A stretch of DNA of 64,000 bases from Verrucomicrobiaceae bacterium (lineage in GTDB: Bacteria; Verrucomicrobiota; Verrucomicrobiia; Verrucomicrobiales; Verrucomicrobiaceae): assembly GCA_027486585.1 (NCBI GenBank), contig JAIXOU010000081.1, positions 1 to 64,000 on the forward strand. Direction: 5' to 3'. A program made the position numbers and the translations under genes. Below the pieces are notes generated by a model, which saw nothing but the letters and a program-made list of their open reading frames with translations, was not told the origin of the DNA and did not search any database. Positions 1 through 64,000 of this stretch are shown in pieces (within the stretch, counting starts at the first letter, position 1; the number at the start of each line of letters is the position of its first letter).

Positions 1-278
1 AATCAAGGCAAAGCAGATAACCGGTTTGAGTGGCGCTGAGTCGGACGTTGCCGCCGCTTGGATTGGAATCAAGGCAAAGCCTTGGTATGCGTGTGGTTAA
101 GCAGCGGGTAACGTTGCCGCCGCTTGGATTGGAATCAAGGCAAAGCAAGAATACGGTGTCTCTGGCGGTCTGCTCGACGTTGCCGCCGCTTGGATTGGAA
201 TCAAGGCAAAGCAGGCAATGGTCACCAGAACCGCCGTATTATACGTTGCCGCCGCTTGGATTGGAATCAAGGCAAAGC
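1..278. CRISPR. CRISPR array (end of array, cut by window start)
   Basis: There are four complete, identical 36-bp repeats at 45-80, 111-146, 177-212 and 243-278, plus the last 14 bases of a fifth at 1-14. They are separated by four different spacers, each exactly 30 bp (15-44, 81-110, 147-176, 213-242). The repeat begins ACGTTGCCGCCGCTTGG and ends AATCAAGGCAAAGC. It is partly self-complementary: an outer TTGCC/GGCAA pair and an inner CTTG(G)ATT/AATCAAG pair. The 36/30 geometry is common in type II and some type V systems, but subtype and orientation cannot be fixed because no cas gene or leader is recognisable here. No repeat is degenerate at the 278 end, which slightly favours this being the leader side. 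The 66-bp period is a multiple of three, so a long spurious reading frame runs through the array. Confidence 0.95.
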
Positions 279-284
279 CCTGCG

Positions 285-444
285 CGTGAGACCGGGGTCA
301 GGCTGCAACTGGCTGACAAAAGGCTACCAGGAATCAGCACACCGCACGAAGAAGGATGACCGCACGTGAGACCGGGGTCAGGCTGCAACTGGCTGACAAA
401 AGGCTACCAGGAATCAGCACACCGCACGAAGAAGGATGACCGCA
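285..444. repeat. Perfect 80-bp tandem duplication beside the CRISPR array
   Basis: The sequence at 285-364 (starting CGTGAGACCGGGGTCAGG and ending GAAGGATGACCGCA) is repeated without a mismatch at 365-444. The first copy starts six bases after the last CRISPR repeat. It has no relation to the CRISPR repeat. It could be a duplicated array-flanking or leader segment, or a recent tandem duplication of intergenic DNA. The perfect identity implies a recent origin or active homogenisation. Confidence 0.9.
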
Positions 445-723
445 GAGAGGATGAAGGTTCATGACTTCCGTGGTTGTGTCCTGCGCCCTCGCTGAGTCAG
501 CCGAGGCATGTCGATCCTGTTTTCCTGTTATGCCGCCGTGGTCCTTTTTTTGTTTGTAGCTTTGCTTGGGTGGAAGCTTAAAAACCGCCCGACCAAACAT
601 CCTCTGGGGCAGGATGTGAAGCTGCGCAGGCAGGCAGGTGAGCCTCTGCGCAAGGAATCAGAAAAGCGGATAGGCTGCTTCCGGCTTGCGTTGATTGTCT
701 TATAGGCTTGCGGTCCACTTCCC
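445..723. other. Intergenic DNA without a supported gene
   Basis: No convincing gene is visible between the 80-bp duplication and the first palindromic repeat. A 65-codon frame at 508-705 on the plus strand has one hydrophobic stretch near its start (VVLFLFVALLGW), but no recognisable ribosome site and no family resemblance that I can see. I do not call it as a gene. Confidence 0.5.
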
Positions 724-814
724 TTTTTTCTGTCCCCGTTGTTTCTGTCAGCCCTCCGAAACCGAACCGCTGCCTGACCCTGAACACTGACAGAAAGAAG
801 GTGGACAGAAAAAA
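724..814. repeat. MITE/REP-like palindromic element, copy A
   Basis: This is a ~91-bp element with long imperfect inverted arms. The left end reads TTTTTTCTGTCC then TTTCTGTCAG. The right end reads CTGACAGAAA then GGACAGAAAAAA, so about 22 of 28 arm positions can pair. The core is about 35 bp and contains AACCGCTGCCTGACCCTGAA. Related copies lie at 978-1067 and 52499-52589. There is no coding capacity. It could be a non-autonomous mobile element or a structured-RNA repeat. Confidence 0.8.
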
Positions 815-1490
815 TAGAACCGCTGAAAAGTTGCCATCCCTCATTCAGGAGAGATCAGAGTGAATGGGGTTTCTCTGCGGTTATCCTAACTCTGGCGGTG
901 TGGAACCTCTCAGGCGCTGCGGAACCAGGCTAATTTCTGCCTACAGCCACTGCCGAAGACTTGCCCTTTGATTCCCCTTTTTTCTGTCCTTGTTGTTTCT
1001 GTCAGCCTTCCAAAACCGAACCGCTGCCTGACCCTGAACACTGACAGAAAGAAGGTGGACAGAAAAATAGAACCGCTGAAGAGTTGCCCTGCCTCATGCA
1101 GCGGAGATTAGAACAGTTGGGCTTTCTCTGCGGTTATCCAATCTCTTGCGGTGTAGGATCAGAATCTTTTTGCCTGTCCTCAGTGAAGGATGATACATCG
1201 CCATTCATTTTGATGACAAAAAAATATGAGACAGAAAGATTGAGATGCCCGGTCCAGCAAAGCCATTTTGGACAGAAAACAACAGAACCTCTGAGGCGTT
1301 GCTACCCGTCCTTCAGGAAAGATCAGAGTGAATAGGCTTTCTCTGCGGTTATCCTAACTCTTGCGGTGCTGAATCAGGCTATTTTTGCCTGTCTTCTGAG
1401 AAGGATGAAACATTGCCATGCACTTTGATGACAAAAAAATGTGAGACAGAAAGATGAGATACCCAGTCCAGCAAAGCCATCTTTTACCGC
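815..1490. repeat. Imperfect tandem repeat block with TTTCTCTGCGGTTATCC cores
   Basis: The block surrounds palindrome copy B. The core TTTCTCTGCGGTTATCC occurs near 870, 1122 and 1338. Each is preceded by a GAGATCAGAGTGAAT-like segment and followed by CTCT(T)GCGGTG. The two later units also share GATGACAAAAAAAT, GTGAGACAGAAAGA and CCAGTCCAGCAAAGCCAT-type segments about 230 bp apart. The units are clearly related but diverged. No reading frame is preserved between them, so this is repetitive non-coding DNA. Confidence 0.7.
978..1067. repeat. MITE/REP-like palindromic element, copy B
   Basis: This is the second copy of the ~91-bp palindromic element, nearly identical to copy A at 724-814 and with the same arms (TTTTTTCTGTCC ... 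GGACAGAAAAA). It is followed, like copy A, by GAACCGCTGAA and then by a block containing TTTCTCTGCGGTTATCC. The duplicated unit is therefore larger than the palindrome alone. Confidence 0.8.
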
Positions 1491-1716
1491 CTATCTGTTT
1501 GTCGAAAAGATCCCCTTTAGAAACTAGCTTTTCTCTTCCTCGGCGATCTCAGCTACCTCATGTTTGAAATCCCCTGCCCGAGCAGAACCTGAGCTAATTA
1601 GGCACAGGAGTTAGCTGAGACAGCAGAGCCAAACTGCATCCCCTTTGACACTGACCAACGGCGACGGACCCAATACGGCTGCGGGTAAAGTCTGATTTGA
1701 AGCTGCGTTCAAGCAA
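1491..1716. other. Intergenic DNA downstream of mpl
   Basis: No gene or repeat is recognised here. The segment lies beyond the stop codon of the minus-strand mpl gene and would contain its 3' untranslated region. I see no clear hairpin followed by a T-run, so the terminator of that gene is not identified. Confidence 0.4.
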
Positions 1717-3090
1717 TCAAGCCAAAGCTTGGAGTAGCTTGCCATGGATTCCGTCGAAGCCGCCATTGCTGAAGATGATGATGACGTCGCCTGACTTCGT
1801 TTCGGCTTTCAGACGGGCAATGATGGAATCGGTGCTGATCTCATGGAAGCAGGGATGACCTGAGGCAGCCACAGCGGCGGCAACCGTGGAAACATCCAGA
1901 CGCTCAGCGGCAGCGACCTTCTCAGGATTGGCTACGGCAGCGACGATGCTGCCATCCGCTTCTTTGAGCGCTTCGATCAACTGGTCTTGCAGCACGTTAC
2001 GGCGACTGGTGTTTGAGCGGGGCTCAAAGACAGCCCAGAGACGACGGCCTGGATACTTTTGACGGAAACCGCGCAGGGTTTCGCGAATGGCGGTGGGATG
2101 ATGACCAAAATCATCGATCACCGTGATTCCGCCCACTTCCCCGCGCACGGTTTGCCGACGGCGGATGCCTTTGAAACTTTCCAAGCCAGCGCGGATCTCA
2201 TCATCGCTCAGCCCCGCATGACGTGCAGCGCAGATGCACATGGAGGCATTGCGCACATTGAACTCACCGATCATCGGCACGCTGAAGGCCACGCCATTGA
2301 TCTCAAAGGCGGTGCTCTCTGGGGTGACTTGAGTGATGACGATGCGCTCAGAGCAGGCTGCACCTGTGCCGACCGTTTTCACAGGCGCATAACTCTTTAA
2401 AGAGAGGCAATTCGGATCGTCACCATTCATGAGCACGAGGCCATTTCTGGGCACGCTGTTGAGCAGACGCTGGAAGGTCAGCAAGATGTCGCTGAGATCT
2501 CTGAAGATGTCGGCGTGATCAAACTCAATGTTATTCACGATGGCGCACTCAGGCAAGTAATGCAGGAACTTGCTGCGCTTATCAAAGTAGGCGGTGTCAT
2601 ACTCATCCCCTTCGATCACGAATAGATCGCTGTGATTAAAGCGGGCCCCGGTGGCGAAGTTTTCCGGCACTCCACCGATCATGAACCCAGGCTCGCGACC
2701 TGCGTTTTCAAAGATCCAGGCCAGCATGGTCGTGGTGGTGGTCTTGCCATGCGTTCCGCTGACCACAAAGCTGCGTTTCCCCTGAATGACTTCCTGCTTC
2801 AACAGCTCGGCCATGGAGACATAGGGAAGCTTGCGTTCCAGCAAGGTTTCAAGCTCCTCATTGCCACGGGAGATGGCATTGCCGACGATGTAGAGGTCTG
2901 CGTTAGCGGGCAGAGTCGCGGCTTGATAACCTTCCACGAGAGTGATGCCGGCCTCACGAAGAACGTCGGACATGGGAGGATAGACCTTTTCGTCTGAACC
3001 TGAAATCGTGTAACCGAGCTGACGTAAAGCCACGGCCGTAGACCCCATGGCTGTGCCACAGATACCGATGAAATGAAGGTGCTTTGACAT
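1717..3090 (-). CDS. mpl: UDP-N-acetylmuramate:L-Ala-gamma-D-Glu-meso-DAP ligase
   Basis: This is a cytoplasmic murein-recycling ligase. It joins the recovered tripeptide L-Ala-gamma-D-Glu-meso-DAP to UDP-MurNAc using ATP, returning wall peptide to peptidoglycan synthesis. The 457-residue length equals that of E. coli Mpl. The N-terminal Rossmann-like loop GICGTAMG is at residues 9-16, the Mur-ligase P-loop SGTHGKTTTTTM at about 111-122, and the IDDFGHHPT motif, with the ligase-family histidine pair, near 320. The GxCGTAMG start and the wording around the P-loop fit Mpl better than MurC, its closest alternative. The ATG start gives a complete N-terminal nucleotide loop. It stands alone, with a 54-bp gap to the next minus-strand gene. 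Murein recycling implies a DAP-type Gram-negative wall. Confidence 0.93.
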   Translation of the reverse strand: MSKHLHFIGICGTAMGSTAVALRQLGYTISGSDEKVYPPMSDVLREAGITLVEGYQAATLPANADLYIVGNAISRGNEELETLLERKLPYVSMAELLKQEVIQGKRSFVVSGTHGKTTTTTMLAWIFENAGREPGFMIGGVPENFATGARFNHSDLFVIEGDEYDTAYFDKRSKFLHYLPECAIVNNIEFDHADIFRDLSDILLTFQRLLNSVPRNGLVLMNGDDPNCLSLKSYAPVKTVGTGAACSERIVITQVTPESTAFEINGVAFSVPMIGEFNVRNASMCICAARHAGLSDDEIRAGLESFKGIRRRQTVRGEVGGITVIDDFGHHPTAIRETLRGFRQKYPGRRLWAVFEPRSNTSRRNVLQDQLIEALKEADGSIVAAVANPEKVAAAERLDVSTVAAAVAASGHPCFHEISTDSIIARLKAETKSGDVIIIFSNGGFDGIHGKLLQALA

Positions 3091-3144
3091 GAAAAGAGGA
3101 TGAAAATCCGAAGATCAATAAACGAGATTACCAGAGCATGAAAC

Positions 3145-4101
3145 CTACCACTTATTGGCTTGGATCACGTCCTTTTCACCTTTCAGGTAGTTCACCAGAT
3201 TCAAGGTTGCCCGCATGGCTTGACGAGGCACGCTCTCGTAGGTGCGACTGCCGATGTGCGGGGTGATGAGTGCCTTGGGATGACTGAGCAATGGATGATC
3301 AGCCGGTGGTGGCTCCTCATCCAAGACATCTGTGCCGTAACCACCCACAGTGCCGGCATTCAGGGCCGCAATCATGTCTGGCATATGCACCAATTCCGCA
3401 CGGGAAGTATTCACCACCAGCAAGCCTGGTTTGGCCAAAGCAATGCGGTCAGCACGAACGAGGTGGCGTGTGCTTTCGCTGAGGTTGGCGTGCAGGCTGA
3501 GCACGTCGATGCTGGCCATCAAGCTTTCGATCGTCTCATGACGCGTGACGCCATTCTCTTTAGCAAAGGCTTCTGGCCAATAGATGTCCATGCCGTGCAC
3601 TTCCATCCCAAAAGCGATGGCGCGCTTGGCGACTTCTTGACCAATGCGTCCGAGACCGACGATACCGATCTTTTTATTCCAGATCTCATGACCTGTGACA
3701 CGCTTCCACTGACCTGCACGGACAGAATTTGCGCTATCCACCAGATTACGCACCAGCGCTAACAACAGGCAAAAGGTGTGCTCTGCCACGGTTGTGTGAT
3801 TCACACCAGGAGTGAAAAGAACTGGAAGCTTCTGCGCACTGCACTCGGTGACATCAATTTTATCCAAACCGATCCCATACTTGCTGATGACTTTCAGCCG
3901 AGGCAAAGCCTTATCCAAAACGGCTTTCGTGATCTCGTCATCACCGCAAAGAAAAGCATCGAAGTCGCCAGCCAACTCCAACATACGGCTCTCAGGCAAA
4001 GGCCCACGTTCCCGATGAATGTCGAAGCCCTGCGATTCAAGCAGAGCATGGTGGTCGCCGGGGGTATCTTGATAGGAGGTGGTGGTTAAAAGAACGCGCA
4101 T
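3145..4101 (-). CDS. D-isomer-specific 2-hydroxyacid dehydrogenase (phosphoglycerate dehydrogenase-like)
   Basis: This is an NAD-dependent 2-hydroxyacid dehydrogenase of the SerA/D-LDH fold. Seen in the sequence: the NAD-binding motif GIVGLGRIG at about residues 147-155, a substrate/NAD region VNTSRAELV with the catalytic Arg near 232, a glutamate in VLDEEPP near 261, and the catalytic His in TPHIGS near 279. The protein lacks the C-terminal ACT domain of long SerA enzymes, so at 318 residues it is the short type. It may be phosphoglycerate dehydrogenase for serine synthesis or a dehydrogenase for another 2-hydroxyacid. I chose the ATG at 4101 (MRVLLTTT) because it opens directly into the first beta strand. 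A frame extends 17 codons upstream to 4152 but adds nothing recognisable. Confidence 0.85.
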   Translation of the reverse strand: MRVLLTTTSYQDTPGDHHALLESQGFDIHRERGPLPESRMLELAGDFDAFLCGDDEITKAVLDKALPRLKVISKYGIGLDKIDVTECSAQKLPVLFTPGVNHTTVAEHTFCLLLALVRNLVDSANSVRAGQWKRVTGHEIWNKKIGIVGLGRIGQEVAKRAIAFGMEVHGMDIYWPEAFAKENGVTRHETIESLMASIDVLSLHANLSESTRHLVRADRIALAKPGLLVVNTSRAELVHMPDMIAALNAGTVGGYGTDVLDEEPPPADHPLLSHPKALITPHIGSRTYESVPRQAMRATLNLVNYLKGEKDVIQANKW

Positions 4102-4258
4102 GGAAGCCCTGAGAATGTCTCGGATGCGCTCTCGGGCAAGAAGGGATTGCAAGGACGGCGAAGATCGAGCAGCGCCAACACTTCACGGAGGTTGATTTTT
4201 GGGCAAACGCAGCATTTAACCCAGTCTCCAAAAAATAAGCCACTGGAGCTATGCATCC

Positions 4259-5014
4259 TTGATCATTGGGTCGCCACCTGCTTCCGTCGGCCTTGTGAAT
4301 TCTATTCCTCCAGAGTGCCAGCTATATGTTTTAATCACTGCCATCATGGGCGTTTTATTTCTCGCCGCGATGACCAGCTTATGGCTGCTGAGAAAAAATG
4401 AGGCCAAACTCTTGAGGAACAAGGACGCCCTGGAAAAGCAAATCATCCAGCAGCAGAGAGACCTGCTCGCCGCCCGACAAGATGCAAACGCCTGGCGAGC
4501 CGAGATGCAGCGTCAGTTTGATTTATTTCGGCACATGGCCAGTGATCAGCTCCAGGTCGAAGAAAAACGCTTCAACGACCTGCTCACGAAGTCACGCGAG
4601 CGCGAGCAGCATCTTCAGATGTCTTTAGACATCGCCAAACAAATGTGCGTAGACCTGCCAGGAACGAAGGCCCGCCTGATGCAGCTAGAGTCCATCGTCG
4701 GACTGGATGGGGGAGAGCACCTTTCCGCCCAGCCAGCACCGCCATCAGCATCACGTGGCTTCTCAATGGCCCAATTGCCTGATCTTGATGGTGCAAATGA
4801 CACTCCATTAACGGCCCCTGCACCAGAAGCAGCCCTGGTTCCTGCAGTGATTGAAACCACCCAAGCTCCTGAAAGCAGTCCTGAAATCGAAGCCGAACTG
4901 CGTCATCTTCAGCAGCAGAATTCCCAGCTCCAGCAGGCCCTTACCGCCGCCCGCTTACGTTCCCGAATCCGCGAGCGCCAAAGCCAACAACGCGGGCGGA
5001 ATGGCAAGCATTGA
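4259..5014 (+). CDS. Hypothetical single-pass membrane protein with coiled coil
   Basis: I do not recognise a family. The 251-residue protein has one clear membrane segment at about residues 21-44 (LYVLITAIMGVLFLAAMTSLWLL). A charged, Gln/Glu/Lys-rich coiled coil follows to about residue 130, then a Pro/Ala-rich linker (about 155-205) and a second short coiled coil near the C-terminus (EIEAELRHLQQQNSQLQQAL). It ends in a basic tail (RSRIRERQSQQRGRNG). The layout is that of an inner-membrane anchor with a long cytoplasmic or periplasmic helical arm. It is transcribed divergently from the dehydrogenase at 4101 and shares a ~155-bp promoter region. Its stop lies just upstream of a dispersed repeat. 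Confidence 0.6.
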   Translation: MIIGSPPASVGLVNSIPPECQLYVLITAIMGVLFLAAMTSLWLLRKNEAKLLRNKDALEKQIIQQQRDLLAARQDANAWRAEMQRQFDLFRHMASDQLQVEEKRFNDLLTKSREREQHLQMSLDIAKQMCVDLPGTKARLMQLESIVGLDGGEHLSAQPAPPSASRGFSMAQLPDLDGANDTPLTAPAPEAALVPAVIETTQAPESSPEIEAELRHLQQQNSQLQQALTAARLRSRIRERQSQQRGRNGKH

Positions 5015-5020
5015 TCCAGT

Positions 5021-5445
5021 GAAGGTTTAACCTTGAACGAGAATGGCTGAGCAACAATTTGCATCGGTCATTGATTTTACATTGCTATTCGCCTCTCTGG
5101 CAGTGTCACCAAGACACAGCCGCTGCACCTCGAAGGAGCCTTGTGAAACCAAGCCCTGGCGCAATTCAACGATCTTCCATTACCGTTTTAAGCAGACAAT
5201 TCACTTTGTTGGGATGTGGAACGAAGAGTCCCTTTGTCCGTATGAGTCGGAGACAACCAAGCAACTGGATACTCAAATTTACAGGAAAACAGAAAGACAT
5301 GATTTACAGGTCAGAACCCATTCCTGTGAATCCTGTTTTCCTGTGAATCCTGTGATTAGAAACTCGAATCAAGAACAGTCTCGTATCATCCTTGATGTGC
5401 GAAACCGCATGTAACTCTACAGCAAGTTAGTCGGAAGGTTTAACC
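5021..5445. repeat. Dispersed ~400-bp repeat, copy 1, flanked by 12-bp direct repeats
   Basis: From 5041 (GAATGGCTGA) to about 5442 this stretch aligns with 52614-52975. The best-conserved parts are TTTTGGGATGTGGAA/TTGTTGGGATGTGGAA, AAGCAACTGGATACTC, TACAGGTCAGAACC, TCCTGTGATTAGAAACTCG and AACTCTAC. Copy 1 is bounded by a perfect 12-bp direct repeat GAAGGTTTAACC at 5021-5032 and 5434-5445; the right one contains the stop codon of the minus-strand S4 gene. Both copies open with a similar ATGGCTGA frame whose first ~23 residues are alike (MAEQQFAS... and MADRRFAS...), and then the frames diverge. It is therefore either a decayed gene family or a non-coding mobile repeat. Confidence 0.75.
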
Positions 5446-5847
5446 ATCCTGCTCTTGGGCCATCCACTCGCGCAGTTGCCGCATTTGTTGTTTGTTGGGT
5501 TTGGCAAGATTTTCGTGAGGATGCGGGGTCTCCAGTTGACGCTGACGTCTCAGTTCAGAGGCTTTATGAATCCACTCATCAGGCGTTAGATTTTCACAGA
5601 ATTCAGGCACACGAGAAGCGCTCAGACGCTGATTAGGAAAAGCCAAAACTTGCAAACGCAGTCGGAGATCGCCACGGACCACTTCAAGCACGTCCCCGAT
5701 TTTGAGATCTCTTGATGGCTTTAAGGTCTGGCCGTCCAGTGTGACGTTGCCTTTGCTACAAGCTTGAGTCGCGAGGCTACGTGACTTAAAAACACGAATG
5801 AGGTGCAGCCATTTGTCGGTTCTTTGAGTCAGCGCTGGCGGGGTCAT
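5440..5847 (-). CDS. S4-domain RNA-binding protein, Hsp15-like
   Basis: This small basic protein of 135 residues has an N-terminal S4 RNA-binding domain. Residues about 10-60 contain RTDKWLHLIRVFKSRS, then ACSKGNVTLDGQTLKPSRDL and GDVLEV, the typical S4 beta-turn pattern. In the Hsp15 (HslR) family this domain binds stalled 50S-peptidyl-tRNA complexes. Here that function is inferred from the fold only. The C-terminal half is a charged tail of the kind seen in that family. It overlaps rsmB by an ATGA junction (5844-5847), with the upstream rsmB translated first, so the two are co-translated. The stop codon lies inside the 12-bp direct repeat at the edge of the dispersed element. Confidence 0.8.
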   Translation of the reverse strand: MTPPALTQRTDKWLHLIRVFKSRSLATQACSKGNVTLDGQTLKPSRDLKIGDVLEVVRGDLRLRLQVLAFPNQRLSASRVPEFCENLTPDEWIHKASELRRQRQLETPHPHENLAKPNKQQMRQLREWMAQEQDG

Positions 5848-7118
5848 GCCTTCCTGAGAAAACGCGCCGCGTAAGCTCCGTCCATCTGATCTTTCGGCGG
5901 GAAGACGAGACGACTCTCCACAAGTTCTAATTCAGGATGGGCCTCCTGGACGGCTTTCACCAATTGCTGATTCTCCTCAGGATCGATGCTGCATGTGCTG
6001 TAAACCAATGAGCCGCCTACCTTCAGATAGCGCAGGGCAGACTCAACAATGGCACGCTGAGTCTGGGCCATCTGAGCAAACTCTTCTTCCTTCAGACGCC
6101 AGCGAACATCGACTCGACGACGCATGACTCCGGTATTGGAGCAAGGCACATCCAGAAGGATACGATCAAAAAGCAGATCTCCAAAAGGAGGTGGTGATGA
6201 AGAGAGAAAGTCATGCTGCATGACCTGAGCAATCCGAACCTTCAAACGCGTGAGATTTTCCCGCAAACGATTCAGGCGTGGCGCAGACGAATCACAGGCG
6301 ATGATACGACCTTCATTGCACATCATTTGAGCAATGTAAGAGGTCTTTCCACCTGGAGCAGCGCAGGCGTCGAGCACGGTCTCACCCGGCAAAGCGCCGA
6401 GCATTCTAGGGGCTACCGACGTGCCTGGGTCCTGGGCATAGCAGAGGCCTTGTTTGAGGGCCTCGCGGGGTGGACTAGTACACTCAAAAAAATCTTCTTC
6501 GGTATGGGGTGCCAGACCTGGAATTCGGGCCATGCGCTCGTGCGACTCTTCAGTCAGACGATTCATGCGGATGAACACAGGAGCTGGATGTTGGTTCCAT
6601 TCACAAAGCGCTTCCGCTTTGGCTTTCCCCATGATTTTGATCCAGCGACGAACGAGAAACTCTGGATGCGAATAAGCAATGGCGAGAGGCTGCTCTTTCA
6701 CCTGCTCAAGGAGCTTGGACTGCTCACGACCTGCGCGACGCAGAACCGCATTGACCAGAGCCCCTGCCCTGCCCGCGATGGCGACCGTCTCATTCACTGC
6801 TGCGTGAGAGGGAACCCCGATCAAATAAAGCTGGCATAACCCGACTCGAAGAACCCAGCCCGTGCGGTGATCCAGATGCTTTCCATCCGTCAAATGACCC
6901 ACCCAGTGATCGAGTAAATTGAGGTTTCTGATGGTGGTCAGGACAATGTCATGAAGAAACGCTGCATTTGGACCTGAAAGCGCGGTGCGGCGGGTCCAGT
7001 CATCGAGAATCTCGACAGCAAAACGAGGCGTTTTTTGCCATTCGGTGAGCACCTCCAGGGCGACGGATCTGACGTTAGTGGCTTTAGGGCCTGAGGTAAT
7101 GGGGCGAGTGGCGGGCAT
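5844..7118 (-). CDS. rsmB: 16S rRNA (cytosine-C5)-methyltransferase RsmB/NSUN family
   Basis: This is a SAM-dependent rRNA m5C methyltransferase, in E. coli modifying C967 of 16S rRNA. The first ~140 residues form a NusB-like all-helical domain (VRSVALEVLTEWQ...), and the catalytic Rossmann domain follows. The SAM motif VLDACAAPGGKTS is near residue 250. The two functional cysteines of the family are present: Cys326 in DVPCSNTGVMRR (motif IV) and Cys376 in STCSIDPEEN (motif VI). At 424 residues it has the expected length. It lies 9 bp downstream of ugd and overlaps the S4 gene, so ugd-rsmB-S4 is a probable transcription unit. Confidence 0.92.
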   Translation of the reverse strand: MPATRPITSGPKATNVRSVALEVLTEWQKTPRFAVEILDDWTRRTALSGPNAAFLHDIVLTTIRNLNLLDHWVGHLTDGKHLDHRTGWVLRVGLCQLYLIGVPSHAAVNETVAIAGRAGALVNAVLRRAGREQSKLLEQVKEQPLAIAYSHPEFLVRRWIKIMGKAKAEALCEWNQHPAPVFIRMNRLTEESHERMARIPGLAPHTEEDFFECTSPPREALKQGLCYAQDPGTSVAPRMLGALPGETVLDACAAPGGKTSYIAQMMCNEGRIIACDSSAPRLNRLRENLTRLKVRIAQVMQHDFLSSSPPPFGDLLFDRILLDVPCSNTGVMRRRVDVRWRLKEEEFAQMAQTQRAIVESALRYLKVGGSLVYSTCSIDPEENQQLVKAVQEAHPELELVESRLVFPPKDQMDGAYAARFLRKA

Positions 7119-7127
7119 GGAAAGGGG

Positions 7128-8444
7128 TTAGGAGCGTGCCTCAATAGCACCGCGGCCGATACCACGATATTGGAATCCAAAATCGGCGGCAGCGACAGGG
7201 TCGATGAGGTTGCGTCCATCAAAAATCAGTGGTGTGCGCATGACCTCTCGAAGCTCTGCGAGATCGACACTGGCAAACTCAGCCCACTCGGTAGCGATGA
7301 TGAGTGCTTCGGCACCACGAGCAGCCTCTAGAGCGCTGGTGGCAAAAGTGATTTTATCAGCGAAGGCAAGCCCCTGGGCTTTCTCCATGGCTTTAGGGTC
7401 GTAAACAGAAACGTTGGCTCCTTCGGCCACTAATTTCTCGACCAGATCGGCGGCCACAGAAGAACGCACGTCATCGGTGTTAGGCTTGAAGGCAATCCCC
7501 CAAACGGCCAGTTTCTTGTCCTTCAATACCCAGAGCGCCTCCCTGATAGAATCGAGGAAGCGATCAAGCTGGCGCTTGTTGATCCGCTGCACCTCTTTCA
7601 GAAGGTTGAAGGGAATGCCCATCTGCTCGCTAATGGCGATGAAGGCAGCAATGTCTTTGGGGAAACAGGAACCGCCATAGCCAAGACCAGCATTCAAGAA
7701 ATCACGGCCGATGCGTTTATCGGCACCGATACCTTCAGCCACCTTCAGAACATCAGCGCCACTCGTTTCGCAAATTTCCGAGAGTGCGTTGATGTAGCTG
7801 ATTTTTAGCGCCAGGAAGCTATTCGCAGCGTGTTTGATGAGCTCAGCACTGTTGATATCAGTGACCAGCACAGGTGAAACAAAGGGTTCATAGACCTTCT
7901 GCATCAGCGCTAGTGCCCGATCACTATTACCACCGATCACGATGCGATCTGGCTTCATCAAATCCGCGACGGCACTGCCTTCACGGAGGAATTCAGGATT
8001 ACTGACCACATCAAACTCAACGCCAGGCTTGGCATATCGACGAATCGTTTGGGCAACACGATCACCGGTTTTCACAGGCACCGTGCTTTTATCCACGATG
8101 ACGCGGTAGCTACCCAGAAACTGGGAAATCTCACGGGCGACTTTTTCGATAAAACTGAGATCCACACTGCCATCAGGCTGCGGGGGTGTTGGCACCGCAA
8201 TGAAAAGCACCTCCCCGTGATCCACACCTTCTTCGGTGCTTGTGGTAAAGCGTAAGCGCTTGGCCGCGACATTCTTTTTGACCATGGCCTCCAAGCCAGG
8301 CTCATAAATGGGGATCTGACCTGCGAGCAGGGTCTCTACTTTCTTGGGATCATTGTCCACACAAACCACGTGGTGACCTACTTCTGCAAAACAGGCACCT
8401 GTGGTTAAACCGACATAACCTGAACCGATAATGGTAAGCTTCAT
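7128..8444 (-). CDS. ugd: UDP-glucose 6-dehydrogenase
   Basis: This enzyme oxidises UDP-glucose twice with NAD to UDP-glucuronate, a precursor for surface polysaccharide or LPS sugars. It acts in the cytoplasm. The NAD-binding loop GSGYVGLTTG is at residues 7-16. The family motif with the thiohemiacetal cysteine, GYGGSCFPKD, is near residue 260, and the C-terminal UDP-binding domain has WGIAFKPNTDD. The 438-residue length is typical of the bacterial TuaD/RkpK type. It lies between lptD and rsmB on the same strand, so an envelope role is plausible from both function and location. Confidence 0.94.
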   Translation of the reverse strand: MKLTIIGSGYVGLTTGACFAEVGHHVVCVDNDPKKVETLLAGQIPIYEPGLEAMVKKNVAAKRLRFTTSTEEGVDHGEVLFIAVPTPPQPDGSVDLSFIEKVAREISQFLGSYRVIVDKSTVPVKTGDRVAQTIRRYAKPGVEFDVVSNPEFLREGSAVADLMKPDRIVIGGNSDRALALMQKVYEPFVSPVLVTDINSAELIKHAANSFLALKISYINALSEICETSGADVLKVAEGIGADKRIGRDFLNAGLGYGGSCFPKDIAAFIAISEQMGIPFNLLKEVQRINKRQLDRFLDSIREALWVLKDKKLAVWGIAFKPNTDDVRSSVAADLVEKLVAEGANVSVYDPKAMEKAQGLAFADKITFATSALEAARGAEALIIATEWAEFASVDLAELREVMRTPLIFDGRNLIDPVAAADFGFQYRGIGRGAIEARS

Positions 8445-8564
8445 GAAGAGAAAATAAAAGAGGTTGGCGAATAATGAGAGCTATCTGCCGCAGAGAAGTC
8501 CAAAAGCAGAAATGACAGGTCTGATTTTAAGACCGAATAGGCCCCCAGTCATGCACTTTGCGCA

Positions 8565-11081
8565 TTACTGATTGACCTGAGTACTCTGATTGCCACCACG
8601 ACCGGAGGGATTGGGATCGATATCCAGTGGTAGGGTGAACTGCGGGAAGTCCTTCAAAGTAAATGAAAGCATGATGCCCGTGTCAGTACGTCCGCCACGA
8701 TTATCACGCACCATGGCACCGACAGAGGCAATCCAGCTCGTCAAATCTCTGGTGAAGCTGTAGCTCTGGAATTCTAGCGTGCCGTCATCCAGCTCATAGA
8801 CGTGATTCATGGCAAAACCCCAGTTGTCGTTGAACCGAGCGTAGATCCTGGAAAACATCAGACTTGAGTCTTGGATATACGGGCTATCACTCACGTATTG
8901 ATGCCCCAAGGTCAACGACACTTTGGATGATGGCAGGAAGGTGATGCCTTGATTCACTTCCGTGAAATTACCGAGTGAGCTACCCAAGGGGAGTTGCATG
9001 TCTAACCAAAAATTGATCCATGGCACCGGACGGAAGAACAACTCGTTGTAGAGATTGGAAATGCTGCGATCAAAAGGCTGCCCAGAGAACGCAGAGAGAT
9101 CACGCTCTGGATCCTTGGCAAAGAGATCCACAAAGGTATTCAAACCCGCAAAGGTGTAGGTCTGGGTCTCTGAATCATTCGCTGATAAAAAGGTGCCATT
9201 GCTTTCAGCGGTGTAATCACGGCGCGTCTGGAGATAATTGCGAACACCGACACGGGCTACACTCCAAGAACGCAGATCATCCACAGCCGAGTTGAGTGGC
9301 ACGTCGATCGAACGAGGACGAGTCGTGCGTGAGAGGCGATCAATGGATGGGAAGCCCACAGGCTGGCTAGCATCCAAGTAGGAAAGGTTGATGTAAGGCT
9401 GCATCACATGCCTCAGACCGTCTAGCCCAAGTGATTCACTCTTATAATCTTCCCATGTTTTGGAGACTTTGAAGGAAACGTCTAAACCGGCGTGAAGAAT
9501 GGGTTTGGTGTAGCTGCTTGATGAATTTACTCTTGGCAAGCCATTCAAATTTCCACTGATACTTTCATATTGAGTGACTCCAAGGCCAACTCGTGGCACC
9601 ACATTCAACCAGCCAAAGAACGTTTTGGGATACAGCAACTCATGGTAAGTATGCACTCTTGTAAATGCAGGCATGTCGAAAGAATTCAAAGCTCTTAGAC
9701 CAGCCGAGTACTCTGGATCTCCAACAGCAGCACCGGCAGAAAGACCCAAAATATTGCGGAAATCCTCATCTAAATTTGGATCCAACACTCCTACCCCAGC
9801 GCCCACCCTGGAAATGCCATAATTTATCAATTGCCGCCTATTATTCAATAGTTGTGCTTGTTCATTATCTCCCAAGGCATCCTGATAAATCCCCGCGCTG
9901 AGCGTCCCTTGATGAAACAATCCAGTGTTCCACAGTGATCTCCGAGTCCAATCAATGGCCAGTTCTGGGAGCTTGGAACCGACGCTGTAAAAATCGTTGG
10001 CTTGAAAGCGTGTCATCAACGTTGCCACATAGCGTGGGTCGGTGTGCACCAAAGACACTTGGTTATCAGGCTCTGGCAGAGTGCGGAATTCATTGAAGAA
10101 GAAGTCTTCGTAGAAATGAGCATCACTGAGTTTATTGATGTCAAAATCCAGATACCAAGTGCTCTTTTCGGGTCCTGGCAGGTAGATCCGATGCTGAAAA
10201 TTCACTCGGTAACGATTGGTTGGGACAGGACCGCGGGCAAGCCCCGTGTTGTTACTCTCAGGATTGGTGTCGTACTGATAGTACAGTTTCAGCCCTGTCA
10301 GATTATTCCAATTTGCCCGGTGCTTGAGCGACATGAAGTCAGCCCCCACACCAACGCCACGAGCCGAGCGCAAATCCAAGCGGTAACGGGCCTGAGTATG
10401 ATCGCCATGAATAGCCCCCCACTGATTTAAGAGAAAGCCACCCCAGCGACTTTGATAACCGGGAGTAAAGCGATAGCCGACGTCTTCTTTGATGGCTTGG
10501 GTCAGAGATGGAAGATAAAAGATCGGTGTATCTCCGACGATCAATTTCACGCCTTTCATCTCAATCCGATCCTCTGGATAGATGGTCACGCTGCGGGCTT
10601 TGAGTCGGAAGTTGGGATCTTCTGAATCATGCGTGGTCAGATACGATTCTCCGCCATCGATGCGTTTAACGACTTTGTTATCGGAATCGATCGTGTCTGT
10701 CTCGAAAAAGAAACTGCCTAGTTCGTTGGGTGTAGAGCTGCGCACCGACTCACCTCTGATGTCACCCGTGTTGGCATTGTAAGTGATGTTTTCTCCGCGA
10801 TACGTGATCCCGGCCTTCCAGACGACGACGTTTTCCCGAGCAATCACATCGCCCGTCTGAGCATTGTAGCTGGCTGATCCGCACCGGATTTCGACATCGG
10901 CATAATTGATATGCACATCTCCTTTGGCCAAAGCCAGCCCAGTCTCTGGATCATAGGTGGTCTCCAGACCTTCAATGTTGAGGTCACTGGTCAATGAATC
11001 GAGAATAGTCTGTCCCCTTGCATCCATGGCAAGACATAGGAGGAGAAAAATTGAGGCTGCCGACAGTCTGAGGAAAGTCAT
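8565..11081 (-). CDS. lptD: LptD-like LPS-assembly outer membrane protein
   Basis: This outer-membrane beta-barrel would insert lipopolysaccharide into the outer leaflet. The signal peptide is MTFLRLSAASIFLLLCLAMDARG. An LptA/OstA-like beta-jellyroll domain covers about residues 35-190 (repeated pattern GLALAKGDVHINYADVEIRC, TGDVIARENVVVW, IEMKGVKL). A long barrel domain follows with alternating Tyr/Arg/Asn strands to a C-terminal FTLKDFPQF-type strand. The cysteine pairs that form disulfides in E. coli LptD are not visible. I start it at ATG 11081 because the signal peptide begins there; the frame runs upstream to a TTG at 11144 with no signal-like sequence. It lies 120 bp upstream of ugd on the same strand. 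Confidence 0.85.
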   Translation of the reverse strand: MTFLRLSAASIFLLLCLAMDARGQTILDSLTSDLNIEGLETTYDPETGLALAKGDVHINYADVEIRCGSASYNAQTGDVIARENVVVWKAGITYRGENITYNANTGDIRGESVRSSTPNELGSFFFETDTIDSDNKVVKRIDGGESYLTTHDSEDPNFRLKARSVTIYPEDRIEMKGVKLIVGDTPIFYLPSLTQAIKEDVGYRFTPGYQSRWGGFLLNQWGAIHGDHTQARYRLDLRSARGVGVGADFMSLKHRANWNNLTGLKLYYQYDTNPESNNTGLARGPVPTNRYRVNFQHRIYLPGPEKSTWYLDFDINKLSDAHFYEDFFFNEFRTLPEPDNQVSLVHTDPRYVATLMTRFQANDFYSVGSKLPELAIDWTRRSLWNTGLFHQGTLSAGIYQDALGDNEQAQLLNNRRQLINYGISRVGAGVGVLDPNLDEDFRNILGLSAGAAVGDPEYSAGLRALNSFDMPAFTRVHTYHELLYPKTFFGWLNVVPRVGLGVTQYESISGNLNGLPRVNSSSSYTKPILHAGLDVSFKVSKTWEDYKSESLGLDGLRHVMQPYINLSYLDASQPVGFPSIDRLSRTTRPRSIDVPLNSAVDDLRSWSVARVGVRNYLQTRRDYTAESNGTFLSANDSETQTYTFAGLNTFVDLFAKDPERDLSAFSGQPFDRSISNLYNELFFRPVPWINFWLDMQLPLGSSLGNFTEVNQGITFLPSSKVSLTLGHQYVSDSPYIQDSSLMFSRIYARFNDNWGFAMNHVYELDDGTLEFQSYSFTRDLTSWIASVGAMVRDNRGGRTDTGIMLSFTLKDFPQFTLPLDIDPNPSGRGGNQSTQVNQ

Positions 11082-11291
11082 GGGTCCGAAAATGAGGTGA
11101 AAAGAGAAGCTGAAGACGGTTGAGCGTGCGGGAGCAACCGTCAAACAACCCTTTCATAGGCCAGTGCCCCTTCGGTGACAAGAAAAACGACGTGAATTTA
11201 TGTATCTCTTTGGGTCAAGTCTGAGAATTTGTGCCAAGATGTTTCCTCTCAGGTCATTGCCGAGTCACTCGATTTGGCTAAGGTTGTATGC

Positions 11292-12848
11292 ATGAATTTA
11301 TTTCGTCGGCTACCTTGGTTTCCACTGATCACACTTCTCATAGCCACCTGCTCCGTGGTGTATTTGAGAGCACTGCCCGAGTTTGAAAGAAATCTCAAAG
11401 GCTGGCTATCCGCGGCGATTCCCCTAGTGGCGCTGATTTTAATTTTGGTCTGGTTTGGTTTTTCCAGGCGTTTCCCGCTACGCGCACGCTTGATCGGACT
11501 TGGGGGCTTTGCCCTTACGGTGATCGGGCTCACGCAAGCTCTGCGCTTGGACGGCACGGCTGACGGAAGGGGGTTACCTCAGTTTGTTTGGAAATGGACA
11601 CCTTCGGCAGGCTCCAGAGCCCCTGCTCTTTCGACTAAGGTGGCCAAAGCTGAACCCACCAGCGTTGACCCACGCTTAGCACAAACAACCGATGTATCGC
11701 AATTTTTCGGCCCCAACCGTGATGGCATCATCCATGGGGCAAAGCTGTCCAAGGATTGGCAAAAGTCACCCCCCAAGCAGATTTGGCGGCAACCCATCGG
11801 CCAGGGCTGGTCGGCTTTTGCGGTCGTTTCAGGAAAGGCCTACACTCAGGAACAGCGTGGGGAAGAAGAACTCGTCACCTGCTACGATCTCTTCACCGGC
11901 GAGCTGATCTGGGCTCATGCGGACAAGGCTCATTTCACCCAATGGCAGGGTGGCGATGGCCCACGGGCTACGCCCACGATCAAAGACGGACATGTTTACA
12001 CCTACGGAGCTACCGGATTGCTCAATTGCCTTGAAGCAGCCACTGGAAAGCAACTCTGGCAGCGCTCAGTCTTGGCAGAAAATAAGCTTATCAATTTGGA
12101 ATGGGGCGTGAGTGCCTCTCCGCTGATTGTGGATGATCAAGTCATCGTCACTGGCGGCAATCCCCGAGGAGCCCTGCTCTTTGCTTACAAGCGCGATTCA
12201 GGGCAAGCTTCCTGGAAAGCCGGGAACGATGTGGCCAATTACAGCTCACCGATGCTGGTCACCGTGGCAGGCAAGCGTTTCATTTTGTGCAATAACGCAG
12301 CGCGACTGACCGGTTATGATCCGAAAACTGGCGAAGTCCTGCTCGACCATGCCTGGGGAATCGACAAATGGCCCAAGGCCTCTCAACCTGTTCAAATTAG
12401 CCCGGATCGACTCTTTGTTTCCGCAGGCTATGGCATGGGCTGTCAGCTCCTGCAAATCCAGGCTGATTCCGCAGGTCAGCTAAGCGCCACTCAGCTCTGG
12501 AGCAGCATGAAAATGAAAACCCAATTCAACAGCCCATCGGTTCTCGGAAATCACCTTTACGGCCTAGATGATGGCCGACTGGCTTGCCTGGATCTGGCGA
12601 CGGGAGATCGTCTCTGGAAAGAAGGCCGCTTTGGCTCAGGACAAAGCATCGTCATCGATGATCTGATCCTCATCCAAAATGAAAGCGGGACGGTTCATCT
12701 GGCTTCGGCAAATCCAGCCTCCTTTCAAGAATTAGGACAACTGGCAGCACTCAGTAGCAAGACGTGGAACCACCCAGTCTTAGCAGGGCGCTTTTTACTC
12801 GTTAGAAATGATCGCGAGGCCGTTTGTTATGAACTGCCGATCGAATAA
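11292..12848 (+). CDS. Membrane-anchored PQQ-type beta-propeller protein
   Basis: The 518-residue protein has three predicted membrane segments in its first ~110 residues: LPWFPLITLLIATCSVVYL, AAIPLVALILILVWFGF and RLIGLGGFALTVIGL. A soluble PQQ-like propeller follows, with repeats such as CYDLFTGELIWAH, CLEAATGKQLWQRS, YDPKTGEVLLDH and CLDLATGDRLWKEG. The FFGPNRDG motif before the propeller is typical of Verrucomicrobia/Planctomycetes members of this family. None is known to me to bind PQQ, and dehydrogenase catalytic residues are not obvious, so a binding or scaffold role outside the inner membrane is more likely than catalysis. I start at ATG 11292; the longer frame to 11229 opens with TTG. 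Confidence 0.8.
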   Translation: MNLFRRLPWFPLITLLIATCSVVYLRALPEFERNLKGWLSAAIPLVALILILVWFGFSRRFPLRARLIGLGGFALTVIGLTQALRLDGTADGRGLPQFVWKWTPSAGSRAPALSTKVAKAEPTSVDPRLAQTTDVSQFFGPNRDGIIHGAKLSKDWQKSPPKQIWRQPIGQGWSAFAVVSGKAYTQEQRGEEELVTCYDLFTGELIWAHADKAHFTQWQGGDGPRATPTIKDGHVYTYGATGLLNCLEAATGKQLWQRSVLAENKLINLEWGVSASPLIVDDQVIVTGGNPRGALLFAYKRDSGQASWKAGNDVANYSSPMLVTVAGKRFILCNNAARLTGYDPKTGEVLLDHAWGIDKWPKASQPVQISPDRLFVSAGYGMGCQLLQIQADSAGQLSATQLWSSMKMKTQFNSPSVLGNHLYGLDDGRLACLDLATGDRLWKEGRFGSGQSIVIDDLILIQNESGTVHLASANPASFQELGQLAALSSKTWNHPVLAGRFLLVRNDREAVCYELPIE

Positions 12849-15092
12849 TCACACCTTCTGTGATCCTACGTGATTTTTCAAAGGCTGAGTATCCCGCATT
12901 TTAGCAAATTCTTCAGGCATCAATAGCTCGATATCCGAGCCAAGACTCATGGGGCTCAAGAAGTGATTTTCAGTCTTCTCAGCTGATTCTGCAAGCCAGG
13001 CATAAGATTTATGATAAAGCCCCATGAACCGATCCACAAAGGGAGCAATGACTACCGATGTTGTCGAAGCCATCTCTGCTGACAAGGCCTTCATATCCAC
13101 AGCAGAACCGGGATTCATAGAGATACTTACAGGGTCAGGCAGTTTACCTTGCAGAAGATGATCATTCAGAGGGATCGGACGTTTTGTCTTGGTGAACGGA
13201 TACTGAGCTCCATCCATTGTCGCGAGGATCTGACGGATCAAGTTATTCATCTTTGGCACCACTGATTGCAGTGCTGTAAAAAAAGCGCTGTTATCATCTA
13301 AATTAGCAAAGCGGGCTCCAAGGGTTTGGAAGGCAAAGAAACAGGTCAATAGCTCACGAAAAGAAGGCAGTGCCGCTGCCATCGCTTCATAAACGGAGCA
13401 CCACTTCGGTAATTCTTCACGGCGCTCGCGCAAGGGATCATCCAACTCTTCCCGATCACTCCACCAGAGCATGCCTAAAGCTGCGGCAAAGCGACTTTCT
13501 AAACGCACCTCATAGGCTTGAATCGAACTCTCCACATGCTCCATGACCATGCGTTGTCGAGCGGCCTCATTGCGCAAGGATTGCGGACTTGTGTCATCTG
13601 TGCCGAATTGAATTCTAGAGACGGTAAAGCCGGCTAAACTCAGCGTGGCCGCAGCTTCCAAATCACGACGACGCTGCCAGGCTAGGTTCCACTCCTGCAG
13701 GGCCATCTTAAGCCGACTTCCCCACTCCCGCGACTCTTCTCTGACCCGTAAAATCTCATCCTGCAGCTGAAGCCGTCCAGGTGAAATGGCATGAGTTGCA
13801 CCGAGCCCGCACATCGCTCGTTCTGGATGGGCTAAGCCACCGAAATAGCGGCGGATGATTATGAGTGATTCGTCTTCACGCCGATTCTGATGAATCACCT
13901 CTTCCTCCGCCACCATCTTATGTTCATGCAGATTGATGCCCAATTCATGCTGATAATAGAAGAAGGTCACCTGACGCGAAAGATCCACGAAACCACGAAA
14001 CCGAGTGGCAGCCGGAGCGTCCAGAGGAAGATGAGCGATGATTGGCTCTCCGCGTGCTGTCTCTGAACGTGGTATGGCCCCTGGAGTGGTCTTTATATTC
14101 CGAGCCGCACGCGCCACATGGCGGGCTAAAAGCAGCGATAGGTTTTCTGGCAACCGATGCTGAGAAAGACCCCGGCGAATCTCCACTTTGCTCGCAGCCC
14201 AGGCCTGATCAAGAAGCCCCAACTTCTTTTGCAGACTGTCCCAAGCCTGGCTACCGATTAAATTTTTGGCAGCCTGATTTGCCCCAGCCTCCAGCCTTAA
14301 TAATGCCGCTGCACTAATCACGCGCGCTGCCAAAAAAAAGAGCGCAAATGGTACCTTCGCCAGGCCCATCCACAGCCACATCGTGATACGAATAAACTTC
14401 TGGAACTTCGTCTCCTTTTCGCGTGCCTGAGTCAGGTCTAGCTCCCAGGGATCACGATCATGCAGAGCACGATAAAACCAGGCATTCAGTTCCCTGACAA
14501 CATGGCTAAACGCTGTACCTACGCCGCCGGCATTCATGGCTAATTCCCGAACGATAAGAGCGGCAAATTCACGCGCACTGATGACTGAAACAACGGGCAA
14601 TCCAATATTCACAATCATCTCACCACGACCTAGACCAAGGAGGCCACCCTTCAATGAACTGCGTATGCCTGCTGTCGTGTCTAACCATATTTCTTCCACG
14701 GGGTTTAGACGCAGGTGCCAACTGAGTTCATCGACAAGTTCAAAGATCTCTGGCTGGCTAGCTGGCGTGACCTGCAAAGCCACACCCTGCTTGGATGAAG
14801 TCGCTTGCAGCGGGCGTAACATGAAAATCCAAGTCACTATAGAAGCAGCTAAATAAGTGAACGGCAAAGCATCCCACCAAAACAATTCAGGCGCATAAGC
14901 TAGTTTGTGAATCCAATTATGCCCCGCATATAAAATCCCAAGAGCAAGGCAACCCACCGTCAGCAGATAGAGCAGCGGCAACAGTAAAGTAAGACTGCAA
15001 GTCACCAGCAATAGCAAAAAATGCACCGGACCACGCCATGGAAGAAGGCGCACACGCTTTTGAAGGAGCGGTTCGGTGGATGTTGCTGACAT
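12849..15092 (-). CDS. Membrane protein with degenerate M48-type peptidase domain
   Basis: The first ~95 residues contain two to three membrane segments. Residues about 105-280 have the architecture of bacterial M48 metallopeptidases (an IGLPVVSVISAREFAALIVRE-type lead-in to the zinc helix), but the zinc site is lost. The expected HExxH reads R182-E-L-A-M186, and the downstream zinc-ligand region (normally E..ADR.AA) reads LEAGANQAA at about 267-275. A hydrophobic segment lies between them (about 233-265), as in M48 proteins. The ~450-residue C-terminal part is not recognised and looks helical. It is probably a pseudo-peptidase. It is encoded convergently with the propeller gene, with stop codons adjacent at 12848/12849. 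Confidence 0.65.
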   Translation of the reverse strand: MSATSTEPLLQKRVRLLPWRGPVHFLLLLVTCSLTLLLPLLYLLTVGCLALGILYAGHNWIHKLAYAPELFWWDALPFTYLAASIVTWIFMLRPLQATSSKQGVALQVTPASQPEIFELVDELSWHLRLNPVEEIWLDTTAGIRSSLKGGLLGLGRGEMIVNIGLPVVSVISAREFAALIVRELAMNAGGVGTAFSHVVRELNAWFYRALHDRDPWELDLTQAREKETKFQKFIRITMWLWMGLAKVPFALFFLAARVISAAALLRLEAGANQAAKNLIGSQAWDSLQKKLGLLDQAWAASKVEIRRGLSQHRLPENLSLLLARHVARAARNIKTTPGAIPRSETARGEPIIAHLPLDAPAATRFRGFVDLSRQVTFFYYQHELGINLHEHKMVAEEEVIHQNRREDESLIIIRRYFGGLAHPERAMCGLGATHAISPGRLQLQDEILRVREESREWGSRLKMALQEWNLAWQRRRDLEAAATLSLAGFTVSRIQFGTDDTSPQSLRNEAARQRMVMEHVESSIQAYEVRLESRFAAALGMLWWSDREELDDPLRERREELPKWCSVYEAMAAALPSFRELLTCFFAFQTLGARFANLDDNSAFFTALQSVVPKMNNLIRQILATMDGAQYPFTKTKRPIPLNDHLLQGKLPDPVSISMNPGSAVDMKALSAEMASTTSVVIAPFVDRFMGLYHKSYAWLAESAEKTENHFLSPMSLGSDIELLMPEEFAKMRDTQPLKNHVGSQKV

Positions 15093-15226
15093 AAAAGGTT
15101 CGGAGAGACGAAAGATTAACCTATTTATTATATTTTACAATAATTACTATAATATTACAGACGCTTTTTCTTCCTTTTCTCTCTTCCATTGCATCTCACC
15201 CTTGCCCAGCTAAGCATCTCCCCCGC
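15093..15226. promoter_or_regulatory. AT-rich divergent promoter region
   Basis: This 134-bp gap separates the divergent pseudo-M48 gene (minus) from tyrA (plus). The segment 15119-15161 is almost pure A/T (ATTATATTTTACAATAATTACTATAATATT) in an otherwise GC-richer background, with several TATAAT-like hexamers on both strands. It is the likely promoter for both genes; I cannot assign individual start sites. Confidence 0.45.
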
Positions 15227-16078
15227 ATGTCCCCAGAACGCCTCATCACTATATATGGCCCCGGTCTGCTTGGCGGATCGCTGGCTTTGGCGATCCAACA
15301 ACAGTTTCCTGAGTCAAAACTCCGCCTTTGGGCAAGGCGGGCAGCCGCCGAGCAGGGCATCCGAGCGCGCGACATCAACGCCGAATTTTTTACCGATGCA
15401 CGGGCAGCAGCCGATGGCGCCTCGTTGATCATCCTTTGCACGCCGGTCGAAACCATGGCCGATCTAGCCAGGCAAATCGCCGCTGCTGACCTACCGTCGG
15501 ATTGCCTTATCACCGATGTAGGCAGCGTGAAAGGATTGGTTGTCAGCGATTTAGAACCCATCTTTGGATCACGTTTCATTGGCAGCCATCCCATGGCCGG
15601 GTCTGAAAAGACAGGCATTGAAGTTGCGCGCGCTAACCTTTTTGAAAAAGCAGCCTGCCTGCTCACACCGCGGGCTGGTGCAGATTCCGGGCGCTTACGC
15701 CATTTTTGGGAAACTCTTGGCTGCCATGTTTTAGAGATGACGCCCGAAGAGCACGATCTGAAAGTCGCGCGCATCTCTCACCTGCCCCACATGATGGCCG
15801 CCATCACCACTCTAGCCGCTTTGCGTAGTGATCCTAGCGCGATTTCTTGTGTGGCAGGCGGCTTCCGCGACACCACACGCGTGGCCAGTGGCGATCCAGG
15901 ATTATGGACAGGAATTGCCCTGGCTAATCGTGCAGCCCTGACCTCTCAGTTACGAGAAGCTAGCACCGCATTGATAGAGCTTCTTGAAATCCTCGAAAAG
16001 CCGGACGAAGGAGAACTCCGCCGATTCCTCGCCGAAGCCAAAAGCCTGCGCGATACCGTCCCAGCGGCTCGTTTCTAA
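15227..16078 (+). CDS. tyrA: Prephenate dehydrogenase
   Basis: This NAD(P)-dependent enzyme converts prephenate to 4-hydroxyphenylpyruvate (or arogenate to tyrosine) in tyrosine synthesis. The dinucleotide loop GPGLLGGSLALAI is at residues 9-21. The family segments ITDVGSVK, GSHPMAGSEKTG and the C-terminal DTTRVASGDPGLW are all present. At 283 residues it is the monofunctional form, with no chorismate mutase or ACT domain visible. It is the first gene of a plus-strand unit; aroA begins one base after its stop codon, so the two are co-transcribed aromatic-pathway genes. Confidence 0.93.
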   Translation: MSPERLITIYGPGLLGGSLALAIQQQFPESKLRLWARRAAAEQGIRARDINAEFFTDARAAADGASLIILCTPVETMADLARQIAAADLPSDCLITDVGSVKGLVVSDLEPIFGSRFIGSHPMAGSEKTGIEVARANLFEKAACLLTPRAGADSGRLRHFWETLGCHVLEMTPEEHDLKVARISHLPHMMAAITTLAALRSDPSAISCVAGGFRDTTRVASGDPGLWTGIALANRAALTSQLREASTALIELLEILEKPDEGELRRFLAEAKSLRDTVPAARF

Positions 16079-16079
16079 T

Positions 16080-17459
16080 ATGGCCATCCTGAAAGTCCGA
16101 AAACTCAAGTCCTTCCCTGCTGAAATCTCTGTCCCAGGAGATAAAAGCATCAGCCACCGTGCCGCCATGTTTGCCGGCATGGCCAATGGCACCACCATCA
16201 TCGAGGGCTTCCTGCCCAGCGAAGACTGTCTCTGCTCCGTCAAAGCCATGCAGGCCATGGGTGCCATCGTCGAGCCACTCGAAGAACTCGAAGGGGTCGG
16301 CCTTGTCAAGCTGGCCATCACCGGCACCGGCCCGAAACTCAAAGCTCCGTCCGGCCCGATCGATTGCGGAAACTCAGGCACGACGATCCGTCTGCTTTCA
16401 GGCATCCTTGCAGGCCAAGACTTCACCACAGAAATGTTCGGTGATGCCTCCCTGTCCAAACGCCCGATGAAACGTGTGGCCGATCCGCTTCGCCTCATGG
16501 GGGCTAAAGTCGAAGGTCAGGGAGAAAAAATCTGCGCCCCGCTGAAGGTCACTGGCGGCAACCTCAACGCCATCCAGTACACCCTGCCCATGGCCAGCGC
16601 CCAGGTGAAAAGCGCCATTCTCCTAGCAGGTATGTTTGCCCCAGGCAAAACCACCGTCATCGAGCCTGTGGCTACGCGCAATCACACCGAGCGCATCATG
16701 TCTCACTTTGGCGTTAAATGGCTGCGAGATGGCCATGCCGTATCCGTTTATGGTGGGCAGGTCCCGCGGGCTACCGACATCATCGTCCCGGGTGACATCT
16801 CTAGCGCTGCTTTCTGGCTCGTCGCCGCTGCTGCCAGTCCGGGCCAGCAGATCACTTTAAAGAATGTCGGCCTCAATGCCACCCGCACAGGCATTTTATC
16901 TGTGCTGCTGCGCATGGGCGCAGAGATCACCAGCTACGAGTCCTCCAGCGATGGCGAACCGCGCGGCAACATCGTCGTCAAAGGCGGTGAGCTGAACGGC
17001 ACGGTCATTGGCGGTGCTGAGATCCCGAATGTCATCGACGAGTTGCCCATCCTCGCCGTAGCAGCGGCTTTGGCCCGCGGTAATACTCTCATTAAAGATG
17101 CTCAGGAACTCCGAGTCAAAGAGACCGACCGCATCGCAGCCGTCGCAGAAAACCTGCGCCGCATGGGAGTCGAGGTCATGGAGTATCCCGATGGTATGGA
17201 AATCGTGGGTGGCGCCAAACTCAAGGGAGCCACCATCAGCACCTACCACGATCACCGCATCGCCATGGCCTTTGCCATCGCCGGTCTGTTTGCCGAGGGC
17301 GACACGATCATCGAAGGCTCCGAGTGCATCGGCACCAGCTACCCAGGTTTTGAGCATGATCTGGACCTCTTCATGAAAGGTGACACTGGCGCAGCTCCCA
17401 TCCGCGTCCTCTCACGCGTCAGCCGACAGGTCGGTGACCGCCTGAGAAATGCCGAGTGA
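16080..17459 (+). CDS. aroA: 3-phosphoshikimate 1-carboxyvinyltransferase (EPSP synthase)
   Basis: This enzyme transfers the enolpyruvyl group of PEP to shikimate-3-phosphate in the shikimate pathway, in the cytoplasm. The N-terminal motif VPGDKSISHRAAMFAG, the GNSGTTIRLLSG loop, DASLSKRPM, and the later ELRVKETDRI and HDHRIAMAFA-type segments are all present, and the 459-residue length is normal. The start at ATG 16080 lies one base past the tyrA stop and opens directly into the first strand. A longer frame from 15984 overlaps tyrA and is unlikely. Cmk follows 30 bp downstream, an arrangement also common in other bacteria. Confidence 0.95.
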   Translation: MAILKVRKLKSFPAEISVPGDKSISHRAAMFAGMANGTTIIEGFLPSEDCLCSVKAMQAMGAIVEPLEELEGVGLVKLAITGTGPKLKAPSGPIDCGNSGTTIRLLSGILAGQDFTTEMFGDASLSKRPMKRVADPLRLMGAKVEGQGEKICAPLKVTGGNLNAIQYTLPMASAQVKSAILLAGMFAPGKTTVIEPVATRNHTERIMSHFGVKWLRDGHAVSVYGGQVPRATDIIVPGDISSAAFWLVAAAASPGQQITLKNVGLNATRTGILSVLLRMGAEITSYESSSDGEPRGNIVVKGGELNGTVIGGAEIPNVIDELPILAVAAALARGNTLIKDAQELRVKETDRIAAVAENLRRMGVEVMEYPDGMEIVGGAKLKGATISTYHDHRIAMAFAIAGLFAEGDTIIEGSECIGTSYPGFEHDLDLFMKGDTGAAPIRVLSRVSRQVGDRLRNAE

Positions 17460-17489
17460 TTCCCGATCAACTCACCGAACCCTTATTTC

Positions 17490-18113
17490 ATGCAAGTCAT
17501 CACCATCGACGGTCCCGCCGCCTCAGGCAAAAGCAGTGTCGCACGCATCGTCGCCCAGCGCCGTGGAGCCATCTACGTCAACACGGGCAACATGTACCGC
17601 GCCATGACCTGGGCTGTGCTTCAAACGGGCATTGATCCCAACGATCAGGAAGCCGTCCGCCAAGCGGCTGCCAGTCTCACCATCGACTCCCCAGTCATTG
17701 ATGGCCAAACCCAGGTTAGCATTGCAGGCAAAGCACTCACGCAGGACGACCTCAACAGCGATCCTGTGAATCGCGGTGTCTCACTCGTCGCCCGTGTCCC
17801 TGAAGTCCGCGCCCGACTGGTCGCCGATCAGCGAGCACTCGCCAGCCTCGGCCCACTTGTCATGGAAGGCCGAGACATCGGCAGCGTCGTCTTTCCAGAC
17901 AGCCCGCTGAAATTTTACATCGATGCCAGTGAAGAAGTCCGTGCCAGCCGCCGCAGTGCCCAGGGGCACACGGATCAAGTCGCCGAACGTGACCGCCTGG
18001 ACAGCACGCGCAAAACATCCCCTTTGGTGGTCCCTGAAGGTGCCATCGTCATCGACAATAGCCATTTGACACTTGAGCAGGCCGTCCAAGCTGTGATGGA
18101 TAGACTCCCTTAA
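17490..18113 (+). CDS. cmk: Cytidylate kinase
   Basis: It phosphorylates CMP and dCMP to the diphosphates using ATP. The P-loop IDGPAASGKSSVAR lies at residues 5-18, NTGNMYRAMTW follows at about 31-41, and the CMP-binding/lid region includes MEGRDIGSVVFPDSPLKFY and ASRRSAQ...RDRLDSTRK. At 207 residues it is slightly shorter than E. coli Cmk (227) but complete. It is co-oriented with aroA and only six bases upstream of the acyltransferase gene. Confidence 0.94.
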   Translation: MQVITIDGPAASGKSSVARIVAQRRGAIYVNTGNMYRAMTWAVLQTGIDPNDQEAVRQAAASLTIDSPVIDGQTQVSIAGKALTQDDLNSDPVNRGVSLVARVPEVRARLVADQRALASLGPLVMEGRDIGSVVFPDSPLKFYIDASEEVRASRRSAQGHTDQVAERDRLDSTRKTSPLVVPEGAIVIDNSHLTLEQAVQAVMDRLP

Positions 18114-18119
18114 ACTTCC

Positions 18120-18743
18120 ATGGGCCCCTCCATCAATCTCACCTACTGGCTCGGTCACACCTTCTTCCGCAGCTTTGCGCGGTCGTTTTATGACTTCCGC
18201 ATCGTCGGCGAAGAGAACATGAAATTCGACGGTGCGGCCATCATCGCAGCTAATCACGTCAGCTTCCTTGATCCACCCATCATCGGTCAGGCCTTTGATG
18301 AAGTGGTCCGCTCCTTTGCCCGGAAAACGCTCTTTGATCATCCACTCGCCGCCATGATCCTGCGTGAGTGGCAGGTCATACCGGTAGATCTAGAAAAACC
18401 AGATACAGCCAGTCTCAAGACCACCATGCGTCTGCTAAGGTCAGGCGAAAAGATCGTCATGTTTCCGGAAGGCACCCGCAGTTTTGACGGTAAGCTTCAA
18501 AAAGCCGAACCCGGCATTGGCCTGTTTCTCGCAAAAACCGGTGCCCCTGTTCTGCCCATCCGACTCTATGGCACCTTTGAGGCCTACCCGCGAAAGGCCA
18601 AGTTTCTACGACGCGCCCAAATCACCCTAGTCGTCGGCCAACGCTATCAGCCAGACCTCTCCGCAGCTGCCGAACAAGGTCGTGATCTCTATCAGACCCT
18701 GGCTGATGAAGTCATGCAGCGCATCGGTGGCCTGACGATCTAA
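18120..18743 (+). CDS. plsC: 1-acyl-sn-glycerol-3-phosphate acyltransferase
   Basis: It acylates lysophosphatidic acid to phosphatidic acid at the cytoplasmic membrane. The acyltransferase HX4D motif reads NHVSFLDPP (about residues 42-50), and the substrate-binding motif reads FPEGTRSFDG near 120. The length of 207 residues is normal for PlsC. It lies six bases after cmk and so closes the tyrA-aroA-cmk-plsC unit; in several bacterial lineages PlsC-like genes follow cmk. Confidence 0.9.
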   Translation: MGPSINLTYWLGHTFFRSFARSFYDFRIVGEENMKFDGAAIIAANHVSFLDPPIIGQAFDEVVRSFARKTLFDHPLAAMILREWQVIPVDLEKPDTASLKTTMRLLRSGEKIVMFPEGTRSFDGKLQKAEPGIGLFLAKTGAPVLPIRLYGTFEAYPRKAKFLRRAQITLVVGQRYQPDLSAAAEQGRDLYQTLADEVMQRIGGLTI

Positions 18744-18857
18744 GGTCATCGAGATTCCGAATCAGCTCGAACAAGGTTATGGCCCAGTCAATTGCTGCGG
18801 CTAAATGTCACCACAGGGAGAATTCATGATGGACTGACAGAACCTCGTACGTTCATC

Positions 18858-19790
18858 ATGGCCTTCATGACGCGCCTTCCATTATCGATCCTCGTTTCTC
18901 TGCTCCTAACTGCCTGTGGTGAAAAGCCTGCCCCTGTTGCCACGTCAACAGTACCGACAGCCAGCTCAGCACCCGCGTCTCAAGCACCAGTAGCGCCAGC
19001 AGTTGCTCCCAGCGCAGTCAAAACGCCAGAGCCGGCAAAGGCGACCTTTTGGTCCACCGAACGCTTGCACACTGAGATTAAATTTCACAATCCTGGTTAT
19101 GAGGGCAACGGAGAGTTCAGCATGGAGGAGGGACAACCCATCGCCATCAGTCTGCGCGGGGCAAAGATCACCAATCTGGAATTTCTCAACCAACTCAAGC
19201 CCCTAGCGCTTGATCTCAGCAACACACCGATCAAAGACATCAGACCTGTCAAAGGCATGAAACTACTGGAACTGTATCTCGAAGACAGTCCAGTGACTGA
19301 TCTCTCACCACTGCGCGGCATGCCACTGGAAAAGCTCTATCTTAGCCGGACGCCCGTCAGTGATTTGAGTGCTTTAGAGGGTGCCCCACTCATTGAGCTC
19401 AATCTTGTTGAAACCAAAGTAACGGACCTCACCCCCCTAGCCAAATCACGCACTCAAATGCTTTGGCTGACAGGAACGCCAGTCGCTAATATCGCTGCGC
19501 TCAAAGGAGTCCCCCTCGTCAGTCTGACTCTGCACCGCACACTTGTCGCCGACCTATCCCCACTCACTGGCAGCGCTCTTCAACGCCTGCACATAGGCCA
19601 AACATCTGTCACGGATCTTTCGCCGCTCAAAGGCATGTCCCTCACCCGCCTCGTTTTTTCTCCTGCCAACATCAAAACTGGTCTGGATGTCGCCCGTGAA
19701 CTACCCCTTCAAGAAATTGGCACCAAGTTCGATGAAGAAAGCAAAGACCTCGCGCCGCCAGCCACCTTCTGGGCTCAGTTCGGTAAGTAA
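18858..19790 (+). CDS. Leucine-rich-repeat lipoprotein
   Basis: This secreted lipoprotein has a hydrophobic signal and lipobox LLLTAC near residue 21, followed by an Ala/Pro/Thr linker (about 25-65). Residues about 90-290 carry short leucine-rich repeats of ~22 residues with the pattern L..L.L..T.V.DLSPL (examples LELYLEDSPVTDLSPLRGM, LEKLYLSRTPVSDLSALEG, LQRLHIGQTSVTDLSPLKGM). Such proteins are frequent in Verrucomicrobia; the ligand is unknown. The frame extends upstream to a TTG at 18792, but the signal peptide supports ATG 18858, or 18867 nine bases later. Confidence 0.75.
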   Translation: MAFMTRLPLSILVSLLLTACGEKPAPVATSTVPTASSAPASQAPVAPAVAPSAVKTPEPAKATFWSTERLHTEIKFHNPGYEGNGEFSMEEGQPIAISLRGAKITNLEFLNQLKPLALDLSNTPIKDIRPVKGMKLLELYLEDSPVTDLSPLRGMPLEKLYLSRTPVSDLSALEGAPLIELNLVETKVTDLTPLAKSRTQMLWLTGTPVANIAALKGVPLVSLTLHRTLVADLSPLTGSALQRLHIGQTSVTDLSPLKGMSLTRLVFSPANIKTGLDVARELPLQEIGTKFDEESKDLAPPATFWAQFGK

Positions 19791-19819
19791 TCTCCACACT
19801 GAAAATCCGGCCGTAGCCC

Positions 19820-20803
19820 TTACGCCAAATCAAGGATCACCTTGCCGTGCCGACTTGCTTCTTGAGCTCGTGCCATGGCTTGGCGGTGCTCTTTCATGGG
19901 GAGGATGCAATCGACAGCGGTGACTAATTCATGATGAAGAATCATCTTGGCCAGCGGCTCAAAAACCTCATAAAGCTCTGCACTGCTGGCTTTTTCGAAC
20001 CATTGGGTGATCCATAGACCATGGAGTCGGAGATTTTTGAAGATGAGGTGTTTGTTGGGCACCTTCAGACTGCGCCGACTCATAGCACCATAAGTCACCA
20101 TCATGCCTTCTTGAGAAAGCAGTTCCATGAGGTGGATCGCGCTATCTCCACCGACGGCATTGGCGGCAAGCTTAACGGGGGCATTCGCTAAAATGGCCTT
20201 GGCTTCAGCGACGCCTTGATCTGTATCGAGAAAAACAGCATCAGCCCCGAGTTCGAGCATTTCAGGGATCAACTCAGCACGGCGGACGAAGTTGATGGTG
20301 CGAAAGCCTTGTTTTTTAGCGATCTGAATCAAGGCACGCCCAACACCTGAATTTGCTGCGTTTTGAACCACCCAATCGCCAGGCTCCAGATCGACATGTT
20401 TATTGAGCAGGTGCCAAGCCGTGACTGGATTGATGCGCAGCATGGATGCCTGCACAGGGTCTATGGAACTCGGAAGCTTGGCAAAATGATGCTCGGCCGC
20501 GGTTAAGTACTGGGACCAACAGCCGGCCCCCAAGAGAGGCATCACGACATCGCCCTTTTCCAATGAAGTCACCAGAGGCCCGACTGCCACGACCTCTCCG
20601 CAACCTTCATGACCAGGAATATCGGGTGGATTAGAGGGACGTCCGTAATTCCCTTCAATGAAGTTTAAATCGGCAGGATTCACCGGTGCATAGCGCATCC
20701 GCACACGCACCGCATGACCTTCAAGATTAGAAAGAGGCCTTTCGACTAATTCTAAAACTTCAGCAGGCTTCCCAGTGACAGGAAAAGAGAGTGCGAATGA
20801 CAT
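19820..20803 (-). CDS. MDR-family reductase, trans-2-enoyl thioester reductase (MECR/ETR)-like
   Basis: This NADPH-dependent medium-chain dehydrogenase/reductase has no zinc ligands visible. Residues about 5-110 form the GroES-like domain (RYAPVNPADLNFIEGNYG, PGHEGCGEVV). The segments MLRINPVTAWHLL, NAANSGVGRALIQIAKKQG (nucleotide loop) and YGAMSRRSLKVP...LIFKNLRLHG closely follow mitochondrial 2-enoyl-thioester reductase rather than quinone oxidoreductase. The likely reaction is reduction of enoyl-CoA or enoyl-ACP in fatty acid synthesis, but the substrate is inferred. It is convergent with the LRR lipoprotein gene (30-bp gap). Confidence 0.82.
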   Translation of the reverse strand: MSFALSFPVTGKPAEVLELVERPLSNLEGHAVRVRMRYAPVNPADLNFIEGNYGRPSNPPDIPGHEGCGEVVAVGPLVTSLEKGDVVMPLLGAGCWSQYLTAAEHHFAKLPSSIDPVQASMLRINPVTAWHLLNKHVDLEPGDWVVQNAANSGVGRALIQIAKKQGFRTINFVRRAELIPEMLELGADAVFLDTDQGVAEAKAILANAPVKLAANAVGGDSAIHLMELLSQEGMMVTYGAMSRRSLKVPNKHLIFKNLRLHGLWITQWFEKASSAELYEVFEPLAKMILHHELVTAVDCILPMKEHRQAMARAQEASRHGKVILDLA

Positions 20804-20816
20804 TTGAAGCCATGAT

Positions 20817-23171
20817 CTACCGCTTTTTACCCACCCAGGTCATGATCGGCTTGACGACATGTGCAGGAGCCGTCTGTTCATTAGAAAAGGCAATCGCGAT
20901 CGTCTGATCACCCTTCACCTTGGCGAGACTGACTTTCAGCACATGAATGCCGGTCAATTTCCGCATCTGTTCATCTGTTGGCTCTGGCGGATTTTCCGTG
21001 GAAAAGCTGGCACCTTCAGGAGAAATGATCGTCGCATACAGGGTCTGCTTTGCATCGGTAAGCGTGGCACTTTTACCATTCACGGCCACCTCAGCCTTGG
21101 TATGCATCTTCCAAGTCACATCGGTGCTGTTTTTGATCGCTAGATCATCTTGAATGACCACATAGGGCTTGGCTCCGCGCACCATCATCACGCCGCGATA
21201 CGTATCTTTGCTAGCCTTAGAATAAGCTTTCGTGAGATCAACCGCCGCAATACCGAGTTCAGGAGTGCCTTGGGCAAAGAGGACGGAAGCCGTCGCTTCA
21301 AAACTCTGATTGGTGCTAACTTCAGGTGCAGGAGTTGGGCCTCCTTTTTTTGTTGGTTCAGGCTTGGCATCCGACTCCTGGCCAATCTCCAACGTGTTTT
21401 GACCACGAGTGCCTTCGAGGTAAAGCTTGTAGCGCTTGGTGCGATCTGCCGCCTTGGGATCGACTCCGGGAGCACGATCTGACTCAGCGCCGAGTTCAAT
21501 GCCCCAGCGTTTACCTGCCATGTCGAGCACGAAGGTGCCTAAATCCAACTGAGAGGAGCGGATGCTGTTATCGCCGCCTTTTAGGGCAACATAGATGGCT
21601 GATTTATCCCAGGCTGAGCGCAGCGCTGCCACTTGTCCGCCAGCAATGCCATAGTCCAGGCTATCAGCCTTACCGTCACCAGCTGCGTGAGGATTGTAAT
21701 ACATAAAGTCACCAGCCAGGCTAAAGAAGGCAGTATCAGCTCCTGGAGCCGCACCCGCTTTCAGCGCTTTTGAACCCAAATTACCGTGCTGACCAGCCAG
21801 CCAGGTGCTGACCCATGGGCGTGCAAGCTTACTGCCGGCAGAATCGCCATAATTAAAGAGATCATTGCCAGGACCGACAAGGTGCAAGCGTGCCAGTCCT
21901 GCCTGGGGCAGACCTTCCAACATGCTGAAGCCAAAGTCAGTTCCGGCATTGGCCTTCAGGGTTTGCATGACCATGATCGCGTAGTCTAGGACTTGCTCAC
22001 CTTGTTCCATGCCCTCTGGCCAGATACCTGCTGGGGCAAAGCGTAGCATGCCTTTACCAAACACTTTCCCTGCCGCATCGGCAGCCTGGCGTGCAGCCGT
22101 TGGATCGTCATCATGCAGACAAATAGCGGCCAAGATCAAAGCTGAGGCCATGGCCATGTGCTCAGAATCAGCCTCATCTTCTTCGACTTTCTTGGGCGCT
22201 CCTTTGGCAGGTGCCTTGGGTTTAGCAGACTCAGTCCCAGGGGCCTTTCCGCGGGCACTTTCAGGCACTGGCTCACCTTTGATATGAGCCACCAGTGCGC
22301 CAATGCCTTTTTCGATCATGTATGTGCGGGCTTCGAGCACTTGCTTAGCCGTCATGCCATCTTTGAAGTAATCATAACCGAGTGAGGCAGCGATCAAAAA
22401 GTCAGCCGTGACTTCAGGTTCATCCACATACCAGTTTTGGAACGTGGCAGGATCAGTGATGGCTGTCATTTCACGAACTCCGCGTTCTTTCCAGCGTGGA
22501 TCGCCGTCAACGAAGTTGAGTGTGCCTAAACAGGCCATGCGGAATAAAGCCTTTGATCCAGGAGTCGAGGTGCCTCTCTGCTCACCAAAAATTCGAGTCA
22601 GTTCAGGAGCCGCAAGCACGGCTTCACCTGCGGTTTTCAAATTAGCCAAGATCTTAGCAGCGACCGGATCCGCTGCGGGTAAACCTTTCAGATATTGCCA
22701 GCCAGCAGCCGCATGGATCAGACGCGGACGTGTCTTCAGGGCCTTGGCGATGTAATCGGCATTTCCAGGAGCTTTAAACGCCTTTGCAGGAAGAATCGTC
22801 AGTGCAGGTCGAGGTGGTGCAGGTTTACCAGCCACTTCTGGAGCGGCCGCAGGAGCGGGAGCAGCAGGTGGTGCACCAGGAACCGCAGGAGTCGCGGCAG
22901 GAGGCATAGCACCTGGAGCAGCCTGCATTTTTTTCCACTCAGCTGCCGCGAAGGCTTTATCAGCGTCACTTAAGGCATCGATGGGAATGGTGAAGCTCTG
23001 TCCATCGGCTTTTTTAATGGTGATTGTGCGGGCAGCAATATCGACTGCCGTCATTTCGGCATCGATTGCGACCCCCGCTTTATTGGTCCACTTCCGAAAT
23101 TCCGCCGAGGCAGCAGCAGGCAGACACAGAGCAAGTAAAACGATGAGATGAGAACTGTAGCGCACTTTCAT
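20817..23171 (-). CDS. Secreted heparinase II/III-like protein with N-terminal SHD1-type domain
   Basis: The 784-residue exported protein begins with signal peptide MKVRYSSHLIVLLALCLPAAASA. Residues about 24-85 (EFRKWTNKAGVAIDAEMTAV, ADGQSFTIPIDALSDADKAF) match the SHD1-like module common in Verrucomicrobia/Planctomycetes. A Pro/Ala-rich linker follows (about 85-135). A helical toroid-like region comes next (about 140-470; RPRLIHAAAGWQYLKG, WYVDEPEVTADFLIAASLGYDY), then a C-terminal beta-sandwich (AALRSAWDKSAIYVALKGG, FVLDMAGKRWGIELGAES). This is the layout of heparinase II/III-type polysaccharide lyases. Catalytic residues are not certain from reading alone, so the substrate and activity stay open. 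It lies 13 bp upstream of the MECR-like gene on the same strand. Confidence 0.7.
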   Translation of the reverse strand: MKVRYSSHLIVLLALCLPAAASAEFRKWTNKAGVAIDAEMTAVDIAARTITIKKADGQSFTIPIDALSDADKAFAAAEWKKMQAAPGAMPPAATPAVPGAPPAAPAPAAAPEVAGKPAPPRPALTILPAKAFKAPGNADYIAKALKTRPRLIHAAAGWQYLKGLPAADPVAAKILANLKTAGEAVLAAPELTRIFGEQRGTSTPGSKALFRMACLGTLNFVDGDPRWKERGVREMTAITDPATFQNWYVDEPEVTADFLIAASLGYDYFKDGMTAKQVLEARTYMIEKGIGALVAHIKGEPVPESARGKAPGTESAKPKAPAKGAPKKVEEDEADSEHMAMASALILAAICLHDDDPTAARQAADAAGKVFGKGMLRFAPAGIWPEGMEQGEQVLDYAIMVMQTLKANAGTDFGFSMLEGLPQAGLARLHLVGPGNDLFNYGDSAGSKLARPWVSTWLAGQHGNLGSKALKAGAAPGADTAFFSLAGDFMYYNPHAAGDGKADSLDYGIAGGQVAALRSAWDKSAIYVALKGGDNSIRSSQLDLGTFVLDMAGKRWGIELGAESDRAPGVDPKAADRTKRYKLYLEGTRGQNTLEIGQESDAKPEPTKKGGPTPAPEVSTNQSFEATASVLFAQGTPELGIAAVDLTKAYSKASKDTYRGVMMVRGAKPYVVIQDDLAIKNSTDVTWKMHTKAEVAVNGKSATLTDAKQTLYATIISPEGASFSTENPPEPTDEQMRKLTGIHVLKVSLAKVKGDQTIAIAFSNEQTAPAHVVKPIMTWVGKKR

Positions 23172-23248
23172 GGAACACGGAGGTTGGGGGGCTCCCTAGC
23201 TTGCGTACAAGCACCTCTGTGGACAAGAGTAAACTTTATCAGAACCGA

Positions 23249-23276
23249 CTTTTTCTGCCTAAAAAGACAGAAAAAG
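23249..23276 (-). terminator. Possible hairpin terminator after the ammonium transporter
   Basis: A perfect 9-bp stem CTTTTTCTG/CAGAAAAAG with a 10-base loop lies 21 bp past the stop of the minus-strand ammonium transporter gene. The stem itself is T-rich but no clean T-run follows it. The stem resembles the arms of the palindromic element at 724-814, so it may instead be a reduced relative of that repeat. Confidence 0.35.
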
Positions 23277-23296
23277 GCATTCAAATCGACTCAATT

Positions 23297-24766
23297 CTAA
23301 GACTGCTCCGTGGTTTGGAAGTCTGGATAGGCGTTGGCAGCGTGTTCAGCAAAGTCCAAGCCATCAATCTGTTCTTCGTCAGTCGCCCGGAGTCCGACCG
23401 TCATATCGACCATTTTAAAGATCGCGAAGCAGACGACAAAGGAAGTCACGGTAACGCTGAAAGTGCCCAGAGCCTGAACCCCCAATTTTGTAGCACTGAA
23501 TGGTTTTTCATCGAACAAGGCCACACACAAAGTTCCCCACCAACCATTGCAGAGATGAACAGGAACAGCACCGACAGCGTCATCAATTTTGAAGCGCTCT
23601 AAGGCAATGGTGGCGACAGTTGTAATGATGCCCGCAATGAGACCCACAATCAAAGCCGAGGCTGGTGAAATGTTAGCACAACAAGCCGTCACTCCAACAG
23701 CTCCTCCTAGAGATCCATTCAGTGTGATGCCGACATCGGGGCGACCTTGAACAAACCACATGGAAATCATGGCGGCCAAAGCAGCCGCAGCAGGGGCAAT
23801 GGTGGTATTCACCGCGATACGACCAATCGAAGCATTGGCAATCAGAGTCGATCCTGCATTAAAGCCAAACCAACCGAACCATAAAAGAAAGACGCCAAGT
23901 GCAGCAATTGGAATGTTATGCCCCGCAATGAATCGTGGAGATCCATCTTTACCAAATCGGCCATGACGTGCACCCACCACGAGGATACCAGCTAGAGCAC
24001 AGGCACCTCCACAACCGTGAACCACGGTGGAACCTGCAAAATCAACAAACCCCATGGCTTCTAACCACCCCTTGGTGCCACCAACGCCATAGGCTCCTCC
24101 AAAACTACCCCAAGCCCAATGGCCGCCGATAGGATAAACAATTGCAGCCAATAGCGCTGCATAGACAAGATAACCCACAAACTTTGTGCGCTCAGCCATG
24201 GCTCCAGATACAATCGTGCAGGCAGTGCCGGCAAAGACGACCTGGAAGAACCAAAAGCACCAGAGTTTATCATCTGCGGCATGACCCGAAATCCAGAAGC
24301 TATCCATTCCGATCCAGCCCCCTAAGCTCGTGCCAAACATTAGCCCAAAGCCAAGGAACAAGAAGACAATCGCACTGATACAGAAGTCCAAGAAGTTCTT
24401 CATAATGATGTTGATACTATTTTTGGCTCGTGCAAAGCCCAGTTCCACCATGGCAAAACCAGCCTGCATGACAAACACCAGCGCTCCAGTCAGAATCATC
24501 CAAATGTAATTTAGATTCATCTGCACGGTTTCGATGTCAGCTTTCACAGCAGCCGTTCCAGCATCAGGTGCAGCGGTTGCAGGCGCAGTCACAGCGGGTT
24601 CACCACCCATCTTGGCTGCCACACTATTGAGAGTCGTTTGACTAGCGTCTAACTTTTGGATGATCGTGTCCAATTTAGCCTCGATTTTCGGAACGGAATC
24701 CTGGCCCTGTGAAACTTGAAGCAGCGCGAGACAGACAAAAGAGGTGGTGAGTAAAAATTTAAACAT
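23297..24766 (-). CDS. amt: Ammonium transporter with secreted N-terminal extension
   Basis: This inner-membrane Amt/Rh-family channel takes up ammonium. Eleven-helix Amt features run from about residue 80: MNLNYIWMILTGALVFVMQAGFAMVE, then DFAGSTVVHGCGG with the first pore histidine, HNIPIAALGVFLLWFGWFGFN, and VGAVPVHLCNGWWG with the second pore histidine. It belongs to the longer cyanobacterial/eukaryotic-like Amt group. The first ~75 residues are unusual: a signal peptide (MFKFLLTTSFVCLALLQVSQG), a short helical heptad-like segment (IEAKLDTIIQKLDASQTTLN) and an Ala/Pro/Thr linker. No glnK (PII) gene is adjacent in the window. Confidence 0.9.
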   Translation of the reverse strand: MFKFLLTTSFVCLALLQVSQGQDSVPKIEAKLDTIIQKLDASQTTLNSVAAKMGGEPAVTAPATAAPDAGTAAVKADIETVQMNLNYIWMILTGALVFVMQAGFAMVELGFARAKNSINIIMKNFLDFCISAIVFLFLGFGLMFGTSLGGWIGMDSFWISGHAADDKLWCFWFFQVVFAGTACTIVSGAMAERTKFVGYLVYAALLAAIVYPIGGHWAWGSFGGAYGVGGTKGWLEAMGFVDFAGSTVVHGCGGACALAGILVVGARHGRFGKDGSPRFIAGHNIPIAALGVFLLWFGWFGFNAGSTLIANASIGRIAVNTTIAPAAAALAAMISMWFVQGRPDVGITLNGSLGGAVGVTACCANISPASALIVGLIAGIITTVATIALERFKIDDAVGAVPVHLCNGWWGTLCVALFDEKPFSATKLGVQALGTFSVTVTSFVVCFAIFKMVDMTVGLRATDEEQIDGLDFAEHAANAYPDFQTTEQS

Positions 24767-24781
24767 AGTTTAAGGCGAAAA

Positions 24782-25489
24782 TTAATGGTTCATATCTGCA
24801 AGCTGCGAGTCCAGTTCTGCCTGAAGTTGGCGGCGCTTGGATGTATTAGGAATTTGGTCAATGATGCTGGTCGCGAGCTTGCGCACCTGAACAAGATTCA
24901 GCCTGTAAGGATCTCCAGTCCCGGTCGCTGCAAGAGTGCGGTCGATAAGATTCGCGCCCTGTGCACGTCCCATCACCTTCCCTAAAATGCCTTCAATGAC
25001 CTTGCGGACCTGCCCCCAGTTGTTGACCACAGGCTCGGCCTTCTCTGTCATTTCCTGAACCCGTCGCGGAGTCGTAACAATGAGTTCTTCGATCCCGTCA
25101 TGAGTCTTGGACGCACTGGCACTGGCATCGGTCGAAAGTTGAGACAGCAAAGGGATGTGATCGTTGAGAAGCACACTGCCTGCACTTGCGGCAAGATCAC
25201 CATCTGCACGCGCTGTCAGAAGCAAGAGTAAGATGGTCTCATCCTGAACCAGAATCAGGAGTACTCCGCCATCGAACTGAAGATAAATCTGCCGGATTTT
25301 ACGCCGCACTTGACGGTAGCCATCCATCATTTGAGTGACTGTGTCTTGGAGTTCAGTCGCCCGAACCTCAGAAAACGGCATCTGCTTATGAACTGTGTTT
25401 TGGCCCTTGAACAGCATGACACCAGCCACGCCTTCGAGGCGTTGCAAGGTAGCTACGGATGCGATGAGTGAATTGGTTGTCATGGGCAT
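24782..25489 (-). CDS. Roadblock/LC7-like domain protein
   Basis: The 235-residue soluble protein has an N-terminal half (about residues 5-110) with the Roadblock/LC7 pattern: helix LIASVATLQRLEGVAGVMLFKG, then strand segments IYLQFDGGVLLILVQDE and ILLLLLTARADGD. In bacteria such domains (MglB is the known example) regulate small Ras-like GTPases or form scaffolds. No GTPase gene is nearby, so the partner is unknown. The C-terminal half is helical and unrecognised. Its ATG directly abuts the stop of the upstream gene (TAAATG), so the two are translationally linked. Confidence 0.6.
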   Translation of the reverse strand: MPMTTNSLIASVATLQRLEGVAGVMLFKGQNTVHKQMPFSEVRATELQDTVTQMMDGYRQVRRKIRQIYLQFDGGVLLILVQDETILLLLLTARADGDLAASAGSVLLNDHIPLLSQLSTDASASASKTHDGIEELIVTTPRRVQEMTEKAEPVVNNWGQVRKVIEGILGKVMGRAQGANLIDRTLAATGTGDPYRLNLVQVRKLATSIIDQIPNTSKRRQLQAELDSQLADMNH

Positions 25490-25891
25490 TTAGTCCTTAG
25501 CAAAGGATTCACGAAGCTGTTTCAAACTCTTGCGATTGCTTGAAACTGCACCATGCCAGCCATTCGACGAGGCTGCAAAAGCAGTCTGACCTTCTCGATC
25601 CTCAACGACTCCTAATTGCAATTGATGCATCCCTAGAATTTCCGTTAATTTAGTAGCAAAGTAAGAAACGTATTTCACCTCACTGCCAAAGCGCTGTGCC
25701 GATTCTGAATCAGAACCACCTGAGACAGATTCTCTTCCTTGCGAGATGTCTAATTTGATCATGCCGGGATCAGGCTCCATACGGATAATATTCGAAGGTT
25801 GCTGTCCTGGGCGGTTTCCGCTGAGGGGAATGATTCTGGTTGGCTGTTCCACGAGATTGAAGTTTCGATCATTCAACCAAGCAGTAGCCAT
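25490..25891 (-). CDS. Hypothetical protein, first gene of the Roadblock operon
   Basis: No family is recognised. The 133-residue soluble protein has a variable, Pro/Ser-rich first half. Its second half (about residues 68-115: SEVKYVSYFATKLTEILGM, LQLGVVEDREGQTAFAAS) could be part of a profilin/Roadblock-like fold, but the match is too weak to assert. The gene abuts the Roadblock gene at 25489, and they are certainly one transcript. An AT-rich promoter region lies upstream. A role as partner or regulator of the Roadblock protein is an inference from the junction. Confidence 0.55.
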   Translation of the reverse strand: MATAWLNDRNFNLVEQPTRIIPLSGNRPGQQPSNIIRMEPDPGMIKLDISQGRESVSGGSDSESAQRFGSEVKYVSYFATKLTEILGMHQLQLGVVEDREGQTAFAASSNGWHGAVSSNRKSLKQLRESFAKD

Positions 25892-25925
25892 GCCAGAAGT
25901 CAGTGTGATTTTTGTGCATAATATG

Positions 25926-25955
25926 ATTATGTTAACATTTTGATAAATGTCTCAA
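25926..25955 (-). promoter_or_regulatory. Sigma70-like promoter candidate for the Roadblock operon
   Basis: On the minus strand TTGAGA (complement of 25950-25955) is followed after 18 bases by CATAAT (complement of 25926-25931). The -10 ends 34 bp before the ATG of the 133-residue gene. The surrounding 25910-25990 is strongly AT-rich. The plus-strand text ATTATGTTAACA overlapping the -10 recurs upstream of the Roadblock-like gene at 61031. Confidence 0.4.
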
Positions 25956-26016
25956 TCATTCGATTTTTAATTTTTAGGAAAAAAACGAAACAAATGCACT
26001 CAAGCCCTGCAAAAAA

Positions 26017-26619
26017 CTAAACTCCCAGCCACCGATCCAAAACACTCTCCAGTGCGCCATGATTTTTGATATCATAGAGATGAGTGTGGAATCCAAGACG
26101 ATCAGCAGTGGCAATATTCGCCGGAAGATCGTCAATATAAAAGGTCAGCGCCGGATCGAGACTGAGCCTTTCGATGGTATGGATGAAAATCTCGTCCCCA
26201 GGTTTACTGCATTTGGCTGAATACGAATACACTCCGTCCTGAAAGTGCCTGAAGATGCTGAAAGTGCTTAGCAGATACTCTTTGTGCAGTCCGTTGGTGT
26301 TAGAGAGTAAATGCATCGGCAGCTTGCCAGCCCAACGAGCCAGCGTCTGCTTCATCGCTACATTTTCCGTGAAAATCTCACACCAAATCTGGCGGAATTC
26401 GGCGACACTCCCCTGAAATTCTAAAGCTGCGATTGCCTCACGGACAAAAGTTTCATCGTCCATGTCACCATTCTCATACGGCAGCTTGATCCCATCCAGT
26501 CGATGAAACATTTTCTCAGCCTTGAAGGGCGACTTCTCAGCGCAGCGCTGAGCTGCGATGGTAAAATCAAAGGCAACAAGGACATTGCCGATATCAGAAA
26601 GAATGACGGGTTGGGGCAT
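26017..26619 (-). CDS. HAD-superfamily hydrolase
   Basis: This is a soluble HAD subclass IA phosphatase-like enzyme. Motif I reads ILSDIGNVLVAFD: the nucleophile Asp is followed by I-G-N rather than D-x-T, as in many HAD-IA proteins. Motif II is LLSNTNGLH, the motif III lysine lies in SAKCSKPGDEIF, and motif IV is FYIDDLPANI. The substrate cannot be read from sequence; the YjjG/epoxide-hydrolase-like branches of the family share this motif I. I start at ATG 26619; the frame extends to a TTG at 26652 with a better-spaced purine-rich site, so the longer form is possible. Confidence 0.8.
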   Translation of the reverse strand: MPQPVILSDIGNVLVAFDFTIAAQRCAEKSPFKAEKMFHRLDGIKLPYENGDMDDETFVREAIAALEFQGSVAEFRQIWCEIFTENVAMKQTLARWAGKLPMHLLSNTNGLHKEYLLSTFSIFRHFQDGVYSYSAKCSKPGDEIFIHTIERLSLDPALTFYIDDLPANIATADRLGFHTHLYDIKNHGALESVLDRWLGV

Positions 26620-26803
26620 CCCTCTGCTTGCTCTGACCAGCTCAGAAATCAACGAAGACTCTCATTTTTAATTCTAACCCAGAGCCTATGCATGGAATGG
26701 ACGAATGAATCCCGTCAATCCTATAAGGCTACCTGATGGCCGGACGACAAACTCTGGCGTGAGACAGAGCAAGACATGGTTGGGCGACACGAAAACAGGT
26801 CAA

Positions 26804-29800
26804 TCAAGGCCGCGTAAACATGATCTCGCCAGTGCTCTTTTCAGTGCCAGTGAGCGAAGGGAGAAGGTAGTGACCATCACCGATCAAGACATCGCTGCTA
26901 AGCGCAGGCTGACGCAGCACGCCACTGAAGGTCACGGGGCGCTTGATGGTCTTGTTCGCCACCACGTCTGATAAAACAAAGCTGCCGGTGAATGTGCCAG
27001 TGGTGGGATTGAATGAATGAGTTCTCCACTGGTTGTATAACTCACTCGTAAGGCTCCAGTGGTTGAAAGGGTTGAGAAAGAGGGTGTTGGGCAGGTTTGC
27101 ATGCACAGCACTGCCGCTGGGGCTGTGGTGGACGTCGAATTTGAAGTCGGGGCCTATAAGACCAAGGCGATTCGCGAGCGTGATGGCGGATATGGCATTC
27201 GCTGTCGCAGTTGCGTCTTTTGCCGCGACGGGCGGCAGCCAAGGGTCGAGCATGAGCACGGTATTCACAGGGCCAAACCCAGGGCGATAAGAGGTATCGG
27301 TAGCTCCTCCGGTCTTTTTCCAAGTCAGTCCTGCTTGCTCCACGTAACGGCGGTTAGTGAGGCTTATGTCGCTGGTTGGATTTGGATGCACCGCAAGTGC
27401 AAAGGCTCCGGCAAAGTTGGACTCGGTGCGGACAGTGAGAGCGGGCTGCACGATGGGGCGATTGCGGGGTTTTATTTGCTCAATGGGACTCAGGGGAAAG
27501 GTGCGGGCGGGAGCCAAATCGGTGCGTGCGGTGACATAGGGCTGAACGAAGAGGCGATAGACTGGGGTTGCTTGGTCATCGGGACTCAGGGCAGAGGTGA
27601 AAGCGGTACCGTCGCCGAGCTTGCCAGTGAGAGTCATCACGCCGCTCTTGCTGATCGTGGCCGTGGCCCAACCTGCGCCACCAGGAATCGTGGCTCCAGC
27701 AGGTGTGGCAGGCTCAAGCACGGCAGTATGAGCTCCGGCGTAGTTGACGGTTTTTCCAGGGGGCAGGATCAGCAGCTTGCGTCCATCCTTGCTGCTACCG
27801 AGTGGGGCCGAGTCGCGAGTGGCGCTGGCGATCACGTCTCCTCCGAAAGGCAGGGTGAAGTCGATGACACACGAAATATTCATCTTGTTGACGAGGATGT
27901 TCGTGGTCGCGGTGCCTGTGATGGATTCTACACCAGAATTTGGGGTGAGACTGCCTGTGAATGAGACGGCGGAGGTGTCAGTGCCAGTGCTGAGTTTGGC
28001 GGTGAAGGTCTTACTGTTGGAGGGCACCGTGATACTTAGCTTGGCGACGGGCAGTGGCGTGCCATCCACAAGTAGTGCCTCGTAAGTCCCAGCGAAGGTC
28101 TCGACAAGTAAAGAGCCCTGCTGGTAGTCGAAGCTGTAGTTCACTGCGGCAGCGGCGCTGGCAGTAATGGGATAAACACCGCCGACACTGTTGGCCGTGG
28201 CGGCGGTCGTCAGCATTGGGGTCTTGATCACAACTGCGCTCGTGTCCATGCCTTTAAAACCCGCGATGTCAAAAGTCAGCGCCGGTGTGGGCTGGCCGAC
28301 GAACTTGCGTTGGTCATCGGGCGTAACGGTGAGTATGGCTTTTGCGATGACAAGAGTGCCACTCTTGGTCACAGCACCGTCAACAGCCTTGACCGGGTAG
28401 CTACCCGCATTGGTTGGGGCGACCGAGCCATCAACTCCGCCGATACAATAGGTGATGACTGGGTTACTGCCACCAAAGGTGGAGATCGGCTTGGGAGTGC
28501 CATCGTAAGTCTGCGCGAGATTGATCAAAGTCAGCACGGTTGGAGCAGTAGTTACGACAATGGACTTCGTCACAGAGTTCGCAGCGGCAAAGTTGCTGCC
28601 ACCGGGCTGGCTGGCCATGACCTTGACCGTGCCATTATAATAGAGGTTTAAGCGATTGTTCTCCAATGTGGCTGGGCCAGAGACGACAGTGAAGGTCACT
28701 GGTAGCCCTGAGCTGGCGGTGGCCTTGAGGGAGATCGGACTCTGGTTGTTGTAAGCCGTGGTCGGCGGCGAGAAGGAGATGGTCTGAGGCTTGAGTATGG
28801 TAAGGGCTCCGTAGCCCGTGATGGTGAAGCTGTAGGGATTCGACACGCGCCTATTGCTGGTGATGGTTACAGTAGCTTGCCGTTTGCTAGGGAAGCGAGG
28901 ATCAAAACTGATGGCAAAGGGGGTGCTCAAACCCACTCTTATCGGCGAGGTGGGCTGGGAGGAGACCGTAAATTCGGCAGCCGCTTCCCCAGAGATTTGG
29001 ATGGAATTCTGGCCAGTGAGATAGAGCGGTGCGCCGCCCAGATTGGAAATAGTAAAGCTGCGGGTCGTCTGGCCATTCACAAGTGCAGTACTGCCAAAGT
29101 CCGTGCCATCTGCTGGGACTGGCGTGCTATCGCCATGGACAATGGGGAGAACATTACCTGAGAGCTGCACCACAGCCCAGGGCGGCAACGCCACCAAGGC
29201 TAAAGTATGGTATGCCAACGGGCCGCTGATCGCCTGCGTGAAACGTTCGCCAAAGAGCAGTGCGCTCGTGTTCACGGCCACCGGTACGTTACTAGACGTA
29301 GCGCTGTTGTTGCCCAACTGGCCAGAATAGTTGAAACCCCAGGCCGCCACCGTGCTGTCCGAGCACAGCGCCAGACTGTGAGATCCGCCAGCCGAGACGG
29401 CCATCACGGTCTTGCCGGAGAGCACGCCGGTCGCCGTCACAGCTACCGGAACGTTGCTTTGTATCGTACTATTGTTGCCCAGCTGGCCAGAGTTGTTGTC
29501 GCCCCACGCTGCTAATGTGCCGTCTGAGCACAGTGCCATGCAGTGATTGAACCCGGCGGAGACAGCGACTACAGTCTTGTCCGAGAGCACTCCGGTCGTT
29601 GTTACTACCACAGGCAAACTGCTATTCGCTAAGCTATTATTGCCGAGCTGGCCAGAGCGGTTTGCTCCCCATGCCGCCACCGAACCGTCTGAGCACAGCG
29701 CCAGACTGTGAGAAGCTCCCGCCGAGACGGCGACTACCGTCTTGCCTGAGAGTACGCTGTTCACCGTCACCGCTACTGGCACATTTCTATTCCTAGTGCT

Positions 29801-32458
29801 ATTGTCGCCCAGTTGGCCATCGTCGTTTCTTCCCCAGGCCACTACCGTGCCATCTGAGCATAATGCCAGGCTGTGATAGTAGCCTGCCGAGATGGCAACC
29901 ACCTTCTTACCTGCTAGCACACCAGTCGTCGTCACAGCTACCGGACTGGTATTGTACGCCTCTCTACCGTTGCCCCATTGAATAGAGAAGTTGTTGCCGA
30001 GCTGGCCAAAGGCATAGGAGCCCCAGCCCACCACCGTGCCGTCTGAGCATAGTGCCATACTGTGTCGATAGCCAGCGGAGATGGCCACCACGGTTTTACC
30101 AGAGAGCACGCCGGTCGCCGTCACTGCCACAGGAATGGAGCTATCCGCCGTGCTTTGGTTGCCTAGCTGGCCATAATCATTGTGGCCCCAGGCAGCCACT
30201 GTGCCGTCCGAGTATAGCGCCAAGCTGTGCTCACCTCCTGCGGAGACGGCCACCACGGTCTTGCCTGCAAGCAAGCGCGCCGATCTAACCGCCTCAGGCA
30301 CGATACCATGTGTTATGCCATTGTTTCCAAGCTGTTTAAAGCCATTCCACCCCCAGGCCACCAGGCGGTTGCTTTTCCACACCAGAACAAGATCATTGCC
30401 CGTGCCACCATAGTAGTTCACGACGAAATCATAGTCCACTCCGCCATAACTCAGCGTCACGGCCTGGCCTTGGGCCAGATTGCTGAAGACACCGCTAATG
30501 AAACCGAGGCCGGTGTTTTTGACTACCGTCAGCTCGGTGCCAACATCGGGCGCGTAGCTAAGGGTGAGGGTGGCCGTGGATCCACTGACAATAGTCACCC
30601 CAGGCAGGGTCATTGGCACATCAGCCGCTGCCGTGTAACTAGCAGTGATACTTTGCAGCGCCGTGCCAAACATTCCCACATTCGTGTAACTGGTAATCCC
30701 CAGGGTATTGGTCGCATAGGCCTTGAAGCTGTAGGCTGTTCCCCCACTGAGACCGGTCACTGAGGTCGTAAAAATGCCTGTAGTGCCGGTGGCCGTCACC
30801 TTTGTCACGCCTGTGCCACCGATGCTCGGATTGCTATTCGTCGCCGTCACGGCATAGACGATGCCGCGCTCGGTGATCGAGGCATCCCCCTCGCTAGTGA
30901 TGTTTCCGCCGAGACTGGCTGTGGAAGAGGTAACGCTCGCACTGGTGGGTGTCGTCACGGTAGGAGCCATGGGTGGTGCCGCGACCAAGGCTAGATTGTG
31001 GTCTGCAATCGAGCCTGTGATACTTGTCGTGAAGCGTTCGCCGGAGACTAGCGCGCTTGTGCTCACCGCTACTGGCACGTTGCTTTGCGTCATGCTGTTG
31101 TTGCCCAGCTGGCCAGCATCGTTGTAGCCCCAGGTCGCCACCGTACCGTCCGAGAGCAGTGCCACGCTGTGTCTGTAGCCCGCTGAGACGGCCACCGCGG
31201 TCTTGCCTGCGAGCACGCTGGTCACCGATACTGCCACCAGAACGTCACTATTCGTCGTGCTGTTGTTGCCCAGCTGCCCATAGTAATTGTGGCCCCAGGC
31301 CGCCACCGTGCCATCCGAGCACAGTGCCAGATTGTGATACGTGCCCGCAGAGACGGCCACTACGTTCTTGCCTACAGGCACGCCAACCGCCTTTACCTGT
31401 GCGCTACTATTTCTGTTACTTAAGTCACCCCAGGTCGCTACCGTACCGTCTGAGCACAGCGCCAAACTATGATACCCACCCGCCGAGACGGCCACCACGG
31501 TCTTGCCTGAAAGCACGCCAGTCACCGTCACTGCTACAGGCACCCAACTATCAGTAAAGCTGTTGTTGCCCAGCTGCCCATTGTAGTTATAGCCCCAGGT
31601 CGCCACCGTGCCGTCCGAGCATAGCGCCACGTTGTGTCTATAGTCAGCTGAGACGGCCACCACCGTCTTGCCTGCGAGCACGCCGGTCTGCGTCACTGCC
31701 ACAGGAACGGTGCTATTCGTCGTGCTGTTGTTGCCCAACTGGCCATCGCCGTTGTAGCCCCAGGTCGCGACTGTGCCGTCCGAGCACAGTGCTACGCTGT
31801 GACTCCCACCCGCCGAGACGGCCACCACGACCTTGCCTGCCAGCACACCAGTCGCCGTAACCGCCACTGGAACGTTACTATCTGTCAAGCTGTTGTTGCC
31901 CAGCTGCCCTTGGTCATTTTCGCCCCAGGACGCCATCGTGCCGTCCGAGCATAGCGCCACGCTGTGAAACCATCCCGCGGAGACCGCCAACACCGTCTTG
32001 CCAGAAAGCACGCCGGTCACCGGCGCTGACACAGGCACGCTGCTGTTCGTCGTGCTGTTGTTGCCCAATTGGCCAATATCATTGCGACCCCAAGCCAGCA
32101 TACGGTTGTTCTTCCACACCAGCACCAGATCGTTGCCAGTACCGCCATAGTAGTTCGCCACGAAATTGTAGTTCACTCCGCCGTAATTCAGCGTCACGGT
32201 CTGACCCTGGGTGAGATTGCTGAACTGGCCACTGATGAAGCTGAGGCCGGTGTTTTTCACAACCGTCATTTCCGCACCAGTCTCGGGCGCGTAATTGAGG
32301 GTGAAGCTCACGCTGTTCCCCGTCGCGGTGTAAGTGGCGGCGGTGACGGGCACATCAGTGGCGCTATTGTATGTGGCCGTGACGACTTCTGCGCTGGATG
32401 AGAGCGCAGAGGCGAAAAAGGCGAGGATCAGGAGAATGACTGCACGTAGTCTTTTCAT
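26804..32458 (-). CDS. Giant secreted RCC1 double-propeller surface protein
   Basis: The 1884-residue exported protein has signal peptide MKRLRAVILLILAFFASALSSSA. In order: an autotransporter-type beta-strand module (...NLTQGQTVTLNYGGVNYNF...YYGGTGNDLVLVW); seven RCC1 repeats of ~55 residues with cores like VATWGYNGDGQLGNNS; an Fn3-like domain (LSGGTAYSFKAYATNTLG); a second copy of the strand module; seven more RCC1 repeats; a choice-of-anchor D-like Ig domain (DFGSTALVNGQTTRSFTISN); MBG-like domains (AQTYDGTPKPIS, NAGSYPVKA); and a ~430-residue C-terminal domain (from FAGTYEALLVDG) ending GEIMFTRP. RCC1 propellers have seven blades, so each block makes one closed propeller. One repeat in the first block has lost the GQLGNNS core. 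It is probably surface-exposed with a binding role. ATG 32458 is chosen for its signal peptide. Confidence 0.85.
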   Translation of the reverse strand: MKRLRAVILLILAFFASALSSSAEVVTATYNSATDVPVTAATYTATGNSVSFTLNYAPETGAEMTVVKNTGLSFISGQFSNLTQGQTVTLNYGGVNYNFVANYYGGTGNDLVLVWKNNRMLAWGRNDIGQLGNNSTTNSSVPVSAPVTGVLSGKTVLAVSAGWFHSVALCSDGTMASWGENDQGQLGNNSLTDSNVPVAVTATGVLAGKVVVAVSAGGSHSVALCSDGTVATWGYNGDGQLGNNSTTNSTVPVAVTQTGVLAGKTVVAVSADYRHNVALCSDGTVATWGYNYNGQLGNNSFTDSWVPVAVTVTGVLSGKTVVAVSAGGYHSLALCSDGTVATWGDLSNRNSSAQVKAVGVPVGKNVVAVSAGTYHNLALCSDGTVAAWGHNYYGQLGNNSTTNSDVLVAVSVTSVLAGKTAVAVSAGYRHSVALLSDGTVATWGYNDAGQLGNNSMTQSNVPVAVSTSALVSGERFTTSITGSIADHNLALVAAPPMAPTVTTPTSASVTSSTASLGGNITSEGDASITERGIVYAVTATNSNPSIGGTGVTKVTATGTTGIFTTSVTGLSGGTAYSFKAYATNTLGITSYTNVGMFGTALQSITASYTAAADVPMTLPGVTIVSGSTATLTLSYAPDVGTELTVVKNTGLGFISGVFSNLAQGQAVTLSYGGVDYDFVVNYYGGTGNDLVLVWKSNRLVAWGWNGFKQLGNNGITHGIVPEAVRSARLLAGKTVVAVSAGGEHSLALYSDGTVAAWGHNDYGQLGNQSTADSSIPVAVTATGVLSGKTVVAISAGYRHSMALCSDGTVVGWGSYAFGQLGNNFSIQWGNGREAYNTSPVAVTTTGVLAGKKVVAISAGYYHSLALCSDGTVVAWGRNDDGQLGDNSTRNRNVPVAVTVNSVLSGKTVVAVSAGASHSLALCSDGSVAAWGANRSGQLGNNSLANSSLPVVVTTTGVLSDKTVVAVSAGFNHCMALCSDGTLAAWGDNNSGQLGNNSTIQSNVPVAVTATGVLSGKTVMAVSAGGSHSLALCSDSTVAAWGFNYSGQLGNNSATSSNVPVAVNTSALLFGERFTQAISGPLAYHTLALVALPPWAVVQLSGNVLPIVHGDSTPVPADGTDFGSTALVNGQTTRSFTISNLGGAPLYLTGQNSIQISGEAAAEFTVSSQPTSPIRVGLSTPFAISFDPRFPSKRQATVTITSNRRVSNPYSFTITGYGALTILKPQTISFSPPTTAYNNQSPISLKATASSGLPVTFTVVSGPATLENNRLNLYYNGTVKVMASQPGGSNFAAANSVTKSIVVTTAPTVLTLINLAQTYDGTPKPISTFGGSNPVITYCIGGVDGSVAPTNAGSYPVKAVDGAVTKSGTLVIAKAILTVTPDDQRKFVGQPTPALTFDIAGFKGMDTSAVVIKTPMLTTAATANSVGGVYPITASAAAAVNYSFDYQQGSLLVETFAGTYEALLVDGTPLPVAKLSITVPSNSKTFTAKLSTGTDTSAVSFTGSLTPNSGVESITGTATTNILVNKMNISCVIDFTLPFGGDVIASATRDSAPLGSSKDGRKLLILPPGKTVNYAGAHTAVLEPATPAGATIPGGAGWATATISKSGVMTLTGKLGDGTAFTSALSPDDQATPVYRLFVQPYVTARTDLAPARTFPLSPIEQIKPRNRPIVQPALTVRTESNFAGAFALAVHPNPTSDISLTNRRYVEQAGLTWKKTGGATDTSYRPGFGPVNTVLMLDPWLPPVAAKDATATANAISAITLANRLGLIGPDFKFDVHHSPSGSAVHANLPNTLFLNPFNHWSLTSELYNQWRTHSFNPTTGTFTGSFVLSDVVANKTIKRPVTFSGVLRQPALSSDVLIGDGHYLLPSLTGTEKSTGEIMFTRP

Positions 32459-32634
32459 GCGGGGCAGGTTGCGTGGAGAAACCAACGCGTGGAGAAGCGA
32501 TGGGAATACGCGCAGGTGATTTGCGCAAATGAATACCACATTTTCTCCACCAGATTACAAGCAGAAACAAAGAAGGAAAAAAGGTTTCCCAGCCAATCTA
32601 TATAAGAAAGTCTAATACGACTTTTATGAATAGC

Positions 32635-33543
32635 TCAGGCTAGATTCGGGAATGGCTGAAAGGTCCAGGCAAGTAGGCGACTTTTCTTTTGTCCCTGCGC
32701 CATCTCGATGACCTTCACCTCCACCGCTTTCTGATTCCGTAAGGCGTGCTCCAAGTGGGGAAGATGCGCGCTTTTGGATACCAGAGTTGTGAACCAATTC
32801 ACCTGATGTTGATAAGCGCTGCTCTGGATAATCATGCGGCGGATAAACGCCAACTCGCCGCCATCGCACCAGAGTTCACCGGCGCGACCACCGAAATTTA
32901 AGGCTGCCTTTGGCCGCCCGATGGACTGCCCAAGATTCCGCAACTTCCGCTGAGTCCCCTCAGCCGCCTCCGCAGCGGAGGCATGAAAGGGCGGATTACA
33001 CATCGTTAGCTCAAAGCACTCATCGTCCCTGATAACTCCGTCAAAGCACTTCAGCGCTGAGCTTTGCTGCCGATACTCGATCAAACCTGCGACACTCGGG
33101 TGATTCGCGACCATCTTCCGGCCCCACTCAAAAGCCAAAGAATCAACTTCGGTCCCCACAAAGCTCCACCCATACTCAGCGGCTCCGATCAGTGGATAGA
33201 TTGCGTTTGCGCCAGCACCGACGTCCAGCACACGCACAGTCGGCCCGCGTTTCATGGAAATGAGATCTGCCAAATAATGAATGTAATCACTACGCCCCGG
33301 AATCGGCGGACACAAAAACCCAGTTGGGATGTCCCAGTGGTGGAGTCCGTAAGCGTGACTCAGCAAGGCTTGGTTCAGCGCCTTGACGGCCTGAGGATCA
33401 GCAAAATCAAGGCTGTCATCTCCATGGGCATTCGGCTTCACATGAACCGCCAGCGAAGGACAAACGCGCACGAGTTCAGGAAAATCGTAACGCTGGGAAA
33501 AGCGATTCCTCGGGTGTAAGCCCGGCTTGATCACGTCTGTCAT
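32635..33543 (-). CDS. rlmF: 23S rRNA (adenine1618-N6)-methyltransferase
   Basis: This SAM-dependent methyltransferase modifies A1618 of 23S rRNA in E. coli. The opening GLHPRNRFSQRYDF, the SAM motif VLDVGAGANAIYPLIG (about residue 110) and the N6-adenine motif MCNPPF are diagnostic of RlmF. The length is 302 residues from ATG 33543, chosen because it follows an AGGAGGG ribosome site at suitable distance and lies one base beyond the stop of the upstream small gene. A longer frame to 33651 overlaps that gene and is unlikely. Confidence 0.9.
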   Translation of the reverse strand: MTDVIKPGLHPRNRFSQRYDFPELVRVCPSLAVHVKPNAHGDDSLDFADPQAVKALNQALLSHAYGLHHWDIPTGFLCPPIPGRSDYIHYLADLISMKRGPTVRVLDVGAGANAIYPLIGAAEYGWSFVGTEVDSLAFEWGRKMVANHPSVAGLIEYRQQSSALKCFDGVIRDDECFELTMCNPPFHASAAEAAEGTQRKLRNLGQSIGRPKAALNFGGRAGELWCDGGELAFIRRMIIQSSAYQHQVNWFTTLVSKSAHLPHLEHALRNQKAVEVKVIEMAQGQKKSRLLAWTFQPFPNLA

Positions 33544-33544
33544 C

Positions 33545-33814
33545 TCAGTGCAGCCCTCCTGGCTGGGTGCGATCAGCCCCAAAGTACTTTTCACTTCGGT
33601 AGCGTAGCCAGACGCGCAGTTCCTGCGGCACTTTCTCACGCTCGGCCTCACTCAGTGATTCATAAAGCACCATGGCCTTTTCCCGTTCACCACGGCAGGG
33701 ACCATTCCGATGCGCATCCCAGAAGCTCCGCGCCAGACGAATACGCCGCACGGTCTCTTTAATGAGGGCAGTGCCAGTCATTGGCTTAGCGTTGGCTTTT
33801 TTCTTGGCAGGCAT
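33545..33814 (-). CDS. Small conserved-looking basic protein upstream of rlmF
   Basis: This 89-residue basic protein starts MPAKKKANAKPMTG and has a helical body (LIKETVRRIRLARSFWDAHRN, EKAMVLYESLSEAEREKVPQ) ending in an Arg/Tyr-rich segment (LRVWLRYRSEKYFG). No family is recognised. The Lys-rich N-terminus suggests nucleic-acid or ribosome association, which is an inference. Its stop lies one base before the rlmF start, and the rlmF ribosome site is within its 3' end, so the two are co-translated. A longer frame reaches 33883. Confidence 0.6.
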   Translation of the reverse strand: MPAKKKANAKPMTGTALIKETVRRIRLARSFWDAHRNGPCRGEREKAMVLYESLSEAEREKVPQELRVWLRYRSEKYFGADRTQPGGLH

Positions 33815-33930
33815 GGGGATGACTCTTTCATAACTCAAGAAGCCCACATTACCAGACAGAACACGTATAGCCGGATCAACCAAATCAACAGGATTGCCAC
33901 CATCTGCCCCAGGCGTATATCTTTGATCCC

Positions 33931-34776
33931 ATGGCCAAGCAGCACAAATACCTCAATTACACCACGCCTTGGGGCGTCAGTCTTTCAGGGATAGCGCGCG
34001 CGGGACTTTCGTCCTTTTTGATTCATGAAAGTGGCTATCAATCAGCGCTCGAGAATTGGAACCATGAAGACGTCGATAGTCCTTTCTGGCGTCTTTACCA
34101 CAACCCAAAACCTGGCTGCTATTTACGCTTTCAAGGCCAAGAGATACCGCTGCTACCAGACTCCCTTTTGCTGATTCCAGCCAATACGATTTTTGATTGC
34201 TGCGGTCCCACGGAGGCCTGTCACTTCTGGCTACACTTCACAGTGAATCGTCTGACGGGCTCTGTTGCTGAGCAACCGATCATCTTGGAGATGCAGCCCT
34301 TGCTAAAAAGCCTGATTGATGCCGTGATCGAAACACATCAGAAGCCCGCCAGCGCGGCTAGAGATCAGCGCGTGCACCATCAGAGCGCAGCCCTGCTCCA
34401 TGCTGTCTTTGCCGAATGGAATGCACCCGTTCCAGAAACCATACCAGAACAGTTGTTGGAGATTTTAGCCCTGATTCAAAAAGCCCCGCACACCGATCTC
34501 TCCAACCCGTTTCTAGCAGAACGTACAGGCATGGGAGTGGAGCGTTTCATCCGGGCTTTCCGTCAGCATGTAGGGCAAACGCCTGCCGCGTATGTCTTGA
34601 GCACACGCCTGCGTCTAGCTGGCGAAGCCTTGGCACTCACGGATCACACCATTGACCACATCGCCGCACGAAACGGATTTCCAAATCGGCATTACCTGTC
34701 ACGCATGTTCACCCGTCAATTTGGCTGCGGCCCTGCCGAATTCCGTGAGCGCCAGCACCGCAAGCGTGGGCGCTGA
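33931..34776 (+). CDS. AraC-family transcriptional regulator
   Basis: The 281-residue regulator has an N-terminal AraC-type cupin (about residues 10-150; YHNPKPGCYLRFQGQEIPLLPDSLLLIPANTIFD) and a C-terminal double helix-turn-helix (about 180-275; NPFLAERTGMGVERFIRAFRQHVGQTPAAYV and HIAARNGFPNRHYLSRMFTRQFGCGPAEFR). The second HTH carries the AraC signature. It would respond to a small ligand, often a sugar, in the cupin and act on nearby or distant carbohydrate genes. It is divergent from the small rlmF-upstream gene and convergent with the kinase-like gene. Confidence 0.9.
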   Translation: MAKQHKYLNYTTPWGVSLSGIARAGLSSFLIHESGYQSALENWNHEDVDSPFWRLYHNPKPGCYLRFQGQEIPLLPDSLLLIPANTIFDCCGPTEACHFWLHFTVNRLTGSVAEQPIILEMQPLLKSLIDAVIETHQKPASAARDQRVHHQSAALLHAVFAEWNAPVPETIPEQLLEILALIQKAPHTDLSNPFLAERTGMGVERFIRAFRQHVGQTPAAYVLSTRLRLAGEALALTDHTIDHIAARNGFPNRHYLSRMFTRQFGCGPAEFRERQHRKRGR

Positions 34777-34797
34777 GTTTCTCCAGCATCGACGGAC

Positions 34798-35567
34798 TCA
34801 GCTCGCTGAATCAAACCGCCACACGTCTGTGGGATCTGGTAAAACCTGTGATCCACCTTTTGGAATCAGCGTCACGACGAGATCAATCGGAATGATCACA
34901 CCATCCAAGTCTTTGCGAAAATTGCGGGCATGAGCATCGGTCACGAGAATGCCATCACTTTGCCGATACCAAGTCACATCAGTCACCTCAGGAACCGCTA
35001 GGACATGAGGCGGAATCTTGGTGAATCCATAGGCCTGCATGAAAGCGGCGACGTCAGCGAGTGTAGGTGGATCGCTGTCATCCTGTTCAATGTAGGGCTG
35101 AGCCACGGCCATCTGCGGTTCAGGGCCATCGCCGACCTTTCCCTGATAAACCGTTGGTAACCCGAAAATATCCTGCAGCACAGCCCAACGCCGTAAATAC
35201 TCCGAAGGCAAAGCACCGCGAAAGGTCAGCACACGACGGTTTTGAAAAGTGCGTGCATCCAAAAGTACTGACTCATCCACCGTGCGACCGTAAAAGCCAG
35301 GCAGGGTATGTTTTAGAACGGTGGTCTTTGTTTCATCCTCAAAGACAAGGTGCTCACCTCCTGTAAATGTTGGAAGTGGGGAGGGCGGCGGATTTGCCGC
35401 TTGCTCCAAAGACAAAGCCTTTAACTGACCTTCACGGGCACTGGCGAACTGCCTTTTCCATTCTGGGCCAAAATAGACTGGCGCATTCTCTCCGCAGATA
35501 CGGGCGGCTGCTGCGAGCAAATCTGCGATATTTTTTTTGGATCAGTGATGATAACCGAAGGCTTCAT
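34798..35567 (-). CDS. Polyvalent-protein-type kinase-like protein with apparent frameshift
   Basis: The main frame is 34798-35520. It has features of the Ser/Thr/Tyr kinase-like domain found in polyvalent proteins of mobile elements: an N-lobe GGEHLVFEDETKTTVLKHTLPG, middle segment ALPSEYLRRWAVLQDIFGLP, and a catalytic-loop-like GILVTDAHARNFRKDLDG followed by VIIPIDLVV. A plausible ATG at 35567 (MKPSVIITDPKK) is in another frame. The switch falls at an A8 run (complement of 35531-35538), and one extra A would fuse the two frames into a 256-residue protein. It may be a pseudogene, slippage-expressed, or an assembly indel. The current frame otherwise has only a TTG start at 35520. Confidence 0.55.
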
Positions 35568-35682
35568 GGTGACAGTTCGAATCATTAAAGGCGATTGTCA
35601 ACGCCTTCAGGGCAAAGATTTCCCAAGACTGATTGTCTGCAAAATTCTTCAGTTCAATTTAGCAACAAGAGCTTTCTTAGAC

Positions 35683-36801
35683 TCAAAGTGCATCGCGATA
35701 CAGCTGCACAAAATCATCTAGGCTCAAAGAGCGTGGATTAAATTGCGCGGTCCATTGTTTCATGGCCATCTCAGCGAGTGATAGCAGGTCTGCTTCCGTG
35801 ACGCCGTAGTGGCTGATGCGGATTGGCATCTGCGCCGTAATCAAGAGCTCTGTGAGGTAGGCGGCGAGATCACTGGGGAAATAGCTTTGATAGATGGCAG
35901 CGATCTCCGGTAGGGCGCTGTTAAAGCGAATGATGTGCGGCAGCATCACCCCGACGGCCTCGCCATGAACGACGTGAAATTTAGCGGTGAGCGGATTGGC
36001 GCAGGCATGAGCAGCACCGAGCATGGAGCCCTCAATGGCAATGCCTGCGTAGGCGGCACCGAGTTGCATTTGCGCACGGGCCTCAAGGTTCTTCGGCTCA
36101 GTGAGCACACGCGAAAAGCCATCGATCAGTAAGCCAAAGGACTCCCGGGAAAATACCGTGGAAAAGCTAGTGCGCTTGTTTGTCACAGCGGACTCCAAGG
36201 CATGCGAGATGGCATCCATCCCCGTGCAAACTGTCACTCGATGCGGCTGGGAAAGGGTCAACTCTGGATCGAGAATCGCTACTCTGGCTGCTGCCTTCAG
36301 ATCTCCGCAGGCCATCTTCACATGCGTAACGGCATCAGAAATGAGCGCATAGCTTTGACACTCACTGCCGGTGCCAGCCGTGGTCGGAATGGCAATCATG
36401 GGAAGCATTGGCTGAGTGGCCTTGCCAGTGCCCCAGTAGTCCTGCATCCGTCCACCGTTGGTGAAGATGAAGTTACAGCCTTTGGCGGTATCCATGCTGC
36501 TGCCGCCACCTAGACCGATGATGAAATCAGCCTCGAAAGCACGAGCCACAGCGACGCAGTGATCGACGTCTTCCGTACTCGGGTTCTCACGCACCTCGCC
36601 ATAAATTTTTACAGCAAGACCTGCGACCTGCAAAAAAGCCTCAGCACGCTCCACGTAGCCTGCTTTAACAATACCCGGATCACTGACAATGAGCACACGC
36701 TGACCACCCAGCTCTTGCACAAGCTCACCCACGCGGGCAAGGCTGCCGGAGCCGAAGATGAGCCGCGTGCGCGACTGGTGATCAAAGGGAATGAGCGACA
36801 T
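35683..36801 (-). CDS. Iron-containing alcohol dehydrogenase
   Basis: This is an NAD(P)-dependent group III alcohol dehydrogenase, 372 residues from ATG 36801. The nucleotide loop GLGGGSSMDTAKG is near residue 95. The metal-binding region contains MLGAAHACANPLTAKFHVVHG, with the family histidines. The substrate is unknown; relatives reduce short aldehydes or oxidise 1,2-diols and hydroxy-aldehydes. Its start lies directly at the 3' end of the aldehyde dehydrogenase gene (stop ends at 36803), so the pair likely act on the same aldehyde. The frame upstream of 36801 overlaps that gene and is rejected. Confidence 0.88.
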   Translation of the reverse strand: MSLIPFDHQSRTRLIFGSGSLARVGELVQELGGQRVLIVSDPGIVKAGYVERAEAFLQVAGLAVKIYGEVRENPSTEDVDHCVAVARAFEADFIIGLGGGSSMDTAKGCNFIFTNGGRMQDYWGTGKATQPMLPMIAIPTTAGTGSECQSYALISDAVTHVKMACGDLKAAARVAILDPELTLSQPHRVTVCTGMDAISHALESAVTNKRTSFSTVFSRESFGLLIDGFSRVLTEPKNLEARAQMQLGAAYAGIAIEGSMLGAAHACANPLTAKFHVVHGEAVGVMLPHIIRFNSALPEIAAIYQSYFPSDLAAYLTELLITAQMPIRISHYGVTEADLLSLAEMAMKQWTAQFNPRSLSLDDFVQLYRDAL

Positions 36802-36802
36802 C

Positions 36803-38239
36803 TCAGAGAGCGGAGCGGTCGATGCTGCGGCGTTTGTAGAGGAACTCGAACATGTTGCCCTCATGTGGCTGATCCCAACTGATGCTCATGGTGCTGATAG
36901 GCCCCAAGTTCAGGCGGTCGATGCTGGAGCACTCGAGAAGCTCGTCGGTAAAGACTGGATCTTCCGTGATAGCGGTCACGATGAGTGAGTAGCCGATCTT
37001 CGATAAAACTTCCTTTTGTGGCACTTCAACAACGCTGGCATACGGGCACAGGAACTCGCGATTGGCCAATGAATGCGACCACGAATCACAGCGGATGATC
37101 GTCGGGCGCAGGAAGGTGCCACCTTGGAATTCGACCTTACGTGGACCATTGCGATACTTCGCCGTCACATCTTCGGCACCACCAGAGGCGAGGTCAGCGT
37201 CAATCGTAGCGTCGATGTAGTCAGCCATCTTTGTATTCGCAAAGCCAGACAGACGCGCATTTTCGTCATCGCTCGGCAGTGGGTCAATCGGGCCCAAACG
37301 CTGAGCGATGGCATCAGCGATTTCTTTGCCATATTTCGGAACAATGACCGCGCTGGCATTGATGCAGGAGCGCCCACCATTGTCACTGATGGACTTCACG
37401 ATGACGTCGATGTATTGCTCCCATTGTTCGATTTTGTCTTCGCCAATGATGATCTTGCTCCAGCCGGGGCCATGAACCTGCACGCTAGGATTACCCTCAT
37501 ACATTTTGGCCATGGCCACATCGCCAAAGACAAGGTTACGACCACTGAGCTTCACCACCTCGCCACTGCCTTCATGGTCAGTTGGGTAGAAGCCGAAAGC
37601 CTCAGGCGGAGCACCGGCGGCGATGAAAGCCTGGATCAGACGGAAAGGTGTCCAAGGCTCTTCACGGCCTGGTTTGATGACCACAGGGATTTTTAAAGCG
37701 ATGGCTGGCAGCCAAAGCGAATTCACAGCCGGAGAGTTGCTCGGCATCACCAAACCCAAACTATGGGTGGTCGGGAAATAGGAAACGGGGCAGCCTGCCT
37801 GCGTGCCAAACCCTTTGTCGATGACGCTCATGTCCAGACCACGGGAGAGACCATTGAGGATCATCTCCATGTGCGTCAGTGCATAATGCAACTTGGCCAT
37901 GTTCCGCTTCACCATGATGTGCGGCAGACCGCTGGTGCGGGAAAGCGTAGCAATGTATTCCTCCGGGCTCTGCGTGTGGCCTTTGTCACCCAGCGGCAGT
38001 GTGCCATTGAGAAAAAGATCACCCGCCTTGGCTGTGATCTCGATCAATTGAGCCACCGTAAACTTCTTCAAGGCCGCACGAGCCTCACTGATACGTCCCA
38101 GATCTTTGCGAACGATGCCTGCATTGACCTGACTGACCTCAGCACAGACTTCGCCTGTTTTATGATCTTTAACGGGGACTTTATCAAGTGATTCGTAAGG
38201 GCGGCCTTTGCGGAGAGCGGGGAGGTGGGGGAGTGACAT
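36803..38239 (-). CDS. NAD(P)-dependent aldehyde dehydrogenase
   Basis: The 478-residue aldehyde dehydrogenase has a catalytic cysteine in GGRSCINASAV (about residue 291) and cofactor-domain segments LGLVMPSNSPAVNSLWLPA and IPVVIKPGREEPWTP. The C-terminal oligomerisation arm is present. The usual glutamate motif (ELGGK) is replaced by a divergent VHGPGWSKIIIG segment, so the general base is not clear by eye. It probably oxidises an aldehyde made or consumed by the adjacent iron-dependent alcohol dehydrogenase. A FAH-family hydrolase gene lies 97 bp upstream on the same strand, suggesting a catabolic unit for sugar acids or diols. Confidence 0.85.
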   Translation of the reverse strand: MSLPHLPALRKGRPYESLDKVPVKDHKTGEVCAEVSQVNAGIVRKDLGRISEARAALKKFTVAQLIEITAKAGDLFLNGTLPLGDKGHTQSPEEYIATLSRTSGLPHIMVKRNMAKLHYALTHMEMILNGLSRGLDMSVIDKGFGTQAGCPVSYFPTTHSLGLVMPSNSPAVNSLWLPAIALKIPVVIKPGREEPWTPFRLIQAFIAAGAPPEAFGFYPTDHEGSGEVVKLSGRNLVFGDVAMAKMYEGNPSVQVHGPGWSKIIIGEDKIEQWEQYIDVIVKSISDNGGRSCINASAVIVPKYGKEIADAIAQRLGPIDPLPSDDENARLSGFANTKMADYIDATIDADLASGGAEDVTAKYRNGPRKVEFQGGTFLRPTIIRCDSWSHSLANREFLCPYASVVEVPQKEVLSKIGYSLIVTAITEDPVFTDELLECSSIDRLNLGPISTMSISWDQPHEGNMFEFLYKRRSIDRSAL

Positions 38240-38335
38240 AAATGACTGTAACTAGATAGATCGGTGAGTGGAAAAAGGATTACGAACGCGGAGAAAAACC
38301 AGGCTATAGAAAACTGGTCATCAGCGCCCAATCTT

Positions 38336-39160
38336 TCAGGCCATTGGATTGATCAGCGTGCCGATGCCCTCAATCGTAATGGCAATTTCATCGCCAGATT
38401 GCAGGGTGAACTCATCTCCGGGCACAATGCCCGTCCCCGTCATCAGCAACGCACCGGTCGGGAAAGTATTGTCCCGATACAAGAATCCTGCCAACTCCAC
38501 CGGCGTGCGTTTGAGCTGAGAAACCGTCGTTTCACCGCTAAAGGCCACCGCGCCAGAACGGGTGATCGTCAGCTGGATTTTTGTTTCTGGCGAAAGCAAA
38601 GCTTGAGTGATGAGCAAGCAAGGTCCGACCGCTGCGCAGAGTTTGAAACACTTGGCCTGAGGCAAATACAGCGGATTTTCGCCTTCAATGTCACGGCAGG
38701 ACAAATCATTGCCTACTGTGTAGCCGATCACCTCACCACGGGGATTGATCACCAGTGTCAGCTCAGGCTCAGGCACCATCCATTTTGAATCACTGCGCAG
38801 GTGCATCCCCTGCCCTGGATGAGCTACGCGCTGCGGGGTGGCTTTAAAGAAAATCTCCGGGCGCTCAGCCGCATAGACACGGTCATAAAAGCTCCCTCCA
38901 CCAGCATCCTTACTCTCTTCCATCCGAGCCGTGCGGCTACGGTAATAAGTCACACCTGCTGCCCAAACCTCCTGAGTGCCGATGGGTGCCAAAAGACTAC
39001 TTTGATCCGGCGCAGCCACCGCAGCCCCAGAAGCCGCAACCGTAGCTAAATAGGATTGAAGGTTCTCATGCCCGATCAGTGCATCCCAATCCTGATCTGG
39101 GAGTAGAAACCAATCCTGCTGATGAAGATAGATGCCGTGGCGTGTGCGGTAAAGATGCAT
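38336..39160 (-). CDS. Fumarylacetoacetate hydrolase-family protein (2-keto-3-deoxy-acid dehydratase-like)
   Basis: The 274-residue protein has the FAH fold. [32 protein letters not shown], the acidic metal-binding [10 protein letters not shown] and [21 protein letters not shown] are characteristic. The wording resembles 2-keto-3-deoxy-D-arabinonate dehydratase (KdaD) more than fumarylacetoacetase. That enzyme yields alpha-ketoglutarate semialdehyde, which would suit the neighbouring aldehyde dehydrogenase. The pathway link is an inference. It is the first gene of the minus-strand FAH-ALDH-ADH group and is divergent from the riboswitch-controlled genes. Confidence 0.8.
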
Positions 39161-39299
39161 GAGGTGGCGAGAATAGGCTGTCTTTGAAAACTGGCAAGAG
39201 GCGCGTGAAAACTCCGCTTCTTTCTCGCAATCGTGGCCACGACAATACGCTTGCTTGAGTCAATGAATCCTTGTAATGAGAGGTATGGCGTGACTGTCA

Positions 39300-39530
39300 C
39301 AGCAGTTACGTTTTCTTTATCCAGTCCAGAGTCATGCATGATGACTCTGGCAGTCATTCGCAGATGTAGGGAAGGCCGTGAAAATCGGCCACAGTCGCGC
39401 TGCGGTAACGGGTCACAATCTTACAACGCGTCGATCAGCGATGATCGGCGGGCAAAGTCAATCTGAAGGGCAACCTCTGGGTGAAGGCGAGTAGGAAAGG
39501 CGTGAGGAAGCTCACAGAAACCCGGAGTCC
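39300..39530 (+). ncRNA. Cobalamin (B12) riboswitch
   Basis: The aptamer core is recognisable. GTAGGGAAGGCCGTGAAAAT followed by CGGCCACAGTCGCGCTGCGG and TAACGG (39366-39410) matches the family pattern GGGAA-CCGGUG-aa-UCCGG-C-CaGuC-CGC-aCUGUaA. Downstream, AAGTCAATCTGAAGGGCAAC, GAGTAGGAAAGGCG, GAGGAAGCTCACAGAAA and ACCCGGAGTCC (to about 39524) follow the rest of the consensus, including the GCC-GGAGACC-type element. Upstream is a perfect 10-bp hairpin CCAGAGTCAT/ATGACTCTGG (39326-39350) suiting the P2-type arm. It lies about 160 nt before the plus-strand ATG at 39690 and is divergent from the FAH gene. The edges are approximate. High B12 normally represses the downstream genes. Confidence 0.85.
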
Positions 39531-39652
39531 GAATATCTCTCTTCGAATCCTCACTCCCCGCCCCTCCATGTGGAGACCGACGGGTTCACACTTCATCGCC
39601 CAAATGAAGAGTGAGAGCGCCGATCCTAAGCCCTAGACAGGCATGGTGACAC

Positions 39653-39678
39653 GTCTCTCGCACTTATCCGTTAGAGAC
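39653..39678 (+). promoter_or_regulatory. Possible ribosome-site-sequestering hairpin (riboswitch expression platform)
   Basis: GTCTCT (39653-39658) can pair with AGAGAC (39673-39678). The latter contains the only purine-rich site (AGAGA) at a sensible distance (~11 nt) before ATG 39690. Such a hairpin after a B12 aptamer would allow translational control. There is no clear intrinsic terminator (GC hairpin plus T-run) between aptamer and gene. Confidence 0.4.
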
Positions 39679-39689
39679 ATCATCATCCT

Positions 39690-42353
39690 ATGCAATTCAG
39701 CCTTATCAGACAGGCTGCGTTTTGGGGAGCGTCGGCTTTTGCCCTCGCGACCAGCGCAGCATTTTCCCGGGAGTGGACCAGTTTTCAGGTCGGCACTTTA
39801 TCCAGCTACTCCTTCACCCACACCCATCTCGACGATGGACGATTCTTGTTCGGAACTGCTGGGCAGATCTCTGTTCAAGACAGCTTCGACTCGGAAACTC
39901 AAACGACCGTGGCTAAGCCGAATGGCCTGAGTTTTGATCCATCCTTCATCGCCACACGCTCTGTCTCACAGGCGCTCATTGGTGGCGGTGGTTACTCAGG
40001 ACCCAGTGGACTCTACGTATTTGATCCATCGACGCCAACGACACCCATCACCACGCCTGCCTTAACCACGCTGCAAAACTATAGCGCTGTCTATTGGAAG
40101 CACCCCACATCCACTCGCGAAGGTTGGCTCGTGGTGGGCACCAATGCATCGGGCGGCAATAGCAATCTAACCTTTGTCTCAGCAGATGGGCTCACCGTGG
40201 GTGCTGTGACAGGCACGCTGAGTGACTACAGTGGCGGAATGGCGGCAACTGCGAATGGTGACATCTATGCCGTGCGCTCTTCTTCTGGCCCGTCAGAGGG
40301 TCAGGTGATCAAATTCACCGCCAATCAGATCGATGCCGCCGTGGCCAGCCTAGCGACGACCCCTGCCCCACTTGCGCTCAATGCGGCTGTGGTTATCTAC
40401 CAGGGCAGTGCTTCTGGCTCCTTAGCTGTCGATAGTTTGTCCCGCATCTGGCTCGGCGGCTATCAGATCGACTACCTGCAGGCCTATGATCCAGCCAGTG
40501 GGGTGACACGTCGCTTTTACCCAGATCATGCGCCTTTGGCCAACGCTCTGGGAGCACCAACCTATGCGCCGAAGACATTCACGCGGAATGCCGATGCTTA
40601 TGTTAGCTTCTTGGCAAACGATGGGTTTTACGCAACCGGCTCAGACCTTGTCATCGGCTACAAGAAAGACAGCGAGCTAAACATCCGCTCTGTGCAGATC
40701 ACTTCAACAGCACAAACAGTCTTGGAAAATGTGGGTTCCGTGGCAATCACCGTCACCATAACGCCAGCACCAACTGAACCAGTCACCGTTCCTTTCACAG
40801 TCTCAGGATCTGCGACAGCAGGAATAGACTACACGGTTAGCAGCAGTCCGCTCACCTTTGATGCAACCAACACCACGCGAACCATCACCCTCAATCTGAT
40901 CAATGACAGCGTCGTGAAGGAAGCGGATGAAACCATGATCGTTAAAATCGCGACCCCAAGCCCCGTCGCCGCAGCTGGCCTTGGCGCGCCCGATTCAGAA
41001 CTCGTCACGATCACCATTCGCGACAATGACGCAGCCCCAATCATTGCCCGTAATCAAACGTTTCCCACGTTGCGCGTTGGCAGGGCGTTCTCTCAGACAG
41101 TGGAGTTAGCTGTCCCCAGTCCTGCTGCCACTAGATGGACAAAAGCGAATCTACCTCCAGGCTTGGACATCAATCCAACCACGGGCGTCATCAGTGGCAC
41201 ACCGACTGCTGCGGGGGAGTATGATCAAGTGCTGATCACAGCCTCGAATACAGTTGGCAGCAGCACTTCGGTGGGTTTTGTGATGCGTGTGGAAAGCGTC
41301 CCGTCTTTGATCGTTGGGAACTTCAGTGGCATCTTCGAAAGAACTAGCAGCAATGGCGGATTCGAAGCCTATCTAACCCTCACAACAACCAGTCGTGCTA
41401 GCTACACGGGCAAGCTGATCATTGGCACCAAATCCTACAACTTAGCAGGAAACCTAGCCGTCAGTCCTACCGGTAACACTGCTAGTGGTGGCCAAACCAT
41501 TCGGCACAACAATCAAGACGTGCCGCTTACCTTCACCATTAATTCCACCACTGGAATTCTAACAGGAAGCTTGGATCCTTCCGTAAGTCTGACGGGTATC
41601 CGAGCCCAAACCGGCACCACACGCACAGGGATCTATAATTTCCGCGCAGCACGCAGTATAGCGCCACCAGAAAACGAACCCCAAGGAGCCAGCTATGCAG
41701 GCATGACACTCTCTCCATTAGCCATAGCAAAGATCGCAGGACGTCTAGCAGATGGCAGCGTCTTCACTGCCAGCAGCCCACTCGGCACAGATGGTCGAAT
41801 CTTCATCTATCAGCCCCTCTACACAGCGCCTGGCAGAATTCTTGGAAGCCTGACTCTAGCATCAGACAACAGTCACACGATTACTGGCAATCTCACATGG
41901 ACAAAACCCCCACAGACCTCTGGCGCAGTTTACCGCATCGGCTGGGCAACACCTATTCCACTCGTAGCCAGTGGTGGTAAATACCGCCCAGCCGTGGGAG
42001 CGACATTGCCTCTGGATGCCACACCTTCGACCACGAACAATGCCCGTCTCGTGCTCCAAGATGGTGGAATCGCAGTTACCCCGATCAATATTGGTTCAAG
42101 ACTCCTGAGCCCGACCACACTAAGTATCGCTGCACCGCAAAGGCTATCGATCACCAATGCTAGCGGAGCCTTCACTGGCACTTACACTGATGGCACTGGC
42201 GCAACCAAACGCACCCTCACTTTTCAGGGACTGCTGATTCCAGATCCGGCTACACCAGCAGACTTTGACAGCACAGGCTATGGATATTTTATTCTACCAA
42301 CTGGCACCAAAGACGTCTCACGTTCAGGTGCTGTGATTTTAGAGCGCCCATAA
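39690..42353 (+). CDS. B12-riboswitch-controlled secreted propeller/Calx-beta surface protein
   Basis: The 887-residue exported protein has signal MQFSLIRQAAFWGASAFALATSAA. Residues about 28-330 look like a propeller: repeated glycine-turn strands such as HLDDGRFLFGTAGQISVQD, YVFDPSTPTTPI, GGMAATANGDIYAVRSS and LAVDSLSRIWLGGYQ. A Calx-beta domain follows at about 335-450 (ATAGIDYTVSSSPLTFDAT, EADETMIVKI), then a putative Ig domain (LPPGLDINPTTGVISGTPTAAG, about 455-545). The last ~340 residues form a beta domain related to the C-terminus of the RCC1 protein at 26804-32458, likewise ending in E/R-R-P (ILERP). It is the first gene after the B12 riboswitch. The propeller might bind cobalamin, as Bacteroides BtuG does; that is inference, and no direct homology was tested. 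Confidence 0.72.
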   Translation: MQFSLIRQAAFWGASAFALATSAAFSREWTSFQVGTLSSYSFTHTHLDDGRFLFGTAGQISVQDSFDSETQTTVAKPNGLSFDPSFIATRSVSQALIGGGGYSGPSGLYVFDPSTPTTPITTPALTTLQNYSAVYWKHPTSTREGWLVVGTNASGGNSNLTFVSADGLTVGAVTGTLSDYSGGMAATANGDIYAVRSSSGPSEGQVIKFTANQIDAAVASLATTPAPLALNAAVVIYQGSASGSLAVDSLSRIWLGGYQIDYLQAYDPASGVTRRFYPDHAPLANALGAPTYAPKTFTRNADAYVSFLANDGFYATGSDLVIGYKKDSELNIRSVQITSTAQTVLENVGSVAITVTITPAPTEPVTVPFTVSGSATAGIDYTVSSSPLTFDATNTTRTITLNLINDSVVKEADETMIVKIATPSPVAAAGLGAPDSELVTITIRDNDAAPIIARNQTFPTLRVGRAFSQTVELAVPSPAATRWTKANLPPGLDINPTTGVISGTPTAAGEYDQVLITASNTVGSSTSVGFVMRVESVPSLIVGNFSGIFERTSSNGGFEAYLTLTTTSRASYTGKLIIGTKSYNLAGNLAVSPTGNTASGGQTIRHNNQDVPLTFTINSTTGILTGSLDPSVSLTGIRAQTGTTRTGIYNFRAARSIAPPENEPQGASYAGMTLSPLAIAKIAGRLADGSVFTASSPLGTDGRIFIYQPLYTAPGRILGSLTLASDNSHTITGNLTWTKPPQTSGAVYRIGWATPIPLVASGGKYRPAVGATLPLDATPSTTNNARLVLQDGGIAVTPINIGSRLLSPTTLSIAAPQRLSITNASGAFTGTYTDGTGATKRTLTFQGLLIPDPATPADFDSTGYGYFILPTGTKDVSRSGAVILERP

Positions 42354-42357
42354 TTCC

Positions 42358-44493
42358 ATGCCGACCTCCCAGTCACGCAAACTGCTGAACCTCATCCTTG
42401 GCGCGGGCCTTCTCGCTCTGGTGCTTGGTGGCGCGTGGCTGGGGTATTATGGGGGCGGCAGTGCCCCTGTGATTTCTGCTTTGGAACCAACCGTTGATCC
42501 TTTCGGCAAAAAAGTCGGCGACAATGACAATGAAGCGTCCTCAGGCAACGATACACTCGCTGACCTGCTGGAGCGTTTCCGATTGGGCGACAGCAGCGCG
42601 CTGGACCATGTCCTACCCACAGGTCTCTCGGAGATTAGCGGCAGCGGCGGTAAAGGCCTACAACGTCAAGTGCGGGCACACGGCAGTTGGTATCCTGTCT
42701 TTGATCTATCCGCCATGAAGACGCTCGATGATGGCAACTTGAGCGCTGTTAGGCTGAATGTGATTCCCCTAGCCATCGCCACACCCCATCCGCCTGCTGG
42801 TTTGATTAAGCAGGCCTTTAATCACCGCTTCACAGCTGTCGGCGGAGTGCCCCCTTACTCCTGGCGGATCGAGATTGATCCATCAGCGTCCGGCTTCCAG
42901 CTCGATTCCAACACGGGTGATTTTACAGGTCAATCGGACATCGAACTCACTCTTCCTTTGGTTATTTATGTTACTGATTCCACCGGCAGTCAGGCCTCAG
43001 GCCAAAGCACGCTCAGCATCGCCACAGAAGAACCTCTAACCATCACGACAACCGATTTACCCACCACAGAATCTCTGGGCGGGTATAGCGCGACTCTCAG
43101 CGCTAGCGGTGGAGCCAAACCCTATGCCTGGAGCCTAGCAACCGATTCCCCAGGCTGGCAAATCGAAGCAAAGACAGGCACGCTAACCAACACTCAACTC
43201 CAAACCGGAGATCATCAGCTGCTCATCACTCTACAAGATCAGGCCACCAGCGTGCAGCGCAGCTTTAAGCTTAAGGTCACCCACGGTTTAGACATCACCA
43301 CGGAATCTCACCTTCCCCCAGCCGCGCCTGGTGGCATCTACAGTGGCCAATTTGAAGCCAGTGGCGGAACACCTCCTTACACCTGGAGTCTCATGACCAC
43401 GGAACTGCCACAGAACTGGACCTTCACTTCCGAAGGCAAACTCAGTGGCAGCACACCGGACATTGAGGCACTTCTCAAACTCCCCATCCGCGTCACGGAC
43501 AGCGAAGGCCTAACCTTTGATAAAACATTCGATCTCACCATCAGCCGAGGTCTGCTTGTTGTACCATCGGATCGGAAAGCCGGGATCGCCTGGCGATTCA
43601 AAGACATGCTTCAGGATCTACAGGCAAACATCACTGGTGTCAGCCTACTGAGGGATGGTGTGGAGATTTATCGCGGACGCGGCAGCAACTTTGTTGATCG
43701 TGGATTAGCGACAGGCAGCACTCCCACCTACCAGCTTAATGCTTTCACCGCTGACGGGCGCAGACTGCCCTATGCAGCGGCCACCACCACGGTTCTGCCT
43801 TTCACCAAACAACGCAGCCAGGATGCCAGTCTGGGCGACCCTTATGTCGACACGGTTTTTAACTTCAACCCTCTGTCTCGTGGTGGTTATGGCTCGGATG
43901 GAATACCGCAAAATGTTCTCGGCCCACCGAATGGCAGCAGCACCTTTGTCCCAGCTTATTTGCCCAGCCATGTCGTTTCCCTTCACGCCAGCAAAGCCGG
44001 GGGCGGCAGCATCGTGTTAGAGTTTACCAATAACATCATCGAATCAGGAAACGGTCTCGACTTCACCCTTTTTGAAAACGTCTTCTTCATTGCAAATGAC
44101 CCGAAGCGGCGATTCATGGAGCCAGCCATCGTCGAAGTGGCTCTACATGAGGACGAATGGCACAGATTCCCCTGCCGAGTCCAGATTGCTGCCGATGGCA
44201 GTATCGATCTAAAACAGCCCACTTACTACACCAGCGGCTTCACTGGCGTCAACGCTACCACGGGCGACGATCCCACCGACCCCACACGCAGTGGCGGCGA
44301 CAGCTTTGACCTTGCCAACCTTGGCCGCCCCGATCTCACGTGGATCCGCTTCATTCGAATCATAGCTACAGGCGACCAAGTATTACGCGACAACACAGGC
44401 GTGCCCATTAGTCACACGTCTGAGAACAGTGCACTCAACGGCCGCGCCAGCTCGGGCTTCGATCTAGACGCCGCCAGCGCTGTGAACTACTGA
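42358..44493 (+). CDS. B12-riboswitch-controlled anchored protein with Ig-like repeats and FENVF-type beta domain
   Basis: This 711-residue protein starts four bases after the preceding stop and surely shares its transcript. Residues 10-31 are a signal or anchor (LNLILGAGLLALVLGGAWLGYY). After a linker, three putative Ig (He-PIG type) domains cover about 140-400, each with GG.PPY.W or GGAKPYAWS and a G.L/G.FTG turn. The C-terminal ~225 residues (from about 485) form a distinct domain: GYGSDGIPQNVLGPPNGSS, GGSIVLEFTNNII, DFTLFENVFF, EPAIVEVALHEDEWHRFPC and GDSFDLANLG. I recognise this FENxF-type domain as a recurrent bacterial surface-protein module but know no established function for it. With the propeller protein upstream it may form a B12-regulated surface complex. 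Confidence 0.7.
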   Translation: MPTSQSRKLLNLILGAGLLALVLGGAWLGYYGGGSAPVISALEPTVDPFGKKVGDNDNEASSGNDTLADLLERFRLGDSSALDHVLPTGLSEISGSGGKGLQRQVRAHGSWYPVFDLSAMKTLDDGNLSAVRLNVIPLAIATPHPPAGLIKQAFNHRFTAVGGVPPYSWRIEIDPSASGFQLDSNTGDFTGQSDIELTLPLVIYVTDSTGSQASGQSTLSIATEEPLTITTTDLPTTESLGGYSATLSASGGAKPYAWSLATDSPGWQIEAKTGTLTNTQLQTGDHQLLITLQDQATSVQRSFKLKVTHGLDITTESHLPPAAPGGIYSGQFEASGGTPPYTWSLMTTELPQNWTFTSEGKLSGSTPDIEALLKLPIRVTDSEGLTFDKTFDLTISRGLLVVPSDRKAGIAWRFKDMLQDLQANITGVSLLRDGVEIYRGRGSNFVDRGLATGSTPTYQLNAFTADGRRLPYAAATTTVLPFTKQRSQDASLGDPYVDTVFNFNPLSRGGYGSDGIPQNVLGPPNGSSTFVPAYLPSHVVSLHASKAGGGSIVLEFTNNIIESGNGLDFTLFENVFFIANDPKRRFMEPAIVEVALHEDEWHRFPCRVQIAADGSIDLKQPTYYTSGFTGVNATTGDDPTDPTRSGGDSFDLANLGRPDLTWIRFIRIIATGDQVLRDNTGVPISHTSENSALNGRASSGFDLDAASAVNY

Positions 44494-44501
44494 GCCCAAG
44501 G

Positions 44502-45662
44502 TCAGCCTCTAAAGACCATGGCTGGTTCCAAGCGCGCCACGCGCCAAATACCAAGCAAGGCGGAAAAACCGCAGATAAAAAGGATCACGCCGAGAACAAT
44601 CAAGGGTACTACTTCGGGCATGTAAAAAGGCGGCTCTTCATGAGCCAATGCAGGAAAGGCGAACTGAGCCGTGAAAAACATGCCAATGCCAAAACCAATC
44701 AAGCCCACCGTAAATGCCTGAGCCAGCAACATCAGACAAAGCGTCCACGTAGAAGCGCCCATGGCCTTGAGGGCACCCAGGTGCTTCATGTGATCCAAGA
44801 CGAAACTGTAAAAAGTCTGGCAGGAAATGGCCATCCCGACGATGAACCCAATCACAACCGTGATGCCAAATGAAAACGGAATGCCGGTATTTTTAATGTA
44901 CCACCAAATCGTCGAATAAATAAAATCCCCCTCCCCACTGGCATAACCGCGATTGAGAAAAGCCTTCAGTCCCGTCTCTTTTTCAATATCGGCCACACAC
45001 TGTTCTTCAGAGACACCCGCACGTGGCGCAGCGAGAACGGCACTGAGCATTTTCCGCTGAGCTGGAGAGTATTGAAGAGCCCGCTCATAAGTCGTCCAGA
45101 CATAAGGACCTCCTGTAAAACTTTTCATCGAATCCGCGATAGCCACCACTCTGGCCTCTTGATCGTTTATCTCGAACATATCGCCCAACTTCACAGGTTC
45201 GCCTTTGATCTCAGCCAACCTAGTGACGGCAAGATCATCGATCACCACGGCATGAGGCAGACGCAGATCCGCTAAGTCACCTTCTTTAATCTTCACCGGA
45301 GCACCTGCCAATGTGGTGGCATCAATGCCGATCAACTGAATGATTTTAAAACTACCATTGGTTAACCGCACGCGCTGAATGCCTGAATACAAGGGAGCCG
45401 CCCAGGCGACACTATCGACACTGCGCACACGAGCCACATCCGTATCTAAAAGTGGGTTGGTCTCATTCACCTGATCCACCTTGGCCTCCACAACCCAGAT
45501 AGAAGCAGGCACATTCTTCAACGTTGCAGCCGTCCAACTCATGAGTCCGCAAAAGACAGCGATCTGCTGCGCCATCAAAAAAGTGGCAAAGATTAGACCG
45601 GCTACCAGCATGAGAAACTTGCCAGTGTCACCAAAAAGCATTTTGAGAGCGAGTCGAAGCAT
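44502..45662 (-). CDS. DevC/FtsX-like ABC transporter permease
   Basis: The 386-residue permease has one N-terminal membrane segment (FLMLVAGLIFATFLMAQQIAVF), a ~230-residue periplasmic MacB-PCD-like domain and three C-terminal segments (FGITVVIGFIVGMAISCQTFYSF, LMLLAQAFTVGLIGFGIGMFF, VVPLIVLGVILFICGFSAL). This is the FtsX/MacB topology. The WVVEAKVDQVNETNPL opening of the periplasmic domain and the single-subunit length suit DevC-type exporters. No matching ATPase or membrane-fusion gene is adjacent (an MFS gene lies upstream), so partners must be elsewhere. It is convergent with the B12-regulated genes (8-bp gap). Confidence 0.83.
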   Translation of the reverse strand: MLRLALKMLFGDTGKFLMLVAGLIFATFLMAQQIAVFCGLMSWTAATLKNVPASIWVVEAKVDQVNETNPLLDTDVARVRSVDSVAWAAPLYSGIQRVRLTNGSFKIIQLIGIDATTLAGAPVKIKEGDLADLRLPHAVVIDDLAVTRLAEIKGEPVKLGDMFEINDQEARVVAIADSMKSFTGGPYVWTTYERALQYSPAQRKMLSAVLAAPRAGVSEEQCVADIEKETGLKAFLNRGYASGEGDFIYSTIWWYIKNTGIPFSFGITVVIGFIVGMAISCQTFYSFVLDHMKHLGALKAMGASTWTLCLMLLAQAFTVGLIGFGIGMFFTAQFAFPALAHEEPPFYMPEVVPLIVLGVILFICGFSALLGIWRVARLEPAMVFRG

Positions 45663-45715
45663 GGGGAAATGAATTGAGCAGTGACCATACGCCGCTCAGG
45701 AGTAATCGCGAGTCG

Positions 45716-46906
45716 CTAAACACGCCTCCCGCGATACATCAAAGCAAAGAAGAGACAGACCGCAGCAGTCAGAGCCGTCTCTCCCCACCAGAATCGGGGC
45801 CAATCCGTCACGCCATTCACTGTGCAAAACTGATGCCACCAGCCTCCGCCGAGATACCCCAATAAATTCCCCACACCACCCATCAGCAGCGCTAAAAGAG
45901 CCTGGGCCCGCACACGCCACTTGGGATCGATCCGCTCCTCTAGATAAATTTGAGTCGTGATAAAATAAAGAGTGAAGGCAAAGCCATGCAGGGTCGTTCC
46001 CAGCATGATCCAGGCTTTAGTATTCAGGGCATTCATGCCATAACGCACCACACAGATAGCGATCCCGGACATGAAAACCCATTTCAAACGAAACCGCGCC
46101 AGCACACCCGCCAGCACCAGCATGGTCAGGATCTCCGTTGTTTGCGCCAGAGACATCATTGCAGAGATATTCTCCACACCGATCTCCTTCAGCTGAAGGG
46201 CCGTGTAGGGATAAAAGGCGGCTAGGGGAATGCAAAAAAGAGCCGCGGTGATGAAAACAATGCGATGATCTCGATGATTCAGAAGATCCAGCGCATCCAG
46301 ACCCAGAATCTGCTTCCAACTGCGTTGTTTCTGAACGTCAGCGGGCGGGATCTCTGGCAATAGCCAGGCCAGCCCGACGACCACCAACCAGAGCCCAGAG
46401 GCCGTAAATCCTGCCACGATCGATTTATCCGCCTTCAGGACAAAACTGACCACCCAGCAACCGACCATCCAGCCAAAAGTCGCAAAGGCCCGCAGCGGCC
46501 CAAACTGACGCTTGGCATTTTGGAGTTGGGAAAAAACAATGCTGCTGGTAATGCTCCAGACTGGCGTCATGACCAGTGCCTGTATTTGAGCACAGGCCAG
46601 AGTCCCCCAATCACTCCAATGCCAATGCAGTGACAGACAGGTCATCGTCATGGCAAAGCCCGTTAGCACAGCCAGCCAGCGCAGCAGCCGGGTCGGCGCC
46701 ATCCGCTGATCTGCCAGGGCACCGACGAACAACGGAGAAATAAAGGCAGCTACGGCAGAAGTCGCCAGAACCCAAGGCACCAGATGCCCCTTTCCGTAAG
46801 CTGCGAAAACATTGGCCAAGGGCACATTCCAGATGCCCATCGGCACGGCGGTGAAGAAAAAAAGAAGCGCAAGCTTAGCGCGGCTGGTCAGAGGAGCAGA
46901 TTCCAC
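45716..46906 (-). CDS. MFS transporter, NupG-like nucleoside symporter family
   Basis: The ~396-402 residue protein has twelve predicted membrane helices in the inner membrane. LALLFFFTAVPMGIWNVPLANV, FISPLFVGALADQR (the loop 2-3 motif), RAFATFGWMVGCWV and the second-half HGFAFTLYFITTQIYLEERI are reminiscent of the nucleoside:H+ symporter (NupG/XapB) branch of the major facilitator superfamily. The substrate is inferred only from that resemblance. There is no ATG at the N-terminus: GTG 46906 has GAGGG about 12 bases upstream, and TTG 46924 is the alternative. It is divergent from the Gld-type ABC operon. Confidence 0.75.
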   Translation of the reverse strand: MESAPLTSRAKLALLFFFTAVPMGIWNVPLANVFAAYGKGHLVPWVLATSAVAAFISPLFVGALADQRMAPTRLLRWLAVLTGFAMTMTCLSLHWHWSDWGTLACAQIQALVMTPVWSITSSIVFSQLQNAKRQFGPLRAFATFGWMVGCWVVSFVLKADKSIVAGFTASGLWLVVVGLAWLLPEIPPADVQKQRSWKQILGLDALDLLNHRDHRIVFITAALFCIPLAAFYPYTALQLKEIGVENISAMMSLAQTTEILTMLVLAGVLARFRLKWVFMSGIAICVVRYGMNALNTKAWIMLGTTLHGFAFTLYFITTQIYLEERIDPKWRVRAQALLALLMGGVGNLLGYLGGGWWHQFCTVNGVTDWPRFWWGETALTAAVCLFFALMYRGRRV

Positions 46907-47085
46907 GGGGGTTGGAACCCTCAAAGAGCGTCTGTACCCCCAGTTGTCAAAAGATGCCGCCTAATATTCGGAGATCAGTCTTTCGGGCCACAATCAACCA
47001 AATGATTTCCAGGGTTGCCTTCTTGAGACTGGGGAGCTTAAATGACGGCCCCTTTGTTTTATTCACTTTAAATACCATCTCCCAC

Positions 47086-48027
47086 ATGATTGAAGTTCAG
47101 GATCTCACCAAGCAGTATGCAGGACGCACTGCCGTAGATCACATTTCATTCAAAGTCGAGCCAGGGGAGATCGTCGGATTTCTAGGTCCCAATGGTGCCG
47201 GAAAATCCACGACCATGCGCATGCTTGCGGGCTACATGCCGCCGTCTAGTGGTCGCGCTTCGGTCAATGGTCATGATGTCTTCCAAGCGTCCATGGACGT
47301 GCGTCGCTCCGTCGGCTACATGCCAGAGATGGCTCCGCTTTACACCGACATGCGGGTCAAAGAATACCTGCGCTTCCGTGCGGAGCTGAAAGGACTCTCA
47401 GGCAAAACCCTGCGTCAGCGCGTCGGAGATGTCATGGATCAGTGTGCGATTAGCGACGTACGCCGCCGCCTCATTGGCAATCTTTCCAAAGGCTACCGTC
47501 AGCGTGTTGCCCTAGCAGATGCACTGGTTCATCAGCCGCCACTCCTCATCCTGGACGAACCGACCAATGGCCTGGACCCCGTGCAGATCCGCCACGTGCG
47601 AGAGCTGCTGAAAAACCTGGGGCCCAAGCACACGATCCTACTTTCTACCCATATCCTACAGGAAGTAGAGGCCATCTGTGACCGCGTCATCATGATCCAT
47701 CAGGGAAAGATCCGGGCCATGGACACGCCAGAGAATCTGACCCGCAAGCTGCGAGCAGCCTCCATCGTGCAACTCGAGCTGCAAGGCAAAGGTGACTTCA
47801 TCCCTCTACTAGAAGCCCTACCCGGCGTGCGCAAAGCCACGGAAGACGGCGTGCAGGATGGTTGGATCCTCTTTTCTCTCAGGGTCGAGGCGCGGCACGA
47901 TGCGCGTGAAGCGATCATGGACCTTTGTTTGCGCCAAAAGTGGAAAATCCGCGAACTGCACTGGCAATTGCCCAGCCTTGAGGACGTGTTTGTCGAACTC
48001 GCCACCACAGAAGCGGCCAAAGCTTAA
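47086..48027 (+). CDS. ABC transporter ATP-binding protein, GldA-like
   Basis: The 313-residue ATPase energises the transporter whose permease follows. Walker A is GPNGAGKSTT (about residues 36-45), the signature reads LSKGYRQRVALADAL, and Walker B is LLILDEPTNGLDP, followed by the STHILQEVEAICDRV switch. The C-terminal ~80-residue extension is as in drug-exporter and GldA-type ATPases. ATG 47086 is chosen; the frame to 46912 would overlap the divergent MFS gene. It is the first gene of an ATPase-permease-GldG-DUF4340 cassette. In Bacteroidetes GldAFG supports gliding. In this phylum the role is unknown and gliding should not be assumed. Confidence 0.9.
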   Translation: MIEVQDLTKQYAGRTAVDHISFKVEPGEIVGFLGPNGAGKSTTMRMLAGYMPPSSGRASVNGHDVFQASMDVRRSVGYMPEMAPLYTDMRVKEYLRFRAELKGLSGKTLRQRVGDVMDQCAISDVRRRLIGNLSKGYRQRVALADALVHQPPLLILDEPTNGLDPVQIRHVRELLKNLGPKHTILLSTHILQEVEAICDRVIMIHQGKIRAMDTPENLTRKLRAASIVQLELQGKGDFIPLLEALPGVRKATEDGVQDGWILFSLRVEARHDAREAIMDLCLRQKWKIRELHWQLPSLEDVFVELATTEAAKA

Positions 48028-48040
48028 ACCAATTCATCGT

Positions 48041-48799
48041 ATGCGAATTTTCTGGGTCTTATTCAAAAAGGAACTGCGGGCGTTTTTCGTCTCGCCAGTC
48101 GCCTACATCGTGCTGGCATTGGTCATGGTGCTCAGTGGCTTCTCCTTCCGTGCAGCTTTATCGGTTCTGGAAAGTGCGCCGAGTGAGGGTTCCATCGTAA
48201 CCTGGACCTTTCACGCCATGTGGTTTTGGCTGTCCTACTTCTTCATCTTTCCGCTGCTCACCATGCGCCTCTTTGCCGAGGAAAAAAAGATGGGGACGCT
48301 GGAGACTCTTTTCACGGCTCCTGTTCATGCCTGGCAAGTCGTTTGGTCAAAATACCTGGCAGCCGTGTTTGTTTACTGCGTGCTCTGGATTCCCAGCTAC
48401 CTAAACTTCCGCTTCGTGGACTGGATCACCGTCGGTCAGGTTGAGGTGCCTGAGGGCGCACTCAAAGGCAGCTACCTGATTCTGCTGGCCATGGGACTCT
48501 TTAACCTTGCCATTGGCTGCTTCGCTTCGTCGCTGACTTCGAATCAAATCATTGCCGCCGTCATTTCCTTCACCATCAGCCTACTGCATTTCCTGGCGGG
48601 GCTTTTCATCATGGTCGTCGGCCGCAGGGTTTCTGAGACCTTTGTGGATATCATCAATTACTTCGCCAGCATGGAGCACATCCGCATTTTCACCAGTGGC
48701 CTGATCGATACCCGCCCGCTGGTCTACTACACGAGCTTTGCTCTGCTCTTCATCGCCCTAACTCATCAAGTCGTCGAGTTCAGACGCTGGAGACCGTGA
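48041..48799 (+). CDS. ABC transporter permease, GldF-like
   Basis: The 252-residue ABC-2 type permease has six predicted membrane segments (for example VSPVAYIVLALVMVLSGFSF, WFWLSYFFIFPLLTMRLFAEE, IIAAVISFTISLLHFLAGLFIM). KKELRAFFVSPVAYIVLALV and EEKKMGTLETLFTAPV are highly typical of GldF/NosY-type permeases. It starts 13 bases after the ATPase gene at ATG 48041 (MRIFWVLFKKEL). A longer frame overlaps that gene and is rejected. It forms the membrane channel with the ATPase. Confidence 0.9.
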   Translation: MRIFWVLFKKELRAFFVSPVAYIVLALVMVLSGFSFRAALSVLESAPSEGSIVTWTFHAMWFWLSYFFIFPLLTMRLFAEEKKMGTLETLFTAPVHAWQVVWSKYLAAVFVYCVLWIPSYLNFRFVDWITVGQVEVPEGALKGSYLILLAMGLFNLAIGCFASSLTSNQIIAAVISFTISLLHFLAGLFIMVVGRRVSETFVDIINYFASMEHIRIFTSGLIDTRPLVYYTSFALLFIALTHQVVEFRRWRP

Positions 48800-48846
48800 T
48801 CTGATTTCTCTCTATTTTTCACTGCAATCCTTCCTTTTCCCACCTG

Positions 48847-50334
48847 ATGTCTGAATCTCCGCCAAAGGCTGATCCCACCTCAAACTCCATGCCACGCCGC
48901 TGGGGCATTGGGCTGAATGTGTTTTTGCAGATCCTACTCACCCTGGCACTTTTCTTTGGCGTGAATCGCCTGAGCTACCGCTACCACGCAAGACTAGATC
49001 TTAGCCCACAGCAAAACTTCACCCTCAGCTCGGCGACGTTGAATGTGCTCGATAAGTTATCCAAAGACGTCTTCATCGCCAATGTCTTCGCCCGTGATTC
49101 CAAGATCTATGGCGACGTCCAAACCCTGGTCGAAGAGTACCGAATCAATGGGCGCGATCGTGTTAAAGTCCGCTCCATCGACCCCATGCGGGACATTGAG
49201 CGAGCCGAGACCCTGAAGGCTGAAACAGGCCTGCCTCTGGATCAAAGTGGCGTCGTTGTCCGAGTCGGTAAACGCACCCGCTTCATCACGGAAGAAGAAC
49301 TCGTCATCCGTGAAACAGGAACGGAAACGCAGCGCCGCATCAAAGAATTCCGAGGTGAAGACGCCATCACCTCAGCCATCAACAACGTCGTCGAAGGAGA
49401 AGGACGGAAGTTTTACATCGTCGTTGGTAAAGGTGCCCGCACAGAGTCTTCACTGGTCGATTCCATGGTCGCTATGGGAGAACTCGGCCGCCAGCAGAAC
49501 TTCCAGCTTCTACCCATCAACCTAGCTGAAGTCAGCCAAATGCCAGCCGATGCCGATGGCCTCATCCTCGTCGGACTGCGCTACGATTTATCGGAGAGAG
49601 AGATCGCCATGGTGAAAAGCTACTGGGATAGCAAGCGAGCAGGACTTTTGCTGCTGCTCGACCCCACGGGCGAAACACCTCGACTCAATGCCTTCCTAGG
49701 CCTGCAAGGTGTCGTTCCTCGCGGTGATCGTGTGCTTTACGCCGAAAGCACCGGCAGCGGCACACGAAAGGAATTTTCCGTCCAGGGCCTCTTTGATGAT
49801 GAATCCATCATTACCCGTCCGCTGCTCGGCAGCACCACCACCCTGCCAGGTCAGTCGGAATCTCTCGAGGTCCGCTTTGAGGACGAATACCTGAAAAATC
49901 AAAACATCATCGCCCAGCCACTCATCGGAGCCACCGAACGTTACTGGGGTGAACGGAACTACCTGGAAGACTTACCCATCGTCGATGATGAAGACACCAA
50001 GCAGCCCATCTACCTCGCTGCCTCCGTCGAACGTGGCAGCGTCCAGGACGAAACTCAGCGTGTGGAAAGCTGCCGCATGGTCGTGGTCGGAAACTCCTCT
50101 TTGTTAGACAAAAAATCCGCCCTCGCCGTGAACCGCGATTTTGTCTCTGCCAGTCTCAATTGGATCGCTAACCGTGAGAATCTCATCGGCATCACCCCAA
50201 AGCTAAAGCACAGCTACCGCATCCAGCTCAATCAACGTCAGGGAGAGCTCATCTTCTGGATCACGACGATTATCTTCCCCGCCATCGTCTTGTGCTTTGG
50301 CATGCTGGTCTGGGCTAGCCGCCGAGCTGCCTGA
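48847..50334 (+). CDS. GldG-family ABC-associated protein
   Basis: The 495-residue protein has an N-terminal membrane segment (GLNVFLQILLTLALFFGVNRLSY), a large extracytoplasmic domain and a C-terminal segment (FWITTIIFPAIVLCFGMLVW). The opening RLDLSPQQNFTLSSATLNVLDKLSKDV matches GldG/ABC-associated auxiliary proteins, whose domain resembles substrate or partner-binding folds. Its gene follows the permease by 47 bp and precedes the DUF4340 gene by 27 bp. It is presumably the periplasmic arm of the transporter. Confidence 0.87.
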   Translation: MSESPPKADPTSNSMPRRWGIGLNVFLQILLTLALFFGVNRLSYRYHARLDLSPQQNFTLSSATLNVLDKLSKDVFIANVFARDSKIYGDVQTLVEEYRINGRDRVKVRSIDPMRDIERAETLKAETGLPLDQSGVVVRVGKRTRFITEEELVIRETGTETQRRIKEFRGEDAITSAINNVVEGEGRKFYIVVGKGARTESSLVDSMVAMGELGRQQNFQLLPINLAEVSQMPADADGLILVGLRYDLSEREIAMVKSYWDSKRAGLLLLLDPTGETPRLNAFLGLQGVVPRGDRVLYAESTGSGTRKEFSVQGLFDDESIITRPLLGSTTTLPGQSESLEVRFEDEYLKNQNIIAQPLIGATERYWGERNYLEDLPIVDDEDTKQPIYLAASVERGSVQDETQRVESCRMVVVGNSSLLDKKSALAVNRDFVSASLNWIANRENLIGITPKLKHSYRIQLNQRQGELIFWITTIIFPAIVLCFGMLVWASRRAA

Positions 50335-50361
50335 CCCACACCATTACACCGCCTCCCACCG

Positions 50362-52206
50362 ATGCGCGCCCGCACCACTCTTTTTCTCCTCCTGCTCGTC
50401 GCCGCTCTCGCTGCCGTCATTCTTGGCATAGAGCGCTATCTGCCCACGACCCGTGAACTGGCCGAGATGAAAAAAGGCCCCATCCGCTTTGATCCCACCA
50501 AGATCACACAGATCGAGATCGAATCCAGTGGTGGCGACAGTGTTAGCTTAGCCTCCGACGGCGCTCAGTGGTGGGTTCGTAGTCCCTTTAATGACCTAGC
50601 AGATCCTGAGAAGGTCACCAAACTCCTCACCGAACTCACCGCCATCGGCTGGATCAATCGCGTCCACCGATCCGAGTTCGACGACGCAGCCTGGGCCAAA
50701 ACCCTGCTCGATAAACCTCACCACACCGTCAAGCTCAACATCGGCAGCCAAACCATCCTCACTGCCAGCCTCGCGGCCGGATCACCGATTGAAGGCAGCC
50801 ACTATCTCAGCCTTCAGACCGCCCAAAAGGGTGATGAAATAGCCCATTACGTAGCCAAAACCACCCTGCCAGACCTACTCAAGACCACCCCGCAAGACTG
50901 GCGTGATAGCAAGCTCCTCCGTCTGCCGACAGATGCCATCCTCAACGTGAAACTCGTCCAGGCAGGAGGCCAGATCGAACTGGCACGTAACGATGCCAAG
51001 GCCCCCTGGATGCTCATCAAACCCCTCAGCACCCGCGCCAGTAACGAGCGCGTCGGCGAGCTGCTCGCCACCCTCGTTAACCTCACGCTCCAAGAGGCAG
51101 CCGAGCCCGCTACCAGCAGCAAACCCACGGCACACTCAGGAGATGCCACCACCGCCATCGCTGGCCAAGAGCTTAAAGTCAGCGTACTCGTCAAAGGTCA
51201 GACCAAGTCCTTTGACCTGACCCTTACGCGTGCAGCCAAGGATGCACCAGACACCAGCGTTCTGACCAGCTACCGTAAACCCATCTTCAAAGTCCTCTCC
51301 AAATCGATCAACGACCTTTGGTTAGAGCCCAACGACCTACGGGATCTCATGCTTGCCCGCATCGACACAGAAGCTGTCAGTTCCGTGGACATCACCAGCG
51401 CTCTCCACTTACCCATCCATCTGGAAAAGAAAAACCAATCCTGGTTTATCCAGCGCCATCAGCGTCTAGAGCCTGCCAATGGTGACCGCATTTCACGCTT
51501 TTTCGAGGCGTTAAACACCTTTGAAATCTACGAATTCACTTCAGACAGCGCCTCCAACCTCACCGAATACGGACTCGATAAACCGTTCCTCACCGCCAGT
51601 TGGAGTGACGGCAAGGACAAGCCCACCAAGCTTCATTTCGGCACCAACCAAGCCAGCACCGACTTCTTTGCCAAATACGATCACGAGCCCTCAGTCTTCC
51701 GGATTGATGCCTCCATCCTGCCCAGCATTCCGCAGGAAGCCATCAAGTGGAAAGGCCTCGGCGTCCTGCGCTTCACCCAGTTCTCCCTGCGTCAAATCAG
51801 CCTCACCGCCGGCACCGCACCTGCCATCATCCTCAAATACGACCCCACCACAGCCCAGTGGAAAGGCGAGCGCGCCAACCAAGACATCACCCCGCAAATC
51901 GACCGCGTTAAAGCCGACAAACTCGCCAATGCCTTGGCCCGATTCAGCGTGCAGGATTGGTCTGCCGATCCCACCACCGCCATCACCGCCCTGCAAAATC
52001 CAGCGTTACGCGTCGTTCTCACCCTCGGAGAACCCGGCACCAACACTGGCCCCACCCGAGACACCCTTCTGAACTTCGCCCCCACCCAAGCAGGCCAGGA
52101 CACCACCCTCTACTTTGGCCAAGTCCAAGGCGACGCAGACGTCTTCTACATCGCCCGTAGCACCCTTTTACAAATCCTAGCTCCCGTCTTCAAAACCGCC
52201 CCCTAG
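50362..52206 (+). CDS. DUF4340 domain-containing protein
   Basis: The 614-residue protein is anchored by one N-terminal membrane helix (LFLLLLVAALAAVILGIERYL). The rest is extracytoplasmic and contains at least two repeats of a DUF4340-like pattern: ITQIEIESSGGDSVSLASDGAQWWVRSPFNDLADPEKVTKL near the start and VSSVDITSALHLPIHLEKKNQSWFIQRHQRLEPANGDRI later. The pattern is beta strands, then W...P...A....V..L. DUF4340 genes commonly end GldG-type ABC cassettes, as here. The function is unknown. It is the last gene of the operon, and intergenic repeats follow. Confidence 0.85.
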   Translation: MRARTTLFLLLLVAALAAVILGIERYLPTTRELAEMKKGPIRFDPTKITQIEIESSGGDSVSLASDGAQWWVRSPFNDLADPEKVTKLLTELTAIGWINRVHRSEFDDAAWAKTLLDKPHHTVKLNIGSQTILTASLAAGSPIEGSHYLSLQTAQKGDEIAHYVAKTTLPDLLKTTPQDWRDSKLLRLPTDAILNVKLVQAGGQIELARNDAKAPWMLIKPLSTRASNERVGELLATLVNLTLQEAAEPATSSKPTAHSGDATTAIAGQELKVSVLVKGQTKSFDLTLTRAAKDAPDTSVLTSYRKPIFKVLSKSINDLWLEPNDLRDLMLARIDTEAVSSVDITSALHLPIHLEKKNQSWFIQRHQRLEPANGDRISRFFEALNTFEIYEFTSDSASNLTEYGLDKPFLTASWSDGKDKPTKLHFGTNQASTDFFAKYDHEPSVFRIDASILPSIPQEAIKWKGLGVLRFTQFSLRQISLTAGTAPAIILKYDPTTAQWKGERANQDITPQIDRVKADKLANALARFSVQDWSADPTTAITALQNPALRVVLTLGEPGTNTGPTRDTLLNFAPTQAGQDTTLYFGQVQGDADVFYIARSTLLQILAPVFKTAP

Positions 52207-52498
52207 ATGGATACGACACTGAGGAGCATTGCCGCACGAGATACATCAGAGGCACAGCAAGCATCTCCATGAGAAGTATTGGCTGTAACGAACCAAGGCC
52301 GAACAATAAAACGTGCATGGCTGCGAGGAACGAGCAAGCCTATGCCTCTCTAGCTGAACCCCGCTTTGCCGCGATGAGTGGCATCCCCAAAGCGAAGCCC
52401 TTCCGCAGATCCTGCGGAGCAGAATAACCTCGGCTTTCGCTCCAAGGTTTCCTGACGCGTTTTGTTTCGCTCAGACGGCGACCGATTCGCTCCCCACC
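52207..52498. other. Intergenic DNA with no supported gene
   Basis: No gene is supported between the DUF4340 stop and the palindromic element. The small frames seen here have no matching neighbours or recognisable start sites. I do not see a convincing terminator for the ABC cassette. Confidence 0.4.
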
Positions 52499-52589
52499 TT
52501 TTTCTGTCCTGGTTGTTTCTGTCAGCCCTCCAAAACCGCAACGCGGCCTGATCCCTGAAGACTGACAGAAAGAAGATGGACAGAAAAAA
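52499..52589. repeat. MITE/REP-like palindromic element, copy C
   Basis: This is the third copy of the ~91-bp palindromic element (CTTTTTCTGTCC ... TTTCTGTCAG ... CTGACAGAAA ... GGACAGAAAAAA), about 51 kb from the other two. The core differs (AACCGCAACGCGGCCTGATCCCTGAA) but the arms are conserved. It directly precedes copy 2 of the ~400-bp dispersed repeat. Confidence 0.8.
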
Positions 52590-52613
52590 CAGGATATCTG
52601 AAGCTTAAAACGG

Positions 52614-52975
52614 GAATGGCTGACCGCCGATTTGCCTCCGCCATGAATTCCACAAGGCTTTTCGCCTCTTGGGCAGTGATACCCAAGACCAAGCTACTTC
52701 AAGTCGAAGAATCCTTGTGTTACCTAGCCTTGGCGCAACTGAACGAGCTTCCATTCCCGTTGCCAGAAGACGATCCACGGTTTTGGGATGTGGAATGAAA
52801 AGTCACTTTGGCCTTATGAAACCGAGACAATAAAGCAACTGGATACTCCAATGTACAGGTCAGAACCAATTCCTGTTAATCCTGTGATTAGAAACTCGAA
52901 TCACGAACAGCCTCATATCATCCCTAGCGTGCAGAACAGCGCGCAACTCTACGGCGAGTTACTTGGGAGGTTAAA
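52614..52975. repeat. Dispersed ~400-bp repeat, copy 2
   Basis: It aligns with 5041-5442 from GAATGGCTGA to the final AGTTACTTGGGAGGTTAAA. Insertions and deletions separate the two copies; copy 1 carries an extra ~50 bp around 5282-5350, including a doubled TTCCTGTGAATCCTGT. A frame at 52616-52798 would encode 60 residues (MADRRFASAMNSTRLFASWA...), whose first ~23 residues resemble the start of copy 1. I do not call it a functional gene. Confidence 0.75.
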
Positions 52976-53044
52976 GATTTCTTGAAGGCAAATGCAGAGG
53001 AAGGTTGTCTCTGGCGGGGCTGCTGCGTAGTCTTAGACTGATTC

Positions 53045-55477
53045 ATGACCGAACCGACTCCCGATCCCCTGCCACCGGACGCACCTGCGCCCGAGGAGGT
53101 GGTGGTGTCGCCAGGGGTTCCTGAGACGATTGTAGAACTGCCACCGCCACCGAGGCGTGCGCCCAAGGGGCCACGCGCTGTGGGGGATCCGTTATCTCAT
53201 CGGGATGATCTGGTGATCCCAGATTACACACTGATCAAAAGGATCGGTTCTGGAGCGTATGGCGAGGTCTGGCTGGCACAGAGTGTGACGGGGGCTTACC
53301 GGGCGGTGAAGATCGTGTGGCGGGAGGACTTTGAACTGACCAAGACGTTTCATCGTGAGTTCTTGGGCATTCAACAGTTTGAACCGATCTCGCGTGGGCA
53401 CCCTTGTCTGGTGCATATCTTGCATGTGGGCTGGAACGAGACTCGCGGATTCTATTACTGTGTGATGGAGCTGGCCGATGATGCCGAAGAAGGTCCAAAC
53501 TTTGAAAGTGTACAGACCTATGTTCCGCGCACTCTTGGCACGGACATGAAGCGTCATGGCCGACTGGATGTGGTCTTTTGCCGGGATGCAGGGGTGTACA
53601 TGGCAGATGCGCTGCATTACATGCATAATCGGGGGCTGACGCACCGCGACATCAAGCCTTCCAACATCATTTTCTGCGGTGGTGTGTGCAAGCTAGCAGA
53701 CATCGGTCTGGTAGCGGGATTAGGCGAGCGGACGTTTGTCGGCACGGAGGGCTTTGTGCCACCGGAAGGGCCGGGCACAGCGCAGGCGGACGTTTATAGC
53801 TTGGGAAAGGTGCTCTATGAAATGAGCAGTGGGAAGGATCGCATGGAGTTCCCGGAGATCCCGTCGAATCTCAGTGATGAGGAGTGGCCATTCTGGTTGG
53901 ATCTGAATCGTGTGATCTGCCGTGCCTGCGCACCGGATTTAAAGGAGCGCTATCAAACTGCGGGCGACTTTGCGGAGGCGCTGCAACTGGTAGGTCAGAA
54001 GCGGGAAGAAAGCTTTACCCGCCGATTCACGAGGGCCCTATTTTTCACCATGGTGGGCTCTGCCCTGGCGGGTGCGGTGCTGACTGCGGCCAAGTATGAG
54101 GATCAGTGGGCCTATGAACTGCCGCTGCCGACCAAGCCCGCCCCCGCCCCAATCCAGCCGCAAACCGGCAAGCCTTGGAAGAATCTTTACGGCCAGTGGT
54201 TTAGCTTTTCCAAAGATCGCCATGTGGCCGATCTACCGGTGGAAGTGACTCAGTTCCGCTCGTTTTTAGAAGCGACCTTACGGGCAGCCTCCTTTGATGT
54301 GGTGCCGTTTGTTTCCAAGGAAAAACGCACACTGAATTGTGTGATGGTGCCTGCGTCGGATGCTGACGCCTTTTGCTCCTGGATGACGAGCCGGGATCGC
54401 CAAAGCGGCAGGCTAGATGTGGACCATGAGTATGTCTGGCTACCGGCTGAAATCCCGCTACCACTCGGCATGAAGCCGAGCGCTGGGCGTGTGGCGATAC
54501 GAACGGAAATCGTTAAAGTGATCTCTGGGCGGCTGATGATCGACAGCAATCCACGTGGGGCTGAAGTCTATCAAAGCGAGTTGCTCATCGGGCGCACGCC
54601 TTTAACGCAGGACAAGGCGCGAGCAGGGGCTTTCAGTTATGAATTGCGGCTGCCGGGTTACAAAAGTGAGTTCATCAAAGGTCAGCTCAAAAGCGGACAA
54701 AGCCTGAACTTTAATCCACGGCTAAAATCCACCGGTGCCATCGTCTTTGGTAAGTCTTGGGAAAACAGTCTGGGCATGAAACTGGTGCCTCTGGGAAAAG
54801 CCATGTTGGCCACGCATGAGACCCGGCGCAGTGACTTCACCGAGTTCGCTTTGAGCACCAAGCTGGCCAATACGGCAAGTCGGATCTTGGACAAAGATTT
54901 TGAGCTCCCAGTGACACAGGTCTCCCGCACGGAGGCGGAGCAGTTCTGCCGCTGGCTGACGGATCGTGAACGAGCCAAGGGCCTGCTGGAACCGGAGCAT
55001 GAATACCGACTGCCCACGGATGATGAATGGAGCATGGCAGCGAATTTACCGCGTGAAATCGGGGCAACAGCATCACTGCGCAGCGGCAGCATTGGCGGTT
55101 TTTATCCTTGGGGGTTCACGGCGGTCCCTCCGGCTAAAACGGGCAACTTTTTAGATAAAACAGCAGATCCTTCAGGCAAATCAGGCATTCCTGGTTACGA
55201 CGATGGCCAGGCTGGTCCAGCGAAAGTGGGCAGTTTTAAAATCGATGCACGAACACAGCTCTTCGACCTCTCTGGCAATGTCTGGGAATGGGTGGCTGAC
55301 GCCTGGGCCGGTGCGCCAAATGAAGGCGTGGTGCGCGGCGGTTCATTTATGACGGCTGATCCGCGTGAGTTACTGGCTTCTTACCGCCGTAAGGTTTTAA
55401 TCACGGATCAGCTTCCCGACGTTGGATTCCGCATTGTCCTGAGTCTGACCGGACAATCCGCACGCGAGGACGAATGA
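53045..55477 (+). CDS. Ser/Thr protein kinase fused to PEGA and FGE-sulfatase domains
   Basis: This 810-residue signalling fusion has a Pro-rich N-terminus (1-50) and a kinase domain (about 60-330) with glycine loop IGSGAYGEVW, Lys89 in AVKIVW and catalytic loop THRDIKPSNIIF (H200-R-D202). The metal-binding motif reads DIG rather than DFG (D219). A membrane helix lies at about 338-356 (FFTMVGSALAGAVLTAA). Outside the membrane are a degenerate first half of a formylglycine-generating-enzyme (FGE/SUMF1) fold (about 375-480), a PEGA domain (GRLMIDSNPRGAEVYQSE, about 495-560) and a complete FGE-like domain (about 570-810, LSGNVWEWVADAW, VVRGGSFM). Kinases with FGE sensors are frequent in PVC bacteria. 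The FGE part is probably a binding rather than catalytic domain. Confidence 0.87.
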   Translation: MTEPTPDPLPPDAPAPEEVVVSPGVPETIVELPPPPRRAPKGPRAVGDPLSHRDDLVIPDYTLIKRIGSGAYGEVWLAQSVTGAYRAVKIVWREDFELTKTFHREFLGIQQFEPISRGHPCLVHILHVGWNETRGFYYCVMELADDAEEGPNFESVQTYVPRTLGTDMKRHGRLDVVFCRDAGVYMADALHYMHNRGLTHRDIKPSNIIFCGGVCKLADIGLVAGLGERTFVGTEGFVPPEGPGTAQADVYSLGKVLYEMSSGKDRMEFPEIPSNLSDEEWPFWLDLNRVICRACAPDLKERYQTAGDFAEALQLVGQKREESFTRRFTRALFFTMVGSALAGAVLTAAKYEDQWAYELPLPTKPAPAPIQPQTGKPWKNLYGQWFSFSKDRHVADLPVEVTQFRSFLEATLRAASFDVVPFVSKEKRTLNCVMVPASDADAFCSWMTSRDRQSGRLDVDHEYVWLPAEIPLPLGMKPSAGRVAIRTEIVKVISGRLMIDSNPRGAEVYQSELLIGRTPLTQDKARAGAFSYELRLPGYKSEFIKGQLKSGQSLNFNPRLKSTGAIVFGKSWENSLGMKLVPLGKAMLATHETRRSDFTEFALSTKLANTASRILDKDFELPVTQVSRTEAEQFCRWLTDRERAKGLLEPEHEYRLPTDDEWSMAANLPREIGATASLRSGSIGGFYPWGFTAVPPAKTGNFLDKTADPSGKSGIPGYDDGQAGPAKVGSFKIDARTQLFDLSGNVWEWVADAWAGAPNEGVVRGGSFMTADPRELLASYRRKVLITDQLPDVGFRIVLSLTGQSAREDE

Positions 55478-55478
55478 T

Positions 55479-56468
55479 ATGCGCCTGCTTTATCGCCTGA
55501 TGCTCTGGACCGCAGCTCTGTGCCTTCTGCTGATCACGGCGCTATGCCTTTGGGCTGGCGACCAATTAGCCTCACCAAGCCGCCGCCCTTTGCAGGACTA
55601 TCATCGGGAGTTCCTAGCAGACCCAGCGGCGCATGGTGTGAGTGTCGAATCCTTAACGCTGAGTTATGCGACCCCCTGCCTGATGGTTCGACCCAGAGCC
55701 GATGGCCAACTAGGAACGCGGGGGTTGAAATTGCGTGATCAATTCAAGACCGAAACCATCGCCTTGCCAACTGCGGGTCAGGTCATAGGGACTCTGGTTC
55801 TGGTGCATGGACGGAAAGGCCGAAAAGAAGATTACTTACCCATCGCGGAGCGACTCTGTGCGGTCGGCTTTCGCTGTATTTTACCCGATATGCCAGCCCA
55901 CGGTGAACATCCAGAAGCCTACGCCACCTTTGGCATTCGCGAAGCTGATATTCCAGCACGAGCGCTCCAAGAATCTGCCGAGAAGTTTAAGTTCAACCCA
56001 GTGGCGGCGGGTCTGATGGGCATGTCCATGGGCGGAGCGGTATCCATGCATGCGGCAGCGAGGCCAGATCAACCGTGGCAGGCGCTGGTCATTCTGAGTA
56101 GTTTTGATCGTCTCGAGACAGCGATTCAAAAGAATGTCAGTGATCGAGTCGGCTGCATTCTGGGGAATGCCTGGGCTGGCATGGCAGGCTGGATTTATCA
56201 ATGGAAAACAGGCATCGCGATTCAGGAGATCCGCTCTGATCTGCCAGCGGCAAAAATCACGATACCAACCCTCGTCGCCCATGGCACGAGTGATCGTGTC
56301 ATTCCTCAGGAATCAGGAAAACGTCTCTATATGGCACTGCCTGAAACGATTGAAAAACAATGGATCGATGTCCCTGAGGCCGATCATGACAATGTGCTCA
56401 TCACCGACTTCCCCATCTACGCCACCGTGGCGAAATGGATGCTGCGACATGTGACTTCCACCCCATGA
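55479..56468 (+). CDS. Alpha/beta hydrolase with N-terminal membrane anchor
   Basis: The 329-residue protein has a signal or anchor segment (LMLWTAALCLLLITALCLWAG) and then an alpha/beta-hydrolase domain. The oxyanion region is LVLVHGRKG (about 106-114), the nucleophile elbow is GMSMGG with Ser183, an Asp lies in AHGTSDRVIP, and the His is in PEADHDNVL. The fold resembles serine aminopeptidase S33/lysophospholipase-like enzymes; the substrate is unknown. It begins one base after the kinase stop and overlaps the ArsC-like gene by ATGA, so all three are translationally linked. Confidence 0.85.
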   Translation: MRLLYRLMLWTAALCLLLITALCLWAGDQLASPSRRPLQDYHREFLADPAAHGVSVESLTLSYATPCLMVRPRADGQLGTRGLKLRDQFKTETIALPTAGQVIGTLVLVHGRKGRKEDYLPIAERLCAVGFRCILPDMPAHGEHPEAYATFGIREADIPARALQESAEKFKFNPVAAGLMGMSMGGAVSMHAAARPDQPWQALVILSSFDRLETAIQKNVSDRVGCILGNAWAGMAGWIYQWKTGIAIQEIRSDLPAAKITIPTLVAHGTSDRVIPQESGKRLYMALPETIEKQWIDVPEADHDNVLITDFPIYATVAKWMLRHVTSTP

Positions 56469-56821
56469 AAATCTATACCTACCAAGGCTGCTCCACCTGC
56501 AAAAGCGCTGTCAAATGGCTGCGTGCGCACAACATCTCATTCAACGAGATCCCCATCCGAGAGACACCTCCGAGTCTGCCTGAATTGACTGCGATGTTAG
56601 CGGCTCAGGCTGATCAACTGCGGCTACTCTTTAACACCTCTGGCATGGACTACCGCGCCCTGGGGCTGAAGGACAAGCTGCCGAGTATGAGCACGGCGGA
56701 AGCACTGAAGTTGCTCTCTGAAAATGGCAACCTCGTGAAGCGCCCCTTTTCGATTGATGCCAAGAAAGACTTAGGCCTGGTGGGCTTCAAAGAAGACGCC
56801 TGGGCGAAAGCTCTGCTTTAA
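56465..56821 (+). CDS. ArsC/Spx-family thioredoxin-fold protein
   Basis: The 118-residue thioredoxin-fold protein starts MKIYTYQGCSTCKSAVKWLR, with Cys9 and Cys12 in a CxxC arrangement that is typical of Spx and YffB-like ArsC proteins. LPSMSTAEALKLLSENGNLVKRPFSID fits the conserved C-terminal half, including the arginine before PF. It is more likely a redox or regulatory member than a true arsenate reductase, as no ars genes are nearby. Its ATG overlaps the hydrolase stop (56465-56468). Confidence 0.87.
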   Translation: MKIYTYQGCSTCKSAVKWLRAHNISFNEIPIRETPPSLPELTAMLAAQADQLRLLFNTSGMDYRALGLKDKLPSMSTAEALKLLSENGNLVKRPFSIDAKKDLGLVGFKEDAWAKALL

Positions 56822-56868
56822 AGAAGCCATCACTTGCTCCAGCTACCCTGCCCACCTATTTCTAAAAG

Positions 56869-58215
56869 ATGCTAAATGACACCATCGCCGCTGTTTCGAC
56901 CGCCCTCGGGGAGGCAGCTATTTCTGTGCTACGCGTCTCTGGCCCGCAGGCTTTGGACATCGCCCAGAGAGTTTTTCAATCCAGGCATCCCCTTTTAGAA
57001 TTAAGCGTCCGCAAGGCTCACCGTGTTCAGGTAAATGATGGTCAGGGTCATGTTTTGGATGAGGGACTGATGCTGCTGTTTCGCGGACCTGCCAGCTACA
57101 CAGGTGAAGATGTCGTGGAGTTCCAGGGACATGGCGGGTTGCTGGTCACGCAAAAAGTGCTGGAGTCTTTACTGACTGCAGGTGCCCGTGCCGCTGAGCC
57201 AGGCGAGTTCACCCAGCGAGCTTTTTTAAACGGTAAGATGGATCTGACCCAGGCAGAAGCGGTGATGGATCTGATTCATGCACAAAGCACTCTGGCCATG
57301 CGCGCTGCCCATGAGCAACTCGGCGGCGCTATCGGACGGGAAGCCAATGCTCTGCGTGAAGAATTGCTGCCAGTCTTAGCGCATGTGGAAGCCTACATTG
57401 ATTTTCCAGAAGAGGATATCTCTCCTGATACAGGCGCTGCATTAACTGCCAAAATGGATGCCGTGCTGGATCGTGCACGACGCCTGATCGCCACGAGTGA
57501 ACAGGGCCGCATCCTGCGCCACGGAGCCCGCACCGTGATCTGTGGTGAACCGAATGTGGGGAAATCCAGCCTCCTCAATCTTTTGTTAGGCTTTGAACGT
57601 GCCATCGTCAGTCCGACCGCTGGCACAACCAGGGACACGATTGAAGAAATCATTCAGGTGCACGGCATTCCTTTGCGCCTTGTCGATACAGCAGGTCTCA
57701 GAGAAGGCGGCGACGACATCGAACAGGTCGGCATTCAGCGGACGCATCGGGAGCTGGAACGTGCGGATTTAATCCTGGAGGTTGTGGATGCCAGCCTGCC
57801 ACCATCAGCGGCAAAAAGGGTGTCATTACCCCAAAGCGTCGAGTCACGGCGTATCCTGCTTTTGAACAAAGCAGATCTCGGAATCGCAGAAGGTTGGGAA
57901 TCCGGTGTGGCGCTTTCATGCGCAAGAGGAGAAGGCGTGGAGACACTGAGAGATGCCATACGCGACGTCATCCTGCTGGCTGGTCCACTGATGTCTGATC
58001 ACCCTGTGGCGATCAATACGCGACATAAGATCTGCTTTGAAAGACTGGTGATTCATGTCGAAGCGGCAAGATCGGCGCTGAGCACGGGCACTGCGCCTGA
58101 ATACGTGGCCCTGGATCTCCGAGAAGCTTTAGCAGCTCTCGGAGAGGTTGTGGGCGTGATTGATGTGGAGCAGATCCTGGATGTGATCTTTTCCAGCTTC
58201 TGTATCGGCAAATAA
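56869..58215 (+). CDS. mnmE: tRNA uridine-34 modification GTPase MnmE
   Basis: This GTPase works with MnmG to place the (carboxymethyl)aminomethyl group on wobble U34 of tRNAs. The N-terminal folate-binding domain (about 1-120) contains SYTGEDVVEFQGHGG and AEPGEFTQRAFLNGKMDLTQAEAVMDLI. The inserted G domain has GEPNVGKSS (about 224), TAGTTRDT, DTAGLRE and NKAD. The C-terminus ends FCIGK, the expected catalytic-cysteine signature. The 448-residue length is typical. mnmG is not in the window. Confidence 0.96.
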   Translation: MLNDTIAAVSTALGEAAISVLRVSGPQALDIAQRVFQSRHPLLELSVRKAHRVQVNDGQGHVLDEGLMLLFRGPASYTGEDVVEFQGHGGLLVTQKVLESLLTAGARAAEPGEFTQRAFLNGKMDLTQAEAVMDLIHAQSTLAMRAAHEQLGGAIGREANALREELLPVLAHVEAYIDFPEEDISPDTGAALTAKMDAVLDRARRLIATSEQGRILRHGARTVICGEPNVGKSSLLNLLLGFERAIVSPTAGTTRDTIEEIIQVHGIPLRLVDTAGLREGGDDIEQVGIQRTHRELERADLILEVVDASLPPSAAKRVSLPQSVESRRILLLNKADLGIAEGWESGVALSCARGEGVETLRDAIRDVILLAGPLMSDHPVAINTRHKICFERLVIHVEAARSALSTGTAPEYVALDLREALAALGEVVGVIDVEQILDVIFSSFCIGK

Positions 58216-58218
58216 CGC

Positions 58219-60078
58219 CTACTCCACTGTGACGCTCTTGGCCAAATTGCGCGGCTTATCCACATCACAGCCACGAGCAACCGCGACGTAGTAGGAGAAG
58301 AGTTGCAGAGGAATGACGGTGAGCAGCGGGCTCAGATAAGATGGGCAATCAGGCACGTAGATCACGTCATCGGTTAGTCGTTCCAACTCAGTGCGGCCTT
58401 CCGTAGTGACAGCAATGACCGGACCTTTGCGGGCAAGCACTTCTTCGATGTTGCTGACGTTTTTATCAAAGACAGCATCATCTGGGGCAATGAAAACACT
58501 AGGCATATCGGGCTTTACCAGAGCAATGATGCCGTGCTTCAACTCAGCGCTCGGATGACCGCTAGCGTAGATGTAGCTGATTTCCTTCATCTTCAGCGCG
58601 CCTTCCATGGCCACCGGATAATTGGCCTGACGGCCCATGAAGAGCATCCCTTCAGCATTCGCATGCTTCTGCGCGATGGCTTTGATCTTGTCCGTCTGCT
58701 TCAGAATGCTGGCGATCTTGTCTGGGATGGCCTCGAGTTCGTCGATCATCTCCAGACCATCGGCAGTGCTAAGATGATGAATGCGGCCAAATAACATGCC
58801 TAACAGCGTGACCATCATCACCGTAGAGGTGAAGGTCTTGGTGGCAGCGACACCGATCTCTGGTCCTGCATGGATGTAGCATCCGCCATCGCTCTCACGA
58901 GCAATGGTGCTACCGACACTATTGACGATGCCTAAGCAGCGAATGCCTTTGCGACGAGCCTCACGCAAAGCGGCCAGGGTATCAATCGTCTCGCCACTCT
59001 GGCTCAAAACAAATTGCAGCGTGTCTTTGTCAGATGGGACGTTGCGGTAGCGGAACTCTGAAGCGATCTCCACCTCGGTAGGGATACGCGCCAGGGTCTC
59101 GATCACGTATTCTCCGACCATGGCGGCATGGAAAGCTGTGCCACAGCCACTGAGGATGATGCGGTCGATGCTGCGCAACTCTTGGGGTGACATGTTCAGT
59201 CCACCTAAAATGGCAGCTCCGTCATCGCGAGAAAGCCTGCCGCGCATGGTGTTGCGTAGCGACTGTGGCTGCTCAAAAATTTCTTTGAGCATGAAATGCT
59301 CATACTTACCTTTATCTGCATCATCAGCGGTAAACTCGATACGGCTAACCTTAACCTGAGCTGCACCACCGCCACTGGCCATGCTGCTGACGTCATAGCT
59401 ACCAGAAGTCACAGTCACGAGATCATGATCGTTGAGATAAACCACGTCACGCGTGTGAGCGACGATGGCAGACACGTCTGAGGCCAGATAGTATTCACCG
59501 TCGCCTAAACCAACAACCAAGGGACTACCGAGACGAGCACCAATGATGACGCCAGGCACGTCTGCATGCATGATGGCGATGCCATAGGTTCCCTTCACTT
59601 TAGCTAAAGCTGACTGAAGCGCCTGACGCAAACGCGCCGGTCCATCAGCTTCATCCGAAGCCTCAAAGTAACGCCCAATAAGATGCGCAAGAACTTCGGT
59701 ATCGGTTTGAGATTCAAAGGTGTCTCCTTGAGCGATCAGTTGATCGCGCAGCGTCTGATAGTTTTCGATCACGCCATTGTGGACGAGCACGAGCTTACCA
59801 CTCTGATCACGATGCGGATGCGCATTTTCATCCGTCGGCGCACCATGAGTGGCCCAACGGGTGTGTGAGATGCCTGTATTGCCAGTCGGACTGAGTTCAC
59901 CGACGGCTTCACGCAGATTCGCAATGCGACCTGCACGCTTGATGATGGTGACGTCAGGGCTACCATTCAGGAGGGCGATGCCTGCTGAGTCGTAACCGCG
60001 ATACTCCAGCCTGCTCAACCCATCCAGAAGGATCGGGCTGGCCTGCCGCTTGCCAATGTAGCCTACAATTCCGCACAT
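58219..60078 (-). CDS. glmS: Glutamine--fructose-6-phosphate aminotransferase (isomerizing)
   Basis: It makes glucosamine-6-phosphate from fructose-6-phosphate and glutamine, the first step toward UDP-GlcNAc for peptidoglycan and LPS. The glutaminase domain begins MCGIVGYIG with Cys2 as nucleophile, then EYRGYDSAGIAL and HTRWATHGAP. Two SIS isomerase domains follow (SGCGTAFHAAMVGEY, SQSGETIDTLAALREA, ASGHPSAELKHG), and the protein ends in the conserved DKPRNLAKSVTVE. The 619 residues from ATG 60078 are normal; Cys2 must be exposed, which rules out the longer frame to 60132. No glmS ribozyme is visible upstream. Confidence 0.96.
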   Translation of the reverse strand: MCGIVGYIGKRQASPILLDGLSRLEYRGYDSAGIALLNGSPDVTIIKRAGRIANLREAVGELSPTGNTGISHTRWATHGAPTDENAHPHRDQSGKLVLVHNGVIENYQTLRDQLIAQGDTFESQTDTEVLAHLIGRYFEASDEADGPARLRQALQSALAKVKGTYGIAIMHADVPGVIIGARLGSPLVVGLGDGEYYLASDVSAIVAHTRDVVYLNDHDLVTVTSGSYDVSSMASGGGAAQVKVSRIEFTADDADKGKYEHFMLKEIFEQPQSLRNTMRGRLSRDDGAAILGGLNMSPQELRSIDRIILSGCGTAFHAAMVGEYVIETLARIPTEVEIASEFRYRNVPSDKDTLQFVLSQSGETIDTLAALREARRKGIRCLGIVNSVGSTIARESDGGCYIHAGPEIGVAATKTFTSTVMMVTLLGMLFGRIHHLSTADGLEMIDELEAIPDKIASILKQTDKIKAIAQKHANAEGMLFMGRQANYPVAMEGALKMKEISYIYASGHPSAELKHGIIALVKPDMPSVFIAPDDAVFDKNVSNIEEVLARKGPVIAVTTEGRTELERLTDDVIYVPDCPSYLSPLLTVIPLQLFSYYVAVARGCDVDKPRNLAKSVTVE

Positions 60079-60174
60079 AGTGATATAAGGGGCCGCCGTG
60101 TGGCGGGCAGGTACCCTAGCCCCCAGAATCAAGAGACGCTAGCAAAAGGGTGATTTATGGCAAAAATCATAAAA

Positions 60175-60205
60175 TAGCCCCAGCGGAGGCTATCCACTGG
60201 GGCTA
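60175..60205 (-). terminator. Intrinsic terminator after the peroxiredoxin gene
   Basis: A 9-bp perfect stem TAGCCCCAG/CTGGGGCTA with a 13-base loop is followed on the minus strand by TTTTATGATTTTT. It lies 33 bp past the peroxiredoxin stop and ~97 bp before the glmS start, so it separates the two minus-strand genes. Confidence 0.75.
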
Positions 60206-60237
60206 AAGAAACCAACAACCAGACAAAAGGACAAAAA

Positions 60238-60732
60238 TCAGGCCAACTCAGCGAGCTTAGCTTTGATCGCGACGAAGTTTGGCAGATCACCCGGGCTTTC
60301 CAAAGCTTCGGCGTATTGAATCACGCCAGCTTTGTCGATGATGAAAGCGGAACGCTTGGGGACTCCGCCCATGATCAGGTTCTTCGCTGGCAGGAAGGCC
60401 TCGTAGGCAACATCATAGGCGTAAGTGATCTTGTGATCGTAATCGCTGAGGAGTTGAAGAGTGATACCCTCTTTGTCCGCCCAGGCTTTTTGTGCAAACG
60501 GGTTGTCACCGCTGATGCCGACAACCGTGGCATTCAGAGCCGTGTACTCATTGATGCCGTTGGAGATCTCACAAAATTCTGCGGTGCAGACTCCGGTGAA
60601 GGCCATAGGCACAAAAAGGAGCAGGATATTAGACTGGCCGATTTTTTCAGACAGTTTGAAAAGCTCGGGGCCATTTGCGCCGAGTGTGGTGACGGTAAAG
60701 TCAGGAGCTGGGGTACCTACGGAGAGTGCCAT
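60238..60732 (-). CDS. Thiol peroxidase of the AhpE/BCP-like peroxiredoxin group
   Basis: The 164-residue cytoplasmic peroxiredoxin reduces hydroperoxides. The opening MALSVGTPAPDFTVTTL is standard. The active site FVPMAFTGVCTAEFCEI carries the peroxidatic Cys49 and a second cysteine at 54 in a CxxxxC spacing typical of AhpE-like enzymes. ATG 60732 is chosen; a longer frame to 60882 adds 50 residues without family resemblance. Confidence 0.9.
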   Translation of the reverse strand: MALSVGTPAPDFTVTTLGANGPELFKLSEKIGQSNILLLFVPMAFTGVCTAEFCEISNGINEYTALNATVVGISGDNPFAQKAWADKEGITLQLLSDYDHKITYAYDVAYEAFLPAKNLIMGGVPKRSAFIIDKAGVIQYAEALESPGDLPNFVAIKAKLAELA

Positions 60733-61030
60733 ATTTGAGTAAAGGATTGAGTTTTTCTCGGCAAAAGCCAAGGCCGCACCAAAGACCGCAGATAGTGGCT
60801 GGTCAATCACCTCTTCACACTCAACTTCAATTAGTGCAGCCTCAATAGGCACGATCACGCCTCTACAAACGGTGTTCAGCATATGTTAACAGAGGTGAAA
60901 ACATGCGATTAAGTGCTTGCTGATAATCAAATTATGTTAAATAATGATTTTTAGGGTGTTAAAAATTATAATTACCGTAAATTAACCTTTAACCAAATCG
61001 GCCGATGTTGAGTTCAGTTTGTTGAATTTT
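60733..61030. promoter_or_regulatory. AT-rich divergent promoter region with TATGTTAA motifs
   Basis: This ~298-bp gap lies between the divergent peroxiredoxin and Roadblock-like genes. The 60930-61000 stretch is strongly AT-rich. CATATGTTAACAG (60880-60892) and ATTATGTTAAATAATG (60931-60946) share the core TATGTTAA with the promoter region of the other Roadblock operon (ATTATGTTAACA at 25926-25937). No Shine-Dalgarno is visible before ATG 61031 (TTGAATTTT). Confidence 0.4.
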
Positions 61031-64000
61031 ATGAGTTTTTCCTTTCGCAGCATGTTTCAAGCTAATCCTGACAGTCGTCAGGAGGCAGATCCGTCTGTGC
61101 CTGGGAATCTTCAATCAGCCTTTTCCATACCGGCACAAAATCCCTCCAACAATATGACCGTCTCTGCGCCACCCTTGAATGCTGCATCGCCCTTCGGAGC
61201 TCCGCTTTTCAAGTTTACTCAAGGAGAAGCGGTCAACACAGCTCCGCTGCAACAATCCCCCTTTGCAGCATCTCCCTCTCCTAGCACGAGTGCGCCCTTA
61301 ACGGTGGCTGACATCCTTCCGCTGTTACCGCCAGAGATTGCTAGAACTGGTGCACTGCCCATGGAGCAACCTGTGGCAGTCTCTCCACAAGTCCTCAATG
61401 AAGCACTGCGTGGTGGACAGGCAGCATTGCCTATCTTTGAGATATATCGTGTCTGCCCAGCCCTCTTCCAGACTCCGATCTCTCCGCAGGATCCGCGGAT
61501 GATTCCACTACCTACATCAAAGCTGCCTTACCTTATTGCAGCGACCACCCAGGCATCAGCCACTAATTTGCCGCCGGCAGTAGGCGCCAGCCCATTTTCC
61601 ATGCCCGCTTCTGCGCCAGAAGCGCAAGCTCCCAGCATGTCAGCGGCCCCGTCCGGCATGATGTTACCACCTCGCCGCCAAGGACCACCTCCGCCATTGG
61701 CCGATGTGCCTAATCGCGAAGCCGCAGCTCCTCAATTATCACTCCCAGGTCAGCCATCGCTAGGTGCACCGGCTTTCCCAATAAGTCCCTTTGCTGCAGC
61801 AGGATCTCAAATGAATGAGGCCGACAATGATACTAAGTCCCGACCTTTGACAGCCTCACCATTCGGGCAGAGTCAACAACCGGCACCCGTAGCTTCACCT
61901 TTCGGGCAAGCACCATCTCCCACGGCAGCCTCACCATTTGGGCAGAGTAATCAGGCAGCACCCGTAGCTTCACCTTTCGGGCAAGCACCATCTCCCACGG
62001 CAGCCTTACCCTTCGGGCAGAGTCCTCAGGCAGCAGCCGCAGCTTCACCTTTCGGGCAAGCGCCGTCTCCCACGGCAGCCTCACCCTTCGGGCAGAGTCC
62101 TCAGGCAGCACCTGCTGCTTCACCTTTTGGGCAAGCGCCATCTCCCACGGCAGCCTCACCCTTCGGGCAGAGTCATCAGGCAGCACCCGCAGCAAATTCT
62201 TTCAATCAAGAGCCACAAACGACACCTACAGTCTCTCCGTTTGCTCAAATACCGCAAGCAGCACCTGCGAACCCGATGGAATCCCCATTAGGTTCATTGT
62301 TTGGAGCCAAGGCTGTGCCAACAGGAGAACCTGCGCCTGATGTGGCTCCAGCACGCCCAGTCCAGCCACCAGTCATGCCCATGGCTTCAGCGCCTAGCAC
62401 AAGCGCTCCTCTTATTCGAATCTGCTTTGCCAATCTCCTCAAAGGCTACACTTCCGCCGAATTGGGTTTTGATCCAATGGTCGTTCCTGCTTGGATTACG
62501 ACTGCTCTGCCTTCAGCCAAGATTCAAGAGCTTGCCTCTGCCCAAGCTCCCATAGCGGAGCTCGGACTGTTCGTCGATGGCATTACAGACGTCGGCTTCC
62601 GCAATGTTCTCAACACCGCGAAGCGAGACTTCCAACTTCGCGTACCCGTTGAAGAGCTACAAGCTGCCATGGCTGGAGCCAGCGCACCGCAGACTCTGCC
62701 AAACCTCGCTAGCCTTGGAGCTACTCCGGCAATGGTAGCTGCACCGGTGCCTAGTCAAAATGTAATGCGCGTCGAGCCCATAAACGCGGCTCCCTCTGCC
62801 CAAATGGCTCCCCCCCTAGCAGCACCGGTGGACCTTAATGCAGCCTCTATTCCTGGTCCCACCTCACCGTTCCTAGCTCCTGCAGCACGGCAAGTGGATG
62901 CTCCACCCAGCGGCCTACAAAGCCCATCAATGCCGAGCTTTAGCTCTGCAACATCTAATCCAACCATGCCAGCTTCAGGTTTCGGCATGCCAGCAGCTGC
63001 ACTTCAGCCACTGACACCAAAAACAGTTGACCCATTTGCCCTTCCCACATCAGGTCAAACTAAACCCCTATTCACCTTCCAGCCGCAGCAGCCTGCTCAA
63101 CAAGCACAGGGAACATTCCAGCCTCAACAGCCTGCACCACAAGTACAAGCCACTTTCCTACCTCAACAGACCAGCTTTGAATCGCCGAAACTAGAAGTTC
63201 CCATTACCTTTAAAGCTCCTGAACCAGAACCTCAGATCTCGTTCTTCCAGCCTCAGTCTTCTGAATCTAATCAACCTGAAGTCTTCAGAGCACCAGCGTC
63301 CTTCTTTACTCAGCAAGAGGAGAGCACACAACTACCTACGGCTAACTATCCCATCACCGAAACGACAGTATTACCACCGGAGCGCCATCAGGAGACAAAC
63401 TCCCTTCATTCAGGCTTCTCATTCATGAAATCTTCCAACCCTATGGAAGAAGGCTTCACCAGTGATCAGCTACTCGGACGCCAACCCAGCCTTGAACAAA
63501 GCTGGAGTGCAGCCGCTGTTGCCGCAGCCAGTGGCCCCTTGGATCAATCTGCCCCTTCGGAAACTCGCGCACGCCAATTACCTGTGATTGATGTGCCGGA
63601 AGCCGCAGCCTCAAAACCAAGGGCTGCCTTCACGCCCCCTCGTATCGAGGAGCCAGCTCCCGCCCCAGTCCCTGCCGCCCAGCCAACAGCAAGACCACAG
63701 GCCGTTAAAGTGCCACCTTCCGTCAAAAATCATGCCACCAACTCAAACCTGGGAGTCCAAATGTACGACACCGATCCAGATCAGATCCTGCTGCGTGCGC
63801 TGCTGGATACCGACAGTGAATTGACGCCCCAAAAAGTCGTTGAAATGGCCTGCGGCCTACCAGGCATTGCTGCTTGCGTCTGCATTCAGGGCACACAATC
63901 CATCTCCCATATTGGCGCACACAAGCCACAGGCACGCGAGTTCCAAAAGCAAGCAACTGACCTAGCGCAGCATTTGCGCACGCTCGCTCCGCTCATCGGC
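61031..64000 (+). CDS. Very long Pro/Ala/Gln-rich protein with SPFGQ repeats and Roadblock-like C-terminus (runs off window)
   Basis: The frame is open from ATG 61031 (MSFSFRSMFQANPDSRQ) to the last base, 990 codons with no stop; the true C-terminus is outside. Composition is extreme (Pro, Ala, Ser, Gln) except in three blocks: about residues 95-165 (ILPLLPPEIARTG, LPIFEIYRVCPALFQTPI), about 457-545 (PLIRICFANLLKGYTSAELG, FRNVLNTAKRDFQLRVPVEEL) and the last ~75 residues. The last block (LLRALLDTDSELTPQKVVEM, LPGIAACVCIQGTQSISHIG) has the Roadblock/LC7 pattern. Residues 276-375 are a repeat array (SPFGQ motifs). It has no signal peptide or membrane segment, so it is probably a cytoplasmic scaffold or regulator. 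It may relate to the Roadblock operon at 24782-25891 through shared upstream motifs. Confidence 0.65.
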   Translation, partial: MSFSFRSMFQANPDSRQEADPSVPGNLQSAFSIPAQNPSNNMTVSAPPLNAASPFGAPLFKFTQGEAVNTAPLQQSPFAASPSPSTSAPLTVADILPLLPPEIARTGALPMEQPVAVSPQVLNEALRGGQAALPIFEIYRVCPALFQTPISPQDPRMIPLPTSKLPYLIAATTQASATNLPPAVGASPFSMPASAPEAQAPSMSAAPSGMMLPPRRQGPPPPLADVPNREAAAPQLSLPGQPSLGAPAFPISPFAAAGSQMNEADNDTKSRPLTASPFGQSQQPAPVASPFGQAPSPTAASPFGQSNQAAPVASPFGQAPSPTAALPFGQSPQAAAAASPFGQAPSPTAASPFGQSPQAAPAASPFGQAPSPTAASPFGQSHQAAPAANSFNQEPQTTPTVSPFAQIPQAAPANPMESPLGSLFGAKAVPTGEPAPDVAPARPVQPPVMPMASAPSTSAPLIRICFANLLKGYTSAELGFDPMVVPAWITTALPSAKIQELASAQAPIAELGLFVDGITDVGFRNVLNTAKRDFQLRVPVEELQAAMAGASAPQTLPNLASLGATPAMVAAPVPSQNVMRVEPINAAPSAQMAPPLAAPVDLNAASIPGPTSPFLAPAARQVDAPPSGLQSPSMPSFSSATSNPTMPASGFGMPAAALQPLTPKTVDPFALPTSGQTKPLFTFQPQQPAQQAQGTFQPQQPAPQVQATFLPQQTSFESPKLEVPITFKAPEPEPQISFFQPQSSESNQPEVFRAPASFFTQQEESTQLPTANYPITETTVLPPERHQETNSLHSGFSFMKSSNPMEEGFTSDQLLGRQPSLEQSWSAAAVAAASGPLDQSAPSETRARQLPVIDVPEAAASKPRAAFTPPRIEEPAPAPVPAAQPTARPQAVKVPPSVKNHATNSNLGVQMYDTDPDQILLRALLDTDSELTPQKVVEMACGLPGIAACVCIQGTQSISHIGAHKPQAREFQKQATDLAQHLRTLAPLIG
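61856..62190 (+). repeat. 75-bp in-frame tandem repeat encoding paired PFGQ motifs
   Basis: Four units of exactly 75 bp lie at 61856-61930, 61931-62005, 62006-62080 and 62081-62155. A partial fifth runs to about 62190. Each encodes 25 residues of the form SPFGQSPQAAPAASPFGQ followed by APSPTAA, with substitutions only at a few positions. The array lies inside the open frame starting at 61031. Confidence 0.9.

Follow-up and report, generated by a model that had tools for sequence, protein, structure and literature searches.

A cobalamin riboswitch precedes genes for a propeller protein and a BtuH-type domain protein in a Verrucomicrobiaceae bacterium: a candidate B12-scavenging operon

We analyzed a window of 64,000 nucleotides (positions 1 to 64,000 of contig JAIXOU010000081.1, assembly GCA_027486585.1) from a Verrucomicrobiaceae bacterium. 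Its plus strand carries a cobalamin riboswitch followed by two large genes, P1 and P2, separated by 4 bases (Table 1), an arrangement already proposed in a sequence-only reading of this DNA and confirmed here by cmscan and by the ORF coordinates. The listed neighbours (38336-39160 and 44502-45662) lie on the opposite strand. The riboswitch scored 34.3 bits against the RF00174 gathering threshold of 31.5, and was the sole Rfam match over gathering in the whole window; no second RF00174 match was found in the 6.5 Mb genome among the 150 of 303 first-look candidates that were scored. The window was also correctly said to lack btuB: there is no TonB receptor on its contig, and all 8 TonB-receptor matches of the genome sit on other contigs.

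Table 1. Features of the riboswitch-P1-P2 locus (positions in the window)
Feature	Position	Strand	Basis
Cobalamin riboswitch aptamer (RF00174)	39368..39538	+	cmscan 34.3 bits, E 5.2e-05
P1	39690..42353	+	ORF, 887 aa; secreted: signal peptide, beta-propeller, Calx-beta, He_PIG, C-terminal region
P1 propeller, residues 28-333	39771..40688	+	AlphaFold2 pLDDT 93.9, 24 strands; predicted six-bladed
P1 Calx-beta, residues 334-447	40689..41030	+	PF03160, 51.9 bits, cut-off 27
P1 He_PIG Ig-like, residues 450-534	41037..41291	+	PF05345, 41.4 bits, cut-off 24
P2	42358..44493	+	ORF, 711 aa; N-terminal anchor, three GGxxPYxW repeats, C-terminal BtuH-type domain
P2 hydrophobic segment, residues 10-28	42385..42441	+	Kyte-Doolittle mean 2.03 over 19 residues
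P2 GGxxPYxW (Ig-like) repeat span, residues 160-343	42835..43386	+	motif search
P2 BtuH-type B12-binding domain (predicted), residues 475-711	43780..44490	+	profile + structural match
P2 FENVF motif, residues 572-576	44071..44085	+	phmmer alignment to 7biz

Pfam and NCBIfam gave no match over curated cut-offs in P2, and the relationship of its C-terminal domain to BtuH was found through phmmer, profile and structure searches. The two top structures for the domain model (pLDDT 92.4) were 8BLW (8blw_B, Z 14.3) and 7BIZ (7biz_A, Z 14.0), with the next row at 10.0. The former is the BtuH domain of BtuG1 (PMC10404256, PMC12751083), and the latter is BtuH2 (BT_1956) of Bacteroides thetaiotaomicron with B12 (PMC8941943), to which 171 residues aligned at 21% identity and an rmsd of 3.5. 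A profile of 44 relatives searched against PDB matched 8blw_B as the sole hit up to an E of 1 (E 1.3e-4, over the BtuH domain), and a second, wider profile gave the identical single match (E 3.5e-4); single-sequence phmmer of P2 against BtuH was weak (E 0.21). Judged by predicted fold and a weak profile match, the domain is a remote BtuH-type relative. The sequence-only reading had regarded the pair as analogous to BtuG but built from different domains; instead, P2 ends in a BtuH-type domain, with a similar repeat layout before it.

The FENVF motif, by which a beta domain had been recognized in P2, is present as described, and we refer to the domain and its relatives by the pattern FENxF. N574 and F576 of P2 aligned in phmmer with Asn399 and Phe401 of BtuH2 (the offset of 100 in the 7biz numbering being taken from these two residues themselves), which contact the phosphate and the lower ligand of B12 (PMC8941943). 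These were the two contact residues compared with P2; further contacts reported for BtuH2 are Gln333, His476, Tyr510, Trp511, Trp577 and Leu578 (PMC8941943). F572, E573 and N574 are invariant in all 44 sequences of the order, and F576 is kept in 33 of them (Leu in 7, Met in 4); the Asn574 column is invariant in 58/58 sequences of the wider set.

The propeller-like N-terminus previously read in P1 was borne out by AlphaFold2, whose model is a beta-propeller. It appears six-bladed: the strands amount by count to six four-stranded blades, and the best structural match was the six-bladed Pizza6 (Z 24.4, 241 aligned, rmsd 2.5). The propeller of BtuG2 is seven-bladed (PMC10404256). No specific link to BtuG was found for the P1 propeller; the structure lists were full of generic propellers, so that the absence of BtuG there is uninformative, and a propeller profile (A2) also matched generic propellers, with BtuG absent among the 20 sequences listed. 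The signal peptide is of AXA type in the relatives, as read by eye. The Calx-beta and He_PIG domains behind the propeller had gone unmentioned in the earlier description. Seven genomes of the order encode fusions of a P1-type propeller with a FENxF domain (G003, G028, G032, G040, G062 (f4), G170 (f1), G135 (f3)), and at two further loci (L121, L126) such a propeller is situated between the riboswitch and the FENxF gene. By this association, P1 likely binds B12.

The hydrophobic segment near the start of P2 is, judging from its composition, a probable signal anchor without a lipobox, in keeping with the earlier view of P2 as anchored. Relatives have a similar hydrophobic N-terminus, and inspection by eye showed no cleavage site conserved among them. 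The P2 N-terminus has no cysteine and hence no lipoprotein anchor, a trait of BtuH in B. thetaiotaomicron, and we therefore call P2 a BtuH-domain protein and not BtuH itself. GGxxPYxW repeats start at residues 160, 249 and 334; the three Ig-like domains formerly assigned here stand as three repeat motifs but not as Pfam domains over cut-off, so that their designation derives from the motifs. A cell-surface location had also been suggested; since the membrane anchor looks uncleaved, P2 may instead face the periplasm. It is possible, though somewhat improbable in our view, that P2 replaces BtuF as a periplasmic B12 binder tethered to the inner membrane, which would be compatible with B12 binding; cobamide could then come in by some outer-membrane route, be held by P1 or P2 in the periplasm, and be imported by some inner-membrane carrier. 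The N-terminus of P2 and its relatives agrees with such an arrangement, as does the host genome, in which we found no EcfT/CbiQ match and, FecCD matches being weak (best 43.9 bits), no clear BtuC. However, multidomain builds of Calx-beta/Ig type are usual outside the cell, long stalks would suit display, and some partners of FENxF genes from other phyla (L147, L173, L171) bear PEP-CTERM or T9SS-type tails.

The host genome encodes the B12-dependent methionine synthase MetH and gave no match to CobS; the host apparently cannot finish cobamides on its own. MetH was matched in all 48 genomes of the genus, and P2 was present in only 9 of its genomes in a search of 239 genomes; we thus rejected a requirement for the pair in all B12 users of the genus. 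In one congener (G200), cobT, cobS and a cobC-like gene lie directly before riboswitch-P1-P2. Such lower-ligand assembly genes beside the pair would suit a P2 domain that binds another corrinoid (e.g., cobinamide or a dealkylated product) for salvage or remodelling, but this is distinctly improbable, given that the Asn/Phe pair corresponds to phosphate and lower-ligand contacts of complete B12 and that CobS was not matched in the host genome.

Across relatives of the locus, Rfam gave no match up to an E of 0.5 in ten cases (L066-L068, L071, L075, L079-L081, L083, L085) and scores under gathering in four others (L069, L070, L072, L086). Because Rfam missed or under-scored the switch in several relatives, we built our own covariance model, R1. 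In 30 of the 40 genomes of the order holding the FENxF domain, it identified a same-strand riboswitch upstream, at 58-132 bits; 10 of these 30 copies were inside the training set and 20 outside, and the window copy (84.9 bits) is part of that set. Among the ten genomes without a call, the contig begins inside the operon in five, and in G016, G135, G141 and G190 upstream sequence is present and R1 found no riboswitch. No switch was found in a small R1 search of L081, L083, L089 and L091, and L075 gave a chance-level match alone (5.8 bits, E 4.5). None of 13 control loci had a switch; 2 of these were MetH loci and the other 11 came from the host genome. Folding of the window leader in search of an expression platform produced no trustworthy candidate.

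In a wider set of 80 loci spread over many phyla, 59 have a riboswitch before the FENxF gene (none of these loci being in the R1 training alignment), and 36 have a same-strand TonB receptor no more than 1.5 kb away; one or the other was present at 73 loci, and neither was found at 7. The association of relatives with B12 riboswitches and TonB receptors, of the kind that the sequence-only reading had proposed to look for, is strong. The domain is not specific to Verrucomicrobia, being present in other phyla too. The layout riboswitch, TonB receptor, short FENxF protein occurs in 6 of the 7 f2 genomes that hold the domain, and in five congeners the riboswitch is followed by a TonB receptor. In the search for a counterpart of this receptor in the own genome, the TonB receptors there (the 8 matches above) resembled it only over parts, at 20-36% identity, and we name no partner receptor. 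NCBIfam TIGR01779 did not certify the neighbouring TonB receptors as BtuB: 0/10 scanned passed (best 211.5 vs 599.7 bits), and two of the ten (L129 and L159) matched no family at E up to 1e-30.

Adhesins commonly contain Calx-beta, He_PIG and Ig-like repeats, of which the first two are found in P1 and the repeat motifs in P2; CBM32/discoidin-type folds also appear at lower rank in the structure lists of the P2 domain. A role of the pair in adhesion or polymer binding, regulated by B12 only as the signal of a growth condition, nonetheless seems very unlikely to us: both top structures are H-domains from proteins that bind B12, the contact Asn is conserved, 73 of the 80 distant loci have a riboswitch or a TonB receptor, and cob genes adjoin the pair in one congener. 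Finally, we give almost no credence to a spurious or decayed riboswitch match with the pair outside B12 control: the window score exceeds gathering by only 2.8 bits and Rfam falls short in several relatives, but copies stand at the same operon position in 30 genomes, 20 of them outside training, and, in an alignment of these 30 syntenic copies that was fitted to the model, 15 of 28 pairs change on both sides, with 127 cells so changed vs a shuffle mean of 44.

Compared with known systems, P2 is like BtuH2 in its predicted C-terminal fold, in having three repeats before it (Ig-like/PKD in BtuH, repeat motifs in P2) and in the predicted B12-riboswitch control of the locus, but differs in its membrane anchor in place of a lipobox, in the lack of an adjacent btuB and in very low sequence identity; lipobox and adjacent btuB, which most Bacteroidetes btuH have, are both absent at P2. 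The descriptions of Bacteroides loci that we consulted mention no P1-like partner. BtuG1/BtuGH (BT_1490, PDB 8BLW) combines a propeller and a BtuH domain in one B12 system, as proposed here; it is one protein, whereas the window has them on two, and its domain order is the reverse of that in the FENxF-plus-propeller fusions of the order. BtuJ/DUF4465 proteins are secreted B12 binders across many phyla, with tested members including those of Coraliomargarita akajimensis and Haloferula luteola (PMC13398666, PMC12751083). DUF4465 (PF14717) was not listed in P1 or P2 at E up to 1, and is a family separate from the FENxF domain. Two genomes (G098, G211) have DUF4465 and FENxF within one ORF. The LIC_13355 family lipoprotein model (NF033170) was matched by 41 of the 44 domain sequences at E up to 0.01 (best 2.2e-15), with the bits shown (35.4 and 39.1) far under the curated cut-off of 120; the 35.4 bits are the score of P2 itself. 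The words "vitamin" and "B12" are absent from the main text of PMC11891782, on the LIC_13355 family.

We conclude that the locus is very probably a B12-repressible scavenging operon, with P1 and P2 feeding the B12 need of the host. Given the Rfam match and the riboswitch/TonB association of relatives, a B12-capturing role for P2 is well supported as a prediction. Of the B12-binding pair earlier envisaged, P2 is thus upheld by its BtuH-type fold and this association, and P1 by association. When cobamide is scarce, the riboswitch would permit expression of P1 and P2, which would drop once cobamide is bound to the RNA, as expected from the riboswitch family. P2 may display its BtuH-type domain at the tip of an Ig-like stalk and bind cobamide partly via the nucleotide loop, with Asn574 and Phe576 in place of Asn399 and Phe401 of BtuH2. 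P1, an exported propeller, would probably bind or pass on cobamide, as BtuG beside BtuH. After uptake completed by a transporter, captured cobamide would reach the B12-dependent methionine synthase, since the host apparently cannot make complete cobamides.

A broader reading, which we hold tentatively and consider rather unlikely, is that FENxF is a pan-bacterial B12 module of a BtuH superfamily (Verrucomicrobiota, Proteobacteria, Planctomycetota, Bacteroidota and spirochaetes, with LIC_13355 of Leptospira included), and that the genus has a riboswitch-P1-P2 uptake without adjacent BtuB or recognizable BtuCD/ECF. Our results raise the question of how B12 enters the cells of this genus, where MetH depends on B12, CobS is nearly absent and BtuC is not clearly recognizable. 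They would carry BtuH-type capture, known from gut Bacteroidetes, over to Verrucomicrobiota and, by way of one domain, to many further phyla. They suggest a B12-related function for LIC_13355 lipoproteins, studied until now as host-binding proteins, and would give a directly testable function to hundreds of unnamed exported proteins (at least 471 relatives of the FENxF domain).

The sequence-only reading had placed a B12 riboswitch ahead of two large proteins: P1, with a propeller, and P2, an anchored protein with a FENVF motif. Our Rfam search confirmed the RNA as a cobalamin riboswitch (RF00174) scoring above gathering, the only Rfam match over gathering in the window (n=1), and the two-gene pair lies behind it as proposed. 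The listed genes flanking riboswitch-P1-P2 on both sides are on the opposite strand. We found no second RF00174 in the 6.5 Mb genome (150 of 303 first-look candidates scored).

Coordinates of the features in the window and in loci (L) extracted from other genomes
Source	Feature	Position	Strand	Remark
Window	cobalamin riboswitch RF00174	39368-39538	+	Rfam 34.3 bits, gathering 31.5
Window	P1, 887 aa	39690-42353	+	ORF downstream of riboswitch
Window	P2, 711 aa	42358-44493	+	ORF, 4 bases after P1
L064 (genome G200)	cobT (PF02277), cobS (PF02654), cobC-like (PF00300)	5192-7658	-	directly before riboswitch-P1-P2
L173 (Bacteroidota)	DUF4430 protein, T9SS-type tail (Pfam)	8742-9917	+	between riboswitch and FENxF gene
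L211	PEP-CTERM-like family	2541-3296		between riboswitch and FENxF part
L212	PEP-CTERM-like family	2342-4318		between riboswitch and FENxF part
L158 (planctomycete)	prepilin-like protein	8981-9865		between riboswitch and very long FENxF ORF
L162 (planctomycete)	prepilin-like protein	8947-9864		between riboswitch and very long FENxF ORF

P2 has an N-terminal hydrophobic segment (19 residues, Kyte-Doolittle mean 2.03), three GGxxPYxW repeats, and FENVF at residues 572-576. A single-sequence search of PDB with P2 returned BtuH2 with B12 (7biz) on top, at an E-value of only 0.21. In that alignment FENVF falls on the part of BtuH2 containing Asn399 and Phe401 (the numbering offset of 100 being inferred from these two residues themselves), two residues described as touching the phosphate and the lower ligand of B12 (PMC8941943). 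When 44 relatives of this domain, hereafter the FENxF domain, were made into a profile, one PDB sequence alone matched at E 1 or better, the B. theta BtuG1 chain 8blw_B (E 1.3e-4), at residues 388-499 of 663, within the C-terminal part that its authors report as homologous to BtuH2 (PMC10404256). A wider profile of 58 sequences, searched up to E 5, matched 8blw_B alone (E 3.5e-4). With the AlphaFold2 model of the P2 C-terminal domain (pLDDT 92.4, pTM 0.91), Foldseek also ranked 8blw_B first (E 2.7e-5, the sole match below 0.001); VIA-align, rescoring the entries of Foldseek's list, gave Z 14.3 for 8blw_B (172 aligned, rmsd 2.9) and 14.0 for 7biz_A (171 aligned, rmsd 3.5), the row after these having Z 10.0. 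F572, E573 and N574 are invariant in all 44 domain sequences, the Asn column is Asn in 58/58 of the wider set, and position 576 varies (33 Phe, 7 Leu and 4 Met among the 44). We file P2 as a BtuH-domain protein. With its anchor P2 would stay in the inner membrane, unless some process transports it to the outside.

The FENxF domain is present in 40 of the 239 genomes of the order, and RF00174, under stricter filters, in 131 (113 over the cut-off). With our own covariance model R1, built from 16 riboswitch copies, a match upstream on the same strand was found in 30 of the 40 domain-bearing genomes, 10 of these 30 copies having also served to train R1 (eight carried the same locus id, two a different one). 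In an alignment of the 30 copies fitted to the model, 94.7% of cells pair, with both sides changed in 127 cells against 44 when shuffled. Among the ten genomes without a match, the contig begins within the operon in five (G036, G087, G110, G165 and G170), about 420 bases are present upstream in G062, and G016, G135, G141 and G190 have upstream sequence in which no credible riboswitch match was found. Both G110 and G165 have, at the edge of another contig, a riboswitch with a P1-type propeller behind it. G110 has two differing P1-type propeller sequences at contig edges (L063 and L206), which on sequence suggests that P1 is duplicated there. A riboswitch, a TonB receptor of 656-747 aa and a short FENxF protein follow one another in six of the seven domain-bearing f2 genomes (not G149), and Pfam PF00593 and PF07715 were found in all four receptors scanned (L092, L093, L097 and L100). 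In G098 and G211, the ORF behind the riboswitch combines DUF4465 and FENxF.

P1 comprises a signal peptide (with an A-x-A-like end site in relatives, read by eye), the propeller (residues 28-333), Calx-beta and He_PIG domains (Pfam), and an uncharacterised C-terminal part. The propeller model (pLDDT 93.9, 24 strands) had six-bladed propellers as its best structural matches (Pizza6, Z 24.4), whereas the BtuG2 propeller is reported as seven-bladed (PMC10404256); going by this model, P1 was therefore not filed as BtuG. P1 is connected to B12 by association: a FENxF domain is fused ahead of the same propeller, with P2 next, in seven genomes of the order (G003, G028, G032, G040 and G062 of f4, G170 of f1, G135 of f3), P2 of G062 being on a separate contig. 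The order riboswitch, P1-type propeller, FENxF gene was also found in a Chthoniobacterales MAG (L121; weak riboswitch, 24.1 bits) and a Kiritimatiellae MAG (L126; 39.4 bits).

Beyond the order, a scan of genome contigs confirmed at least 471 FENxF relatives, and the best 80 were analysed. These 80 loci, none of them in the R1 training alignment, come from Proteobacteria, Planctomycetota, Bacteroidota, Verrucomicrobiota and relatives, one labelled spirochaete and one labelled Agromyces. With a limit of E 0.1, R1 matched 62 times (24 to 113 bits) across 59 of the best 80, in each case on the same strand as the domain; on 13 control loci (11 of the own genome, 2 MetH loci) it had no match. A TonB receptor lies within 1.5 kb on the same strand in 36 of these 80, and riboswitch, receptor or both were found in 73. 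Neither was found in L124, L156, L165, L172, L174, L188 and L192, of which L124 and L174 start within the gene. None of ten neighbouring receptors scanned passed the BtuB equivalog cut-off. One MAG labelled Akkermansia muciniphila (L177) has the fusion followed by P2; the ORF lengths of this pair, 697 and 775, and the riboswitch score, 112.9 bits, are identical to the values for L082, which belongs to another family, and the label of L177 may be wrong.

Other proteins also occur between riboswitch and FENxF gene. DUF4430, seen in L173, occurs in transcobalamin-type proteins, and L185, L191 and L193 have ORFs resembling that of L173. L211 and L212 share a family, PEP-CTERM-like by eye and marked by the motif VIDxxDG...GFRW, which may be a further B12-binding family; Pfam found no domain in the L212 ORF. 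The prepilin-like ORFs of L158 and L162 carry an FTLIELLVV-type motif (by eye).

In B. theta, the proteins known to bind B12 include BtuH, BtuG, BtuJ and BtuK. B12 binding has been reported for eight distantly related DUF4465 members, in a paper that describes DUF4465 genes as frequently accompanied by further DUF families similar to accessory B12 proteins, so that the general idea was anticipated. Our searches found no literature naming both BtuH and Verrucomicrob*. The FENxF domains matched the LIC_13355 lipoprotein family of Leptospira (NF033170) in 41 of 44 cases. LIC_13355 has been studied as a binder of laminin and plasminogen (PMC11891782), and the literature found with it mentions cobalamin solely in passages not about LIC_13355. 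Judging from these sequence matches, the family may have a B12-binding-type fold.

The own genome encodes MetH (1824.6 bits to NF007024); CobS and CbiQ/EcfT had no match in it, and its best FecCD match was 43.9 bits. Across the 48 genomes of the genus, MetH was matched in all (43 over cut-off), CobS in one (G200, where cob genes precede the riboswitch), and FecCD strongly in one (G099, 254.1 bits). Seven congeners have RF00174 but no P2 match; in all five examined (L201-L205), a TonB receptor of 652-695 aa comes after the riboswitch (Pfam on L203), and none of the own genome's receptors is a full-length counterpart of it. The same switch would thus control either the pair or a receptor within one genus. 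Since P2 occurs in nine genomes of the genus, among the 239 searched, the P1-P2 pair is accessory, as is btuH, heterogeneously distributed in gut Bacteroidetes.

Only the riboswitch RNA, its layout with the two genes, the relationship in fold and the genomic association are established. In the mechanism that we propose, low cobamide would permit expression through the riboswitch, P2 would bind cobamide via its BtuH-type site, and P1 would bind it or pass it on. Cobamide would then enter through an outer-membrane receptor encoded elsewhere in the genome (8 matches), or by another route, and once imported would supply MetH.
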